Source: Maylandia zebra
Taxonomy: Eukaryota; Chordata; Actinopteri; Cichliformes; Cichlidae
Assembly: GCF_041146795.1 (NCBI RefSeq)
Contig: NC_135176.1
Span: 15,431,286 to 15,495,285, forward strand
Length of the DNA: 64,000 nt
Direction: 5' to 3'
Numbering within the stretch: the stretch's first letter is position 1; the number at the start of each line of letters is the position of its first letter. A model generated the notes under the pieces. It worked only from the letters and a program-made list of their open reading frames with translations, made no database searches and had not been told where the DNA came from. This document shows positions 1 to 64,000 of this stretch, one piece after another. A program made the position numbers and the translations under genes.

Positions 1-628
1 AGTTGGGTAGTTTTCCAGTGTAGCCTCATGTGACCCCTGTTTTCAGAGTTGGTAATGATGTGTTGTGCAAGATTTATACTTGAGGGAAGAAAACTCAGTA
101 TTCAAACACATTTACTCCTTTTTCCATATACATGCAACTCAGGAATTTGAATCAAATGCTTACTCAGCTCTTACTCAGCCATCTGATCCTCGGTCCTGCC
201 CAGTGAGGTCAATCAGCTTTCGGTTATGGGTCACTGGGTGGATTCTTAAACTGTGCACAAGTATTTCTGAAGTCATCAATATGAAAGATGACGGGAAATG
301 AATCTCTTATTTCATTAAAAGGTAATTCTCTAATGTACCAGAAAAAAACAAGAGGCAGAACTGACTTTTATTTCCAAGTATGTTCTGAGTAGTAAGCTGT
401 CAATTGTAGTGTTATTTATACGAAGAGACAATGAAGTTAGTGCAAACACATATACGTCAAACACACTGAAAACTGAGGCTTTTTTCCACTGGTTTGTGTT
501 TATTACTGTATGATTATTGGGAATACATGCTGGGACAAGACAAATTTCAAGCATTTGTTAAATATGACTTTGACATTTAATATTAATCATGCATGTATGC
601 AAACATGCAAGATGATTTCCACTGCCAC

Positions 629-2149
629 TTAGAAGTCATGCTTAGCTGGTCTTTGCCTTCCACCGTACCCGACATTCACGATGGGCCAGCCTGGGTAAGT
701 CTCTCTTTGGACCGTGCTGAAGTTGATCCTGTGAATCAGAAGAATCAGAGCACGCAGACACAGAGTAGCTGCTCCCTACATGAAGGACACTGTGATGATG
801 ATAAACCTGCTCTCACCTGAACGCAGGGTTGATGCCAATGTTGTCAGGCTGCGGGAAAGCAGGTGTCCGCCTCCTGTGGCAGGAGGATGGGGGAGGGAAG
901 TCTTTCTGATACTGAGACTGCATCTGGGCTGTTTCCTGTTCGTTTTTTGCTGCTGCTGACATGTGATCACGGTTGCCTTCTTGCTCATTCCCTCTCACTT
1001 CTCTGTCCTCGCGTCTGTTTCCTCTTCCTGTTTATCATGAGGATGCAGGAGGAGAATGGTGAGATTCCTGTTGTGTGTTACAGCCTGCTGAAGGGTAATC
1101 AGAACTTTGCTAAAGGCAGAATTTCATCAACAGTAATCACACTTTCCATAAATAAACTTTCTTACTTTCTTGATCATACTACATGTATTACACTATTTGC
1201 TTTTTTCATTTTAATCTTGAGAGAATAATACTTTATACATAAATGAGATGAAATGTTCTTATGAATATAAATCATTTGCTTTGGATGTCGCAGAGCTGTG
1301 TGAAGGACACGGGAACACATACACAAATAATTACTGCTGAGGGCAATCCAATCCTGTGTCTGTGAGTAAGAGTGGCAGGAATTTCACTGCACAGCAGAGA
1401 AAACAATATCACTCCTCCAGATGCTCTGTGTCTATAACAGCATTTTCACATTTAACCTTATATGGTCTTTCTTATGTTCTATTTGAGGTATTAAATACTT
1501 TATTACAGTGTTTTTCAGTTTAATGGCAGTGTAGGGTTTTTTTTAATCTAAGCTTTAATCACAAAATCACCTTTATAATCTCTACCATCTCTGCCTTCTC
1601 ACTCATAGCACACTGCCCAAACCATTTCCAAGACACACACATGCACTGAACAGAAAGCCACAGCCTTGCGTGCCATCATAAATGAGTCTTATCTTTATAC
1701 AGACATGATGAGTTTACTCTCTAGGGTGAGCCAAGTCTGTTGACCTTTGCCTGGATCTTGGTCTGGGATAGGCCTGAAGCAGAAAGCCTCACGTGATGTG
1801 GTCTCCATCTTAGCAGGTGTGTCCGGGTAGAGGAGGAATCCTAAAAAGGGTGAAATGTAGACTGTTGACTCTTGTTCCCCTTTTTTAACCCACTACTTTG
1901 GAGTGATTCCAGTTAAATCAAATCAAATCAAATCAAATCACTTTTATTGTCACATCACATGTGCAGGTACATTGGTACAGCACATGTGAGTGAAATTCTT
2001 GTGTGCGAGCTTCACAAGCAACAGAGTTGTGCAAAATACAATAATGTAAACAAGCAAAACACAAGAATGGCTACATCTGAAACTAATAAATATATGTACA
2101 ATATATAATAGTATATGCATTTCTGGATGTGTATACTAAATATTTTCCT

Positions 2150-2207
<58 letters not shown>

Positions 2208-3420
2208 ACATATTTTACAAGTTTCACAGTTTCTGAAATCTTTCCAGTTAGGTCTCTTTTTCACAGCTTGTTTACTTTGCATATAAATTCTATAAAATAT
2301 GCATAATGGCAGTGCCAATTAATCATTCACACAGACCTGATTTTTGTGACAACAAAACAAAGTTTTATTTCTGTCTGTTTATTTAGTGATGTGCACCGAG
2401 ATTAAAGTGAGATCAGAAATAATGACGGTAATTTTGAATCCTTTTGTTATTTCTTGACTAGGACATTGTTTCTATTTCTGTTTTACTCTTTTCAGTGTTT
2501 GAACTTTCTTTCTTTTTTTCCTTTGCCACTGAGCTTTTTTTACAAACACTAATTTAGATGATTAAAGCTGACAGTGGAGGATTTGAGAGCATAAGTAACT
2601 TTATCTGTTGCTGGTATGAAGGAGCAGCAGGACTTTACCTGCCACTGTTGGTGGTTCGCCCCTGTAGGGTCTACTGCGCAGAAAGAATTCGTGGTGGCGA
2701 CGTGGTTGCTGCAGGCTGGCATTTTCAAAGAACATTTTGTCTGCTGGTTCCTGGATCACTGGCATCACCCGATGTTCTAAATCTTTGGTGTCTGCTCCTA
2801 AAAAAGTTTTAGAAAAGATGCATTAAAAAGTAAGACAAAAAAACTATCAGAATTTAATTAAAAAAAAAACTACCAAATCCAAGAATAATAACTATGAAAT
2901 TTAAAATGGAGGGCATTGTGACTGTAATGCTTACCTTCCTTTAAAAAAACACATAAGCTTTCTGCCGTGTTACCCTCTACTTCCTATATTTCTCTGCACT
3001 GTGAGTGTTTGTGTGCCCGCTTATACAAAGAGCTTCTTAAAGCTTGTTTACTGCAGTAGTCATGGTGTTCTGTTGTTCACCGGTGGCTGGCAGATAGAGC
3101 AGTAACCAGCTGGGACAATAAAGCAGATGAAGTACCAGAATCCTGAAACTTTGGTCCGTGAGTTCAGTCAGACAGGTTTAAAAGGGAATATGCTCCAAAA
3201 TGAGAATTTTTATAAGTAATATTATTAAAATAAAGGCTGGATGACCATTTTTTAAAAACTGATTCAACTAGGTAATAAGTAAACTAGAAAGTTGGCCAGA
3301 GACTCCATTCTCCACTAAAGCCAACGATCTGTTTTTGAATTTAAAATAAAAGTGATCTGGATTCGCTTCACCTGTCCACCAAGCTTGACTTGGTAGTTTG
3401 TCTTGCTGACAGACAGGCAT
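629..3420 (-). CDS. Unidentified five-exon gene, 204-residue protein
   Basis: I assembled this gene from splice signals. Exon 1 is 3372-3420 (ATG at 3420), exon 2 is 2639-2797, exon 3 is 1745-1840, exon 4 is 817-1027 and exon 5 is 629-728 with the stop at 629-631. All introns begin GT and end AG, the phases agree (1,1,1,2) and the coding length is 615 bases including the stop. The product starts MPVCQQDKLPSQAWWTG and ends RPAKHDF. It is basic, rich in proline and arginine, with no signal peptide or membrane segment, and has motifs such as YPDTPAKM, INPAFR and YPGWP. Short aromatic and proline motifs of this kind occur in small ciliary microtubule-inner proteins; that comparison is only an impression and no family is assigned. 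The donor of exon 3 is GTCAAC here and GTAAAC in the second copy. Exons 1-2 lie in the palindrome spacer, so each palindrome has one complete copy. Confidence 0.6.
1916..2221 (-). mobile_element. 5'-truncated LINE 3' tail (same family as 7289-8780)
   Basis: A run of AATCA repeats is followed by the reverse complement of the LINE 3' end found at about 8500-8780, interrupted by a long TG run at 2153-2204. The right arm has no insertion here but holds about 25 bases that the left arm lacks, so insertion went with a small deletion of the target. The same element is at 51631-51918. Confidence 0.8.
2153..2204. repeat. (TG)n microsatellite
   Basis: An uninterrupted TG dinucleotide run inside the LINE tail. 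It is about 18 bases shorter in the second copy at 51867-51901. Confidence 0.95.
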
Positions 3421-4424
3421 AAAATATCACCACCCGTAAGCTAGAAGTGCCGAGCTAAGCCTTGTTTCCAAAGTTAATGCGTTTAAATGTCTTGCAAGGG
3501 TGGCTGCACAGTACCAAGTGTGATGATGGCAAAATAAATTTGACCACAGCAGTGTTAAGTGACACACCAAGCCAAGAAAGGAATGGGAAAAAAGAAGGGG
3601 GGAAGAGAAAATGACAAGTTTCCCATTCAGTAGTTACCCTGGGGCATTTGGCTAGAACTCAGCAATGTTCCCTGCGTCTTTGACATGAATCCAGCATTAC
3701 TTTTTTCACATTAGAGGGCTTGTTTGAGCCTGCACTTTTCAGCAGGTAGTCTTATATTTATGGAAAAACTCTTAAGTGATGCAATCCTTTTTAAGGTATT
3801 TTTTTGTTTATTGTAAATTCCTCACAAGCTTGCAAATCACTTACTATAATATATGACAACAATAATCTGAGGTGTTGGCGGAAGATGTCATTTTAAACCC
3901 TATTTGTCTGAGACTTTTACCACTATGTTGTGCATTTTCAGTATGTGAGTGTTATTTTTTTTATCCTTTTTATCCAATTTCCCCCAATTTTTATCCGTTG
4001 TTCTCCTAACCCACATACTGAGTATGTCTCGGTACAAGGTCTACCGAACCTCTGAATCTCGTGGTGCTTCTTTTTGTTTTTCGAATGTTTTTTTTTTTTT
4101 AAAGGGAGAGAGCGGCATGACAAAACTAATTTCAAAAAACAAAAACCCTCTGCATCTGGTGAAGAAAGTTAAAATTACAGAGTGAATCTTAGGCTTCACA
4201 AATGGGAACGAAGATGAAAATGAAAGCTGGGAAATGTTCTCAAGTCTTTCCAGGGTTAACATGGAGGTATCAGTCAGCAAAGCTCTGTTCCCACCACTGC
4301 ACTCATCACCCCCCACACCACCCTCCCTCCCTCCCCTTGCACAAATAACTCCATTAGTTTCACGGCTCCCAGTGGGATCAAAGAAAGAAATACAGTAAAA
4401 CATTGCATCGTTTTTTTCAAAAAT
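2513..4424. other. Palindrome copy 1, unpaired spacer
   Basis: About 1.9 kb between the two arms with no inverted partner in the window. It holds exons 1 and 2 of the minus-strand five-exon gene (3372-3420 and 2639-2797). From 3421 to 4424 I see no convincing coding sequence. Confidence 0.85.
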
Positions 4425-4815
4425 GAAAGAAAGTTCAAACACTGAAAAGAGTAAAACAGAAATAGAAACAATGTCCTAGTCAAGAAATAACAAAAGGATT
4501 CAAAATTACCGTCATTATTTCTGATCTCGCTTTAATCTCGGTGCACATCACTAAATAAACAGACAGAAATAAAACTTTGTTTTGTTGTCACAAAAATCAG
4601 GTCTGTGTGAATGATTTATTGTCACTGCCATTACGCATATTTTATAGAATTTATATGCAAAGTAAACAAGCTGTGAAAAAGAGACCTAACTGGAAAGATT
4701 TCAGAAACTGTGAACAGCGTTGGGCTACATGTTCTGTGCTAACTGGAATCACTCCAAAGTAGTGGGTTTAAAAAAGGGGAACAAGAGTCAACAGTCTACG
4801 TTTCACCCTTTTTAG

Positions 4816-6035
4816 GATTCCTCCTCTACCCGGACACACCTGCTAAGATGGAGACCACATCACGTGAGGCTTTCTGCTTCAGGCCTATCCCAGACCAAGA
4901 TCCAGGCAAAGGTCAACAGACTTGGCTCACCCTAGAGAGTAAACTCATCATGTCTGTATAAAGATAAGACTCATTTATGATGGCACAGTGCACGCAAGGC
5001 TGTGGCTTTCTGTTCAGTGCATGTGTGTGTCTTGGAAATGGTTTGGGCAGTGTGCTATGAGTGAGAAGGCAGAGATGGTAGAGATTATAAAGGTGATTTT
5101 GTGATTAAAGCTTAGATTAAAAAAAAACCCTACACTGCCATTAAACTGAAAAACACTGTAATAAAGTATTTAATACCTCAAATAGAACATAAGAAAGACC
5201 ATATAAGGTTAAATGTGAAAATGCTGTTATAGACACAGAGCATCTGGAGGAGTGATATTGTTTTCTCTGCTGTGCAGTGAAATTCCTGCCACTCTTACTC
5301 ACAGACACAGGATTGGATTGCCCTCAGCAGTAATTATTTGTGTATGTGTTCCCGTGTCCTTCACACAGCTCTGCGACATCCAAAGCAAATGATTTATATT
5401 CATAAGAACATTTCATCTCATTTATGTATAAAGTATTATTCTCTCAAGATTAAAATGAAAAAAGCAAATAGTGTAATACATGTAGTATGATCAAGAAAGT
5501 AAGAAAGTTTATTTATGGAAAGTGTGATTACTGTTGATGAAATTCTGCCTTTAGCAAAGTTCTGATTACCCTTCAGCAGGCTGTAACACACAACAGGAAT
5601 CTCACCATTCTCCTCCTGCATCCTCATGATAAACAGGAAGAGGAAACAGACGCGAGGACAGAGAAGTGAGAGGGAATGAGCAAGAAGGCAACCGTGATCA
5701 CATGTCAGCAGCAGCAAAAAACGAACAGGAAACAGCCCAGATGCAGTCTCAGTATCAGAAAGACTTCCCTCCCCCATCCTCCTGCCACAGGAGGCGGACA
5801 CCTGCTTTCCCGCAGCCTGACAACATTGGCATTAACCCTGCGTTCAGGTGAGAGCAGGTTTATCATCATCACAGTGTCCTTCATGTAGGGAGCAGCTACT
5901 CTGTGTCTGCGTGCTCTGATTCTTCTGATTCACAGGATCAACTTCAGCACGGTCCAAAGAGAGACTTACCCAGGCTGGCCCATCGTGAATGTCGGGTACG
6001 GTGGAAGGCAAAGACCAGCTAAGCATGACTTCTAA
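4816..6035 (+). pseudogene. Inverted partial copy (exons 3-5) of the five-exon gene
   Basis: Exons 3 (4816-4911), 4 (5637-5847) and 5 (5936-6035, stop at 6033-6035) are present with intact splice signals, but exons 1 and 2 and the start codon are not, because they lie in the spacer and were not duplicated. A transcript from this strand would have to take its 5' end from the spacer. The reading frame of the three exons is open and nearly identical to the complete copy. I call it a pseudogene because it lacks a start; expression is unknown. Confidence 0.65.
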
Positions 6036-6419
6036 GTGGCAGTGGAAATCATCTTGCATGTTTGCATACATGCATGATTAATATTAAATGTCAAAGTCAT
6101 ATTTAACAAATGCTTGAAATTTGTCTTGTCCCAGCATGTATTCCCAATAATCATACAGTAATAAACACAAACCAGTGGAAAAAAGCCTCAGTTTTCAGTG
6201 TGTTTGACGTATATGTGTTTGCACTAACTTCATTGTCTCTTCGTATAAATAACACTACAATTGACAGCTTACTACTCAGAACATACTTGGAAATAAAAGT
6301 TGGTTCTACCTCTTGTTTTTTTCTGGTACATTAGAGAATTACCTTTTAATGAAATAAGAGATTCATTTCCCGTCATCTTTCATATTGATGACTTCAGAAA
6401 TACTTGTGCACAGTTTAAG

Positions 6420-7199
6420 TGTCATGGTCTACGGCGGGTGGCTGGAGTTTCCATTAGGCTCCTGAACTGACCTGGGATCCGCCCCTGGGCAGGGCCAACT
6501 CCAGCTCCTGCACACCTGGAGCCTATTGCAGGCTATCAAGCCAGAGGGATTTAAACCACACATCGATGTTCACTCACTGCCAGTTCGTCATCAACCCATG
6601 TTGGTAACAGGTCTTGTGTCTCAAGTTCTTGCTGTGATTCATCTTACTAACTAAGACTCTTTTGTGCTACAGTCGCTGTACCCACCCTGGCTCACTCCAC
6701 CTCCGGACTCGGAATATCTAGTGATCATTTTGGAAATCCCTCTGTGCCTCACCTGCCTGCCCTCCTGCCATCACACTCCATCTGGAGCCCCGGATCTCAG
6801 GTCAGCCTTTCCACGCCACTCAGCCTCCCCTGGATCTTCATCACCCCCCTCTCAAACACTCCAGGTCCCTAACTGCAAAGTAAGAATTGCTGCTCTTATT
6901 CTGGCCACTTCTGAGCTGCCTTCACTACCTGCTTAACTTCTATATCCTCTCCCCTCAGTGTGACTGTTCCCCACTCAGCTCCGTTCCACTTCCCAGGCCT
7001 CGTTCCCTCGCCCTAGCCACGTTCCCCTGGGCACGCCACACCAAGGCTCCACGTCTCGTCATTTTCTGTCTTTGCCACGTTTCCCTTTGTTTTGTTCCCC
7101 TTGCACTTAACCGTAATAAACTATTAAATCATCTACCGTCTCCGCTCTGGGTTCCTGCACCTGGGTCCTATTCAGTACCGGCCATCCGTCGCCGTGACA
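6420..7199 (+). mobile_element. Solo LTR (LTR retrotransposon fossil, probably Ty3/Gypsy-like)
   Basis: A 780-base element begins TGTCATGG, ends CCGTGACA and is flanked by a 5-base target duplication, TTAAG (6415-6419 and 7200-7204). The left arm has the uninterrupted site. A polyadenylation-like AATAAA lies near its 3' part. There are no internal genes, so this is a solo LTR. It inserted after the two arms were formed and before the 49.7-kb duplication, since the same element is at 56116-56895. The family is inferred from terminal style only. Confidence 0.8.
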
Positions 7200-7288
7200 T
7201 TAAGAATCCACCCAGTGACCCATAACCGAAAGCTGATTGACCTCACTGGGCAGGACCGAGGATCAGATGGCTGAGTAAGAGCTGAGTA

Positions 7289-8429
7289 GCTGGTCAGGGA
7301 CTTCATCTGCTCTGCACTACCCGACTCACTGGACCCTCTACAGTTTGCATACCGCCACAACAGGTCCACTGATGATGCCATAGCCCTGACACTACACACT
7401 GCCCTGTCACACCTGGAGAAGAGAGACACGTATGTGAGGATGCTGTTTGTAGATTACAGCTCAGCATTCAATACCATCGTTCCCTCGAAGCTGGACAGGA
7501 AACTGCAGGATCTAGGACTGAGCAGCTCCCTCTGCAGCTGGATCCTTAGCTTCCTGTCTGACAGACAGGGGTGTGTACTGAGCCCTCTCCTGTACTCACT
7601 CTACACCTACGACTGCACAGCCACTAACAGCTCCAACATCATTGTGAAGTTTGCGGACGACACTACAGTGGTGGGTCTTATCACCAACGGTGATGAGACG
7701 GCTTACAGGGAGGAGGTCAGCGCCCTGACCCACTGGTGTCAAGACAACCATCTCACCCTCAACGTCGCAAAGACAAAGGAGTTGATAGTGGACTTCCGGA
7801 GGTGCAGAGAAGTACACACCCCCATCACCATCAACGGCGCTGCTGTGGAGAGAGTGAGCAGCTTCCGGTTCCTTGGAGTACATCTGGCTGAGGATCTTAC
7901 GTGGTCAGTACACACAAACAAAACAGTGAAGAAGGCGCAGCAGCGCCTCTTCTTTCTCAGGAGACTGAAAAGATTCGGCATGAGCCCCCGCATCCTCAGG
8001 ACCTTCTATCACTGTGCCATTGAGAGCATCCTCACTGGATGCATCACCACCTGGTATGGCAACAGCACCGCCTACAACTGCAAAGCTCTCCAGCGAGTAG
8101 TGCGGTGCTCTGAACGGATAATTGGAGGTGAGCTTCCCTCCCTCCAAGACATCTACAGGAAGCGCTGCCTGAGGAAAGCGGGGAGGATCATCAAGGACTC
8201 CAGTCACCCCAGCCATAAACTGTTCAGACTACTTCCATCAGGAAGGAGGTTCTGCAGCATCCGGTCCCGTACCAGCAGACTGAGAGACAGCTTCTTCCAC
8301 CAGGCCATCAGACTGCTGAACACGTCATAGACACCTCAGCTTCACTACTGGAACTTCAACATTATGCACTCCACACTGTATATAAATGCCACTTGTTTTG
8401 CACATATTCAACTCTGTATATTTTATATA

Positions 8430-8463
<34 letters not shown>

Positions 8464-8501
8464 TTATTTTATTTTTTTACTATTTAATTTGTAAAAATGT
8501 G

Positions 8502-8546
<45 letters not shown>

Positions 8547-8780
8547 AGGAAAATATTTAGTATACACATCCAGAAATGCATACACTATTATATATTGTAC
8601 ATATATTTATTAGTTTCAGGTTGGCCATTCTTGTATTTTGCTCGTTTGTGTTGTTGTGTTTGCACATCTCTGTTGCTTGTGGGGCTCGCACACAAGAATT
8701 TCACTCGCATGTGCTGTGCCAGTGTGCCTGCACATGTGATGTGACAATAAAAGTGATTTGATTTGATTTTGATTTGATTT
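7289..8780 (+). mobile_element. 5'-truncated LINE with reverse transcriptase ORF (L2/CR1 group)
   Basis: An open frame runs from the 5' truncation point to the stop at 8328-8330. It holds [32 protein letters not shown] and a C-terminal region with LPSLQDIY, all typical of L2/CR1-group reverse transcriptases. The frame passes directly from SFLSDRQ to GCVLSPLLY, so the residues that normally precede GCVLSP (the segment leading into the PQG motif) are missing in frame. The 3' end carries ATT and CA microsatellites and a GATTT repeat tail. The flanking target duplication is TGAGTA (7283-7288 and about 8780-8785), and the left arm of copy 1 keeps the empty site. The element is 5'-truncated and unable to move by itself. 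Rex1/Babar is an alternative clade. Confidence 0.85.
8430..8544. repeat. (ATT)n and (CA)n microsatellites in LINE 3' region
   Basis: An ATT trinucleotide run (about 8433-8465) is followed by a CA run (about 8507-8544). Both vary in length in the copy near 58130-58242. Confidence 0.9.
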
Positions 8781-9577
8781 GAGTAAGCATTTGATTCAAA
8801 TTCCTGAGTTGCATGTATATGGAAAAAGGAGTAAATGTGTTTGAATACTGAGTTTTCTTCCCTCAAGTATAAATCTTGCACAACACATCATTACCAACTC
8901 TGAAAACAGGGGTCACATGAGGCTACACTGGAAAACTACCCAACTTGGGAAATCTTAAACATGTTGCAACACTTTGACAAACAGTAACACCTTAGATTTC
9001 AAAACAATGACGAATTTTATTGTTTATGATATAATCTGATTTACTTTTTTTTTTTAAAGAAATGGGGCTGACAATGTGCTCTTAAACTTATGCTTTTTTA
9101 AAAACAAAACAAAACTGCAAACTCATTTTACATTGCGAGTCACATATAGCCTTTGACCTTGAGTGGGCCGGACCAGCGAAACTTCCCTTTCTGTCAGTGA
9201 AAAGAAGTTTAACTATGCATTTAATCCCTGGAATATCTTAATATCAGAAAAAGAAATGCAGTTTTGTTTGTCTCAGTTTATCTAAATGATAAACAACATT
9301 CTGTAGTAAATGGGGAAAAAAGTCTGTTGGGACTTAAATTGCAAGAAATAAAATTTGAATTGTATATGTGGGGTAATAATATTTATGATAACTGTATAAA
9401 AGTACAGTTCCGATTTCCCAAAGCAATCCAATTGGACTCTTAAGCAGTGATTCTGGCTGCTGGCGCTCATGTTTGACATCCGGGATGTAAGCCTCATTTG
9501 GCTGGACACCACCCGTATTGTAATTTTTTCGCTAGAATAAAGACTTGTAAAAAAAAAAAAACCCCAACAAAACACAA

Positions 9578-9935
9578 TTTCAATTCAATTCAATTCAATT
9601 TTATTTATATAGCGCCAAATCACAACAAAAGTCGCCTCAAGGCGCTTCATAGAGAAAAACCCAACAATCATATGACCCCCTATGAGCAAGCACTTTGGCG
9701 ACAGTGGGAAGGAAAAACTCCCTTTTAACAGGAAGAAACCTCCGGCAGAACCAGGCTCAGGGAGGGGCGGGGCCATCTGCTGCGACCGGTTGGGGTGAGA
9801 GAAGGAAGACAGGATAAAGACATGCTGTGGAAGAGAGACAGAGGTTAATAACAGATATGATTCAATGCAGAGAGGTCTATTAATACATAGTGAGTGAGAA
9901 AGGTGACTGGAAAGGAAAAACTCAATGCATCACAA
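9578..9935 (+). mobile_element. Interspersed teleost repeat with CAATT tail
   Basis: The right arm has about 358 bases here that the left arm (near 48740) lacks, flanked by a short CACAA-like duplication. The insert starts with CAATT repeats and contains the TATAGCGCC and GGCGACAGTGGGAAGG segments that I associate with an abundant fish repeat family. An older, longer relative is at 32797-33350. Its mechanism is not clear from sequence; SINE-like or a non-autonomous element are both possible. Confidence 0.7.
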
Positions 9936-10172
9936 CAACCCTACTTTGTCATTCCTGAGACTTCCCTGAGAAGAACTGAATATGACAGCCACAGGCAGAG
10001 TCCTGATTACCATACAGTACAATCTGAAGAATATCAGCATACAAAAAAGTAACCTTTCACACAAACAGTTATCCAAGTCACACACTCATTCACTGTCCTC
10101 CTTTGAAAGCCTTCAGCTGTGCTTTGAACCATCCGTCAGTCTTGCAGTACCGCTGAAGTGCAGCCACATGCT

Positions 10173-10681
10173 TCATCTCCGGTCCCGGTGCCTGCTCCTG
10201 TCTCCGTGCCTGCGGTCATCCCACTCTCGGCCTCTGTCCCGGTCATCTCTCCTTCCTCTGTTGCCCCACTCTTCTGTTCTGTGTCGGTCCCGATCGTCTC
10301 TGGCTCTCCCGCTTGGTCTGCCCCACTCCCTCCCTCCACCACCACCACCACCACCTCGTTCCTGCACCGGGTCTACCCCGAGATTGATGGGTTTACGGAA
10401 AGGCCTGTCCCTGCCGCCGAACCGCAGCTGTCCGGATTCCTTTTTCCCTCCAAGCCCGCCGCCGAGCCGCCGCGGCACCCATCCTTTAAGAGTCCTCTCT
10501 TGCTCAAAATCCACGAACACTTCATGCTGGTCGACCACCAGCTTGTTAGCTGTCCCGACCACAGATCGCTCCTCTTTGTACTCAATGAAGGCATATCTTT
10601 TGGAGAAACCCGTGACAATGTCCCGGACCAGCCGGAGCCGCTGGATGTCTCCGTACTTAGAGAACACTTTGTGTAGTTTAT
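10173..10681 (-). pseudogene. snrnp35: snrnp35 (U11/U12 snRNP 35 kDa protein), 5'-truncated copy
   Basis: The frame reads KVFSKYGDIQRLRLVRD, GGGLGGKKESGQLRFGGR and an arginine/aspartate-rich tail, which match the second half of the RRM and the conserved C-terminal region of SNRNP35, a protein of the minor (U12-type) spliceosome. The N-terminal part is missing. At 10681 the sequence jumps to what lies before 45673 in the left arm, with ATA shared at the join, so about 2.3 kb was lost from this arm. Compared with the left-arm copy it also lacks two residues in the RARRDANK segment and has GFSKR in place of GFSKG. It cannot make a normal protein. Confidence 0.85.
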
Positions 10682-11768
10682 ATGAAGTAAGGTTTATTAT
10701 AATAATAAATAATACTTTTTATAAAAATAAAAAGTTTATAAATAAAACTTTTTATTCATTGCACAATACTGTCACTTTTTTAAAAAAAATAATAATTTTA
10801 TATAATTACACCATAATCAATAGCATAGATAGTGACAGATTAAAGGCAATAGCATTGTTGTGTTATTAAGCCATTGGTCCAGCATGTGCAACCAGGACAC
10901 CGATTCCTTGATTCTACAAATCATTCTTCCATAATTCTTTTTGACAGTGCTGGTGGAAAGTGCCTTAAAACTTTTACAGATGTTAGACTGAATCGGACAT
11001 TGCTAGAAAAAATATTAGAGCCCAACCTGATTCCCTCACTGTGAGAGTCACAGCATCCTGTCAGTGTATGTACTCCCTGATTAATATGGCAAGGAATGAC
11101 TTATTTGAATGCCGCTTTTTTCACATCTCTGTAGGCCAGTCTTTTTTAGCTACACCACAGAACTCTCAAATGTGCATTTATCTTGTACACAAACGCCTCA
11201 CAGCTATACCATACCATCGACAGTCAGCTGTGGACACTCTCTTTCAGCATTTGGTTGCTGTGCACTACGTTTCATTTGGAGTCATGAGGGACATGTCTCT
11301 ATTTCTATGTCCAGGACCAAAATATGTTGGTTGTAACAAGCGGTTATTTGAGTTACTGTTGCCTAATAAAATGGGTGGTAAGTGTATAAAATTATCTAAA
11401 AAGACTGAATGTCAAATGCTATCCAAGTTACAGGTGCCTGAACACTCTTGGGACAATGCATTACAAAAACATTCTTTAATAAAACACTGAAACCACAACA
11501 GCTTCTGCTCCACGGTGAATAACTTCTTACAAAAATTGTGAACATGCTTCACTTCATTTTTCTGTACAGTTCCATCTGATACACATGGTACAGTATCAAA
11601 AGGGTTTGGAAAGGTGAAACAAATTCTTCTATGTAGTTTATTTAAAAAAGAACTTTTGCTGCGTAGATGCATCTAGTCTTGTTGTTCTAACAGCATAACA
11701 ATTATACATAAAGGTTGAGAAGGTGTGCTCTTTAGCTCTGCTCCAGATTCATCATTTTCTGAAAGCCT
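10682..11768. other. Intergenic stretch between snrnp35 and bud13 3' ends
   Basis: AT-rich sequence paired with 44587-45673 in the inverted orientation. Short open frames exist but show no family resemblance or splice structure. It probably contains the bud13 3' untranslated region just below 11769. Confidence 0.6.
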
Positions 11769-14700
11769 TTACATATCCTCCACACTCCATTTATAGGCCG
11801 CTTCCTGCACAGCCTTTTTATCTGCCATCCTCTGGTAGCGTTTCTGTTCAAAACCATTTGACCTGCAAGACACAAATAAAATAACCCTATTAATTATGAT
11901 ACGACAAGCTAAAAGGCCAAAGACAATCCATTCAATTAGGCGCAAATTTAATATAGACGTGGAAAAAAATGATCACAATTTCTTTACCATTAATGTGCAA
12001 AATGACAAACTGATGTGTGTATTAAAAACATTCAATATTAAACTACAGTTCTGTCCTCAACAGTTTTCCTCTGTCACCGATGCACAAACTCTACCTGTCA
12101 ACTCCGTCCCAGCGGTACCCCGGTGGAATATTGAACCGGTTTGGAGGTGGAGCAGGGCCTTTATATCGAGGTTTCTCTACAAAAATCAAAACAAACATAC
12201 AAATAAATAAAAATACAAACAGTAGCAAAAGCAAAACTGCTGCTATTTAAAAGCTTCTTACAAGGATTGACCTGGTGAAATAAAATAAAGTCATAAATAA
12301 AATAAAACATATGTAATGTTAAATATCTTGTGTTTTTGTGCCACGGTCCTTTTTACGCCTGCGCATTGCAGCCATAGGATCGCCTTCTCTTTCCTGTTCT
12401 CTCAACATGCGGTCAAGATCCTCAAGTGGCTTAAGGGCTTCGCGCAGCGCTTCCTTAAGTTTCTGGTGATGCATCTGGATCTGTGCCAACCTATACATAC
12501 ATTTTAACATAAACCATTGAACCACTTTTATAATTTTTTATGTGGATATAATCACATAAACTGTGATATTTGAAATGATCATGCACATTTACCCTTTTCC
12601 CCACTGAGCGTATTTCTCGTCTCTTGCCGCTTTTTCACCAGCTTTCTTTTTCTGTTCATTTCTCTCTGAATCCAGATCCCTGCTTTTGCCACTTTTGTCT
12701 CTGAAAATCGTCTGAGCCTTACGCGATTCATCTGGTCAAAGGGGATGAATGGGTAAGTATGTAGAAACTTCATTATTTAATTTTAGGACTAAATAAAATA
12801 CGACAATATAGATGATAAGCTGAAATGAGATGCAAAGCTGTATGAAGCTCTTCAATCAATGGGTGTAAAAAAATCTTAAGAGAGAAAAGTTGATGAAACC
12901 TTCAAGTGGCTGATTGTGTTTTTCTCTGCGTCTGTTCTCCTTTTGCTCTTTCCTTAAAATGTCCACAGAAACCAGGCCTGCCTTTCCACCAGATAGCATC
13001 CTTTGGCCCTGGTTATAAAAAAAAAAAAGACAATTGAAAAATATAACATTTGAGTGAAATCAGATTTGACATTAATCTTTGTTCCAACACAGTCTGCTTA
13101 CCTGTGACTGGCCTGGCCTACGAGGTGGTGACAAATCTCCATCCGAGTCCCTTCCACTCGGTGGCTGCCCCCTGGGTGGAGACTGGTCAGAGTCTGAGCC
13201 CCGTTTAGTTTTTGAGGGCCTCCTTGGGGGAGATTGGTCGGAGTCTGAGGCGTTTCCCTTCAGGGGCCTTTTCCTCGGGGGAGACGGATCCGAGTCTGAA
13301 TCATGTCTATTCTGACCCTTCTTAGCCACCGCTGACCGATGAGGATCCGGTGAGCGTTTTTTACTTAACAAGGATGAGCTGAGCTTGCTTTTGTTGGAGG
13401 CTGAATCTGACAAAGACACAGTTAATTTGTTAATTTTCATTTTGTAATGCCTTTTGGACAAAAATTAAAGATTTATTATTAGATCAAGCTATGTCTTTAA
13501 AATAAATTTCAATTCAAAACTCATGTTAAATGGGTCTCTGCTTTTTACTTTTATTCATATGCCACACCAGATTCCACTTTACAATTTAAATGGATCACTC
13601 ACCTTTACTTTGCATTTTTTCTGACTTTCCTGAACACTGTCTTGGTGGTGACAAGTCTGGGGAGTCATGGCGTCTTCTCCTGGGAGGAGAGACATCTGGA
13701 GAGTCGTGACGTCTTCTCTTGGGAGGAGAGACATCTGGAGAGTCATGACGTCTTCTCCTGGGAGGAGAGACATCAGGAGAGTCGTGACGTCTTCTCCTGG
13801 GAGGAGAGACATCTGGAGAGTTGTGATGTCTAGTCCTGGGAGGAGAGACATCTGGAGAGTCATGACGTCTTCTCCTGGGAGGAGAGACATCTGGAGAGTC
13901 GTGAGGTCTAGTCCTGTGAGGAGAGACATCAGGAGAGTCGTGACGTCTTCTCCTGGGAGGAGAGACATCTGGAGAGTCGTGAGGTCTAGTCCTGTGAGGA
14001 GAGACATCTGGAGAGTCATGACGTCTTCTCTTGGGAGGAGAGACAACAGGAGAGTCGTGACGTCTTCTCTTGGGAGGAGAGACATCTGGAGAGTCATGAG
14101 GTCTAGTCCTGGGAGGAGAGACATCTGGAGAGTCATGACGTCTTCTCCTGGGAGGAGAGACATCTGGAGAGTCGTGAGGTCTAGTCCTGGGAGGAGAGAC
14201 ATCTGGAGAGTCATGACGTCTTCTCCTGGGAGGAGAGACATCTGGAGAGTCGTGAGGTCTAGTCCTGGGAGGAGAGACATCAGGAGAGTCATGACGTCTT
14301 CTCCTGGGAGGAGAGACATCTGGAGAGTCGTGAGGTCTAGTCCTGGGAGGAGAGACATCTGGAGAGTCATGACGTCTTCTCCTGGGAGGAGAGACATCTG
14401 GAGAGTCGTGAGGTCTAGTCCTGGGAGGAGAGACATCAGGAGAGTCGTGACGTCTTGTCCTGTGAGGAGAGACATCCGGAGAGTACTTCCGACTTCTCTT
14501 TGGTGGAGAGATGTCTGGAGAGTCATGCCGGGTCTTTTTGACAGGAGAATCCTGTCCTCTTCTCTTTGAGTTAAATATCTTGTGTTTTTGTGCCACGGTC
14601 CTTTTTACGCCTGCGCATTGCAGCCATAGGATCGCCTTCTCTTTCCTGTTCTCTCAACATGCGGTCAAGATCCTCAAGTGGCTTAAGGGCTTCGCGCAGC

Positions 14701-17700
14701 GCTTCCTTAAGTTTCTGCTGATGCATCTGGATCTGTGCCAACCTATACATACATTTTAACATAAACCATTGAACCACTTTTATAATTTTTTATGTGGATA
14801 TAATCACATAAACTGTGATATTTGAAATGATCATGCACATTTACCCTTTTCCCCACTGAGCGTATTTCTCGTCTCTTGCCGCTTTTTCACCAGCTTTCTT
14901 TTTCTGTTCATTTCTCTCTGAATTCAGATCCCTCCTTTTGCCACTTTTGTCTCTGAAAATCGTCTGAGCCTTACGCGATTCATCTGGTCAAAGGGGATGA
15001 ATGGGTAAGTATGTAGAAACTTCATTATTTAATTTTAGGACTAAATAAAATACGACAATATAGATGATAAGCTGAAATGAGATGCAAAGCTGTATGAAGC
15101 TCTTCAATCAATGGGTGTAAAAAAATCTTAAGAGAGAAAAGTTGATGAAACCTTCAAGTGGCTGATTGTGTTTTTCTCTGCGTCTGTTCTCCTTTTGCTC
15201 TTTCCTTAAAATGTCCACAGAAACCAGGCCTGCCTTTCCACCAGATAGCATCCTTTGGCCCTGGTTATAAAAAAAAAAAAGACAATTGAAAAATATAACA
15301 TTTGAGTGAAATCGGATTTGACATTAATCTTTGTTCCAACACAGTCTGCTTACCTGTGACTGGCCTGGCCTACGAGGTGGTGACAAATCTCCATCCGAGT
15401 CCCTTCCACTCGGTGGCTGCCCCCTGGGTGGAGACTGGTCAGAGTCTGAGCCCCGTTTAGTTTTTGAGGGCCTCCTTGGGGGAGATTGGTCGGAGTCTGA
15501 GGCGTTTCCCTTCAGGGGCCTTTTCCTCGGGGGAGACGGATCCGAGTCTGAATCATGTCTATTCTGACCCTTCTTAGCCACCGCTGACCGATGAGGATCC
15601 GGTGAGCGTTTTTTACTTAACAAGGATGAGCTGAGCTTGCTTTTGTTGGAGGCTGAATCTGACAAAGACACAGTTAATTTGTTAATTTTCATTTTGTAAT
15701 GCCTTTTGGACAAAAATTAAAGATTTATTATTAGATCAAGCTATGTCTTTAAAATAAATTTCAATTCAAAACTCATGTTAAATGGGTCTCTGCTTTTTAC
15801 TTTTATTCATATGCCACACCAGATTCCACTTTACAATTTAAATGGATCACTCACCTTTACTTTGCATTTTTTCTGACTTTCCTGAACACTGTCTTGGTGG
15901 TGACAAGTCTGGGGAGTCATGGCGTCTTCTCCTGGGAGGAGAGACATCTGGAGAGTCGTGACGTCTTCTCTTGGGAGGAGAGACATCTGGAGAGTCATGA
16001 CGTCTTCTCCTGGGAGGAGAGACATCAGGAGAGTCGTGACGTCTTCTCCTGGGAGGAGAGACATCTGGAGAGTTGTGATGTCTAGTCCTGGGAGGAGAGA
16101 CATCTGGAGAGTCATGACGTCTTCTCCTGGGAGGAGAGACATCTGGAGAGTCGTGAGGTCTAGTCCTGTGAGGAGAGACATCAGGAGAGTCGTGACGTCT
16201 TCTCCTGGGAGGAGAGACATCTGGAGAGTCGTGAGGTCTAGTCCTGTGAGGAGAGACATCTGGAGAGTCATGACGTCTTCTCTTGGGAGGAGAGACAACA
16301 GGAGAGTCGTGACGTCTTCTCTTGGGAGGAGAGACATCTGGAGAGTCATGAGGTCTAGTCCTGGGAGGAGAGACATCTGGAGAGTCATGACGTCTTCTCC
16401 TGGGAGGAGAGACATCTGGAGAGTCGTGAGGTCTAGTCCTGGGAGGAGAGACATCTGGAGAGTCATGACGTCTTCTCCTGGGAGGAGAGACATCTGGAGA
16501 GTCGTGAGGTCTAGTCCTGGGAGGAGAGACATCAGGAGAGTCATGACGTCTTCTCCTGGGAGGAGAGACATCTGGAGAGTCGTGAGGTCTAGTCCTGGGA
16601 GGAGAGACATCTGGAGAGTCATGACGTCTTCTCCTGGGAGGAGAGACATCTGGAGAGTCGTGAGGTCTAGTCCTGGGAGGAGAGACATCAGGAGAGTCGT
16701 GACGTCTTGTCCTGTGAGGAGAGACATCCGGAGAGTACTTCCGACTTCTCTTTGGTGGAGAGATGTCTGGAGAGTCATGCCGGGTCTTTTTGACAGGAGA
16801 ATCCTGTCCTCTTCTCTTTGAGTTAAATATCTTGTGTTTTTGTGCCACGGTCCTTTTTACGCCTGCGCATTGCAGCCATAGGATCGCCTTCTCTTTCCTG
16901 TTCTCTCAACATGCGGTCAAGATCCTCAAGTGGCTTAAGGGCTTCGCGCAGCGCTTCCTTAAGTTTCTGCTGATGCATCTGGATCTGTGCCAACCTATAC
17001 ATACATTTTAACATAAACCATTGAACCACTTTTATAATTTTTTATGTGGATATAATCACATAAACTGTGATATTTGAAATGATCATGCACATTTACCCTT
17101 TTCCCCACTGAGCGTATTTCTCGTCTCTTGCCGCTTTTTCACCAGCTTTCTTTTTCTGTTCATTTCTCTCTGAATCCAGATCCCTCCTTTTGCCACTTTT
17201 GTCTCTGAAAATCGTCTGAGCCTTACGCGATTCATCTGGTCAAAGGGGATGAATGGGTAAGTATGTAGAAACTTCATTATTTAATTTTAGGACTAAATAA
17301 AATACGACAATATAGATGATAAGCTGAAATGAGATGCAAAGCTGTATGAAGCTCTTCAATCAATGGGTGTAAAAAAATCTTAAGAGAGAAAAGTTGATGA
17401 AATCTTCAAGTGGCTGATTGTGTTTTTCTCTGCGTCTGTTCTCCTTTTGCTCTTTCCTTAAAATGTCCACAGAAACCAGGCCTGCCTTTCCACCAGATAG
17501 CATCCTTTGGCCCTGGTTATAAAAAAAAAAAAGACAATTGAAAAATATAACATTTGAGTGAAATCAGATTTGACATTAATCTTTGTTCCAACACAGTCTG
17601 CTTACCTGTGACTGGCCTGGCCTACGAGGTGGTGACAAATCTCCATCCGAGTCCCTTCCACTCGGTGGCTGCCCCCTGGGTGGAGACTGGTCAGAGTCTG

Positions 17701-20700
17701 AGCCCCGTTTAGTTTTTGAGGGCCTCCTTGGGGGAGATTGGTCGGAGTCTGAGGCGTTTCCCTTCAGGGGCCTTTTCCTCGGGGGAGACGGATCCGAGTC
17801 TGAATCATGTCTATTCTGACCCTTCTTAGCCACCGCTGACCGATGAGGATCCGGTGAGCGTTTTTTACTTAACAAGGATGAGCTGAGCTTGCTTTTGTTG
17901 GAGGCTGAATCTGACAAAGACACAGTTAATTTGTTAATTTTCATTTTGTAATGCCTTTTGGACAAAAATTAAAGATTTAGTATTAGATCAAGCTATGTCT
18001 TTAAAATAAATTTCAATTCAAAACTCATGTTAAATGGGTCTCTGCTTTTTACTTTTATTCATATGCCACACCAGATTCCACTTTACAATTTAAATGGATC
18101 ACTGACCTTTACTTTGCATTTTTTCTGACTTTCCTGAACACTGTCTTGGTGGTGACAAGCCTGGGGAGTCATGGCGTCTTCTCCTGGGAGGAGAGACATC
18201 TGGAGAGTCATGACGTCTTCTCCTGGGAGGAGAGACATCAGGAGAGTCGTGACGTCTTCTCTTGGGAGGAGAGACATCTGGAGAGTTGTGATGTCTAGTC
18301 CTGGGAGGAGAGACATCTGGAGAGTCATGACGTCTTCTCCTGGGAGGAGAGACATCTGGAGAGTCGTGAGGTCTAGTCCTGTGAGGAGAGACATCAGGAG
18401 AGTCGTGACGTCTTCTCCTGGGAGGAGAGACATCTGGAGAGTCGTGAGGTCTAGTCCTGTGAGGAGAGACATCTGGAGAGTCATGACGTCTTCTCTTGGG
18501 AGGAGAGACAACAGGAGAGTCGTGACGTCTTCTCTTGGGAGGAGAGACATCTGGAGAGTCATGAGGTCTAGTCCTGGGAGGAGAGACATCTGGAGAGTCA
18601 TGACGTCTTCTCCTGGGAGGAGAGACATCTGGAGAGTCGTGAGGTCTAGTCCTGGGAGGAGAGACATCTGGAGAGTCATGACGTCTTCTCCTGGGAGGAG
18701 AGACATCTGGAGAGTCGTGAGGTCTAGTCCTGGGAGGAGAGACATCTGGAGAGTCATGACGTCTTCTCCTGGGAGGAGAGACATCTGGAGAGTCGTGAGG
18801 TCTAGTCCTGGGAGGAGAGACATCTGGAGAGTCATGACGTCTTCTCCTGGGAGGAGAGACATCTGGAGAGTCGTGAGGTCTAGTCCTGGGAGGAGAGACA
18901 TCAGGAGAGTCGTGACGTCTTGTCCTGTGAGGAGAGACATCCGGAGAGTACTTCCGACTTCTCTTTGGTGGAGAGATGTCTGGAGAGTCATGCCGGGTCT
19001 TTTTGACAGGAGAATCCTGTCCTCTTCTCTTTGAGTTAAATATCTTGTGTTTTTGTGCCACGGTCCTTTTTACGCCTGCGCATTGCAGCCATAGGATCGC
19101 CTTCTCTTTCCTGTTCTCTCAACATGCGGTCAAGATCCTCAAGTGGCTTAAGGGCTTCGCGCAGCGCTTCCTTAAGTTTCTGCTGATGCATCTGGATCTG
19201 TGCCAACCTATACATACATTTTAACATAAACCATTGAACCACTTTTATAATTTTTTATGTGGATATAATCACATAAACTGTGATATTTGAAATGATCATG
19301 CACATTTACCCTTTTCCCCACTGAGCGTATTTCTCGTCTCTTGCCGCTTTTTCACCAGCTTTCTTTTTCTGTTCATTTCTCTCTGAATCCAGATCCCTCC
19401 TTTTGCCACTTTTGTCTCTGAAAATCGTCTGAGCCTTACGCGATTCATCTGGTCAAAGGGGATGAATGGGTAAGTATGTAGAAACTTCATTATTTAATTT
19501 TAGGACTAAATAAAATACGACAATATAGATGATAAGCTGAAATGAGATGCAAAGCTGTATGAAGCTCTTCAATCAATGGGTGTAAAAAAATCTTAAGAGA
19601 GAAAAGTTGATGAAACCTTCAAGTGGCTGATTGTGTTTTTCTCTGCGTCTGTTCTCCTTTTGCTCTTTCCTTAAAATGTCCACAGAAACCAGGCCTGCCT
19701 TTCCACCAGATAGCATCCTTTGGCCCTGGTTATAAAAAAAAAAAAGACAATTGAAAAATATAACATTTGAGTGAAATCGGATTTGACATTAATCTTTGTT
19801 CCAACACAGTCTGCTTACCTGTGACTGGCCTGGCCTACGAGGTGGTGACAAATCTCCATCCGAGTCCCTTCCACTCGGTGGCTGCCCCCTGGGTGGAGAC
19901 TGGTCAGAGTCTGAGCCCCGTTTAGTTTTTGAGGGCCTCCTTGGGGGAGATTGGTCGGAGTCTGAGGCGTTTCCCTTCAGGGGCCTTTTCCTCGGGGGAG
20001 ACGGATCCGAGTCTGAATCATGTCTATTCTGACCCTTCTTAGCCACCGCTGACCGATGAGGATCCGGTGAGCGTTTTTTACTTAACAAGGATGAGCTGAG
20101 CTTGCTTTTGTTGGAGGCTGAATCTGACAAAGACACAGTTAATTTGTTAATTTTCAATTTGTAATGCCTTTTGGACAAAAATTAAAGATTTATTATTAGA
20201 TCAAGCTATGTCTTTAAAATAAATTTCAATTCAAAACTCATGTTAAATGGGTCTCTGCTTTTTACTTTTATTCATATGCCACACCAGATTCCACTTTACA
20301 ATTTAAATGGATCACTGACCTTTACTTTGCATTTTTTCTGACTTTCCTGAACACTGTCTTGGTGGTGACAAGTCTGGGGAGTCATGGCGTCTTCTCCTGG
20401 GAGGAGAGACATCTGGAGAGTCGTGACGTCTTCTCTTGGGAGGAGAGACATCTGGAGAGTCATGACGTCTTCTCCTGGGAGGAGAGACATCAGGAGAGTC
20501 GTGACGTCTTCTCTTGGGAGGAGAGACATCTGGAGAGTTGTGATGTCTAGTCCTGGGAGGAGAGACATCTGGAGAGTCATGACGTCTTCTCCTGGGAGGA
20601 GAGACATCTGGAGAGTCGTGAGGTCTAGTCCTGTGAGGAGAGACATCAGGAGAGTCGTGACGTCTTCTCCTGGGAGGAGAGACATCTGGAGAGTCGTGAG

Positions 20701-23700
20701 GTCTAGTCCTGTGAGGAGAGACATCTGGAGAGTCATGACGTCTTCTCTTGGGAGGAGAGACAACAGGAGAGTCGTGACGTCTTCTCTTGGGAGGAGAGAC
20801 ATCTGGAGAGTCATGAGGTCTAGTCCTGGGAGGAGAGACATCTGGAGAGTCATGACGTCTTCTCCTGGGAGGAGAGACATCTGGAGAGTCGTGAGGTCTA
20901 GTCCTGGGAGGAGAGACATCTGGAGAGTCATGACGTCTTCTCCTGGGAGGAGAGACATCTGGAGAGTCGTGAGGTCTAGTCCTGGGAGGAGAGACATCTG
21001 GAGAGTCATGACGTCTTCTCTTGGGAGGAGAGACATCTGGAGAGTCATGAGGTCTAGTCCTGGGAGGAGAGACATCAGGAGAGTCATGACGTCTTCTCCT
21101 GGGAGGAGAGACATCTGGAGAGTCGTGAGGTCTAGTCCTGGGAGGAGAGACATCTGGAGAGTCATGACGTCTTCTCCTGGGAGGAGAGACATCTGGAGAG
21201 TCATGAGGTCTAGTCCTGGGAGGAGAGACATCTGGAGAGTCATGACGTCTTCTCCTGGGAGGAGAGACATCTGGAGAGTCGTGAGGTCTAGTCCTGGGAG
21301 GAGAGACATCAGGAGAGTCGTGACGTCTTGTCCTGTGAGGAGAGACATCCGGAGAGTACTTCCGACTTCTCTTTGGTGGAGAGATGTCTGGAGAGTCATG
21401 CCGGGTCTTTTTGACAGGAGAATCCTGTCCTCTTCTCTTTGAGTTAAATATCTTGTGTTTTTGTGCCACGGTCCTTTTTACGCCTGCGCATTGCAGCCAT
21501 AGGATCGCCTTCTCTTTCCTGTTCTCTCAACATGCGGTCAAGATCCCCAAGTGGCTTAAGGGCTTCGCGCAGCGCTTCCTTAAGTTTCTGGTGATGCATC
21601 TGGATCTGTGCCAACCTATACATACATTTTAACATAAACCATTGAACCACTTTTATAATTTTTTATGTGGATATAATCACATAAACTGTGATATTTGAAA
21701 TGATCATGCACATTTACCGTTTTCCCCACTGAGCGTATTTCTCGTCTGTTGCCGCTTTTTCACCAGCTTTCTTTTTCTGTTCATTTCTCTCTGAATCCAG
21801 ATCCCTCCTTTTGCCACTTTTGTCTCTGAAAATCGTCTGAGCCTTACGCGATTCATCTGGTCAAAGGGGATGAATGGGTAAGTATGTAGAAACTTCATTA
21901 TTTAATTTTAGGACTAAATAAAATACGACAATATAGATGATAAGCTGAAATGAGATGCAAAGCTGTATGAAGCTCTTCAATCAATGGGTGTAAAAAAATC
22001 TTAAGAGAGAAAAGTTGATGAAACCTTCAAGTGGCTGATTGTGTTTTTCTCTGCGTCTGTTCTCCTTTTGCTCTTTCCTTAAAATGTCCACAGAAACCAG
22101 GCCTGCCTTTCCACCAGATAGCATCCTTTGGCACTGGTTATAAAAAAAAAAAAGACAATTGAAAAATATAACATTTGAGTGAAATCAGATTTGACATTAA
22201 TCTTTGTTCCAACACAGTCTGCTTACCTGTGACTGGCCTGGCCTACGAGGTGGTGACAAATCTCCATCCGAGTCCCTTCCACTCGGTGGCTGCCCCCTGG
22301 GTGGAGACTGGTCAGAGTCTGAGCCCCGTTTAGTTTTTGAGGGCCTCCTTGGGGGAGATTGGTCGGAGTCTGAGGCGTTTCCCTTCAGGGGCCTTTTCCT
22401 CGGGGGAGACGGATCCGAGTCTGAATCATGTCTATTCTGACCCTTCTTAGCCACCGCTGACCGATGAGGATCCGGTGAGCGTTTTTTACTTAACAAGGAT
22501 GAGCTGAGCTTGCTTTTGTTGGAGGCTGAATCTGACAAAGACACAGTTAATTTGTTAATTTTCATTTTGTAATGCCTTTTGGACAAAAATTAATGATTTA
22601 TTATTAGATCAAGCTATGTCTTTAAAATAAATTTCAATTCAAAACTCATGTTAAATGGGTCTCTGCTTTTTACTTTTATTCATATGCCACACCAGATTCC
22701 ACTTTACAATTTAAATGGATCACTGACCTTTACTTTGCATTTTTTCTGACTTTCCTGAACACTGTCTTGGTGGTGACAAGTCTGGGGAGTCATGGCGTCT
22801 TCTCCTGGGAGGAGAGACATCTGGAGAGTCATGACGTCTTCTCCTGGGAGGAGAGACATCAGGAGAGTCGTGACGTCTTCTCTTGGGAGGAGAGACATCT
22901 GGAGAGTTGTGATGTCTAGTCCTGGGAGGAGAGACATCTGGAGAGTCATGACGTCTTCTCCTGGGAGGAGAGACATCTGGAGAGTCGTGAGGTCTAGTCC
23001 TGTGAGGAGAGACATCAGGAGAGTCGTGACGTCTTCTCCTGGGAGGAGAGACATCTGGAGAGTCGTGAGGTCTAGTCCTGTGAGGAGAGACATCTGGAGA
23101 GTCATGACGTCTTCTCTTGGGAGGAGAGACAACAGGAGAGTCGTGACGTCTTCTCTTGGGAGGAGAGACATCTGGAGAGTCGTGAGGTCTAGTCCTGGGA
23201 GGAGAGACATCTGGAGAGTCGTGAGGTCTAGTCCTGGGAGGAGAGACATCTGGAGAGTCATGAGGTCTAGTCCTGGGAGGAGAGACATCTGGAGAGTCAT
23301 GACGTCTTCTCCTGGGAGGAGAGACATCTGGAGAGTCGTGAGGTCTAGTCCTGGGAGGAGAGACATCTGGAGAGTCATGACGTCTTCTCCTGGGAGGAGA
23401 GACATCAGGAGAGTCGTGACGTCTTGTCCTGTGAGGAGAGACATCCGGAGAGTACTTCCGACTTCTCTTTGGTGGAGAGATGTCTGGAGAGTCATGCCGG
23501 GTCTTTTTGACAGGAGAATCCTGTCCTCTTCTCTTTGAAGACAACTCGGGTGAGTCATGTAGACCTCTGCTTAATGAGCCAGCCTCTGTATTTTGATGTT
23601 CTTTTCCATTTCCTTCCTCTGTGTCATCATTTTGATCCACTTTTAGGAGAGGAAGTAAAACTATAGTAAACAACAGTCTTAACTTAATATTGCACAAATC

Positions 23701-23814
23701 CCCCCCTACTTCTGTGACTTCTTATTTACCTCCAATTGCTTTCCATCTGTTGCTGGTCCTAAAAACTTCCATCTGTTTCACTTCCTCAGGTCGATCATCA
23801 ATCACCTCAGCAAT
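11769..23814 (-). CDS. bud13: bud13 (RES complex splicing factor), 5' end missing, internal exons amplified
   Basis: BUD13 is a subunit of the RES complex, with SNIP1 and RBMX2, which binds the activated major spliceosome. Reading down the minus strand: exon 23730-23814 ([14 protein letters not shown]), exon 22728-23639 ([10 protein letters not shown] repeats), 22227-22531 ([11 protein letters not shown]), 22025-22133, 21718-21856 ([15 protein letters not shown]), then 21452-21615 ([15 protein letters not shown]). Four more unit copies follow. The final exons are 12095-12176 ([12 protein letters not shown]) and 11769-11862 (SNGFEQKRY, ending KWSVEDM and stop). Exons coding the usual N-terminus (the family's LSKAEYLKRYL region) are not found upstream. 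Every exon with DLDRML has ATATTT where the donor GT should be; reading through ends at TQDI and a stop. The last two exons hold the RBMX2-binding segment, so they are reached only by an unusual splice. Whether this locus makes protein is unknown. Confidence 0.8.
12319..14570 (-). repeat. bud13: bud13 array unit 1
   Basis: A 2252-base unit with exons at 12327-12490, 12593-12731, 12900-13008, 13102-13406 and the minisatellite exon from 13603 up to the join at about 14570. It is followed (in gene order) by the only complete 3' terminal exons. Its exon at 12593-12731 codes KSRD where other units appear to code KRRD. The donor of the minisatellite exon is GTGAGT. Confidence 0.9.
13653..14560 (-). 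repeat. bud13: 39-base coding minisatellite ([13 protein letters not shown])
   Basis: Tandem 39-base repeats code a 13-residue unit, [13 protein letters not shown], alternating with variants ending PRTRP, which gives a 78-base higher-order pattern. BUD13 proteins generally carry such RHDSPD/RHDTPD repeats. Because 39 is a multiple of three and the unit lacks stops in several frames, long spurious open frames appear on both strands. Equivalent tracts occur in each array unit and at 63346-64000. Confidence 0.95.
14571..16822 (-). repeat. bud13: bud13 array unit 2
   Basis: This unit is also 2252 bases and differs from unit 1 at only a few positions, the same minisatellite repeat number included, so the two are probably the youngest pair in the array. 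The minisatellite exon again has a GTGAGT donor. Confidence 0.9.
16823..19035 (-). repeat. bud13: bud13 array unit 3
   Basis: 2213 bases, one 39-base minisatellite repeat shorter than units 1 and 2. The minisatellite exon donor is GTCAGT, a weaker form shared with units 4 and 5. Confidence 0.9.
19036..21443 (-). repeat. bud13: bud13 array unit 4
   Basis: 2408 bases, the longest unit, four 39-base repeats longer than units 1 and 2. The reading frame of the minisatellite exon stays open. Confidence 0.9.
21444..23538 (-). repeat. bud13: bud13 array unit 5 (5'-most in gene order)
   Basis: This unit is the only one whose minisatellite exon continues upstream into unique bud13 sequence (ELSSKRRGQ and on to 23639). 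In the other units the exon is broken at this codon and joined to sequence eight bases into the intron after the DLDRML exon. It therefore shows the ancestral exon and fixes the breakpoint of the tandem duplication, with the shared bases TCAAAGAGAAG beside the join. Confidence 0.9.
23730..23814 (-). CDS. bud13: bud13 exon, first recognisable 5' exon
   Basis: An 85-base exon codes [20 protein letters not shown] and continues NRWKAIG, matching the conserved [13 protein letters not shown] segment of BUD13. It is bounded by TGTTCAG before and GTAAATAAG after. It begins in phase 0. It follows the truncated end of usp42, whose last exon ends in phase 0, so direct splicing between them would keep the frame. 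Confidence 0.85.
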
Positions 23815-23924
23815 CTGAACAGTTAACAAGAGATTAAGTTTTAAAACAGAACTTGTTGACATAACAAAATTACCCAAACTATAAGCATACCCATTTAATA
23901 CAATAGATTAGATTTCAGCATTAA

Positions 23925-24090
23925 GTAAATGGCCTGTATTTGTATAGCGCTTTACTTAGTCCCTAAGGACCCCAAAGCACTTTACACGTTCAGTCATCCA
24001 CCCATTCACACACACTGGTGATGGCAAGCTAAATTGTAGCCACAGCCGCCCTGAGGCGCACTGACAGAGGCGAGGCTGCCGGTGTTCCAG
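23925..24090. mobile_element. Interspersed teleost repeat (TATAGCGCTTTAC family)
   Basis: The segment has the TATAGCGCTTTACT, CTAAGGACCCCAAAGC and GCGCACTGACAGAGGCGAGG blocks of a common fish dispersed repeat. It lies between bud13 and the end of usp42. No target duplication was found. Confidence 0.6.
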
Positions 24091-24597
24091 ATCTACTGGC
24101 GTTTAGATCAACTGGCGTTAGTCGAACAGATGTGTGGCAGACTTCCGTTTCAGGAGCTGCTACCTACAGACTAGCAAAAAAACGCCAAATGTGTCATCTG
24201 TGACACTTGTGAGGTTATCTCAAACACACTCCGTCAGTCTTGATGCTGTTGAACAACAAAATGTTTAAAAATGTGGCGAGTTTACCTAGGGTTATCCTCA
24301 TGCGCGACGCGATCGCGAAAACAGCAAACAATTAACACCATGCCGATGTTGTTCACAGGACAACAAGAGTAAACGATCGGGAGACTCTTGTTGTCGTTAT
24401 CGTTCCCCTCACACGGTTTGTTTCTCCGAATTCAGCGTTTTTGCTTCACAACTAAAGCGAGCAGTTTACTTTGTGTGCACTAACATGGACTCGAGTCAAC
24501 CAGTGCCACCACTGGCCAAGTGCCACAGCCTACAGCCAGATCAACTTGTGACACACATCTGCAGCACGTCTGAATTCGTTTCATGCACAAACATTTT

Positions 24598-25731
24598 AGA
24601 GTTGGTTGTTATATACAGTCTGTATAAGTGTGGTTAATCTAATAAACATTTGTAAGGAGATGGCAGTTACTGTGAATGTACAGCAGTTACACAGTGATTA
24701 GTAATAAACAGTCAGACAATGACCCTGACTTTCTCATTCAGTCTTGTAGATTGAATGCACCTTCTGTGGAAAGTGGTACCACACAGTGTGTGTGGACTTC
24801 CCCTGTGCAGAAGGCGACTACAAATGTTGTGCATGTTAAATAAACAGAAAAAAGTGATCCCTGTTGTCTTTGCTTACTGATTGTTTTCAGTGTTGACAAG
24901 CCACATTGCTGCCATTGCATCTTTCAACATGTTTGTGGGTAGATTTGGATGTACCAGGGGTAAGTGCAGCCACTCAGCCTCTACTCAATGTCATCATAGC
25001 AAGTTAATCTAGTAGTGGGCTATGGTATTTGGCCACAGGTGGCAGCAGTGGACTGACCTCCATTTGAAACTGCTCCAGCTGCTGTGTGATAGTGGATCTG
25101 CTACAAATTGAAGATCATATGGAAGTTTTGGAAATTAACCCTTGTATTATGTTGAAAAACAAAAAAGTGACATTGATTTTGTTGCGGGTCATTTTGACCC
25201 ATACTGTGTAAATCCACTCAGAATTGTCAAGAAACTGCAATAAAACAATAGCACCTTTATTTTCCATCAGATAAACATGTAGAACACAGACATACAACAG
25301 TGACTTTCCATAACTATTTTAGGAACAATTTGGTTTTTCGTTCTTACAAACACGTATTTTGAACTTGCCCAACGTTCTCAGTTTTTCAATGCTCAACATT
25401 TTCGATTTTGTCCACATGATGGACAGAATGTAACTGTGTGCTTTCTGCAGATGTACTTCTTGTATTTCTCACAAAAAGTGCTTGTTTTCAAACAGGAATC
25501 TTCCTAACTAAGATTTAAAACAAAAGATTTCTACGTCTCCTCCAGTCTCACAAACAGAACCAATCGACACACCTGAGTCACTGACTTTCTTATATCCACT
25601 CACTCTCACTGGCTCTGTTTATTACTAATCACTGTGTAACTGCTGTAAATTCACAGTAACTGCCATCTCCTTACAAATCTTCATTGGATTAACCACACTT
25701 ATACAGACTGCATATAACTACCAACTCTCCA
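24598..25731. mobile_element. Element with long inverted ends (possible foldback DNA transposon)
   Basis: The first about 118 bases, beginning AGAGTTGGT, recur in reverse complement at 25615-25731 with about 90% identity. The ends face outward like terminal inverted repeats. There is no transposase and no clear target duplication, so a chance inverted duplication is possible. It fills most of the gap where usp42 3' exons and bud13 5' exons would have been. Confidence 0.45.
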
Positions 25732-26100
25732 GCCATGTTGATGGATTGCCTATATTGGCTGGAAATATTAATTTCCAGAGAAAGGACACAGACAGACGAT
25801 GCTTACAGGATGTGATGTGACAACACTAATGAAATATTGACGTGTCATATTTGTCCAAGGCGTATTTCATTGTTATGGAAAAAGAGAATATTAAAATCAT
25901 GATGACCAATTGGAGCAGTGATTTCTATGACTTTGTGTATATAATTTGGAATTTTGTACAAATGTAGGCCAATAAGGAATATATGATATCATTTCATTCT
26001 TTTCAAACAGACACAATTGAAAGGTACAAATGTATTTTGCATGAAACACTGGGTTTAACAAAAACAACAACATTATCAGTACCCTCAGGTGAGGAAGTAC

Positions 26101-29100
26101 CTTGTTCATGTGTGGTGGCAGCTGGGGACCTATGAAGCCAACACTGTTGTGAGGCATGGTGGCGATGGTGCGTGGGCTCACCACCGGCTGGGGAGATGCC
26201 TGACCAGATATGCCAGCGTTATGGTTCAAGTGGCTGTAGTCCCCAGTTTTTCCCACATCTGTGCACCTGATGACATGGAAAAAAGAATATTAACCATGAC
26301 AAAGCATCAACATTATAACATTAGGTTATAATAATACATTTTCTACAAGAAAAGTGAGAATAAACATGTCTACATTATTAAATAATGATGGGAAAAGTTC
26401 TACTGAAGGAATAAGCCTAGAATGTTTAAAAATACCGATGTTTACTCACTTGATGTAGAAGAGGACATAGGCCTGCTGGTTGAGAACAGTGCTAATGTCA
26501 CTGACTGACACGGACGAGTCATTCATCTGAAACCACTGCTCATTGCTGGCCTGTGAGACAGAATGAGAGAGATGTGACACAGCAGATTCAGTTTCTGAAT
26601 TGAATTTGAGCTAAAAAGAAGAATCTTATGGTTATATAGGGGTCTTTTTTTTCTTTCTTTCAATGCATACAAAGTAGTTTTCTGCTGAAATGTGTTGTTT
26701 ATGGTGTTTGTTTGTTTGTACTACGCAACAGCAGCATTCAAACAGATTCGGGCACAGCCAGTACCTTAATATAGCAGAAATAGTGTCCAGTATGACAACT
26801 CAATCCAGAGTGAACCAGCACAGCATACAGCCTGTAGAGCTGGGGCTCCCCGTGGGACTGCGACATGAAGGGCCGCAGATCCAGATGCTCCAAATACTTC
26901 ACATCCTGATGACCACCAAACAAAAAAATTCAAACATTACATGCAAATATCCTGTTTTATAATAAAACAAAGCATCTGTCATGTATCTTTATGACTTAAG
27001 CAGACACTATTGGCCATTTGCCTTTGTGATTTTGCCTCCACTGAAGTCTGCAAAGCGTTTGAGTGAGATGGTGAGCACATTGGCGCTGCGATGGATTGTA
27101 AATCTTTTTGAGGCCGTTACCATTTTGTTGCACCTGAAGGAAACAAACATTCAGCTTGTTGACAAAAATCACACCTAAACACTAAAACTCATCATGGTTT
27201 GGCATCTCTTTGACTTACTTGGTGCATTTATAAGCATTTTCACCACCCAGCTGTTCTGGCTTGACAAACTGCTCCAGAGCTTTGGAGACATTTGGAGCAG
27301 TCTATATGAACAGAGAGAGAGAGGAAAAACCTCACACTCCATAATGCAGAGAATACATAGTAGCAACGTCACTTTGAATGTTGTCCAATTACCTTAATTT
27401 CCAGAGTGACATCCAGAAAAGGGTCAAATGTATCTGAGACAGCTTTGCAGTTTAAACATTTAACTGAAACAGAAATCAGTGCTATGAGTATCACACAAGC
27501 TGTAAGACATAAAAAGACAAATAAAAGAAAAATAAATCAAACCTTAAAAAACAGTGACTTACCTCTGGATCTTAGGTACCCGCCAAACACTTGATGGATG
27601 AAAGAGGTTGCCTGCGTTTGCCTGTCCAATCTATAATAAAAAGATAAAGCACAAAAGTTAACTAATAAGGACAGTGCAACAATTAACTGACTGACCATTT
27701 ATTTTTTAGCATTTTGGAACCAGACAATCACTTTACAGTATTCAAGTAGCAGAAAAGACAATAGGAGGAATTGGAGCACGATTAATTACTTAAGAGGCCA
27801 TCTGCTGCTACACGGGAAGAATTGATTTGATGAGAATTGACACTTTAGGTTCTTAAAAAAAGAAATGAATTAATAAATTATTTTTAGGAGTCTAACAAGA
27901 AGCACAACACTCAGCCCAGTGCATCTGTTAAACGTGTAGTTTTGGTTAAATGTGCACATAGACTTCGAAGCTCTATAGTAACACATAGAAAAACCTGGAT
28001 TTTCTGAATTTTGCTGCTGCAATAATAGCACTAATGCCATTAGGGTGAATAAGAGATGACCTGAGGGGTTGAGTGCTCCTGCTCACACTGCTTACCCTGT
28101 TGCCTCAGAAGAAATCTATACTAGACACTAAGTCTGGCAGCTCTCTGCCATAATCCCAGACACCTGTTTTACTACACGTTTAAGCCGCTTCTGATCTTTT
28201 CAAGCCCTGTTACCAAAACAAGCTACCACACCCAGTGTAAGAATACTTTCTGTGTTGGAGCAGTCAAGTTCATTAAAAAACTTGATATAATAATGAGGTA
28301 TTATATCAAGTGGCTTGCCTAGTATGTAAACTGAGGTGTCAGTCAGGCAAGAGACTGAGGAATCTGCATTTCTGAAAAATACTCTCAGCAATTGAAGCAT
28401 TAATAGTTAAAAGGAACTAGTATAAACTGCACTTCCTGAAAAACAGGATAAAGGATTTATTTCATATTCTCCTACTGTCACGGTGTTACCTCTACGTAGC
28501 TAATTATGGATCTTACTACATAATAAAGTGCAAACACTGTCAAGCCCAAGTAAAAATATTTTTGTGTGTTTAACTTGTTTAGAATGCATGCAATGTAAAA
28601 TGACACTCACTTGGTTCCAGGTAAGCAGGACCTTTGCATAGCATCCACTGTGCACCGCAGGAATTCATGAGCATCTTCCTGGCTTCCATAGCGGAAGTGG
28701 TTTGCAATCCCTGTGTGAGGGGAACGAGGAAAAACAGAACCAAAAAACAAAGCAGGAGGTGAATTATTGTAAAGGATACCACAGTTAAATGCAAGTTTAC
28801 ACTTATTTAAAAACAGAATTCAAAATCCCTCCAGATTATTTCCCTCCAAAATTACAAAAGGTAAACAGTCACACAGCGCCTCCTATCATTAAAATATAGG
28901 TAAACACTTTGCACAGAGCACAGCAACAACAGTCATCCACTTACACCCAAGCTCATTGAGTACACCAATGGGCTTAATGACATTCCCAGAGTTGGTAAAA
29001 ACCTGAATGATGTGGTTTTGCATGGTACACATCATACAGAACCCTGGCTCATGACCTGCAGCAGAGACAGAGACAAAATACTGAGTGAGTAAGGAGTGAT

Positions 29101-30166
29101 ACAATGTGAGAATCAGCGCAGGACTGCGTAACACCACTGTTGGTGAAATAAACTTACATGTTTTGGAGTGCTCCCGCGTCAGCATGTAGTTTGCTAAAGG
29201 AGGGGTGTAGCTGAGACACTGCAGGGCTGAGTTGAGGAAGCAGGTGTTCCCCATGTTCTGGAGGCCTGCACCAATGAGGTGAACCTGGGCCCAATTTAGG
29301 CTGAGCCGATCTGGTGAGAACAGCACCTTCTGGGGCAAGTCAATTCCATCGCCACTGCTGATCACTGACACACAGAGCCACAATTATTACTAAAAATCTG
29401 TTTCAATACATTTTAAAAAGGAGATAATTTAATGCCACCTTACTTATACAACCACACACTGGCACATGGCAAAGTCATGTCAGGACATCACAGTAATAGC
29501 TACAACTATTAACAGTTATATAATGTGATTCTGGCCACTGTGAAAAACTCCTAAACAGCCTCAGGAAGAAAGATAGGACAATTTGCCTTCTCCTTTGTTT
29601 CTGCTAAACAAGTTGGGCTGCCGGTCTTTATATAAAAACAGCAATTGCATCACGAGCTGAAGTGACTGATCATGCAAAGCTGGATGCATTACATAACTGG
29701 ATGAATGAACGGAGAAGGGAAGCAGCAACACAACACCCACAAAAGCAGTTGTCAAACTTGTGTGAAAGCAGAAGCAAAAAGATTAGCTGTACGTTACTAA
29801 AACCAATTCTGACAAATATGGGTAAATAATGGCTAAAAAGTGTGGTTCCATATTTGCTAAAACTGGTTGGAAAACTATTCTGTCTGACAATAAAAATCTT
29901 CAAACAGCTTAAAAAGACATTTTGAAAAAAAGCCAGGCTTTGCTCTGACCTTGGTCCTTGGGCTGGTCCTCAGAGGAGGGTGTACTCTGAGGACCAGCCC
30001 CTTGGTCCTTGGGCTGGTCCTCAGAGGAGGGTGTACTCTGAGGACCAGCCCCTTGGTCCTTGGGCTGGTCCTCAGAGGAGGGTGTACTGTTGTACACAGC
30101 AGCTCCAGGTCCGAGTCCGGCTGACTCGTGGTCAGACTTTTCTGAAGATCTGTCAACTATGGTCAT
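26101..30166 (-). CDS. usp42: usp42 ubiquitin hydrolase, catalytic part only
   Basis: USP42 removes ubiquitin from nuclear targets. Exons, 5' to 3': 29950-30166 ([12 protein letters not shown]), 29158-29364, 28945-29055, 28611-28710, 27563-27630, 27393-27463, 27219-27301, 27022-27133, 26765-26905, 26450-26550 and 26101-26266. Together they make 459 codons with matching phases and no stop. The Cys box [12 protein letters not shown], the QEDAHEFL motif, zinc-binding CNCK and CTKCNK pairs and the His box [11 protein letters not shown] are all present, so the catalytic domain looks complete. The last exon ends [13 protein letters not shown], a USP42 match rather than USP36. The long basic nuclear tail (several hundred residues in other vertebrates) is absent: no further exon is seen before bud13. 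The intron after 27022-27133 starts with GC. Confidence 0.88.
28060..28400 (-). mobile_element. Degenerate LINE fragment in usp42 intron
   Basis: The minus strand has [16 protein letters not shown] followed by KRLKRVVKQ, which resembles the C-terminal part of L2/CR1-group reverse transcriptases (IESILT, WYGN, LQRVVR). The frame is interrupted several times, and the fragment is much older than the LINE in the palindrome arm. Confidence 0.45.
29949..30091 (-). repeat. usp42: 51-base coding minisatellite in usp42 N-terminus
   Basis: About 2.8 copies of a 51-base unit code [17 protein letters not shown] in tandem within the first coding exon. The unit is in frame and acidic/proline-rich, ahead of the catalytic domain. 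The human USP42 sequence as I recall it shows no such repeat here, so it is probably lineage-specific. Confidence 0.9.
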
Positions 30167-31349
30167 TGTTCATAGCTGCATTAGGAACATAGACACATAT
30201 GTTTATGAACTGAAAACAAAACAAAACAAAAAAAACAACAACAACTCATTGTTATTTTGGAAAAAGGGAAAGGGAAAGAAAACTTAAATACTACATCAAT
30301 CCTACACTGGTTAGGTAGCAGTACAGTGAGTTTGGACAACAACAACTAAATACAAAAGCCACATTAACAGATTATACCCAATTTCGCTGTGCAAAAAACT
30401 GCACAATGACAATAAAAAGCTCTAAGTCTCTTATAGCTTATAGTTAAATAACGCTATATTAAACACTGCCCTCATACCATCGCCTAAACTTTCAGCAAAC
30501 AAGTATCAGAAATTGTGTTAGATTGGATGATTTGTTTACATTCAAAAACAGACTAGCATAAGTGAGAGCCAAATATTAGTTTTTGACCGTTTGTTTTTAT
30601 TTGAATCATCTTGTCAGATTCCTTTTAAATAACAAACACCAGTAGACAAGAGTAACTTTCGACATCTAATTTAACTCTGTCCAACTAACAAACTTAAAAT
30701 ATCGACAAAAATTAGTGTTTAGAAAACTCAAGAGGGGAAATGCCAGATAACCCACTCGACCGAGGAAATTTCCAAGTCGGAAGCACGTTTACAACAGAAG
30801 CAGCTGTTCCCTCCCACCTGCTCTTACAGAGTGGCTCACATTGGCTAAATGACGGCTGCTAGGCCTTTAACACGCAGCGTCGCAAAACCTCAAGAAAACA
30901 CACAAAAAACCCTGATCATATCAGACGGAGAGCAAGTTGAGAGCTTACCAGTCTTGTCCAAATCCGAGATGGAATGACGCGCACTTAAAGAAGATGCAAA
31001 AACCATGGAAACCACATAAACATATTTGTACATTAACATAAAGCTGTTGTACACACACACACATATGAAGAGAGAGAGAGAGTATGCATAGTATGCAAAC
31101 GGCTACCAAACAGCCATCATAATTCGTCATACAATGAGAACAGAACAAATCAACAATTGACAATGACTAATTAATATTAAAATCTGTAATATAATGTATT
31201 GTTTGGAGTTTAGTCCGTTACTGTTACTATTTTTACCATTTCTTCTTGGAGCAACTGTAATCCACATAATTTCCTTAGGGATTAATAAAGTATTTTGATT
31301 CTGATTGTTTCAGGATGACCTGCCATTATCCAATGACACATCTGCTTAC
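30167..31349 (-). other. usp42 upstream region
   Basis: There is no coding match. A possible non-coding first exon ends at 30949 (ACTG followed by GTAAGCTC on the minus strand). The stretch 30750-30880 is relatively GC-rich for the neighbourhood and could hold the promoter. Both points are inference. Confidence 0.35.
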
Positions 31350-31434
31350 CTGTATCTTTTGCTCGTTTCTCCTCCTCTTCTTTTCTCTTTTTTCTAAACT
31401 GAGGACCTGATGGCTTTGAACTTTTCTTGTCCAT
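31350..31434 (-). CDS. Possible first exon of a ZMYM1-like, hAT-derived protein
   Basis: A short exon starts ATG at 31434, codes MDKKSSKPSGPQFRKKRKEE and ends in a good donor, GTAAGCAG. The lysine-rich opening with PSGPQFRKKR is what I know from fish zinc-finger MYM-type 1-like proteins, which derive from hAT transposases. No later exon was recognised toward 30167, so this is at best a stranded fragment. Confidence 0.35.
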
Positions 31435-32796
31435 CTTCCATTGGTTTTAATTTTGCACTGCAGTATGAACACCCATCCCTCAACCCAAGGATCACCACAA
31501 CATGATCTAACACACCTTTCACAGATTCACTTTGTCTAGGGTGCATTTCTGAGATTTCACACAACCCAGGATTCAAATCATGAATACATAATGGGCTTGG
31601 ATTTACATCATTATGAATGAAATGCGCTCTATTTGGAAGCAGCCGCCCCCTCCTCCCCTTTCGGTTGTGTGTGAGACTTTAAATCATCAAACTGTAAATT
31701 TTAAATTGTTATTGATCCCTTTATCCCTAGTCCTAAAGTGTATATTTATTTTCTTACTCTTCTTATATATATTGTTTGTTTACTTGCACTGATGTAACTG
31801 GAGCTTAGTCGTCTCCTTGTTCAGTCTGAGGTCACTAGCCTGTCTGGACCTAAACTCTGCTGCAGGTCCATATATCAAACGTTAACTATGGCATTACTAA
31901 GCGTTGAAAAACTGTCTAAAGTCTTTCATCTTTAATAAAATGATCAGCGTTCTGCTCTACCAGGTGTAACAATTGAGTTTAACATCCAGGCATCCATGAA
32001 AACGGAATTTATGACATTTAACGGAGTTAGAAGTTAGCAGGGAGTTAGCTCGCTAGCTTCTATCTAAATACAATATAGCATGTCCTGACTGCCGGGTTTT
32101 GGAAACAAATGAAAACGTACAGCTCTGCTATCACTTCCAACATAAATGAAGACAGAAAGCTAAACAGCAGTGACGTTTGTAGGGTTACTGAAGTTGGGCT
32201 AGCTGGTATATAATGATGTGCTATGTGACCGCTAGCAACACAGCTATGTTAGCATAATATAAACAAGCTAACTTTTTTCCCACTCGATAAAAGTTAACGT
32301 GAGTGTTCTCGGTGGTCAGGAACAAATGTAATCGCATGGCAGGATGCTGTAAAAGGACCAAACTTCAGCCAGGAGAACAACTGAGATAATCCATCCACAA
32401 TACGAGGTTAGTCATTCATATACTGCTGCATGGGCTGGGCTGCAGTTACATTCTAAGGTTTTAAAAACTGAGCTTAAATAAATGATTAGCGGTAATAAAA
32501 GCAGAGGGAGGTCAACAGTGATCACTGACTGTTTTAGGAGCTTTTTGAGATTAAATAGAAGAAAATACAAAACATTAAACATGTTAACAACACAAAAGCC
32601 ATATTAAACGCAGACTACTTTAGGCCCGGAAGTAGGATTTGTCACGTCATCACTTAACCATCGGATAGCATGTGAAATAGATGACACTTTCAACAGTTAT
32701 GTCCAGATTAAGGGGGACTACAGAAGTGTGTATACTAAAAAAAAAGAGAGAGAAAGAAATTTAAATAAATACAGCATATTTGTGCTTCACAGTCAA
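31435..32796. other. Non-coding stretch
   Basis: No exon, RNA gene or transposon terminus that I can support. A short polypyrimidine and GC-rich patch occurs near 31640-31660. Confidence 0.5.
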
Positions 32797-33350
32797 TTCA
32801 ATTTTATTGATATACCGCCAGATCACAAGAACAACCTCCTCAAGGTGCTTTATACTGTAAGGTAAGAACCCTACAATAACACATAGAAAACCCCAACAAT
32901 TAGCACTTGGCGACAGTGGGAAGGAAAAGCTCTCCTTTTACAGGAAGAAACCTCCAGCAGAACCAAGTTCACGGAGGGGCAGCCACTTGAACTGACCCTG
33001 TGTGTGTGTGTGAATGACTGGAGGGAGACAGGACAAAGACAGGCTGTGGGAGAGAGACAGAAAGTATTAATATTTAATGATGCAGAGTAGTGTACAAATA
33101 CAAGGAGAGCGAAAAAAGATGAGTGAAGAAGAAACACTCTGTGTATCATGGAAAGCCCCCAGAACCATAAACCTATTGCAGGGTAACAAAATCTCCCGAA
33201 TCCAAACTGGGAGCTGGTTCCATAGAAGAGAGGCTTGAAAGCCAAAGACTCTGCCTCCCTTTCTACTTTCAAATGCCCAAGGAACCATGAGTAAGCCAGC
33301 ATTCTGAGACTGAAGTGGTCTGTTGGGGTTATATGGCGATACGGAGTGGT
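32797..33350 (+). mobile_element. Interspersed teleost repeat, older full-length relative
   Basis: It begins CAATTCAATTTTATTGATAT and carries the same GGCGACAGTGGGAAGG core as 9578-9935, but is more diverged and extends further, to the GTCTGTTGGGGTTATATGG block near 33330. A GT run interrupts it near 33000. Confidence 0.65.
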
Positions 33351-34500
33351 TGATTCTCAAGCTTTAGCTTACATATTGTGTGTGTGTTTGAGTCAGATAT
33401 AGCACATTTTTAACCCATTGCTCAGTACGAGTAACATGTCCATGTCATTCTCCCTTATAGTCACTGCACTTTGTCCCACATTTATTTGGTCCTACGTTTA
33501 TTTGGATCTGGTCACATTAGTTGTCATGCATTGGGGGTACTGAAATACAGTAGGACGTGTTCTCCTGGAGTCTACCACTGGGATGTTAACAGTGGATTGG
33601 TTTCTAGGTCCTGTTGGCTGCCTGGGACCTCCATAGATCAGGTGTGCTCTGGATTCTCAGTGGGCTTGTTTTGTTGGGGAAAGTAGCTTAATACCTTTGT
33701 TGAGCAGTTTTTGTGGTCTGGTTTTCATCCACTTGTAGAGGCTGCTGTTACTGGGGAGTGTAACTGCGATGGGATGCATGACTGGTCTGCAACAATGTCC
33801 AGGTGGGTTGGTAAGTGTCAAAACACCACCCAGTGCCAGCACCCAAAGTATCCCAGATGAACACTGCATTGTAACAGGCAATCAGTGTTAGTTACCCTGT
33901 AGTTATGTAGTTAATGAGGTGGCTCATCGATGTACAGTACATCTAGGCGTCTCTAGTTGTCTGTGAGGAAAACGGGGTTTAAAAAAAAGAGAAAAAAAAG
34001 GGAAAAACGGCAGGGTACTTTTTAATCCTTTAACACATCAGCTGACATACTCAGTTCCTTGTAACGCTTTCACTTCACCCGGAATATACTGACAATTAGC
34101 GCTGAAATGAAACAGATTTTCAGGACTTTAATTTGAGCTGTTGTGTTATTTAAGTATTTATTCATAGGAAAATAATTTATTTAAAAATTTGCTCGAGTAT
34201 TTTCTATTATTAAAATTATTGTTGTTGTTGCTGCCGCTGGTGTTCATATTGTTAAAAACCTGTGGATCACAGAGTTATCGGCCCATTTGTATTCTTTGCC
34301 AAGTTTTCCACCAATTTCAGCACGCGCCAGCAGGAGTCTCCCGTTCCCATAGTAACAAGACTAGGATCCGTCCGTAGACAAAGTTAGCCAGTCTTTGCCG
34401 ACTTCTTTCTTTGGTGCGACCAACATTAAGCCCTGTTAGTTACTCTGCACGGCCGTACGTCCGCTTTGCTTCACCTAATAAGTAAATAAGAAGTCAGCGC
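33351..34500. other. Intergenic stretch upstream of arhgap42
   Basis: No exon recognised. 33640-33960 looks like an old repeat fragment on the minus strand, but I cannot assign it to a family. Confidence 0.4.
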
Positions 34501-34785
34501 GACGCCTTATATGAAAGTAGCGACAGTAAGAAGGCTGGAGAGAAGCTGCATGGAGCTCGTTGTATAGCTTAGCCAAGCCTTCTCTATCAGAGACTCTGTT
34601 GTGTTCTTGTGTCCGGAAGTTCTGCTGGGAAAAAAGTAAGAAAGGCATGAAAAAGAGTAGCTGGAGGAAATTTCTGAGAAATTTGCTCGGAGCACACTGA
34701 AACACCGTTTGGTGTCTCGCCGAGGAGGCAGAGAAGGCGTCGTGCTGTTGTTCTCTCGTAATTAGCGGCGTGTATTAATCTAGCG

Positions 34786-37700
34786 ATGGGTCTGCCGACG
34801 CTGGAGTTCAGTGATTCTTTCCTGGACAGCCCGGATTTCAGAGAGCGGCTGCAGTGCCATGAAATAGAGTTGGAGCGAACCAACAGGTTCATAAAAGACC
34901 TCATCAAAGATGGAAACATGCTCATATCTGCCCTTAAAAGTAAGTACGCGCTGATTAATAGCTGATTCTTGGGAGCGAATGTGCTTTACAGTTTGCAGTG
35001 ATTTATGCAACCTGATCCAAAGGGAAGTCCTCTGGGTATCATTCCAAACAGAACCACTGTAGGGACTTGAACCTTGAGTGTCTCATTTTTCATTTGTGTG
35101 TGTAGTATGAGCAGGACAGTTTGGAAGGTAGTTACAGTGTTATGCACAGTGTAGGTCTGTGATATACACAGCAGCTATTGCGCGAGTTAATAATTAATAA
35201 TATTTGTTCACCTTAATTTGTTGATGTAGGTCACCGTTACAATATTGTAGTCTGCTGTTACATACAGGTTTTAACTAGCAGAAAGCAGCAAACAGCTGAC
35301 AACTGCCTTGAGGGCCCAAAACAGCAGGACCACCGCCTAACCTCCACCCACCAAGCTACTATTGGGTGTTACCTGATTTCGGCTAGATTACTGAAAATAT
35401 ATAAAAAGACCATGTCCACATTAACTATATCAGTGATGTTTTTGATTTTTTTTTTCTATAAACAGTGGGTATTTTTTTTAAAAGTGGCAGAAGAATGTTA
35501 ATTTAGCTTGTTTTGCTTGGGTATTAGTACTAAACCTAAAGGCACTAAACTCTCAATTTCTTTAAAACAGAGGAAAACTGGAAATATTCACATTTTTGCA
35601 CATATGAATCTTTATTATTATCACATTTGGGGTTTTTCCTGAATACAATTTTTTTTTAAACGCCAGCCCCAGAATACCTTGTATTTATTAAATGGTTGGA
35701 AATAACTGGAACACGCAAATGCTATGCAAAGAAAGTCTTAAAGAAGGTTGCTCAGTCTCATGGCATTCACCATCAAATAACCTTACATAGTACAGGTCAG
35801 CCCCCAAAGATCGCGTTAATGACTGTGTGTTTATTAATTTTGACACCTTCATTTGACAGTATAAAGGCACATGGCTGGGTTACTGACTGGGTGCCATATT
35901 CTTGTCCTGATGACAGCTTTCAAACAGCATATACCTCCTTGTTGTTTGTAGTGTTTGATTAAGGTGGGGGGGTGGGGTTTTTGGCTCACCTGTTGGCTGA
36001 GGTCATCACCTGCCGCTGCCAGCTGTATACACACAAGGTCAAAACAAGGCAGAGGTTTGTCAGAAAACCTTACCTACTTCCGAACTGGATGAAGAAGAAC
36101 ATGAAGTCTAAAGAGGCTGAAGCTTCAATTTTATTGTTTGATCACCACATTTCAGCTTGCAGCTTTCACCAGGGTGAAGCAATAATACCACAAGTGTTGC
36201 TGGAGTTTTAACCTCTGTTAAAAGAAGCATGACCAGACTTCAAAAACAGTAAATATAGGACAAGAAGTATGCTTGTGAGGGACAATGTGGGACATATTAC
36301 CAATGCTGAGAGTAAATCAGTGAAAGAGAGATATATTTTATTTGAATGTTTTCCAAATCTCTTGCTAAGTAAATATGTGTACTTTTTCGCATTAGATGTC
36401 TTACTCTCATGCATCCTCTCTCTCTTAAAAAAAAAAATCCCAGCAGCCTTTAAAACTGTTGTTAACTGTTCAGAGGATGATTTCTCTGATAATAATCTAG
36501 GTTTTAGTTCATCCATGAAATGGCACATCTCATTTTGAGCTGAAAAAAAAAACCTCTTGAGAATCACCTACCACTAGTTTTACACAGTTATTAAGGGTTT
36601 TCGAGTCTTTATTGTAGTTGTATATTTTATTGTGTTTATACTTCACAAAAGTCTCCAATGTTTGTGTTATTGTGGTGATTTCCACATGTTAACTTCAGGA
36701 GAACCTTGATGAAATGATGTCTTTTGGTGCAGCCTCTAAGTAAAAAGCCATACTTTGGAAAAAGTGTGTGCCTAACAGTGTTGAATTGTAAGATTGAGGG
36801 AACACGAGGGGGTCACCTTAAACACACAAGGTGTTTGACTGCTCTGTGACCACACAGATGTGAAATAACCTGAAAACCAGTCAAAAGCAAGTTATTTGAC
36901 ACCAAACAAACCCTCATCAGAATAAGCACATTAAGCACATTTTTCTGCACGAATGCAGTCTAGGACATAAACAGTCCTGGACACCAAATCGAGTGCAGAA
37001 TGAAGTGGTTGTTTTGTTGTTTTCATACATTCAACCTGAACAAAGTTTTTGCAGTAATCTGGTGTACACTGATAGAAATATAAATGACAGTTTAATGGTT
37101 TTATTACCAGTTTGCAGTGGAGTGGTATGATTAAGATGTTTTCTCAGCGGCTGCCCTGCACAACAATCTCAGGGTGTGTTAATGACAGAATGCAGCCAAG
37201 TATTTTGTGTGCCTTAGAGAATAAACTGTGGTATTAAACTCTATTATTGGAGTGTTGTTTGGACACGTAAACACACAGGAGATTGTTGCAGGGTGTGGCA
37301 CTTCATTTACATCACACTTGAAGAGACTTGTAGGAAAATATATTAATGGTTTATTACAGGATGGAATAAGTGATTTTTCCCTGCAACCTGTAGAACAAAG
37401 GGAGCATTTCAGGTGGCCGCTGATGGCAACTTGTGCAAAAAGCTAAACAGGCTAAGTTAAAGATGTTACCCGTAATCCAGCTGTTAACAATGCTTTAGTT
37501 GACGTAATGAACTTCTACCTGTCTTCCTCAGGTCTTTCTCTTGCTGTACAGCGATTCTCACAGTCTCTGCAGGAGTTTCAGTTTGAATGCATTGGAGATG
37601 CAGAGACTGATGATGAGGTCAATATAGGTGAGACAGAAATGCCACTTTTTACACAAGCTTGCACAATATTTAAGATATGCAAAGCCTTTTACAGCAGTGG

Positions 37701-40700
37701 GATGTGTTATTTATTTTGCAGCCCAGTCTTTAAAGGAGTTCTCTCAGCTCTTAAGCACCATGGAAGAGGAGAGAAAACGTCTGGTAAGAAAATGTGTGAT
37801 TGTATTTGAGTGTGGGTGCGTAGAAATACAGACTTGGTAGCAGTTTGATACATTGATAACTAACTGTAGGATGTTTGTTCTTGTAGATATTTATACCTGT
37901 CATCTTTCTCTGGCTGACTATGCTCATCTCTTAAAAAAATTAACCAAACTTCTATCACCAAAGTCTAAACCAACCAGAAATGTGTTCGCACTCTATGTCT
38001 CCTGTTGAGCAGCAGAAAGCAGCAAGTGCATCCCATCTTTAAGCACCTGTAATTTTTTTTTTAATAGTAAGAATTTGAAAATACTGTGGCAGCATGAAAG
38101 GGAAAAAATACCACTTGAATCTGAGGCTTCCTTCAGGTCTGCAGAACTTTATCACGAGCCGAGCTGAAACCATCTCACTGTACATTACCTTACTAACTAC
38201 TATACACTGACCAAAAAAGGAGTAAATATTAAAAATAGGATCACCAGGAGGCTAGAAAGCAATTTCAAATGAATGCTAATGATCAACCCAATATGTGACT
38301 GTAAATGTGTTCACAACTTTTTCACCAGCCCAAGTGGACAAAAAAAAAACATGTTTATTCACCATTACTGATTAAGATTTAAGTCATTAGTTACTAGGGC
38401 TGCTCGATTATGGCAAAAATGATAATCACGATTATTTTCACTGAAATTGAGATCTCGATTATTTGACGATATTTATTTAACCCTTTAAGACCTACCATAG
38501 AACTAAGTCCGCCAGAGCTTATATTATTTTTTTACATGTTGTAGTGCCATTTGTGGGAGCATTTCAAGTTGCTATACAACTGATATGGCCCATATTTTAA
38601 TAATATGTATGCATTAAGTCCATAGTAACTACATTAATTGCAAAAAAGTGCAATAAACTACAAAAAAATTGAAAATAGTTTTTGTTTTGTTTTTTACATA
38701 TATTTCTACTTGGAGAAATTTAAGAGGTTTATCCCTTAAAACTTTAAATACAAAAAAGTTGCAAAAAATAGTTTACAACAACAGGAAATTTATTTTGAGT
38801 GTCTTCATAGTTTTATTTTTGAGATACACCAATTTTTATATACACTGCAGAAAAAACAAAAAAACAATCCTATGATGCAAATTTGCAAAGAAAACAGCAG
38901 GTGCATCAAAATAAACTATTTCCAGCAGTGCAATTTGAGTTCTAAGCATCTCAGAAACTATTCAGAAAAGTCAAACATGACCAGTATAGGTTTTTAAGGC
39001 CTACAAGTAAAAAACTACATTTCCGCGAAAATGACGTCACTTCCAGTTTCGGCCAGGAAATGGCGGACATGCGATAGTTCGCGCTGATGTCTGTTTCACT
39101 GTGGGAAGTGTTACTAACAGCTGATCGGATCGGCAAAGCATGTTTCTGGAATATTATGTTTTTGTTCCTGCAAGCGCTTTTTATGCAATTTTTGCAAAGC
39201 TATATGTGGAAGGAAACCGTGACCGAGGACAAGCTGATGGCATAAGATGTAAGTACAACTCCTCCGGTTTCATATACAAAACAAATTATTGCGCTAGCTT
39301 ACACGGTTCAGGTTCTACAGGGATTTAAAAATCGTTACACAAAACGGAGCGTGCTGCTCTGACCGGATTTAAAGGGTTAACAATGAATTTAAAAAATAAT
39401 ATAAAATAGTGTGCAACACCACTGAAGTTTTTTTTAACCTCTCTTTTCAACCAACGGCAGTCAGTCTCCTCTCCAAATAACTTCTGCTTAGCTTTCCGAG
39501 CTTCCCTCGGGTCCTCTTAATCAGCGGTCTCCAACCTTTTTTGCGCCATGGACCAGTTTATGCCCGACAATACTTTTTACGGACCGGCCTTTAAGGTGTC
39601 GCGGATAAATGAGGGAGGGGCTAATAATCGGCTCAGTCATTTTTAAGGATCGTTGAAAGCCCAGATCGTAATCGTGATTAAAATTCGATTAATTGAGCAG
39701 CCCTATTAGTTACTATGTACAGGATTTCTGTTTAAAAGCTGAACTCATTCTTAGCCACTGTCACTTCCTCGAGCTCCTACTTCAGTCCAGTTCCCACAAG
39801 TCTGATTCACACCTTCTTTTTTTTTAGTGAATACGTTTTACCGACAGCACTTTGTGCACCATGGCAATTTGGGAAATGTCTTTGACTCAGAGAACCTCCA
39901 TCAGTCAGAGGTCTTTGTTTCAGGGTGACTCGAGTCTGGCACAGTCTGTGTGAAGGCAAACCTGTGCGCATGTGCAATGTATGTGCATAGTATGCAACCT
40001 CATGTGTGTGTCTTTGTGGTTGTGAGCACGGTCTGGTTACAGAGGCACCATGTGGAACCTATTCTGCCAATTCCCCTGTGAGCGTGAGCACAGCCCCAGT
40101 GCCTGGGAAAGTCCATATAAGGGTCCTGTGTGTGTGTGTTTGACTGCCCATTTCTCTTTGTGAGTGTGTATGTGTGTGCACGCATTTCGATTGCATGCTT
40201 TTCCACTTAATGTGGCACTACTCCAACCCTTCTAACAACATCATTATTATCATTATTATGTTTAAGGGAAATTCCAGCAAATGAGTTCCTCTGAAATACC
40301 TACCCGTCCAACCTGAAAAGACCATTATTGTGACCTGACAATGGACTTCAGTCTCTTAGATTCCACTTTCATCCAGCTGAATGTAATAAGAAACCAGATC
40401 TCTTTTGGGGTATTAGGGCAGCACGAAAGTCAAAGTGAAAGTGGAGTCATGATGTGGGAGTGGGGGTATATTTATAGTCTGATGCTTAAATCAACTGAGA
40501 CAGAACAAAGTAAGATTTGACCGACATTTGCAATATATAGACTCCTGACTAAAGAGGGCAGAGACCTAATGTAAACACCAGAGTCCTCAGTTCTGATAAC
40601 CCCTCTGTACCACAGCCTCTCACTCACAAGTTTCTCATACATACTGCAGCAACTCAACCAGCAGAAATGTTACAGCAGTTTTACTGTAATTTTTCTGATG

Positions 40701-41995
40701 AAACAGGCCAGTGTTGGCCAATATTTTGTGAAATACTTTGCATCAGAGCTCTTTGGTTTGCAGTATTTCAATGACTACTGGCAAAAAAACAGTTTTATGT
40801 CTAGTGTTTTTAAATAGAGTGATGTGCAAAAGTCTTGAGCCACCCCTCATGTCTTTATCTTTTTCTAGGACAACAGGAATACATTGTATAAAGCAAAAAA
40901 AAAAAAAAAAAAAGGGCATTTCTGACAAACCTTATAGTCAAAATTGGATATCACCACCGAGCAACTTTATTCTTCAACAAGACCTGAACTCTCTTTGGCA
41001 AGCTTTCTTTCTTCAAGTAGTCTTCAGGAACAATTCTACAGGCTTCTCGAAGGACAATCAGATTTTTTCTTTTTATCCTTTGGATGTTGGCTGCCTTTTG
41101 TTCCATTCTAATCTCACACTGTTGTTGTTGATGTTGAAGTCCAGGTTCAACATTATTGTGGGGAGGCCAATCCATGACTAATAGTGTTTCATTGTGTGTT
41201 TTCTATCCAGGTATGCAGTTTGTTTGGGATAATTGTCATTTTGCAAATGGTCAGATACAAAGACTGGATAGCAAATGTGTGAAAAAGGAGCCGATGTCAA
41301 AAGAAAAGCTTTAAAAGACCTTCAGAAAGTCTGGCTTTGGCACAATATAAAGGAATGTGAGATGGCTTGAGGCTTTGGCAGAGTACTGTATGTGCCAAGC
41401 ATGACGAAATCATAACTAAATGTTTGTGCTGGGTGTTACTGTGATGTTTGAACAGCTCTTCAAGGTGATGAAGCTTAAGCTTTGTTTTTTTTTTGTTATG
41501 TCAGCAGCAGGTAAAGTGTAGGCATTAAAAGGTGTTTGATTATTCAGATCATTTGCTTTGCTCAAATATACATACCTTGCTACCTCTGTTCTCAATAATT
41601 TCCATTTAAATAGTTTACAATTGACAAGGTAAATAGAGTAAATCTCAACCAGAAATTTGCTTTTATACAACAATTTGGTGAAGTTTTCGATAGATTGTCT
41701 TGTTAGCATATTGATTTGAAATATTTTGAATTAAATTTTCCTGTTTTAAGGTAAAACTCTCAGAATAATAAAAGGCAAGCCTCTGCTGACCAGTTGATAA
41801 AAGCTATTTTGAGTGAGACGCTAAAGCCCTCATGGGAGCTGTTGCTTTATTTATGTTGCTTGTCTCGATATTTACTCGATATGACACACTGAGCTGACTG
41901 CATTTTCTGTTTTCATCTCTTAGATCCAAAATGCTGATGATGTTTTGATCTCACCACTCGAGAAGTTTCGGAAGGAACAGATTGGAGCTGTAAAG
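34786..41995 (+). CDS. arhgap42: arhgap42 (GRAF3), first four coding exons
   Basis: ARHGAP42 is a Rho GTPase-activating protein with BAR, PH, RhoGAP and SH3 domains. Exons are 34786-34939, 37532-37627, 37722-37783 and 41924-41995, 384 bases or 128 codons, all with GT-AG signals and continuous phase. The peptide opens [18 protein letters not shown] and includes [22 protein letters not shown] and [12 protein letters not shown], closer to GRAF3 than to GRAF1 or GRAF2. Only the N-terminal half of the BAR domain is coded. The next conserved exon (starting near KKKFDKE in relatives) is not found before the palindrome begins at 43696, so the gene is cut by that rearrangement or resumes far outside the window. 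A 5' untranslated region probably lies between about 34500 and 34785. Confidence 0.85.
34940..37531 (+). other. arhgap42 intron 1
   Basis: Intron with GTAAGT and TTCCTCAG ends. I see no exon or complete transposon inside it. Confidence 0.6.
38481..39376. mobile_element. piggyBac-like element nested in the hAT
   Basis: Ends CCCTTTAA and TTAAAGGG are flanked by TTAA at 38477-38480 and 39377-39380, the piggyBac target duplication. The element is 896 bases with no recognisable transposase. Its place inside the hAT shows that it inserted later. Confidence 0.65.
39524..39620 (+). mobile_element. hAT-Charlie-type end fragment
   Basis: The block CGGTCTCCAACCTTTTTTGC, followed by a GGACCAG segment and ACGGACCGGCC, resembles the terminal part of a Charlie-type hAT. 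It is a fragment without a partner end. Confidence 0.5.
40816..41397. mobile_element. Possible Tc1/mariner-like non-autonomous element
   Basis: The left end has GTGCAAAAGTCTTGAGCCAC and the right end has an imperfect inverted match (GGCTTGAGGCTTTGGC). The interior has no intact transposase. The inverted ends are diverged and the exact limits uncertain. Confidence 0.45.
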
Positions 41996-42689
41996 GTATA
42001 CCTCCTCTTCTTATAGTCGAAGGGTCACTGCTGAGTAGATTATGAACATGGATGTTGCTTTCATTTGGTATGCAGCACTCTGGGTGGTGATCAGACAGAT
42101 CACTCTGCTTCTTTCTGGTCCCGCTCGGGTTGTTAGTCAGCGATCAGAGAATCCAATTTGTCGAGATAAATGATGGATCACAGTCCAGTGTCAGCAACAA
42201 GGTCATGGGAACGGACGCTGGGAGGGCAAGAAAAGGAGCACGTCACAGACAGAGGGATGGTTGAACTCAGACAGACAGTGTAAACAAAAAATGAGTTTGG
42301 TGTCTGGTTTCAGCAGCTGTCTCGAGTTGTATAATCCAGTTTTATCTATTTTTTGGTTTCCTCTTTTCTTTTTCAGTGAAAAATAAGGATGTAGATAGCA
42401 GCATCACGTGGTCGATTACTAGTCCTGAAAATGAAATCAAAGCTCACTTCTTTGTATTACTGGAAGTAACTCCTCAGCCTGAAATGTTGCAGGTGTTTGC
42501 GTGAGAAATGCCAGTAGTCACTTCTCAGAGAATAGAGATACACGTGTGGCATTGAGAGCTACAGCTGTTTTTGTAAAAGAGATGTTATCGTAACTATTTT
42601 TAGTGTGTCTCTTCCAAAAAATGTGCTACTGAAACTCACAGTTCCAGCAGGATAAACTCAAAACTTTAGTGACTGCCTAACTTTTATCT

Positions 42690-43260
42690 GTAGAATAAAA
42701 CAAATTACATAAGAAGTTAGGACGATGTGAGAAATTGAAACAAAAAATGGAACGCAGTGATTTGCAAATATAACCAGTTAAAGCTGCTCAACAGCCCCAT
42801 ATTTTTTTATTTCATAATGTCCAAATGTTTTCAGCTGCTGAAAGGTCTGGACTGCAAGACTTTTCTACTGTGAAGCCATACTGGTTGAGTAGTTGGCATT
42901 GTCTTGCTGAAATATCCAAGGCCTTCACTGAAAAGACAATCTGGGAGCACAAGTTGCTGTAAAACCTTCAGCATTGACGGCCCCTTTTAAGATGTGTAAG
43001 CTGTTAATTTCACAGGCACTGACGCACCCCAGGAGATTCAAACTTTTGAGCTGAGCACTGATAACAAACCAGATAAAGGTGTGTCTCCGCTTTAGTCTGA
43101 CCACAGAGCAGTTTTCTGCTTTGCCTCAGTCCATTTCAAATAAGCGTTAGCCCAGAGAAGATGGTGGTGTTTCTGGAATATGTTCATATATAGCTTCTAC
43201 TTTGTATGATAAAGTTTTAGCCTGTGGTGTCAAGAGAAAAAGTTTAAATATAATTACAAA
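42690..43260. mobile_element. Dispersed teleost DNA-transposon-like repeat, fragment
   Basis: The blocks TTGGCATTGTCTTGCTGAAAT, shortened here by divergence, and GCCCAGAGAAG are familiar from a repeat common in fish genomes. I cannot name the family with confidence. Confidence 0.4.
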
Positions 43261-43284
43261 AGACTGATTTTTAAAAAAAGGAGA

Positions 43285-43540
43285 TGTGGGGGCCCACCGT
43301 AACCCTTTGTGTACGGTTTGTCAGAAAGTCCTTAATCCATAGACAGGTGGAATATGGGACTCCTAGGGTTAACAGCTTGCACACCAGCTGTGAGGAAGGA
43401 TGGTGTTAAAGGCAGAGCTAAAGTCAATAAAGAGGAGGCGTGTGTAGCTCCCCTGGTGCTCCAGGTGCGACAGGGTAGCATGGAGAGATGTAGATGATGA
43501 GATATTTTAAAGCCTCGATTATACACGGACCACTGGAGAC
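43285..43540 (-). mobile_element. Degenerate LINE reverse-transcriptase fragment
   Basis: The minus strand codes [25 protein letters not shown] and later KDFLTNR, the segment around motif A of an L2/CR1/Rex1-type reverse transcriptase, with frame breaks. It lies just outside the left end of palindrome copy 2. Confidence 0.65.
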
Positions 43541-43695
43541 CCAACGACTGAGTAATCATTCCAGTTATACTTCTTTAAACTGCACTGCCTACGCGCATAT
43601 GTAGTTGGTGCATTGTAATTGAAATTCACAGACACCCAAGAAGATTCGCAGATGTGGAAAGTATAAAACCCACTTAAGTCTGAACAACACTTAAG

Positions 43696-44586
43696 TCTGG
43701 TGAAAAAGCGGCAAGAGACGAGAAATACGCTCAGTGGGGAAAAGGGTAAATGTGCATGATCATTTCAAATATCACAGTTTATGTGATTATATCCACATAA
43801 AAAATTATAAAAGTGGTTCAATGGTTTATGTTAAAATGTATGTATAGGTTGGCACAGAGCCAGATGCATCAGCAGAAACTTGAGGACGCGCTGCACGAAG
43901 CCAGAAGCCACTGGCACGTCACCATGACGATGAGGATCTTGACCGCATGTTGAGAGAACAGGAAAGAGAAGGCGATCCTATGGCTGCAATGCTCAGGCGT
44001 AAAAAGGACCGTGGCACAAAAACACAAGGTGTTTAACATTATATATGTTTTATTTTATTTATGACTTTATTTTATTTCACCAGGTCAATCCTTGTAAGAA
44101 GCTTTTAAATAGCAGCAGTTTTGTTTTTGCTACTGTTTGTATTTTTATTTATTTGTATGTTTGTTTTGATTTTTGTAGAGAAACCTCGATATAAAGGCCC
44201 TGCTCCACCTCCAAACCGGTTCAATATTCCACCGGGGTACCGCTGGGACGGAGTTGACAGGTAGAGTTTGTGCATCGGTGACAGAGGAAAACTGTTGAGG
44301 ACAGAACTGTAGTTTAATATTGAATGTTTTTAATACACACATCAGTTTGTCATTTTGCACATTAATGGTAAAGAAATTGTGATCATTTTTTTCCACGTCT
44401 ATATTAAATTTGCGCCTAATTGAATGGATTGTCTTTGGCCTTTTAGCTTGTCGTATCATAATTAATAGGGTTATTTTATTTGTGTCTTGCAGGTCAAATG
44501 GTTTTGAACAGAAACGCTACCAGAGGATGGCAGATAAAAAGGCTGTGCAGGAAGCGGCCTATAAATGGAGTGTGGAGGATATGTAA
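43696..44586 (+). pseudogene. bud13: bud13 3' end, decayed inverted copy
   Basis: It holds part of the YAQWGKG exon (to 43745), the next exon 43848-44028, then 44179-44260 ([12 protein letters not shown]) and 44493-44586 (SNGFEQKRY to KWSVEDM and stop). The exon at 43848-44028 keeps 18 bases (residues ARHHDD in relatives) that all array copies have lost, and keeps a GT donor, so it is closer to the ancestral gene. It has a one-base deletion after HEA that shifts the frame. Upstream exons are absent. It cannot code a full protein. Confidence 0.85.
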
Positions 44587-45673
44587 AGGCTTTCAGAAAA
44601 TGATGAATCTGGAGCAGAGCTAAAGAGCACACCTTCTCAACCTTTATGTATAATTTTTATGCTGTTAGAACAACAAGACTAGATGCATCTACGCAGCAAA
44701 AGTTCTTTTTTAAATAAACTACATAGAAGAATTTGTTTCACCTTTCCAAACCCTTTTGATACTGTACCATGTGTATCAGATGGAACTGTACAGAAAAATG
44801 AAGTGAAGCATGTTCACAATTTTTGTAAGAAGTTATTCACCGTGGAGCAGAAGCTGTTGTGGTTTCAGTGTTTTATTAAAGAATGTTTTTGTAATGCATT
44901 GTCCCAAGAGTGTTCAGGCACCTGGATCTTGGATAGCATTTGACATTCAGTCTTTTTAGATAATTTTATACACTTACCACCCATTTTATTAGGCAACAGT
45001 AACTCAAATAACCGCTTGTTACAACCAACATATTTTGGTCCTGGACATAGAAATAGAGACATGTCCCTCATGACTCCAAAATGAAACGTAGTGCACAGCA
45101 ACCAAATGCTGAAAGAGAGTGTCCACAGCTGACTGTCGATGGTATGGTATAGCTGTGAGGGTTTTGTGTACAAGATAAATGCACATTTGAGAGTTCTGTG
45201 GTGTAGCTAAAAAAGACTGACCTACAGAGATGTGAAAAAAGCGGCATTCAAATAAGCCATTCCTTGCCATATTAATCAGGGAGTACATACACTGACAGGA
45301 TGCTGTGACTCTCACAGTGAGGGAATCAGGTTGGGCTCTAATATTTTTTCTAGCAATGTCCGATTCAGTCTAACATCTGTAAAAGTTTTAAGGCACTTTC
45401 CACCAGCACTATCAAAAAGAATTATGGAAGAATGATTTGTAGAATCAAGGAATCGGTGTCCTGGTTGCACATGCTAGACCAATGGCTTAATAACACAACA
45501 ATGCTATTGCCTTTAATCTGTCACTATCTATGCTATTGATTATGGTGTAATTATATAAAAATAATAATTTTAAAGTGACAGTATTGTGCAATGAATAAAA
45601 AGTTTTATTTATAAACTTTTTATTTTTATAAAAAATATTATTTATTATTAATAATAATTAACCTTACTTCATA
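44587..45673. other. Intergenic stretch between bud13 and snrnp35 (left arm)
   Basis: The inverted partner of 10682-11768, with no supportable exon. It ends at ACTTCATA, the point where the right arm has lost 2.3 kb. Confidence 0.6.
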
Positions 45674-45968
45674 CTTGCAAATTTGTCGACTGATGCTATA
45701 ATTAATCTACGTTATCTATTTTTAATTTAAGTTTTAAGTTGGTCTAAGTATCTTAGCACAGCGGAACTCTAGTATCCTTAGTCGGGCGAGTAGGGGGACT
45801 TTAAAATGTGACACACTGGACCCCGTTTCATTACGGAATGTTTTTGTTGATGCACTTGGAAGAGTGAATAGATTCAGCGGTACTGGTGTGGTTTAACGCG
45901 TAATTGGCGACTAATGCAGAGAAATATTAGCCCTGAAAACTGTTTGTAAAGCCCGCCAGTCTCCTGTG

Positions 45969-47824
45969 TAGTGATGGCCAAATGAAGCTTTCCGAAGCAC
46001 TGAAGCTTGTATTGAAAAACGGTTCATTACTCGAAGCTTTTCAACACAGTCCTCTCCGGTGACATCTGGTGGTGAAAATTTTGAAGAGCAGCTTGAATCT
46101 GCAAAATAAAACGGACTGCTCAATTATCACTGCTCACTCAAGAGTGGAGTTCTCTCTGATATTGGGCCACCGTTCCGTTGCTTTGAACATGTAATTGGTT
46201 TTGTTTTCTCGATTGGGGGGCTGAAAAAAATGTAATGCGTATTTGCGTAATACATTTTGATCAATAAACTTTCCCTATTTAAACATGCACTATGGTGGCC
46301 TTTCTTTGCTCATAACTCCTTGATGTTGGTAAATACAATAAGTGAGCAATATATATAATATACATATGATAATGCACAGCACATTATGGAGTATGCCCCT
46401 GCTGTGAAGTCCTGCCTCCATCTACTTGTCGTTTAATCAGCTGGACAGGTTCATACAAAATATTAGATTAGGCCAATTCCTATACATATTTTTGACCTAG
46501 GGGTGGGATTGATTGTGAACTGGAAAGGGAAAATGCTTAGGAAGCTGAGTACGGCTGCATCGTCACTGATTTGTAGAATCATTTTGATTCGATACAGGAT
46601 CCGATTCAATTTGATTGGAATCTGGAAAGTTTTGCCTCAGTCAGAAATATTACAAGTCTGATCATTTAACAGTATATATCCATAATTTCGTATCTATTAA
46701 AAGAAAGCTGACACATGTGAGACTTAATTAGAGATGTAAACAGAGAGTTATGAAACCTGCAGCTGCAGAAGCCAGCGGGGAAAAAAAGAGGCAAACACAG
46801 CGCGGACCCGCCGACACATCAAAATCTGACTCTGACGCGTCGGGTCCGCGCTCTGTGTTCACGTTTGTATGCAGAATCCGTAAACCTGCTCCCAGTTACT
46901 GTTTTAGCTGCATGGTGTTTGACGACATGTTGTGAGGTTTAACCTGAGATGCTGGCGTTTCAGGCATAATAACGTTAATTTACAAATCGACACGGGATTT
47001 TAATGAATCAATATCACTTTATTCAATTTAGCATGGATTGTAATCAGAAAGGCGATAATCAAAACCCACCCCTAATCAAGAACTTGCAAAGTAAAAACAT
47101 GATCAATGTAAGGTAGCCCTTTTGTTATTTACAGTTAACAAGAGGATTAGTGTTACTGTGCGCTGGCTGAGTCTGTTTCTTTTCTTAGAAATAGTTTCTC
47201 CTGCCCTGAAGAAAATCCACTTGCATGGAACAGAAGAGGCTGTGGAGTGCAGGAACTACACTGCAAGCTGGTAGATATGCAGGTATTCCTGGGTCCTGCA
47301 GACTATCACCTAAAAACAATAAACAAAATGATTTTCTAAACTGTGTAGCAATGTCATGTACGTATAGTGTCAAATACATTTTTGTAGTCTTCATCAGCTT
47401 TAATTCACATGGAAGTGTTCCTAAAGTCATATGCTGTAATGATATTTACATTATGAAAACATGATTTTGGACATTTCAAGTTTTTCACTTCGGCAGATAA
47501 AATGAATTGAGCAAAATCAACTCAAAATATTCCCACACGCCAGAATGTCCTCTCTTCCTCGCTGGCTCCATATCTGTCAGTGGAATGATCACCTCTTCGC
47601 TCTCTGTCACCATCAACACACTCCACGAATCCCGTGGATGATTCACTTCCTTATATCCGTTTGAATCAGGTACCGAAGCAGTTACGTGCGTAATGAAGCT
47701 TCGGACGTCACTGGTCACGTGACTTTTGCCAAACGAAGCAAGCCTCGACACAGTGCTTCTGAATCAGTGTGTTGTTTTTTTCGACACACGCTCCGGAGCG
47801 TCAGCTTCAAGCGGGCCATCACTA
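45969..47824. mobile_element. hAT-like element inserted at the start of snrnp35
   Basis: The 11-base ends TAGTGATGGCC (45969-45979) and GGCCATCACTA (47814-47824) are perfect inverted repeats, with imperfect pairing continuing to about 22 bases. GAAGC blocks lie near both ends. No transposase or clear 8-base target duplication was found (CTCCTGTG before, CTGACTGG after). The right end abuts the second or third codon of snrnp35, so the insertion displaced or removed its start codon. Confidence 0.6.
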
Positions 47825-48527
47825 CTGACTGGAGTCCGATAGCGAAGGTGTACGACCCGCTGAAAGCTGGTAGCATCGACGGCACAGACGTGGAACCCCA
47901 TGATCGAGCGGTCTGGAGGGCCATGGGTGCCCGGTACAAGCCCAACAAAGGCGTCGTTGGAGACCCACTGCTCACGCTTTTGTGTCCCGCTTGAACCCAC
48001 AGACCACCGAAGATAAACTACACAAAGTGTTCTCTAAGTACGGAGACATCCAGCGGCTCCGGCTGGTCCGGGACATTGTCACGGGTTTCTCCAAAGGATA
48101 TGCCTTCATTGAGTACAAAGAGGAGCGATCTGTGGTCCGGGCCCGCCGGGACGCCAACAAGCTGGTGGTCGACCAGCATGAAGTGTTCGTGGATTTTGAG
48201 CAAGAGAGGACTCTTAAAGGATGGGTGCCGCGGCGGCTCGGCGGCGGGCTTGGAGGGAAAAAGGAATCCGGACAGCTGCGGTTCGGCGGCAGGGACAGGC
48301 CTTTCCGTAAACCCATCAATCTCGGGGTAGACCCGGTGCAGGAACGAGGTGGTGGTGGTGGTGGAGGGAGGGAGTGGGACAGACCAAGCGGGAGAGCCAG
48401 AGACGATCGGGACCGACACAGAACAGCAGAGTGGGGCAACAGAGGAAGGAGAGATGACCGGGACAGAGGCCGAGAGTGGGATGACCGCAGGCACGGAGAC
48501 AGGAGCAGGCACCGGGACCGGAGATGA
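47825..48527 (+). pseudogene. snrnp35: snrnp35, left-arm copy with disrupted start and frameshift
   Basis: SNRNP35 is a U11/U12 di-snRNP protein that acts in minor-spliceosome intron recognition. The frame begins DWSPIAKVYDPLKAGSIDG directly after the hAT-like end and has no in-frame ATG before it. At about 47975 one base is missing within the codons expected for LLTLFVSRLN, so the first frame ends at 47994, while the second (47982 on) continues LNPQTTEDKLHKVFSKYG, GGGLGGKKESGQLRFGGR and an RD-rich tail to the stop at 48525-48527. The RRM (from about the LTLF segment through VFVDFEQERTLKG) and the glycine stretch are otherwise well kept. It is the longest snrnp35 copy in the window. Sequencing error at the missing base is possible; loss of the start would remain. 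Confidence 0.8.
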
Positions 48528-48579
48528 AGCATGTGGCTGCACTTCAGCACTTCAGCTTTCAAAGGAGGACAGTGAATGA

Positions 48580-49526
48580 GTGTGTGACTTGGATAACTGT
48601 TTGTGTGAAAGGTTACTTTTTTGTATGCTGATATTCTTCAGATTGTACTGTATGGTAATCAGGACTCTGCCTGTGGCTGTCATATTCAGTTCTTCTCAGG
48701 GAAGTCTCAGGAATGACAAAGTAGGGTTGTTGTGTTTTGTTGGGGTTTTTTTTTTTTTTTACAAGTCTTTATTCTAGCGAAAAAATTACAATACGGGTGG
48801 TGTCCAGCCAAATGAGACTTACATCCATCATGTCAAACATGAGCGCCAGCAGCCAGAATCACTGCTTAAGAGTCCAATTGGATTGCTTTGGGAAATCGGA
48901 ACTGTACTTTTATACAGTTATCATAAATATTATTACCCCACATATACAATTCAAATTTTATTTCTTGCAATTTAAGTCCCAACAGACTTTTTTCCCCATT
49001 TACTACAGAATGTTGTTTATCATGTAGATAAACTGAGACAAACAAAACTGCATTTCTTTTTCTGATATTAAGATATTCCAGGGATTAAATGCATAGTTAA
49101 ACTTCTTTTCACTGACAGAAAGGGAAGTTTCGCTGGTCCGGCCCACTCAAGGTCAAAGGCTATATGTGACTCACAATGTAAAATGAGTTTGCAGTTTTGT
49201 TTTGTTTTTAAAAAAGCATAAGTTTAAGAGCACATTGTCAGCCCCATTTCTTTTAAAAAAATGTAAATCAGATTATATCATAAACAATAAAATTCGTCAT
49301 TGTTTTGAAATCTAAGGTGTTACTGTTTGTCAAAGTGTTGCAACATGTTTAAGATTTCCCAAGTTGGGTAGTTTTCCAGTGTAGCCTCATGTGACCCCTG
49401 TTTTCAGAGTTGGTAATGATGTGTTGTGCAAGATTTATACTTGAGGGAAGAAAACTCAGTATTCAAACACATTTACTCCTTTTTCCATATACATGCAACT
49501 CAGGAATTTGAATCAAATGCTTACTC
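48580..49526. other. Non-coding stretch downstream of snrnp35
   Basis: It pairs with 8760-10130 (without the repeat at 9578-9935). It probably contains the snrnp35 3' untranslated region. No exon recognised. Confidence 0.55.
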
Positions 49527-49780
49527 AAATCAAAATCAAATCAAATCACTTTTTATTGTCACATCACATGTGCAGGCACACTGGCACAGCACATGCGAGT
49601 GAAATTCTTGTGTGCGAGCCCCACAAGCAACAGAGATGTGCAAACACAACAACACAAACGAGCAAAATACAAGAATGGCCAACCTGAAACTAATAAATAT
49701 ATGTACAATATATAATAGTGTATGCATTTCTGGATGTGTATACTAAATATTTTCCTACGTGTGTGTGTGTGTGTGTGTTG
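49527..49780 (-). mobile_element. LINE 3' tail plus duplicated flank, left arm copy 2
   Basis: After CTTACTC the sequence is the reverse complement of the LINE 3' end, with exactly the junction found at the right end of the right-arm LINE (8780 or 58478). It breaks off in a TG run and is followed by a second copy of the flank starting TGTTGTGCAAG (the first is near 49421). The left arm of copy 1 lacks this insert. Confidence 0.8.
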
Positions 49781-50343
49781 TGCAAGATTTATACTTGAGG
49801 GAAGAAAACTCAGTATTCAAACACATTTACTCCTTTTTCCATATACATGCAACTCAGGAATTTGAATCAAATGCTTACTCAGCTCTTACTCAGCCATCTG
49901 ATCCTCGGTCCTGCCCAGTGAGGTCAATCAGCTTTCGGTTATGGGTCACTGGGTGGATTCTTAAACTGTGCACAAGTATTTCTGAAGTCATCAATATGAA
50001 AGATGACGGGAAATGAATCTCTTATTTCATTAAAAGGTAATTCTCTAATGTACCAGAAAAAAACAAGAGGCAGAACTGACTTTTATTTCCAAGTATGTTC
50101 TGAGTAGTAAGCTGTCAATTGTAGTGTTATTTATACGAAGAGACAATGAAGTTAGTGCAAACACATATACGTCAAACACACTGAAAACTGAGGCTTTTTT
50201 CCACTGGTTTGTGTTTATTACTGTATGATTATTGGGAATACATGCTGGGACAAGACAAATTTCAAGCATTTGTTAAATATGACTTTGACATTTAATATTA
50301 ATCATGCATGTATGCAAACATGCAAGATGATTTCCACTGCCAC

Positions 50344-51864
50344 TTAGAAGTCATGCTTAGCTGGTCTTTGCCTTCCACCGTACCCGACATTCACGATGGG
50401 CCAGCCTGGGTAAGTCTCTCTTTGGACCGTGCTGAAGTTGATCCTGTGAATCAGAAGAATCAGAGCACGCAGACACAGAGTAGCTGCTCCCTACATGAAG
50501 GACACTGTGATGATGATAAACCTGCTCTCACCTGAACGCAGGGTTGATGCCAATGTTGTCAGGCTGCGGGAAAGCAGGTGTCCGCCTCCTGTGGCAGGAG
50601 GATGGGGGAGGGAAGTCTTTCTGATACTGAGACTGCATCTGGGCTGTTTCCTGTTCGTTTTTTGCTGCTGCTGACATGTGATCACGGTTGCCTTCTTGCT
50701 CATTCCCTCTCACTTCTCTGTCCTCGCGTCTGTTTCCTCTTCCTGTTTATCATGAGGATGCAGGAGGAGAATGGTGAGATTCCTGTTGTGTGTTACAGCC
50801 TGCTGAAGGGTAATCAGAACTTTGCTAAAGGCAGAATTTCATCAACAGTAATCACACTTTCCATAAATAAACTTTCTTACTTTCTTGATCATACTACATG
50901 TATTACACTATTTGCTTTTTTCATTTTAATCTTGAGAGAATAATACTTTATACATAAATGAGATGAAATGTTCTTATGAATATAAATCATTTGCTTTGGA
51001 TGTCGCAGAGCTGTGTGAAGGACACGGGAACACATACACAAATAATTACTGCTGAGGGCAATCCAATCCTGTGTCTGTGAGTAAGAGTGGCAGGAATTTC
51101 ACTGCACAGCAGAGAAAACAATATCACTCCTCCAGATGCTCTGTGTCTATAACAGCATTTTCACATTTAACCTTATATGGTCTTTCTTATGTTCTATTTG
51201 AGGTATTAAATACTTTATTACAGTGTTTTTCAGTTTAATGGCAGTGTAGGGTTTTTTTTAATCTAAGCTTTAATCACAAAATCACCTTTATAATCTCTAC
51301 CATCTCTGCCTTCTCACTCATAGCACACTGCCCAAACCATTTCCAAGACACACACATGCACTGAACAGAAAGCCACAGCCTTGCGTGCCATCATAAATGA
51401 GTCTTATCTTTATACAGACATGATGAGTTTACTCTCTAGGGTGAGCCAAGTCTGTTTACCTTTGCCTGGATCTTGGTCTGGGATAGGCCTGAAGCAGAAA
51501 GCCTCACGTGATGTGGTCTCCATCTTAGCAGGTGTGTCCGGGTAGAGGAGGAATCCTAAAAAGGGTGAAATGTAGACTGTTGACTCTTGTTCCCCTTTTT
51601 TAACCCACTACTTTGGAGTGATTCCAGTTAAATCAAATCAAATCAAATCAAATCACTTTTATTGTCACATCACATGTGCAGGTACATTGGTACAGCACAT
51701 GTGAGTGAAATTCTTGTGTGCGAGCTTCACAAGCAACAGAGTTGTGCAAAATACAATAATGTAAACAAGCAAAACACAAGAATGGCTACATCTGAAACTA
51801 ATAAATATATGTACAATATATAATAGTATATGCATTTCTGGATGTGTATACTAAATATTTTCCT

Positions 51865-51904
<40 letters not shown>

Positions 51905-53117
51905 ACATATTTTACAAGTTTCACAGTTTCTGAAATCTTTCCAGTTAGGTCTCTTTTTCACAGCTTGTTTACTTTGCATATAAATTCTATAAAATATGCG
52001 TAATGGCAGTGACAATTAATCATTCACACAGACCTGATTTTTGTGACAACAAAACAAAGTTTTATTTCTGTCTGTTTATTTAGTGATGTGCACCGAGATT
52101 AAAGCGAGATCAGAAATAATGACGGTAATTTTGAATCCTTTTGTTATTTCTTGACTAGGACATTGTTTCTATTTCTGTTTTACTCTTTTCAGTGTTTGAA
52201 CTTTCTTTCTTTTTTTCCTTTGCCACTGAGCTTTTTTTACAAACACTAATTTAGATGATTAAAGCTGACAGTGGAGGATTTGAGAGCATAAGTAACTTTA
52301 TCTGTTGCTGGTATGAAGGAGCAGCAGGACTTTACCTGCCACTGTTGGTGGTTCGCCCCTGTAGGGTCTACTGCGCAGAAAGAATTCGTGGTGGCGACGT
52401 GGTTGCTGCAGGCTGGCATTTTCAAAGAACATTTTGTCTGCTGGTTCCTGGATCACTGGCATCACCCGATGTTCTAAATCTTTGGTGTCTGCTCCTAAAA
52501 AAGTTTTAGAAAAGATGCATTAAAAAGTAAGACAAAAAAACTATCAGAATTTAATTAAAAAAAAAACTACCAAATCCAAGAATAATAACTATGAAATTTA
52601 AAATGGAGGGCATTGTGACTGTAATGCTTACCTTCCTTTAAAAAAACACATAAGCTTTCTGCCGTGTTACCCTCTACTTCCTATATTTCTCTGCACTGTG
52701 AGTGTTTGTGTGCCCGCTTATACAAAGAGCTTCTTAAAGCTTGTTTACTGCAGTAGTCATGGTGTTCTGTTGTTCACCGGTGGCTGGCAGATAGAGCAGT
52801 AACCAGCTGGGACAATAAAGCAGATGAAGTACCAGAATCCTGAAACTTTGGTCCGTGAGTTCAGTCAGACAGGTTTAAAAGGGAATATGCTCCAAAATGA
52901 GAATTTTTATAAGTAATATTATTAAAATAAAGGCTGGATGACCATTTTTTAAAAACTGATTCAACTAGGTAATAAGTAAACTAGAAAGTTGGCCAGAGAC
53001 TCCATTCTCCACTAAAGCCAACGATCTGTTTTTGAATTTAAAATAAAAGTGATCTGGATTCGCTTCACCTGTCCACCAAGCTTGACTTGGTAGTTTGTCT
53101 TGCTGACAGACAGGCAT
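50344..53117 (-). CDS. Unidentified five-exon gene, second copy
   Basis: Exons are 53069-53117 (ATG at 53117), 52336-52494, 51460-51555, 50532-50742 and 50344-50443. The coding length and product match the first copy at 629-3420. Here the exon-3 donor is the stronger GTAAAC. Splicing and frame are consistent and I see no inactivating change, so of the two copies this has the better splice signals. Confidence 0.6.
51631..51918 (-). mobile_element. 5'-truncated LINE 3' tail, second copy
   Basis: Same insertion and junctions as 1916-2221, with a TG run about 18 bases shorter. Confidence 0.8.
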
Positions 53118-54120
53118 AAAATATCAGCACCCGTAAGCTAGAAGTGCCGAGCTAAGCCTTGTTTCCAAAGTTAATGCGTTTAAATGTCTTGCAAGGGTGG
53201 CTGCACAGTACCAAGTGTGATGATGGCAAAATAAATTTGACCACAGCAGTGTTAAGTGACACACCAAGCCAAGAAAGGAATGGGAAAAAAGAAGGGGGGA
53301 AGAGAAAATGACAAGTTTCCCATTCAGTAGTTACCCTGGGGCATTTGGCTAGAACTCAGCAATGTTCCCTGCGTCTTTGACATGAATCCAGCATTACTTT
53401 TTTCACATTAGAGGGCTTGTTTGAGCCTGCACTTTTCAGCAGGTAGTCTTATATTTATGGAAAAACTCTTAAGTGATGCAATCCTTTTTAAGGTATTTTT
53501 TTGTTTATTGTAAATTCCTCACAAGCTTGCAAATCACTTACTATAATATATGACAACAATAATCTGAGGTGTTGGCGGAAGATGTCATTTTAAACCCTAT
53601 TTGTCTGAGACTTTTACCACTATGTTGTGCATTTTCAGTATGTGAGTGTTCTTTTTTTTTATCCTTTTTATCCAATTTCCCCCAATTTTTATCCGTTGTT
53701 CTCCTAACCCACATACTGAGTATGTCTCGGTACAAGGTCTACCGAACCTCTGAATCTCGTGGTGCTTCTTTTTGTTTTTCGAATGTTTTTTTTTTTAAAG
53801 GGAGAGAGCGGCATGACAAAACTAATTTCAAAAAACAAAAACCCTCTGCATCTGGTGAAGAAAGTTAAAATTACAGAGTGAATCTTAGGCTTCACAAATG
53901 GGAACGAGGATGAAAATGAAAGCTGGGAAATGTTCTCAAGTCTTTCCAGGGTTAACATGGAGGTATCAGTCAGCAAAGCTCTGTTCCCACCACTGCACTC
54001 ATCACCCCCCACACCACCCTCCCTCCCTCCCCTTGCACAAATAACTCCATTAGTTTCACGGCTCCCAGTGGGATCAAAGAAAGAAATACAGTAAAACATT
54101 GCATCGTTTTTTTCAAAAAT
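52210..54120. other. Palindrome copy 2, unpaired spacer
   Basis: About 1.9 kb, nearly identical to 2513-4424, with exons 1-2 of the five-exon gene. 53118-54120 shows no coding match. Confidence 0.85.
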
Positions 54121-54511
54121 GAAAGAAAGTTCAAACACTGAAAAGAGTAAAACAGAAATAGAAACAATGTCCTAGTCAAGAAATAACAAAAGGATTCAAA
54201 ATTACCGTCATTATTTCTGATCTCGCTTTAATCTCGGTGCACATCACTAAATAAACAGACAGAAATAAAACTTTGTTTTGTTGTCACAAAAATCAGGTCT
54301 GTGTGAATGATTTATTGTCACTGCCATTACGCATATTTTATAGAATTTATATGCAAAGTAAACAAGCTGTGAAAAAGAGACCTAACTGGAAAGATTTCAG
54401 AAACTGTGAACAGCGTTGGGCTACATGTTCTGTGCTAACTGGAATCACTCCAAAGTAGTGGGTTTAAAAAAGGGGAACAAGAGTCAACAGTCTACGTTTC
54501 ACCCTTTTTAG

Positions 54512-55731
54512 GATTCCTCCTCTACCCGGACACACCTGCTAAGATGGAGACCACATCACGTGAGGCTTTCTGCTTCAGGCCTATCCCAGACCAAGATCCA
54601 GGCAAAGGTCAACAGACTTGGCTCACCCTAGAGAGTAAACTCATCATGTCTGTATAAAGATAAGACTCATTTATGATGGCACAGTGCACGCAAGGCTGTG
54701 GCTTTCTGTTCAGTGCATGTGTGTGTCTTGGAAATGGTTTGGGCAGTGTGCTATGAGTGAGAAGGCAGAGATGGTAGAGATTATAAAGGTGATTTTGTGA
54801 TTAAAGCTTAGATTAAAAAAAAACCCTACACTGCCATTAAACTGAAAAACACTGTAATAAAGTATTTAATACCTCAAATAGAACATAAGAAAGACCATAT
54901 AAGGTTAAATGTGAAAATGCTGTTATAGACACAGAGCATCTGGAGGAGTGATATTGTTTTCTCTGCTGTGCAGTGAAATTCCTGCCACTCTTACTCACAG
55001 ACACAGGATTGGATTGCCCTCAGCAGTAATTATTTGTGTATGTGTTCCCGTGTCCTTCACACAGCTCTGCGACATCCAAAGCAAATGATTTATATTCATA
55101 AGAACATTTCATCTCATTTATGTATAAAGTATTATTCTCTCAAGATTAAAATGAAAAAAGCAAATAGTGTAATACATGTAGTATGATCAAGAAAGTAAGA
55201 AAGTTTATTTATGGAAAGTGTGATTACTGTTGATGAAATTCTGCCTTTAGCAAAGTTCTGATTACCCTTCAGCAGGCTGTAACACACAACAGGAATCTCA
55301 CCATTCTCCTCCTGCATCCTCATGATAAACAGGAAGAGGAAACAGACGCGAGGACAGAGAAGTGAGAGGGAATGAGCAAGAAGGCAACCGTGATCACATG
55401 TCAGCAGCAGCAAAAAACGAACAGGAAACAGCCCAGATGCAGTCTCAGTATCAGAAAGACTTCCCTCCCCCATCCTCCTGCCACAGGAGGCGGACACCTG
55501 CTTTCCCGCAGCCTGACAACATTGGCATTAACCCTGCGTTCAGGTGAGAGCAGGTTTATCATCATCACAGTGTCCTTCATGTAGGGAGCAGCTACTCTGT
55601 GTCTGCGTGCTCTGATTCTTCTGATTCACAGGATCAACTTCAGCACGGTCCAAAGAGAGACTTACCCAGGCTGGCCCATCGTGAATGTCGGGTACGGTGG
55701 AAGGCAAAGACCAGCTAAGCATGACTTCTAA
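54512..55731 (+). pseudogene. Inverted partial copy (exons 3-5) of the five-exon gene, copy 2
   Basis: Exons correspond to 4816-4911, 5637-5847 and 5936-6035 shifted by 49696. It lacks exons 1-2 and a start. Confidence 0.65.
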
Positions 55732-56115
55732 GTGGCAGTGGAAATCATCTTGCATGTTTGCATACATGCATGATTAATATTAAATGTCAAAGTCATATTT
55801 AACAAATGCTTGAAATTTGTCTTGTCCCAGCATGTATTCCCAATAATCATACAGTAATAAACACAAACCAGTGGAAAAAAGCCTCAGTTTTCAGTGTGTT
55901 TGACGTATATGTGTTTGCACTAACTTCATTGTCTCTTCGTATAAATAACACTACAATTGACAGCTTACTACTCAGAACATACTTGGAAATAAAAGTTGGT
56001 TCTACCTCTTGTTTTTTTCTGGTACATTAGAGAATTACCTTTTAATGAAATAAGAGATTCATTTCCCGTCATCTTTCATATTGATGACTTCAGAAATACT
56101 TGTGCACAGTTTAAG

Positions 56116-56895
56116 TGTCATGGTCTACGGCGGGTGGCTGGAGTTTCCATTAGGCTCCTGAACTGACCTGGGATCCGCCCCTGGGCAGGGCCAACTCCAG
56201 CTCCTGCACACCTGGAGCCTATTGCAGGCTATCAAGCCAGAGGGATTTAAACCACACATCGATGTTCACTCACTGCCAGTTCGTCATCAACCCATGTTGG
56301 TAACAGGTCTTGTGTCTCAAGTTCTTGCTGTGATTCATCTTACTAACTAAGACTCTTTTGTGCTACAGTCGCTGTACCCACCCTGGCTCACTCCACCTCC
56401 GGACTCGGAATATCTAGTGATCATTTTGGAAATCCCTCTGTGCCTCACCTGCCTGCCCTCCTGCCATCACACTCCATCTGGAGCCCCGGATCTCAGGTCA
56501 GCCTTTCCACGCCACTCAGCCTCCCCTGGATCTTCATCACCCCCCTCTCAAACACTCCAGGTCCCTAACTGCAAAGTAAGAATTGCTGCTCTTATTCTGG
56601 CCACTTCTGAGCTGCCTTCACTACCTGCTTAACTTCTATATCCTCTCCCCTCAGTGTGACTGTTCCCCACTCAGCTCCGTTCCACTTCCCAGGCCTCGTT
56701 CCCTCGCCCTAGCCACGTTCCCCTGGGCACGCCACACCAAGGCTCCACGTCTCGTCATTTTCTGTCTTTGCCACGTTTCCCTTTGTTTTGTTCCCCTTGC
56801 ACTTAACCGTAATAAACTATTAAATCATCTACCGTCTCCGCTCTGGGTTCCTGCACCTGGGTCCTATTCAGTACCGGCCATCCGTCGCCGTGACA
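56116..56895 (+). mobile_element. Solo LTR, second copy
   Basis: Same element, ends and TTAAG target duplication as 6420-7199. It was carried along by the segmental duplication, not inserted again. Confidence 0.8.
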
Positions 56896-56984
56896 TTAAG
56901 AATCCACCCAGTGACCCATAACCGAAAGCTGATTGACCTCACTGGGCAGGACCGAGGATCAGATGGCTGAGTAAGAGCTGAGTA

Positions 56985-58191
56985 GCTGGTCAGGGACTTC
57001 ATCTGCTCTGCACTACCCGACTCACTGGACCCTCTACAGTTTGCATACCGCCACAACAGGTCCACTGATGATGCCATAGCCCTGACACTACACACTGCCC
57101 TGTCACACCTGGAGAAGAGAGACACGTATGTGAGGATGCTGTTTGTAGATTACAGCTCAGCATTCAATACCATCGTTCCCTCGAAGCTGGACAGGAAACT
57201 GCAGGATCTAGGACTGAGCAGCTCCCTCTGCAGCTGGATCCTTAGCTTCCTGTCTGACAGACAGGGGTGTGTACTGAGCCCTCTCCTGTACTCACTCTAC
57301 ACCTACGACTGCACAGCCACTAACAGCTCCAACATCATTGTGAAGTTTGCGGACGACACTACAGTGGTGGGTCTTATCACCAACGGTGATGAGACGGCTT
57401 ACAGGGAGGAGGTCAGCGCCCTGACCCACTGGTGTCAAGACAACCATCTCACCCTCAACGTCGCAAAGACAAAGGAGTTGATAGTGGACTTCCGGAGGTG
57501 CAGAGAAGTACACACCCCCATCACCATCAACGGCGCTGCTGTGGAGAGAGTGAGCAGCTTCCGGTTCCTTGGAGTACATCTGGCTGAGGATCTTACGTGG
57601 TCAGTACACACAAACAAAACAGTGAAGAAGGCGCAGCAGCGCCTCTTCTTTCTCAGGAGACTGAAAAGATTCGGCATGAGCCCCCGCATCCTCAGGACCT
57701 TCTATCACTGTGCCATTGAGAGCATCCTCACTGGATGCATCACCACCTGGTATGGCAACAGCACCGCCTACAACTGCAAAGCTCTCCAGCGAGTAGTGCG
57801 GTGCTCTGAACGGATAATTGGAGGTGAGCTTCCCTCCCTCCAAGACATCTACAGGAAGCGCTGCCTGAGGAAAGCGGGGAGGATCATCAAGGACTCCAGT
57901 CACCCCAGCCATAAACTGTTCAGACTACTTCCATCAGGAAGGAGGTTCTGCAGCATCCGGTCCCGTACCAGCAGACTGAGAGACAGCTTCTTCCACCAGG
58001 CCATCAGACTGCTGAACACGTCATAGACACCTCAGCTTCACTACTGGAACTTCAACATTATGCACTCCACACTGTATATAAATGCCACTTGTTTTGCACA
58101 TATTCAACTCTGTATATTTTATATATTTTATTATTATTATTATTATTATTATTTTATTTTATTTTTTTACTATTTAATTTGTAAAAATGTG

Positions 58192-58244
<53 letters not shown>

Positions 58245-58478
58245 AGGAAAATATTTAGTATACACATCCAGAAATGCATACACTATTATATATTGTACAT
58301 ATATTTATTAGTTTCAGGTTGGCCATTCTTGTATTTTGCTCGTTTGTGTTGTTGTGTTTGCACATCTCTGTTGCTTGTGGGGCTCGCACACAAGAATTTC
58401 ACTCGCATGTGCTGTGCCAGTGTGCCTGCACATGTGATGTGACAATAAAAGTGATTTGATTTGATTTTGATTTGATTT
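56985..58478 (+). mobile_element. 5'-truncated LINE, second copy
   Basis: Identical reverse-transcriptase frame, including the in-frame loss before GCVLSPLLY, and the same flanking GAGTA. The microsatellites near 58130-58242 differ in length from copy 1. Confidence 0.85.
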
Positions 58479-59276
58479 GAGTAAGCATTTGATTCAAATT
58501 CCTGAGTTGCATGTATATGGAAAAAGGAGTAAATGTGTTTGAATACTGAGTTTTCTTCCCTCAAGTATAAATCTTGCACAACACATCATTACCAACTCTG
58601 AAAACAGGGGTCACATGAGGCTACACTGGAAAACTACCCAACTTGGGAAATCTTAAACATGTTGCAACACTTTGACAAACAGTAACACCTTAGATTTCAA
58701 AACAATGACGAATTTTATTGTTTATGATATAATCTGATTTACTTTTTTTTTTTTAAAGAAATGGGGCTGACAATGTGCTCTTAAACTTATGCTTTTTTAA
58801 AAACAAAACAAAACTGCAAACTCATTTTACATTGCGAGTCACATATAGCCTTTGACCTTGAGTGGGCCGGACCAGCGAAACTTCCCTTTCTGTCAGTGAA
58901 AAGAAGTTTAACTATGCATTTAATCCCTGGAATATCTTAATATCAGAAAAAGAAATGCAGTTTTGTTTGTCTCAGTTTATCTACATGATAAACAACATTC
59001 TGTAGTAAATGGGGAAAAAAGTCTGTTGGGACTTAAATTGCAAGAAATAAAATTTGAATTGTATATGTGGGGTAATAATATTTATGATAACTGTATAAAA
59101 GTACAGTTCCGATTTCCCAAAGCAATCCAATTGGACTCTTAAGCAGTGATTCTGGCTGCTGGCGCTCATGTTTGACATCCGGGATGTAAGCCTCATTTGG
59201 CTGGACACCACCCGTATTGTAATTTTTTCGCTAGAATAAAGACTTGTAAAAAAAAAAAAACCCCAACAAAACACAA

Positions 59277-59634
59277 TTTCAATTCAATTCAATTCAATTT
59301 TATTTATATAGCGCCAAATCACAACAAAAGTCGCCTCAAGGCGCTTCATAGAGAAAAACCCAACAATCATATGACCCCCTATGAGCAAGCACTTTGGCGA
59401 CAGTGGGAAGGAAAAACTCCCTTTTAACAGGAAGAAACCTCCGGCAGAACCAGGCTCAGGGAGGGGCGGGGCCATCTGCTGCGACCGGTTGGGGTGAGAG
59501 AAGGAAGACAGGATAAAGACATGCTGTGGAAGAGAGACAGAGGTTAATAACAGATATGATTCAATGCAGAGAGGTCTATTAATACATAGTGAGTGAGAAA
59601 GGTGACTGGAAAGGAAAAACTCAATGCATCACAA
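59277..59634 (+). mobile_element. Interspersed teleost repeat, second copy
   Basis: Same insertion as 9578-9935, at the same place in the right arm. Confidence 0.7.
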
Positions 59635-59871
59635 CAACCCTACTTTGTCATTCCTGAGACTTCCCTGAGAAGAACTGAATATGACAGCCACAGGCAGAGT
59701 CCTGATTACCATACAGTACAATCTGAAGAATATCAGCATACAAAAAAGTAACCTTTCACACAAACAGTTATCCAAGTCACACACTCATTCACTGTCCTCC
59801 TTTGAAAGCCTTCAGCTGTGCTTTGAACCATCCGTCAGTCTTGCAGTACCGCTGAAGTGCAGCCACATGCT

Positions 59872-60380
59872 TCATCTCCGGTCCCGGTGCCTGCTCCTGT
59901 CTCCGTGCCTGCGGTCATCCCACTCTCGGCCTCTGTCCCGGTCATCTCTCCTTCCTCTGTTGCCCCACTCTTCTGTTCTGTGTCGGTCCCGATCCTCTCT
60001 GGCTCTCCCGCTTGGTCTGCCCCACTCCCTCCCTCCACCACCACCACCACCACCTCGTTCCTGCACCGGGTCTACCCCGAGATTGATGGGTTTACGGAAA
60101 GGCCTGTCCCTGCCGCCGAACCGCAGCTGTCCGGATTCCTTTTTCCCTCCAAGCCCGCCGCCGAGCCGCCGCGGCACCCATCCTTTAAGAGTCCTCTCTT
60201 GCTCAAAATCCACGAACACTTCATGCTGGTCGACCACCAGCTTGTTAGCTGTCCCGACCACAGATCGCTCCTCTTTGTACTCAATGAAGGCATATCTTTT
60301 GGAGAAACCCGTGACAATGTCCCGGACCAGCCGGAGCCGCTGGATGTCTCCGTACTTAGAGAACACTTTGTGTAGTTTAT
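59872..60380 (-). pseudogene. snrnp35: snrnp35, 5'-truncated copy 2
   Basis: Matches 10173-10681 with the same N-terminal loss. One visible difference is RARED in place of RARDD. Confidence 0.85.
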
Positions 60381-61468
60381 ATGAAGTAAGGTTTATTATA
60401 ATAATAAATAATACTTTTTATAAAAATAAAAAGTTTATAAATAAAACTTTTTATTCATTGCACAATACTGTCACTTTTTTAAAAAAAATAATAATTTTAT
60501 ATAATTACACCATAATCAATAGCATAGATAGTGACAGATTAAAGGCAATAGCATTGTTGTGTTATTAAGCCATTGGTCCAGCATGTGCAACCAGGACACC
60601 GATTCCTTGATTCTACAAATCATTCTTCCATAATTCTTTTTGACAGTGCTGGTGGAAAGTGCCTTAAAACTTTTACAGATGTTAGACTGAATCGGACATT
60701 GCTAGAAAAAATATTAGAGCCCAACCTGATTCCCTCACTGTGAGAGTCACAGCATCCTGTCAGTGTATGTACTCCCTGATTAATATGGCAAGGAATGACT
60801 TATTTGAATGCCGCTTTTTTCACATCTCTGTAGGCCAGTCTTTTTTAGCTACACCACAGAACTCTCAAATGTGCATTTATCTTGTACACAAACGCCTCAC
60901 AGCTATACCATACCATCGACAGTCAGCTGTGGACACTCTCTTTCAGCATTTGGTTGCTGTGCACTACGTTTCATTTGGAGTCATGAGGGACATGTCTCTA
61001 TTTCTATGTCCAGGACCAAAATATGTTGGTTGTAACAAGCGGTTATTTGAGTTACTGTTGCCTAATAAAATGGGTGGTAAGTGTATAAAATGATCTAAAA
61101 AAGACTGAATGTCAAATGCTATCCAAGTTACAGGTGCCTGAACACTCTTGGGACAATGCATTACAAAAACATTCTTTAATAAAACACTGAAACCACAACA
61201 GCTTCTGCTCCACGGTGAATAACTTCTTACAAAAATTGTGAACATGCTTCACTTCATTTTTCTGTACAGTTCCATCTGATACACATGGTACAGTATCAAA
61301 AGGGTTTGGAAAGGTGAAACAAATTCTTCTATGTAGTTTATTTAAAAAAGAACTTTTGCTGCGTAGATGCATCTAGTCTTGTTGTTCTAACAGCATAAAA
61401 ATTATACATAAAGGTTGAGAAGGTGTGCTCTTTAGCTCTGCTCCAGATTCATCATTTTCTGAAAGCCT
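60381..61468. other. Intergenic stretch between snrnp35 and bud13 3' ends, copy 2
   Basis: Matches 10682-11768. No supportable exon. Confidence 0.6.
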
Positions 61469-64000
61469 TTACATATCCTCCACACTCCATTTATAGGCCG
61501 CTTCCTGCACAGCCTTTTTATCCTCTGGTAGCGTTTCTGTTCAAAACCATTTGACCTGCAAGACACAAATAAAATAACCCTATTAATTATGATACGACAA
61601 GCTAAAAGGCCAAAGACAATCCATTCAATTAGGCGCAAATTTAATATAGACGTGGAAAAAAATGATCACAATTTCTTTACCATTAATGTGCAAAATGACA
61701 AACTGATGTGTGTATTAAAAACATTCAATATTAAACTACAGTTCTGTCCTCAACAGTTTTCCTCTGTCACCGATGCACAAACTCTACCTGTCAACTCCGT
61801 CCCAGCGGTACCCCGGTGGAATATTGAACCGGTTTGGAGGTGGAGCAGGGCCTTTATATCGAGGTTTCTCTACAAAAATCAAAACAAACATACAAATAAA
61901 TAAAAATACAAACAGTAGCAAAAGCAAAACTGCTGCTATTTAAAAGCTTCTTACAAGGATTGACCTGGTGAAATAAAATAAAGTCATAAATAAAATAAAA
62001 CATATGTAATGTTAAATATCTTGTGTTTTTGTGCCACGGTCCTTTTTACGCCTGCGCATTGCAGCCATAGGATCGCCTTCTCTTTCCTGTTCTCTCAACA
62101 TGCGGTCAAGATCCTCAAGTGGCTTAAGGGCTTCGCGCAGCGCTTCCTTAAGTTTCTGGTGATGCATCTGGATCTGTGCCAACCTATACATACATTTTAA
62201 CATAAACCATTGAACCACTTTTATAATTTTTTATGTGGATATAATCACATAAACTGTGATATTTGAAATGATCATGCACATTTACCCTTTTCCCCACTGA
62301 GCGTATTTCTCGTCTCTTGCCGCTTTTTCACCAGCTTTCTTTTTCTGTTCATTTCTCTCTGAATTCAGATCCCTCCTTTTGCCACTTTTGTCTCTGAAAA
62401 TCGTCTGAGCCTTACGCGATTCATCTGGTCAAAGGGGATGAATGGGTAAGTATGTAGAAACTTCATTATTTAATTTTAGGACTAAATAAAATACGACAAT
62501 ATAGATGATAAGCTGAAATGAGATGCAAAGCTGTATGAAGCTCTTCAATCAATGGGTGTAAAAAAATCTTAAGAGAGAAAAGTTGATGAAACCTTCAAGT
62601 GGCTGATTGTGTTTTTCTCTGCGTCTGTTCTCCTTTTGCTCTTTCCTTAAAATGTCCACAGAAACCAGGCCTGCCTTTCCACCAGATAGCATCCTTTGGC
62701 CCTGGTTATAAAAAAAAAAAAGACAATTGAAAAATATAACATTTGAGTGAAATCAGATTTGACATTAATCTTTGTTCCAACACAGTCTGCTTACCTGTGA
62801 CTGGCCTGGCCTACGAGGTGGTGACAAATCTCCATCCGAGTCCCTTCCACTCGGTGGCTGCCCCCTGGGTGGAGACTGGTCAGAGTCTGAGCCCCGTTTA
62901 GTTTTTGAGGGCCTCCTTGGGGGAGATTGGTCGGAGTCTGAGGCGTTTCCCTTCAGGGGCCTTTTCCTCGGGGGAGACGGATCCGAGTCTGAATCATGTC
63001 TATTCTAACCCTTCTTAGCCACCGCTGACCGATGAGGATCCGGTGAGCGTTTTTTACTTAACAAGGATGAGCTGAGCTTGCTTTTGTTGGAGGCTGAATC
63101 TGACAAAGACACAGTTAATTTGTTAATTTTCATTTTGTAATGCCTTTTGGACAAAAATTAAAGATTTATTATTAGATCAAGCTATGTCTTTAAAATAAAT
63201 TTCAATTCAAAACTCATGTTAAATGGGTCTCTGCTTTTTACTTTTATTCATATGCCACACCAGATTCCACTTTACAATTTAAATGGATCACTGACCTTTA
63301 CTTTGCATTTTTTCTGACTTTCCTGAACACTGTCTTGGTGGTGACAAGTCTGGGGAGTCATGGCGTCTTCTCCTGGGAGGAGAGACATCTGGAGAGTCAT
63401 GGCGTCTTCTCCTGGGAGGAGAGACATCTGGAGAGTCGTGACGTCTTCTCTTGGGAGGAGAGACATCTGGAGAGTCATGACGTCTTCTCCTGGGAGGAGA
63501 GACATCAGGAGAGTCGTGACGTCTTCTCCTGGGAGGAGAGACATCTGGAGAGTTGTGATGTCTAGTCCTGGGAGGAGAGACATCTGGAGAGTCATGACGT
63601 CTTCTCCTGGGAGGAGAGACATCTGGAGAGTCGTGAGGTCTAGTCCTGTGAGGAGAGACATCAGGAGAGTCGTGACGTCTTCTCCTGGGAGGAGAGACAT
63701 CTGGAGAGTCGTGAGGTCTAGTCCTGTGAGGAGAGACATCTGGAGAGTCATGACGTCTTCTCTTGGGAGGAGAGACAACAGGAGAGTCGTGACGTCTTCT
63801 CTTGGGAGGAGAGACATCTGGAGAGTCATGAGGTCTAGTCCTGGGAGGAGAGACATCTGGAGAGTCATGACGTCTTCTCCTGGGAGGAGAGACATCTGGA
63901 GAGTCGTGAGGTCTAGTCCTGGGAGGAGAGACATCTGGAGAGTCATGACGTCTTCTCCTGGGAGGAGAGACATCTGGAGAGTCGTGAGGTCTAGTCCTGG
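61469..64000 (-). pseudogene. bud13: bud13 3' end and first array unit, copy 2 (runs off window)
   Basis: Exons: 61469-61555 (terminal), 61788-61869, 62020-62183, 62286-62424, 62593-62701, 62795-63099 and the minisatellite exon from 63296. The terminal exon lacks seven bases near 61521 compared with 11769-11862, which shifts the frame and replaces the conserved KWSVEDM ending. In the 62795-63099 exon a CAG codon is TAG (63005-63007). The DLDRML exon again lacks a GT donor. This copy is therefore more damaged than copy 1. Confidence 0.8.

Follow-up and report, generated by a model that had tools for sequence, protein, structure and literature searches.

Here we ask whether a stretch of Maylandia zebra DNA in which the 5' half of usp42 stands upstream of a 5'-truncated bud13 holds one chimeric gene, and what became of that gene if it does. 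The window (the whole stretch analysed, 64,000 nucleotides) had been given a sequence-only reading, according to which the two gene parts could be spliced in frame into a protein that couples a ubiquitin hydrolase domain to a spliceosomal RHDSPD-repeat protein.

Both parents are known from other animals. In human USP42, localisation to nuclear speckles depends on the positively charged disordered C-terminus, and constructs without it are diffuse (excerpt of PMC8329168), while the RES complex, which includes bud13, is required in early zebrafish development (excerpt of PMC6047831). Ordinary genes for both proteins exist in the related cichlid A. calliptera (USP42, P0107; BUD13, P0126), and the ordinary cichlid USP42s (P0107, P0013) and BUD13s (P0126, P0123) represent the sources of the two halves. 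Judged by titles or the starts of abstracts, no paper pairing usp42 with bud13 dealt with fish, and our searches returned nothing on usp42 in cichlids, bud13 in cichlids or 'hydrolase 42' duplication in cichlids. One paper on cichlid duplications and chimeras, probed by terms, contained a single ubiquitin entry, which was unrelated.

Gene structure and splice sites

Exon reconstruction with splice sites gave 11 coding exons of usp42 on the minus strand (ATG at 30166, end at 26101) and six minus-strand bud13 exons at 23814-21444. Joined, the 17 exons amount to 3099 nt, or 1032 codons followed by a TAA (21446-21444); usp42 contributes 459 codons, and both codon counts agree with those of the sequence-only reading. 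The 16 introns are all GT-AG except for a GC donor (AAG/GCAAAT, the slash marking the exon boundary) after usp42 exon 8.

29950-30166, minus strand: usp42 exon 1, coding part, with the start codon
26765-29364, minus strand: usp42 exons 2-9, UCH domain, GNTCFLN and GHYFCY boxes kept
29364-29158, 29055-28945, 28710-28611 and 27630-27563, minus strand: usp42 exons 2-5
27463-27393, 27301-27219, 27133-27022 (GC donor) and 26905-26765, minus strand: usp42 exons 6-9
26550-26450 and 26266-26101, minus strand: usp42 exons 10-11; exon 11 ends at a likely natural donor, AAG/GTACTT, in phase 0
23815-26100, minus strand: chimera intron, 2286 bp
23730-23814, minus strand: first bud13 exon present, [14 protein letters not shown]..., starting in phase 0
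22728-23639, minus strand: bud13 RHDSPD-repeat exon
22531-22227, 22133-22025 and 21856-21718, minus strand: bud13 exons
21444-21615, minus strand: last coding exon of the predicted product, ending GTKTQDI-stop

The two parts are indeed same-strand neighbours about 2.3 kb apart, and each is truncated as had been described. Residues 471-1204 of P0013, including the basic disordered C-terminal region of USP42, had no tblastn match in the window (E up to 1), so that no missing usp42 3' exon came to light in the gap; residues 1-78 of P0126, which precede the start of the first bud13 exon present, likewise had none (E up to 1). The intron between the two parts carries two inverted 114-bp copies (25615-25728 and 24598-24711, 94.7%), a Cys-rich remnant that we take to be piggyBac-like, and AATAAA signals at 25623 and 25261. 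In exon 1, where ordinary USP42 has 46 residues between SAG and AAVYN, the window and Simochromis alike have just 4, a shortening by 42; the window also has an in-frame 17-aa repeat, in which [12 protein letters not shown] occurs at 27, 44 and 61.

The join is in phase 0 on both sides, with the donor GTACTT at 26101 and the acceptor TTCAG before 23814, which bears out the earlier description; a phase match alone is weak evidence, with about one chance in three. From the aligned proteins, the end of usp42 exon 11 looks like a natural exon boundary. The motif at this end was present in 89 of 120 rows (the best 120 of 2636 protein-search matches), 85 of which continue after the lysine with ..NG.. 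(SSLHVNGNG and similar), and two of which are the chimeras. P0053 and P0114 switch to VL.. exactly past this lysine, and P0207, P0229 and P0243 switch to V.. at the same residue, as expected if an intron (GTACT) starts there and is retained. A coding continuation of exon 11 beyond 26101 was considered and ruled out, as the window reads VLPHLR where those 85 of 89 rows have ..NG... Ordinary BUD13 reads ...EEEAPV/IAEVIDD across the acceptor position, and the splice sites on both sides of the join are apparently natural.

Database proteins with the same join

Protein searches with the usp42 half, centred on the junction, and with short fragments yielded 2636, 527 and 213 matches, respectively, of which the best 120 were listed in each case. 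The join was carried by 2 of the 324 proteins compared from these lists. One, P0006 (1110 aa, UCH and Bud13 domains, 19 member sequences), is listed as encoded by the window and has the C-terminus GTKTQDI of the window product; aligned with that product, it shows 3 residue differences, 78 gap columns and a longer repeat, and is therefore another copy. The other, P0011 (878 aa, UCH and Bud13 domains), is annotated as "BUD13 homolog" in Simochromis diagramma. Both have the junction HMNK/IAEVIDD and read ...[23 protein letters not shown]... around it. Short-contig (lgn) rows with the join were absent from the 324 proteins, as was a third chimera from the best 120 of the 527 junction-centred matches. 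Among the best 120 of the 213 short-fragment matches were usp42-like fragments that lack bud13, from a second locus of Simochromis as well as from A. calliptera, Haplochromis burtoni and Maylandia zebra (P0205, which covers 58% of the query at 100% identity).

P0011 shares with the window product the UCH domain, the junction HMNK/IAEV and the loss of BUD13 residues 1-78, and its usp42 half is identical at 414 of 425 aligned residues (97.4%). It differs in retaining the full BUD13 C-terminus and ordinary BUD13 residues, and in its shorter repeat. Gene prediction thus picked the identical usp42-bud13 splice in two genomes, and the protein sequences indicate that the fused locus is present in at least two African cichlid lineages. 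As far as these gene models go, two parental parts are joined in frame at natural splice sites in more than one species. The repetitive nature of the window region speaks for a misjoin in the assembly, but the same join recurs in a second copy of different repeat length and in a second species, which makes a misjoin very improbable.

The catalytic half

The UCH domain is complete: residues 105-402 of P0006 matched the whole of PF00443 (206.9 bits, cut-off 23.9), and the Cys and His boxes of the window product are intact (GNTCFLN at 111, GHYFCY at 363). The best PDB sequence match of P0011 was USP36 (8bs3_A), and the same entry was the best Foldseek match of the P0006 model (E 2.1e-32, TMt 0.61, rmsd 9.0), a low-confidence model (mean pLDDT 46.8 with 26 rows, 48.5 with 58 rows) that was used for the fold match only.

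Compared with the ordinary USP42 of A. calliptera (P0107) over 336 codons, 14 differences are common to the window and Simochromis, 6 are confined to the window and 1 to Simochromis. Eleven of the 14 are derived in the chimera; the other 3 are A. calliptera's own, with P0107 also differing from P0013. Two changes, A362T (beside the His box) and G374E, lie in columns invariant in 107 rows; in a broader alignment, G374 is nearly invariant and A362 is not listed as such. Part of the chimera's derived residues is present in the Maylandia zebra fragment P0205 and the H. burtoni model P0229. The latter has the window's later changes A427 and S434, and lacks T362 and P442; the second Simochromis copy, P0243, has L358, and lacks E374 and S390. 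As aligned, the derived residues of P0229 and P0243 form a stepwise series.

Constraint was assessed over residues 84-403 with 105 rows (the best-120 list minus P0107 and P0013, with at least one bird included) and with the 15 chimera-branch changes at which the ordinary residue is the consensus. Twelve of the 15 fall on columns that are at least 95% conserved, against a base rate of 77% (p 0.70 for avoidance). Between the ordinary cichlid USP42s P0107 and P0013, which served as a control, only 1 of 8 changes does so (Fisher p 0.006); the unfiltered chimera set gave 12/16 vs 1/8 (Fisher p 0.008), and filtering both sides gave 12/15 vs 1/6. At columns at least 98% conserved the count was 8/15 (base rate 62%, p 0.33); fully invariant columns are hit by 2/15 changes (base rate 37%, p 0.044), which is fewer than chance. 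Judged by these columns, constraint on the window copies appears weakened, and the avoidance of fully invariant columns may hint at some that remains. The frame that stays open over 17 exons, with indels in frame, was rejected as a sign of selection, because 17 missense changes would be accompanied by only ~0.8 nonsense changes.

The bud13 half and the tandem array

The window contains further bud13 sequence downstream of the predicted product, arranged as follows.

59-49773, no strand assigned: segmental unit, ~49.7 kb; 59-14268 recurs at 49774-64000 with 99.3% identity
12318-23538, minus strand: bud13 array of 5 tandem units
23538-21443, 21442-19035, 19034-16822, 16821-14570 and 14569-12318, minus strand: the array units (2096-2408 bp each)
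12176-12095 and 11862-11769, minus strand: bud13 C-terminal exons, intact, behind a mutated donor
43697-44583, plus strand: inverted bud13 3' fragment with a frameshift, donor ACACAAG/GTGTTT kept

The array, the C-terminal exons, the ~49.7-kb repeat and the GC donor had gone unmentioned in the sequence-only reading. Between any two of the 1331-bp tails (five from the bud13 units, one from the next large unit) there are 3-9 substitutions and no indel.

All six array copies read ACACAAG/ATATTT at the donor before the bud13 C-terminal exons (GATATTT vs GGTGTTT in the inverted fragment); the donor kept by the inverted fragment indicates that the array donor is mutated, and the predicted product ends in GTKTQDI-stop because the donor position reads GATATTT. 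The C-terminal segment of BUD13 is thus missing from the product, as had been claimed, and its exons are nonetheless present at 12176-11769. The stop-bearing exon is fused to the next RHDSPD exon and ends at ~20321, about 1.1 kb past the stop; the distance from the stop to the downstream exon end is 928-1123 nt in all four fused exons. Under the exon-junction rule, a stop far upstream of an exon junction makes an RNA an NMD target, and any chimera RNA from the window is therefore predicted to be one. Skipping of the stop exon was also considered as a way back to the bud13 C-terminus and rejected, since the phases clash (the preceding exon, exon e, ends in phase 2 and the next needs phase 1).

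P0006 matched positions 1-100 of the 144 of PF09736, and P0011 positions 1-143; the window-type product thus falls short of a complete Bud13 domain with its RBMX2-binding C-terminal segment. Compared with ordinary BUD13, the window product lacks the 78 N-terminal residues and the C-terminal exons, and the array bud13 half carries a 6-aa deletion together with 11 substitutions, of which 3 fall on fully conserved columns. Three of the 11 substitutions fall on columns at least 95% conserved, as do 62 of 158 columns overall (p 0.31; 27 rows, these being the 27 of 68 BUD13 rows that carried the needed motif), a result that says nothing either way. The Simochromis bud13 half differs from both ordinary comparators at a single column, and on this comparison it has either been kept or is simply the ordinary gene. 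Ordinary USP42 (P0013) has 734 further residues after ~470, basic overall, that are missing from the chimera. The net charge of the tail is +53 over 651 aa in P0006, +27 over 453 aa in the Simochromis protein and +25 over 734 aa in ordinary USP42.

Origin and alternative explanations

We favour, at a probability of a little over one half (about 0.53), a young and genuine chimeric locus that was amplified and came under weakened constraint in the window lineage, the full bud13 end being kept in Simochromis. A segmental duplication would have put the 5' half of usp42 (exons 1-11, with the whole catalytic domain) upstream of a 5'-truncated bud13 on one strand, before the split of the Simochromis and Malawi-type lineages, and the natural donor of usp42 exon 11, in phase 0 like the natural acceptor of bud13, would have allowed a read-through transcript to be spliced in one frame. 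In Simochromis, the gene model suggests that the entire BUD13 C-terminus was retained. In the window lineage, the locus would have become part of a ~50-kb tandem array, with a five-fold multiplication of the bud13 exons, loss of the donor upstream of the bud13 C-terminal exons from all copies seen, and changes in both halves under weakened constraint; the RNA would end at the early stop and be mostly degraded by NMD. What the sequences show is the exon anatomy, the junction in two database proteins, the array, the dead donor and the pattern of changes; we infer the common origin, transcription, splicing and NMD of the chimera, its splicing from gene models.

The locus might instead encode a working USP42-type deubiquitinase whose own basic tail has been exchanged for the RHDSPD tail of BUD13 and which acts at speckles or the spliceosome, the copies raising its dosage. 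The intact Cys and His boxes, the UCH score of P0006, the partial avoidance of fully invariant columns and the presence of the junction in two lineages are in keeping with this, as is the basic tail of both chimeric proteins, given that a positively charged C-terminus targets human USP42 to speckles (excerpt of PMC8329168). It is nevertheless unlikely, as the RNA is a predicted NMD target in the window genome, columns at least 95% conserved are hit at nearly the chance rate, and the array bud13 half has lost residues that are conserved, along with the last part of the Bud13 domain. The in-frame fusion of the sequence-only reading is strengthened by the junction in P0006 and P0011, and its stable deubiquitinase-spliceosome product is put in doubt by the predicted decay, the changes at conserved sites and the presence of the join in just 2 of the 324 proteins compared. 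The window form is probably in decay rather than functional.

It is also doubtful, although the scarcity of the junction (P0006 and P0011 among the 324 proteins compared, from the best 120 of 2636, 527 and 213 matches) speaks for it, that the two neighbouring fragments are never joined in RNA and were merely chained by gene prediction, the Simochromis model possibly being a usp42 fragment wrongly chained to the ordinary bud13 locus. The bud13 half of that model is indeed ordinary (one differing column), instead of continuing into bud13 a M. zebra model runs into intron 10 and a H. burtoni model into the intron that follows exon 11, and the two AATAAA signals lie in the gap; against this, two genomes have the same join at apparently natural splice sites, with no usp42 3' sequence in between. 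Chimeras or arrays of deubiquitinases that arise through segmental duplication are of a kind already known. DUB/USP17 (RS447) genes lie in a tandem repeat with repeated lineage-specific duplication (excerpt of PMC2874809), which resembles the present array in holding deubiquitinase genes.

The USP17 repeat is ~4.7 kb and USP17 is unfused, whereas the cichlid unit is ~49.7 kb and contains the bud13 fusion. USP6 is an expressed hominoid chimera of USP32 and TBC1D3; there too, segmental duplication has united part of a deubiquitinase gene with a gene unrelated to it, and the lineage is young, but its TBC domain leads and its USP domain follows, whereas in the cichlid chimera, known from gene models, the UCH domain leads.

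Significance

If made, the chimera would plausibly be a speckle-directed deubiquitinase, with a near-complete Bud13 domain only in the Simochromis form of the two. In its fullest version, which we consider improbable, this would be a new African cichlid gene older than the Simochromis-Malawi split, a USP42 deubiquitinase fused to the tail of BUD13, a member of the RES splicing complex, which one lineage multiplied into an array whose many copies encode a shortened form, strongly basic and directed to speckles. Even if the locus is not expressed, it stands in annotation as a fusion that bears an important splicing factor's name. If it is expressed, deubiquitination and splicing would come together in a single polypeptide within a textbook radiation, and one could trace across dated species splits how a chimeric gene arises, multiplies and decays.

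The tandem segmental unit of about 49.7 kb, with its inverted repeats, is a palindrome-rich amplicon. The features considered here are listed below.

Features of the large unit and its next copy (window coordinates)
245-1915 / 4740-6419, inverted repeat within the unit, 1.68 kb, 99.2% identity
8520-12641 / 43697-49782, inverted repeat within the unit, in three pieces
7290-8330, +, reverse-transcriptase ORF, 346 aa (RVT_1)
56986-58026, +, reverse-transcriptase ORF, 346 aa, identical to that at 7290-8330
10173-10718, -, snrnp35-like copy 2 (RRM by Pfam)
47827-48527, +, snrnp35-like copy 1 (RRM by Pfam)
31355-31445, -, exon-like stretch MDKKSSKPSGPQFRKKRKEEEEKRAK upstream of usp42
34770-34975, +, fragment resembling ARHGAP26 exon 1 in sequence

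The three pieces of the second inverted repeat span 1061, 761 and 1984 columns with identities of 98.2, 92.9 and 97.2%, respectively, and each large unit carries one of the reverse-transcriptase ORFs. The ARHGAP26-like fragment at 34770-34975 makes the large unit a mosaic of gene pieces; the exon-like stretch is similar to the beginning of transposon-derived proteins of the ZMYM/TTF type. Both snrnp35-like (U11/U12 35K) copies look like pseudogenes: in copy 1, the frame reading DWSPIAKVYDPLKAG... meets a stop past LLTLLCPA and the RRM continues in a different frame, and copy 2 is devoid of the N-terminal part.

Among the bud13 copies, one of six has lost the exon d donor (17413, minus strand; ATTTCA vs GTTTCA). 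One ordinary cichlid BUD13 comparator (P0123, Sarotherodon galilaeus) contains a Bud13 domain and is named 'cohesin complex subunit SA-1/2' at its source, an apparent misannotation.

Among the best 120 of 2636 protein matches to the usp42 half, USP36/42-type UCH domains also occurred in long proteins (P0001-P0005, P0007-P0010) of the birds Bubo, Cuculus and Columba, including several on a single contig of Columba livia. These bird proteins perhaps reflect an independent amplification within the same enzyme family as USP36/42.
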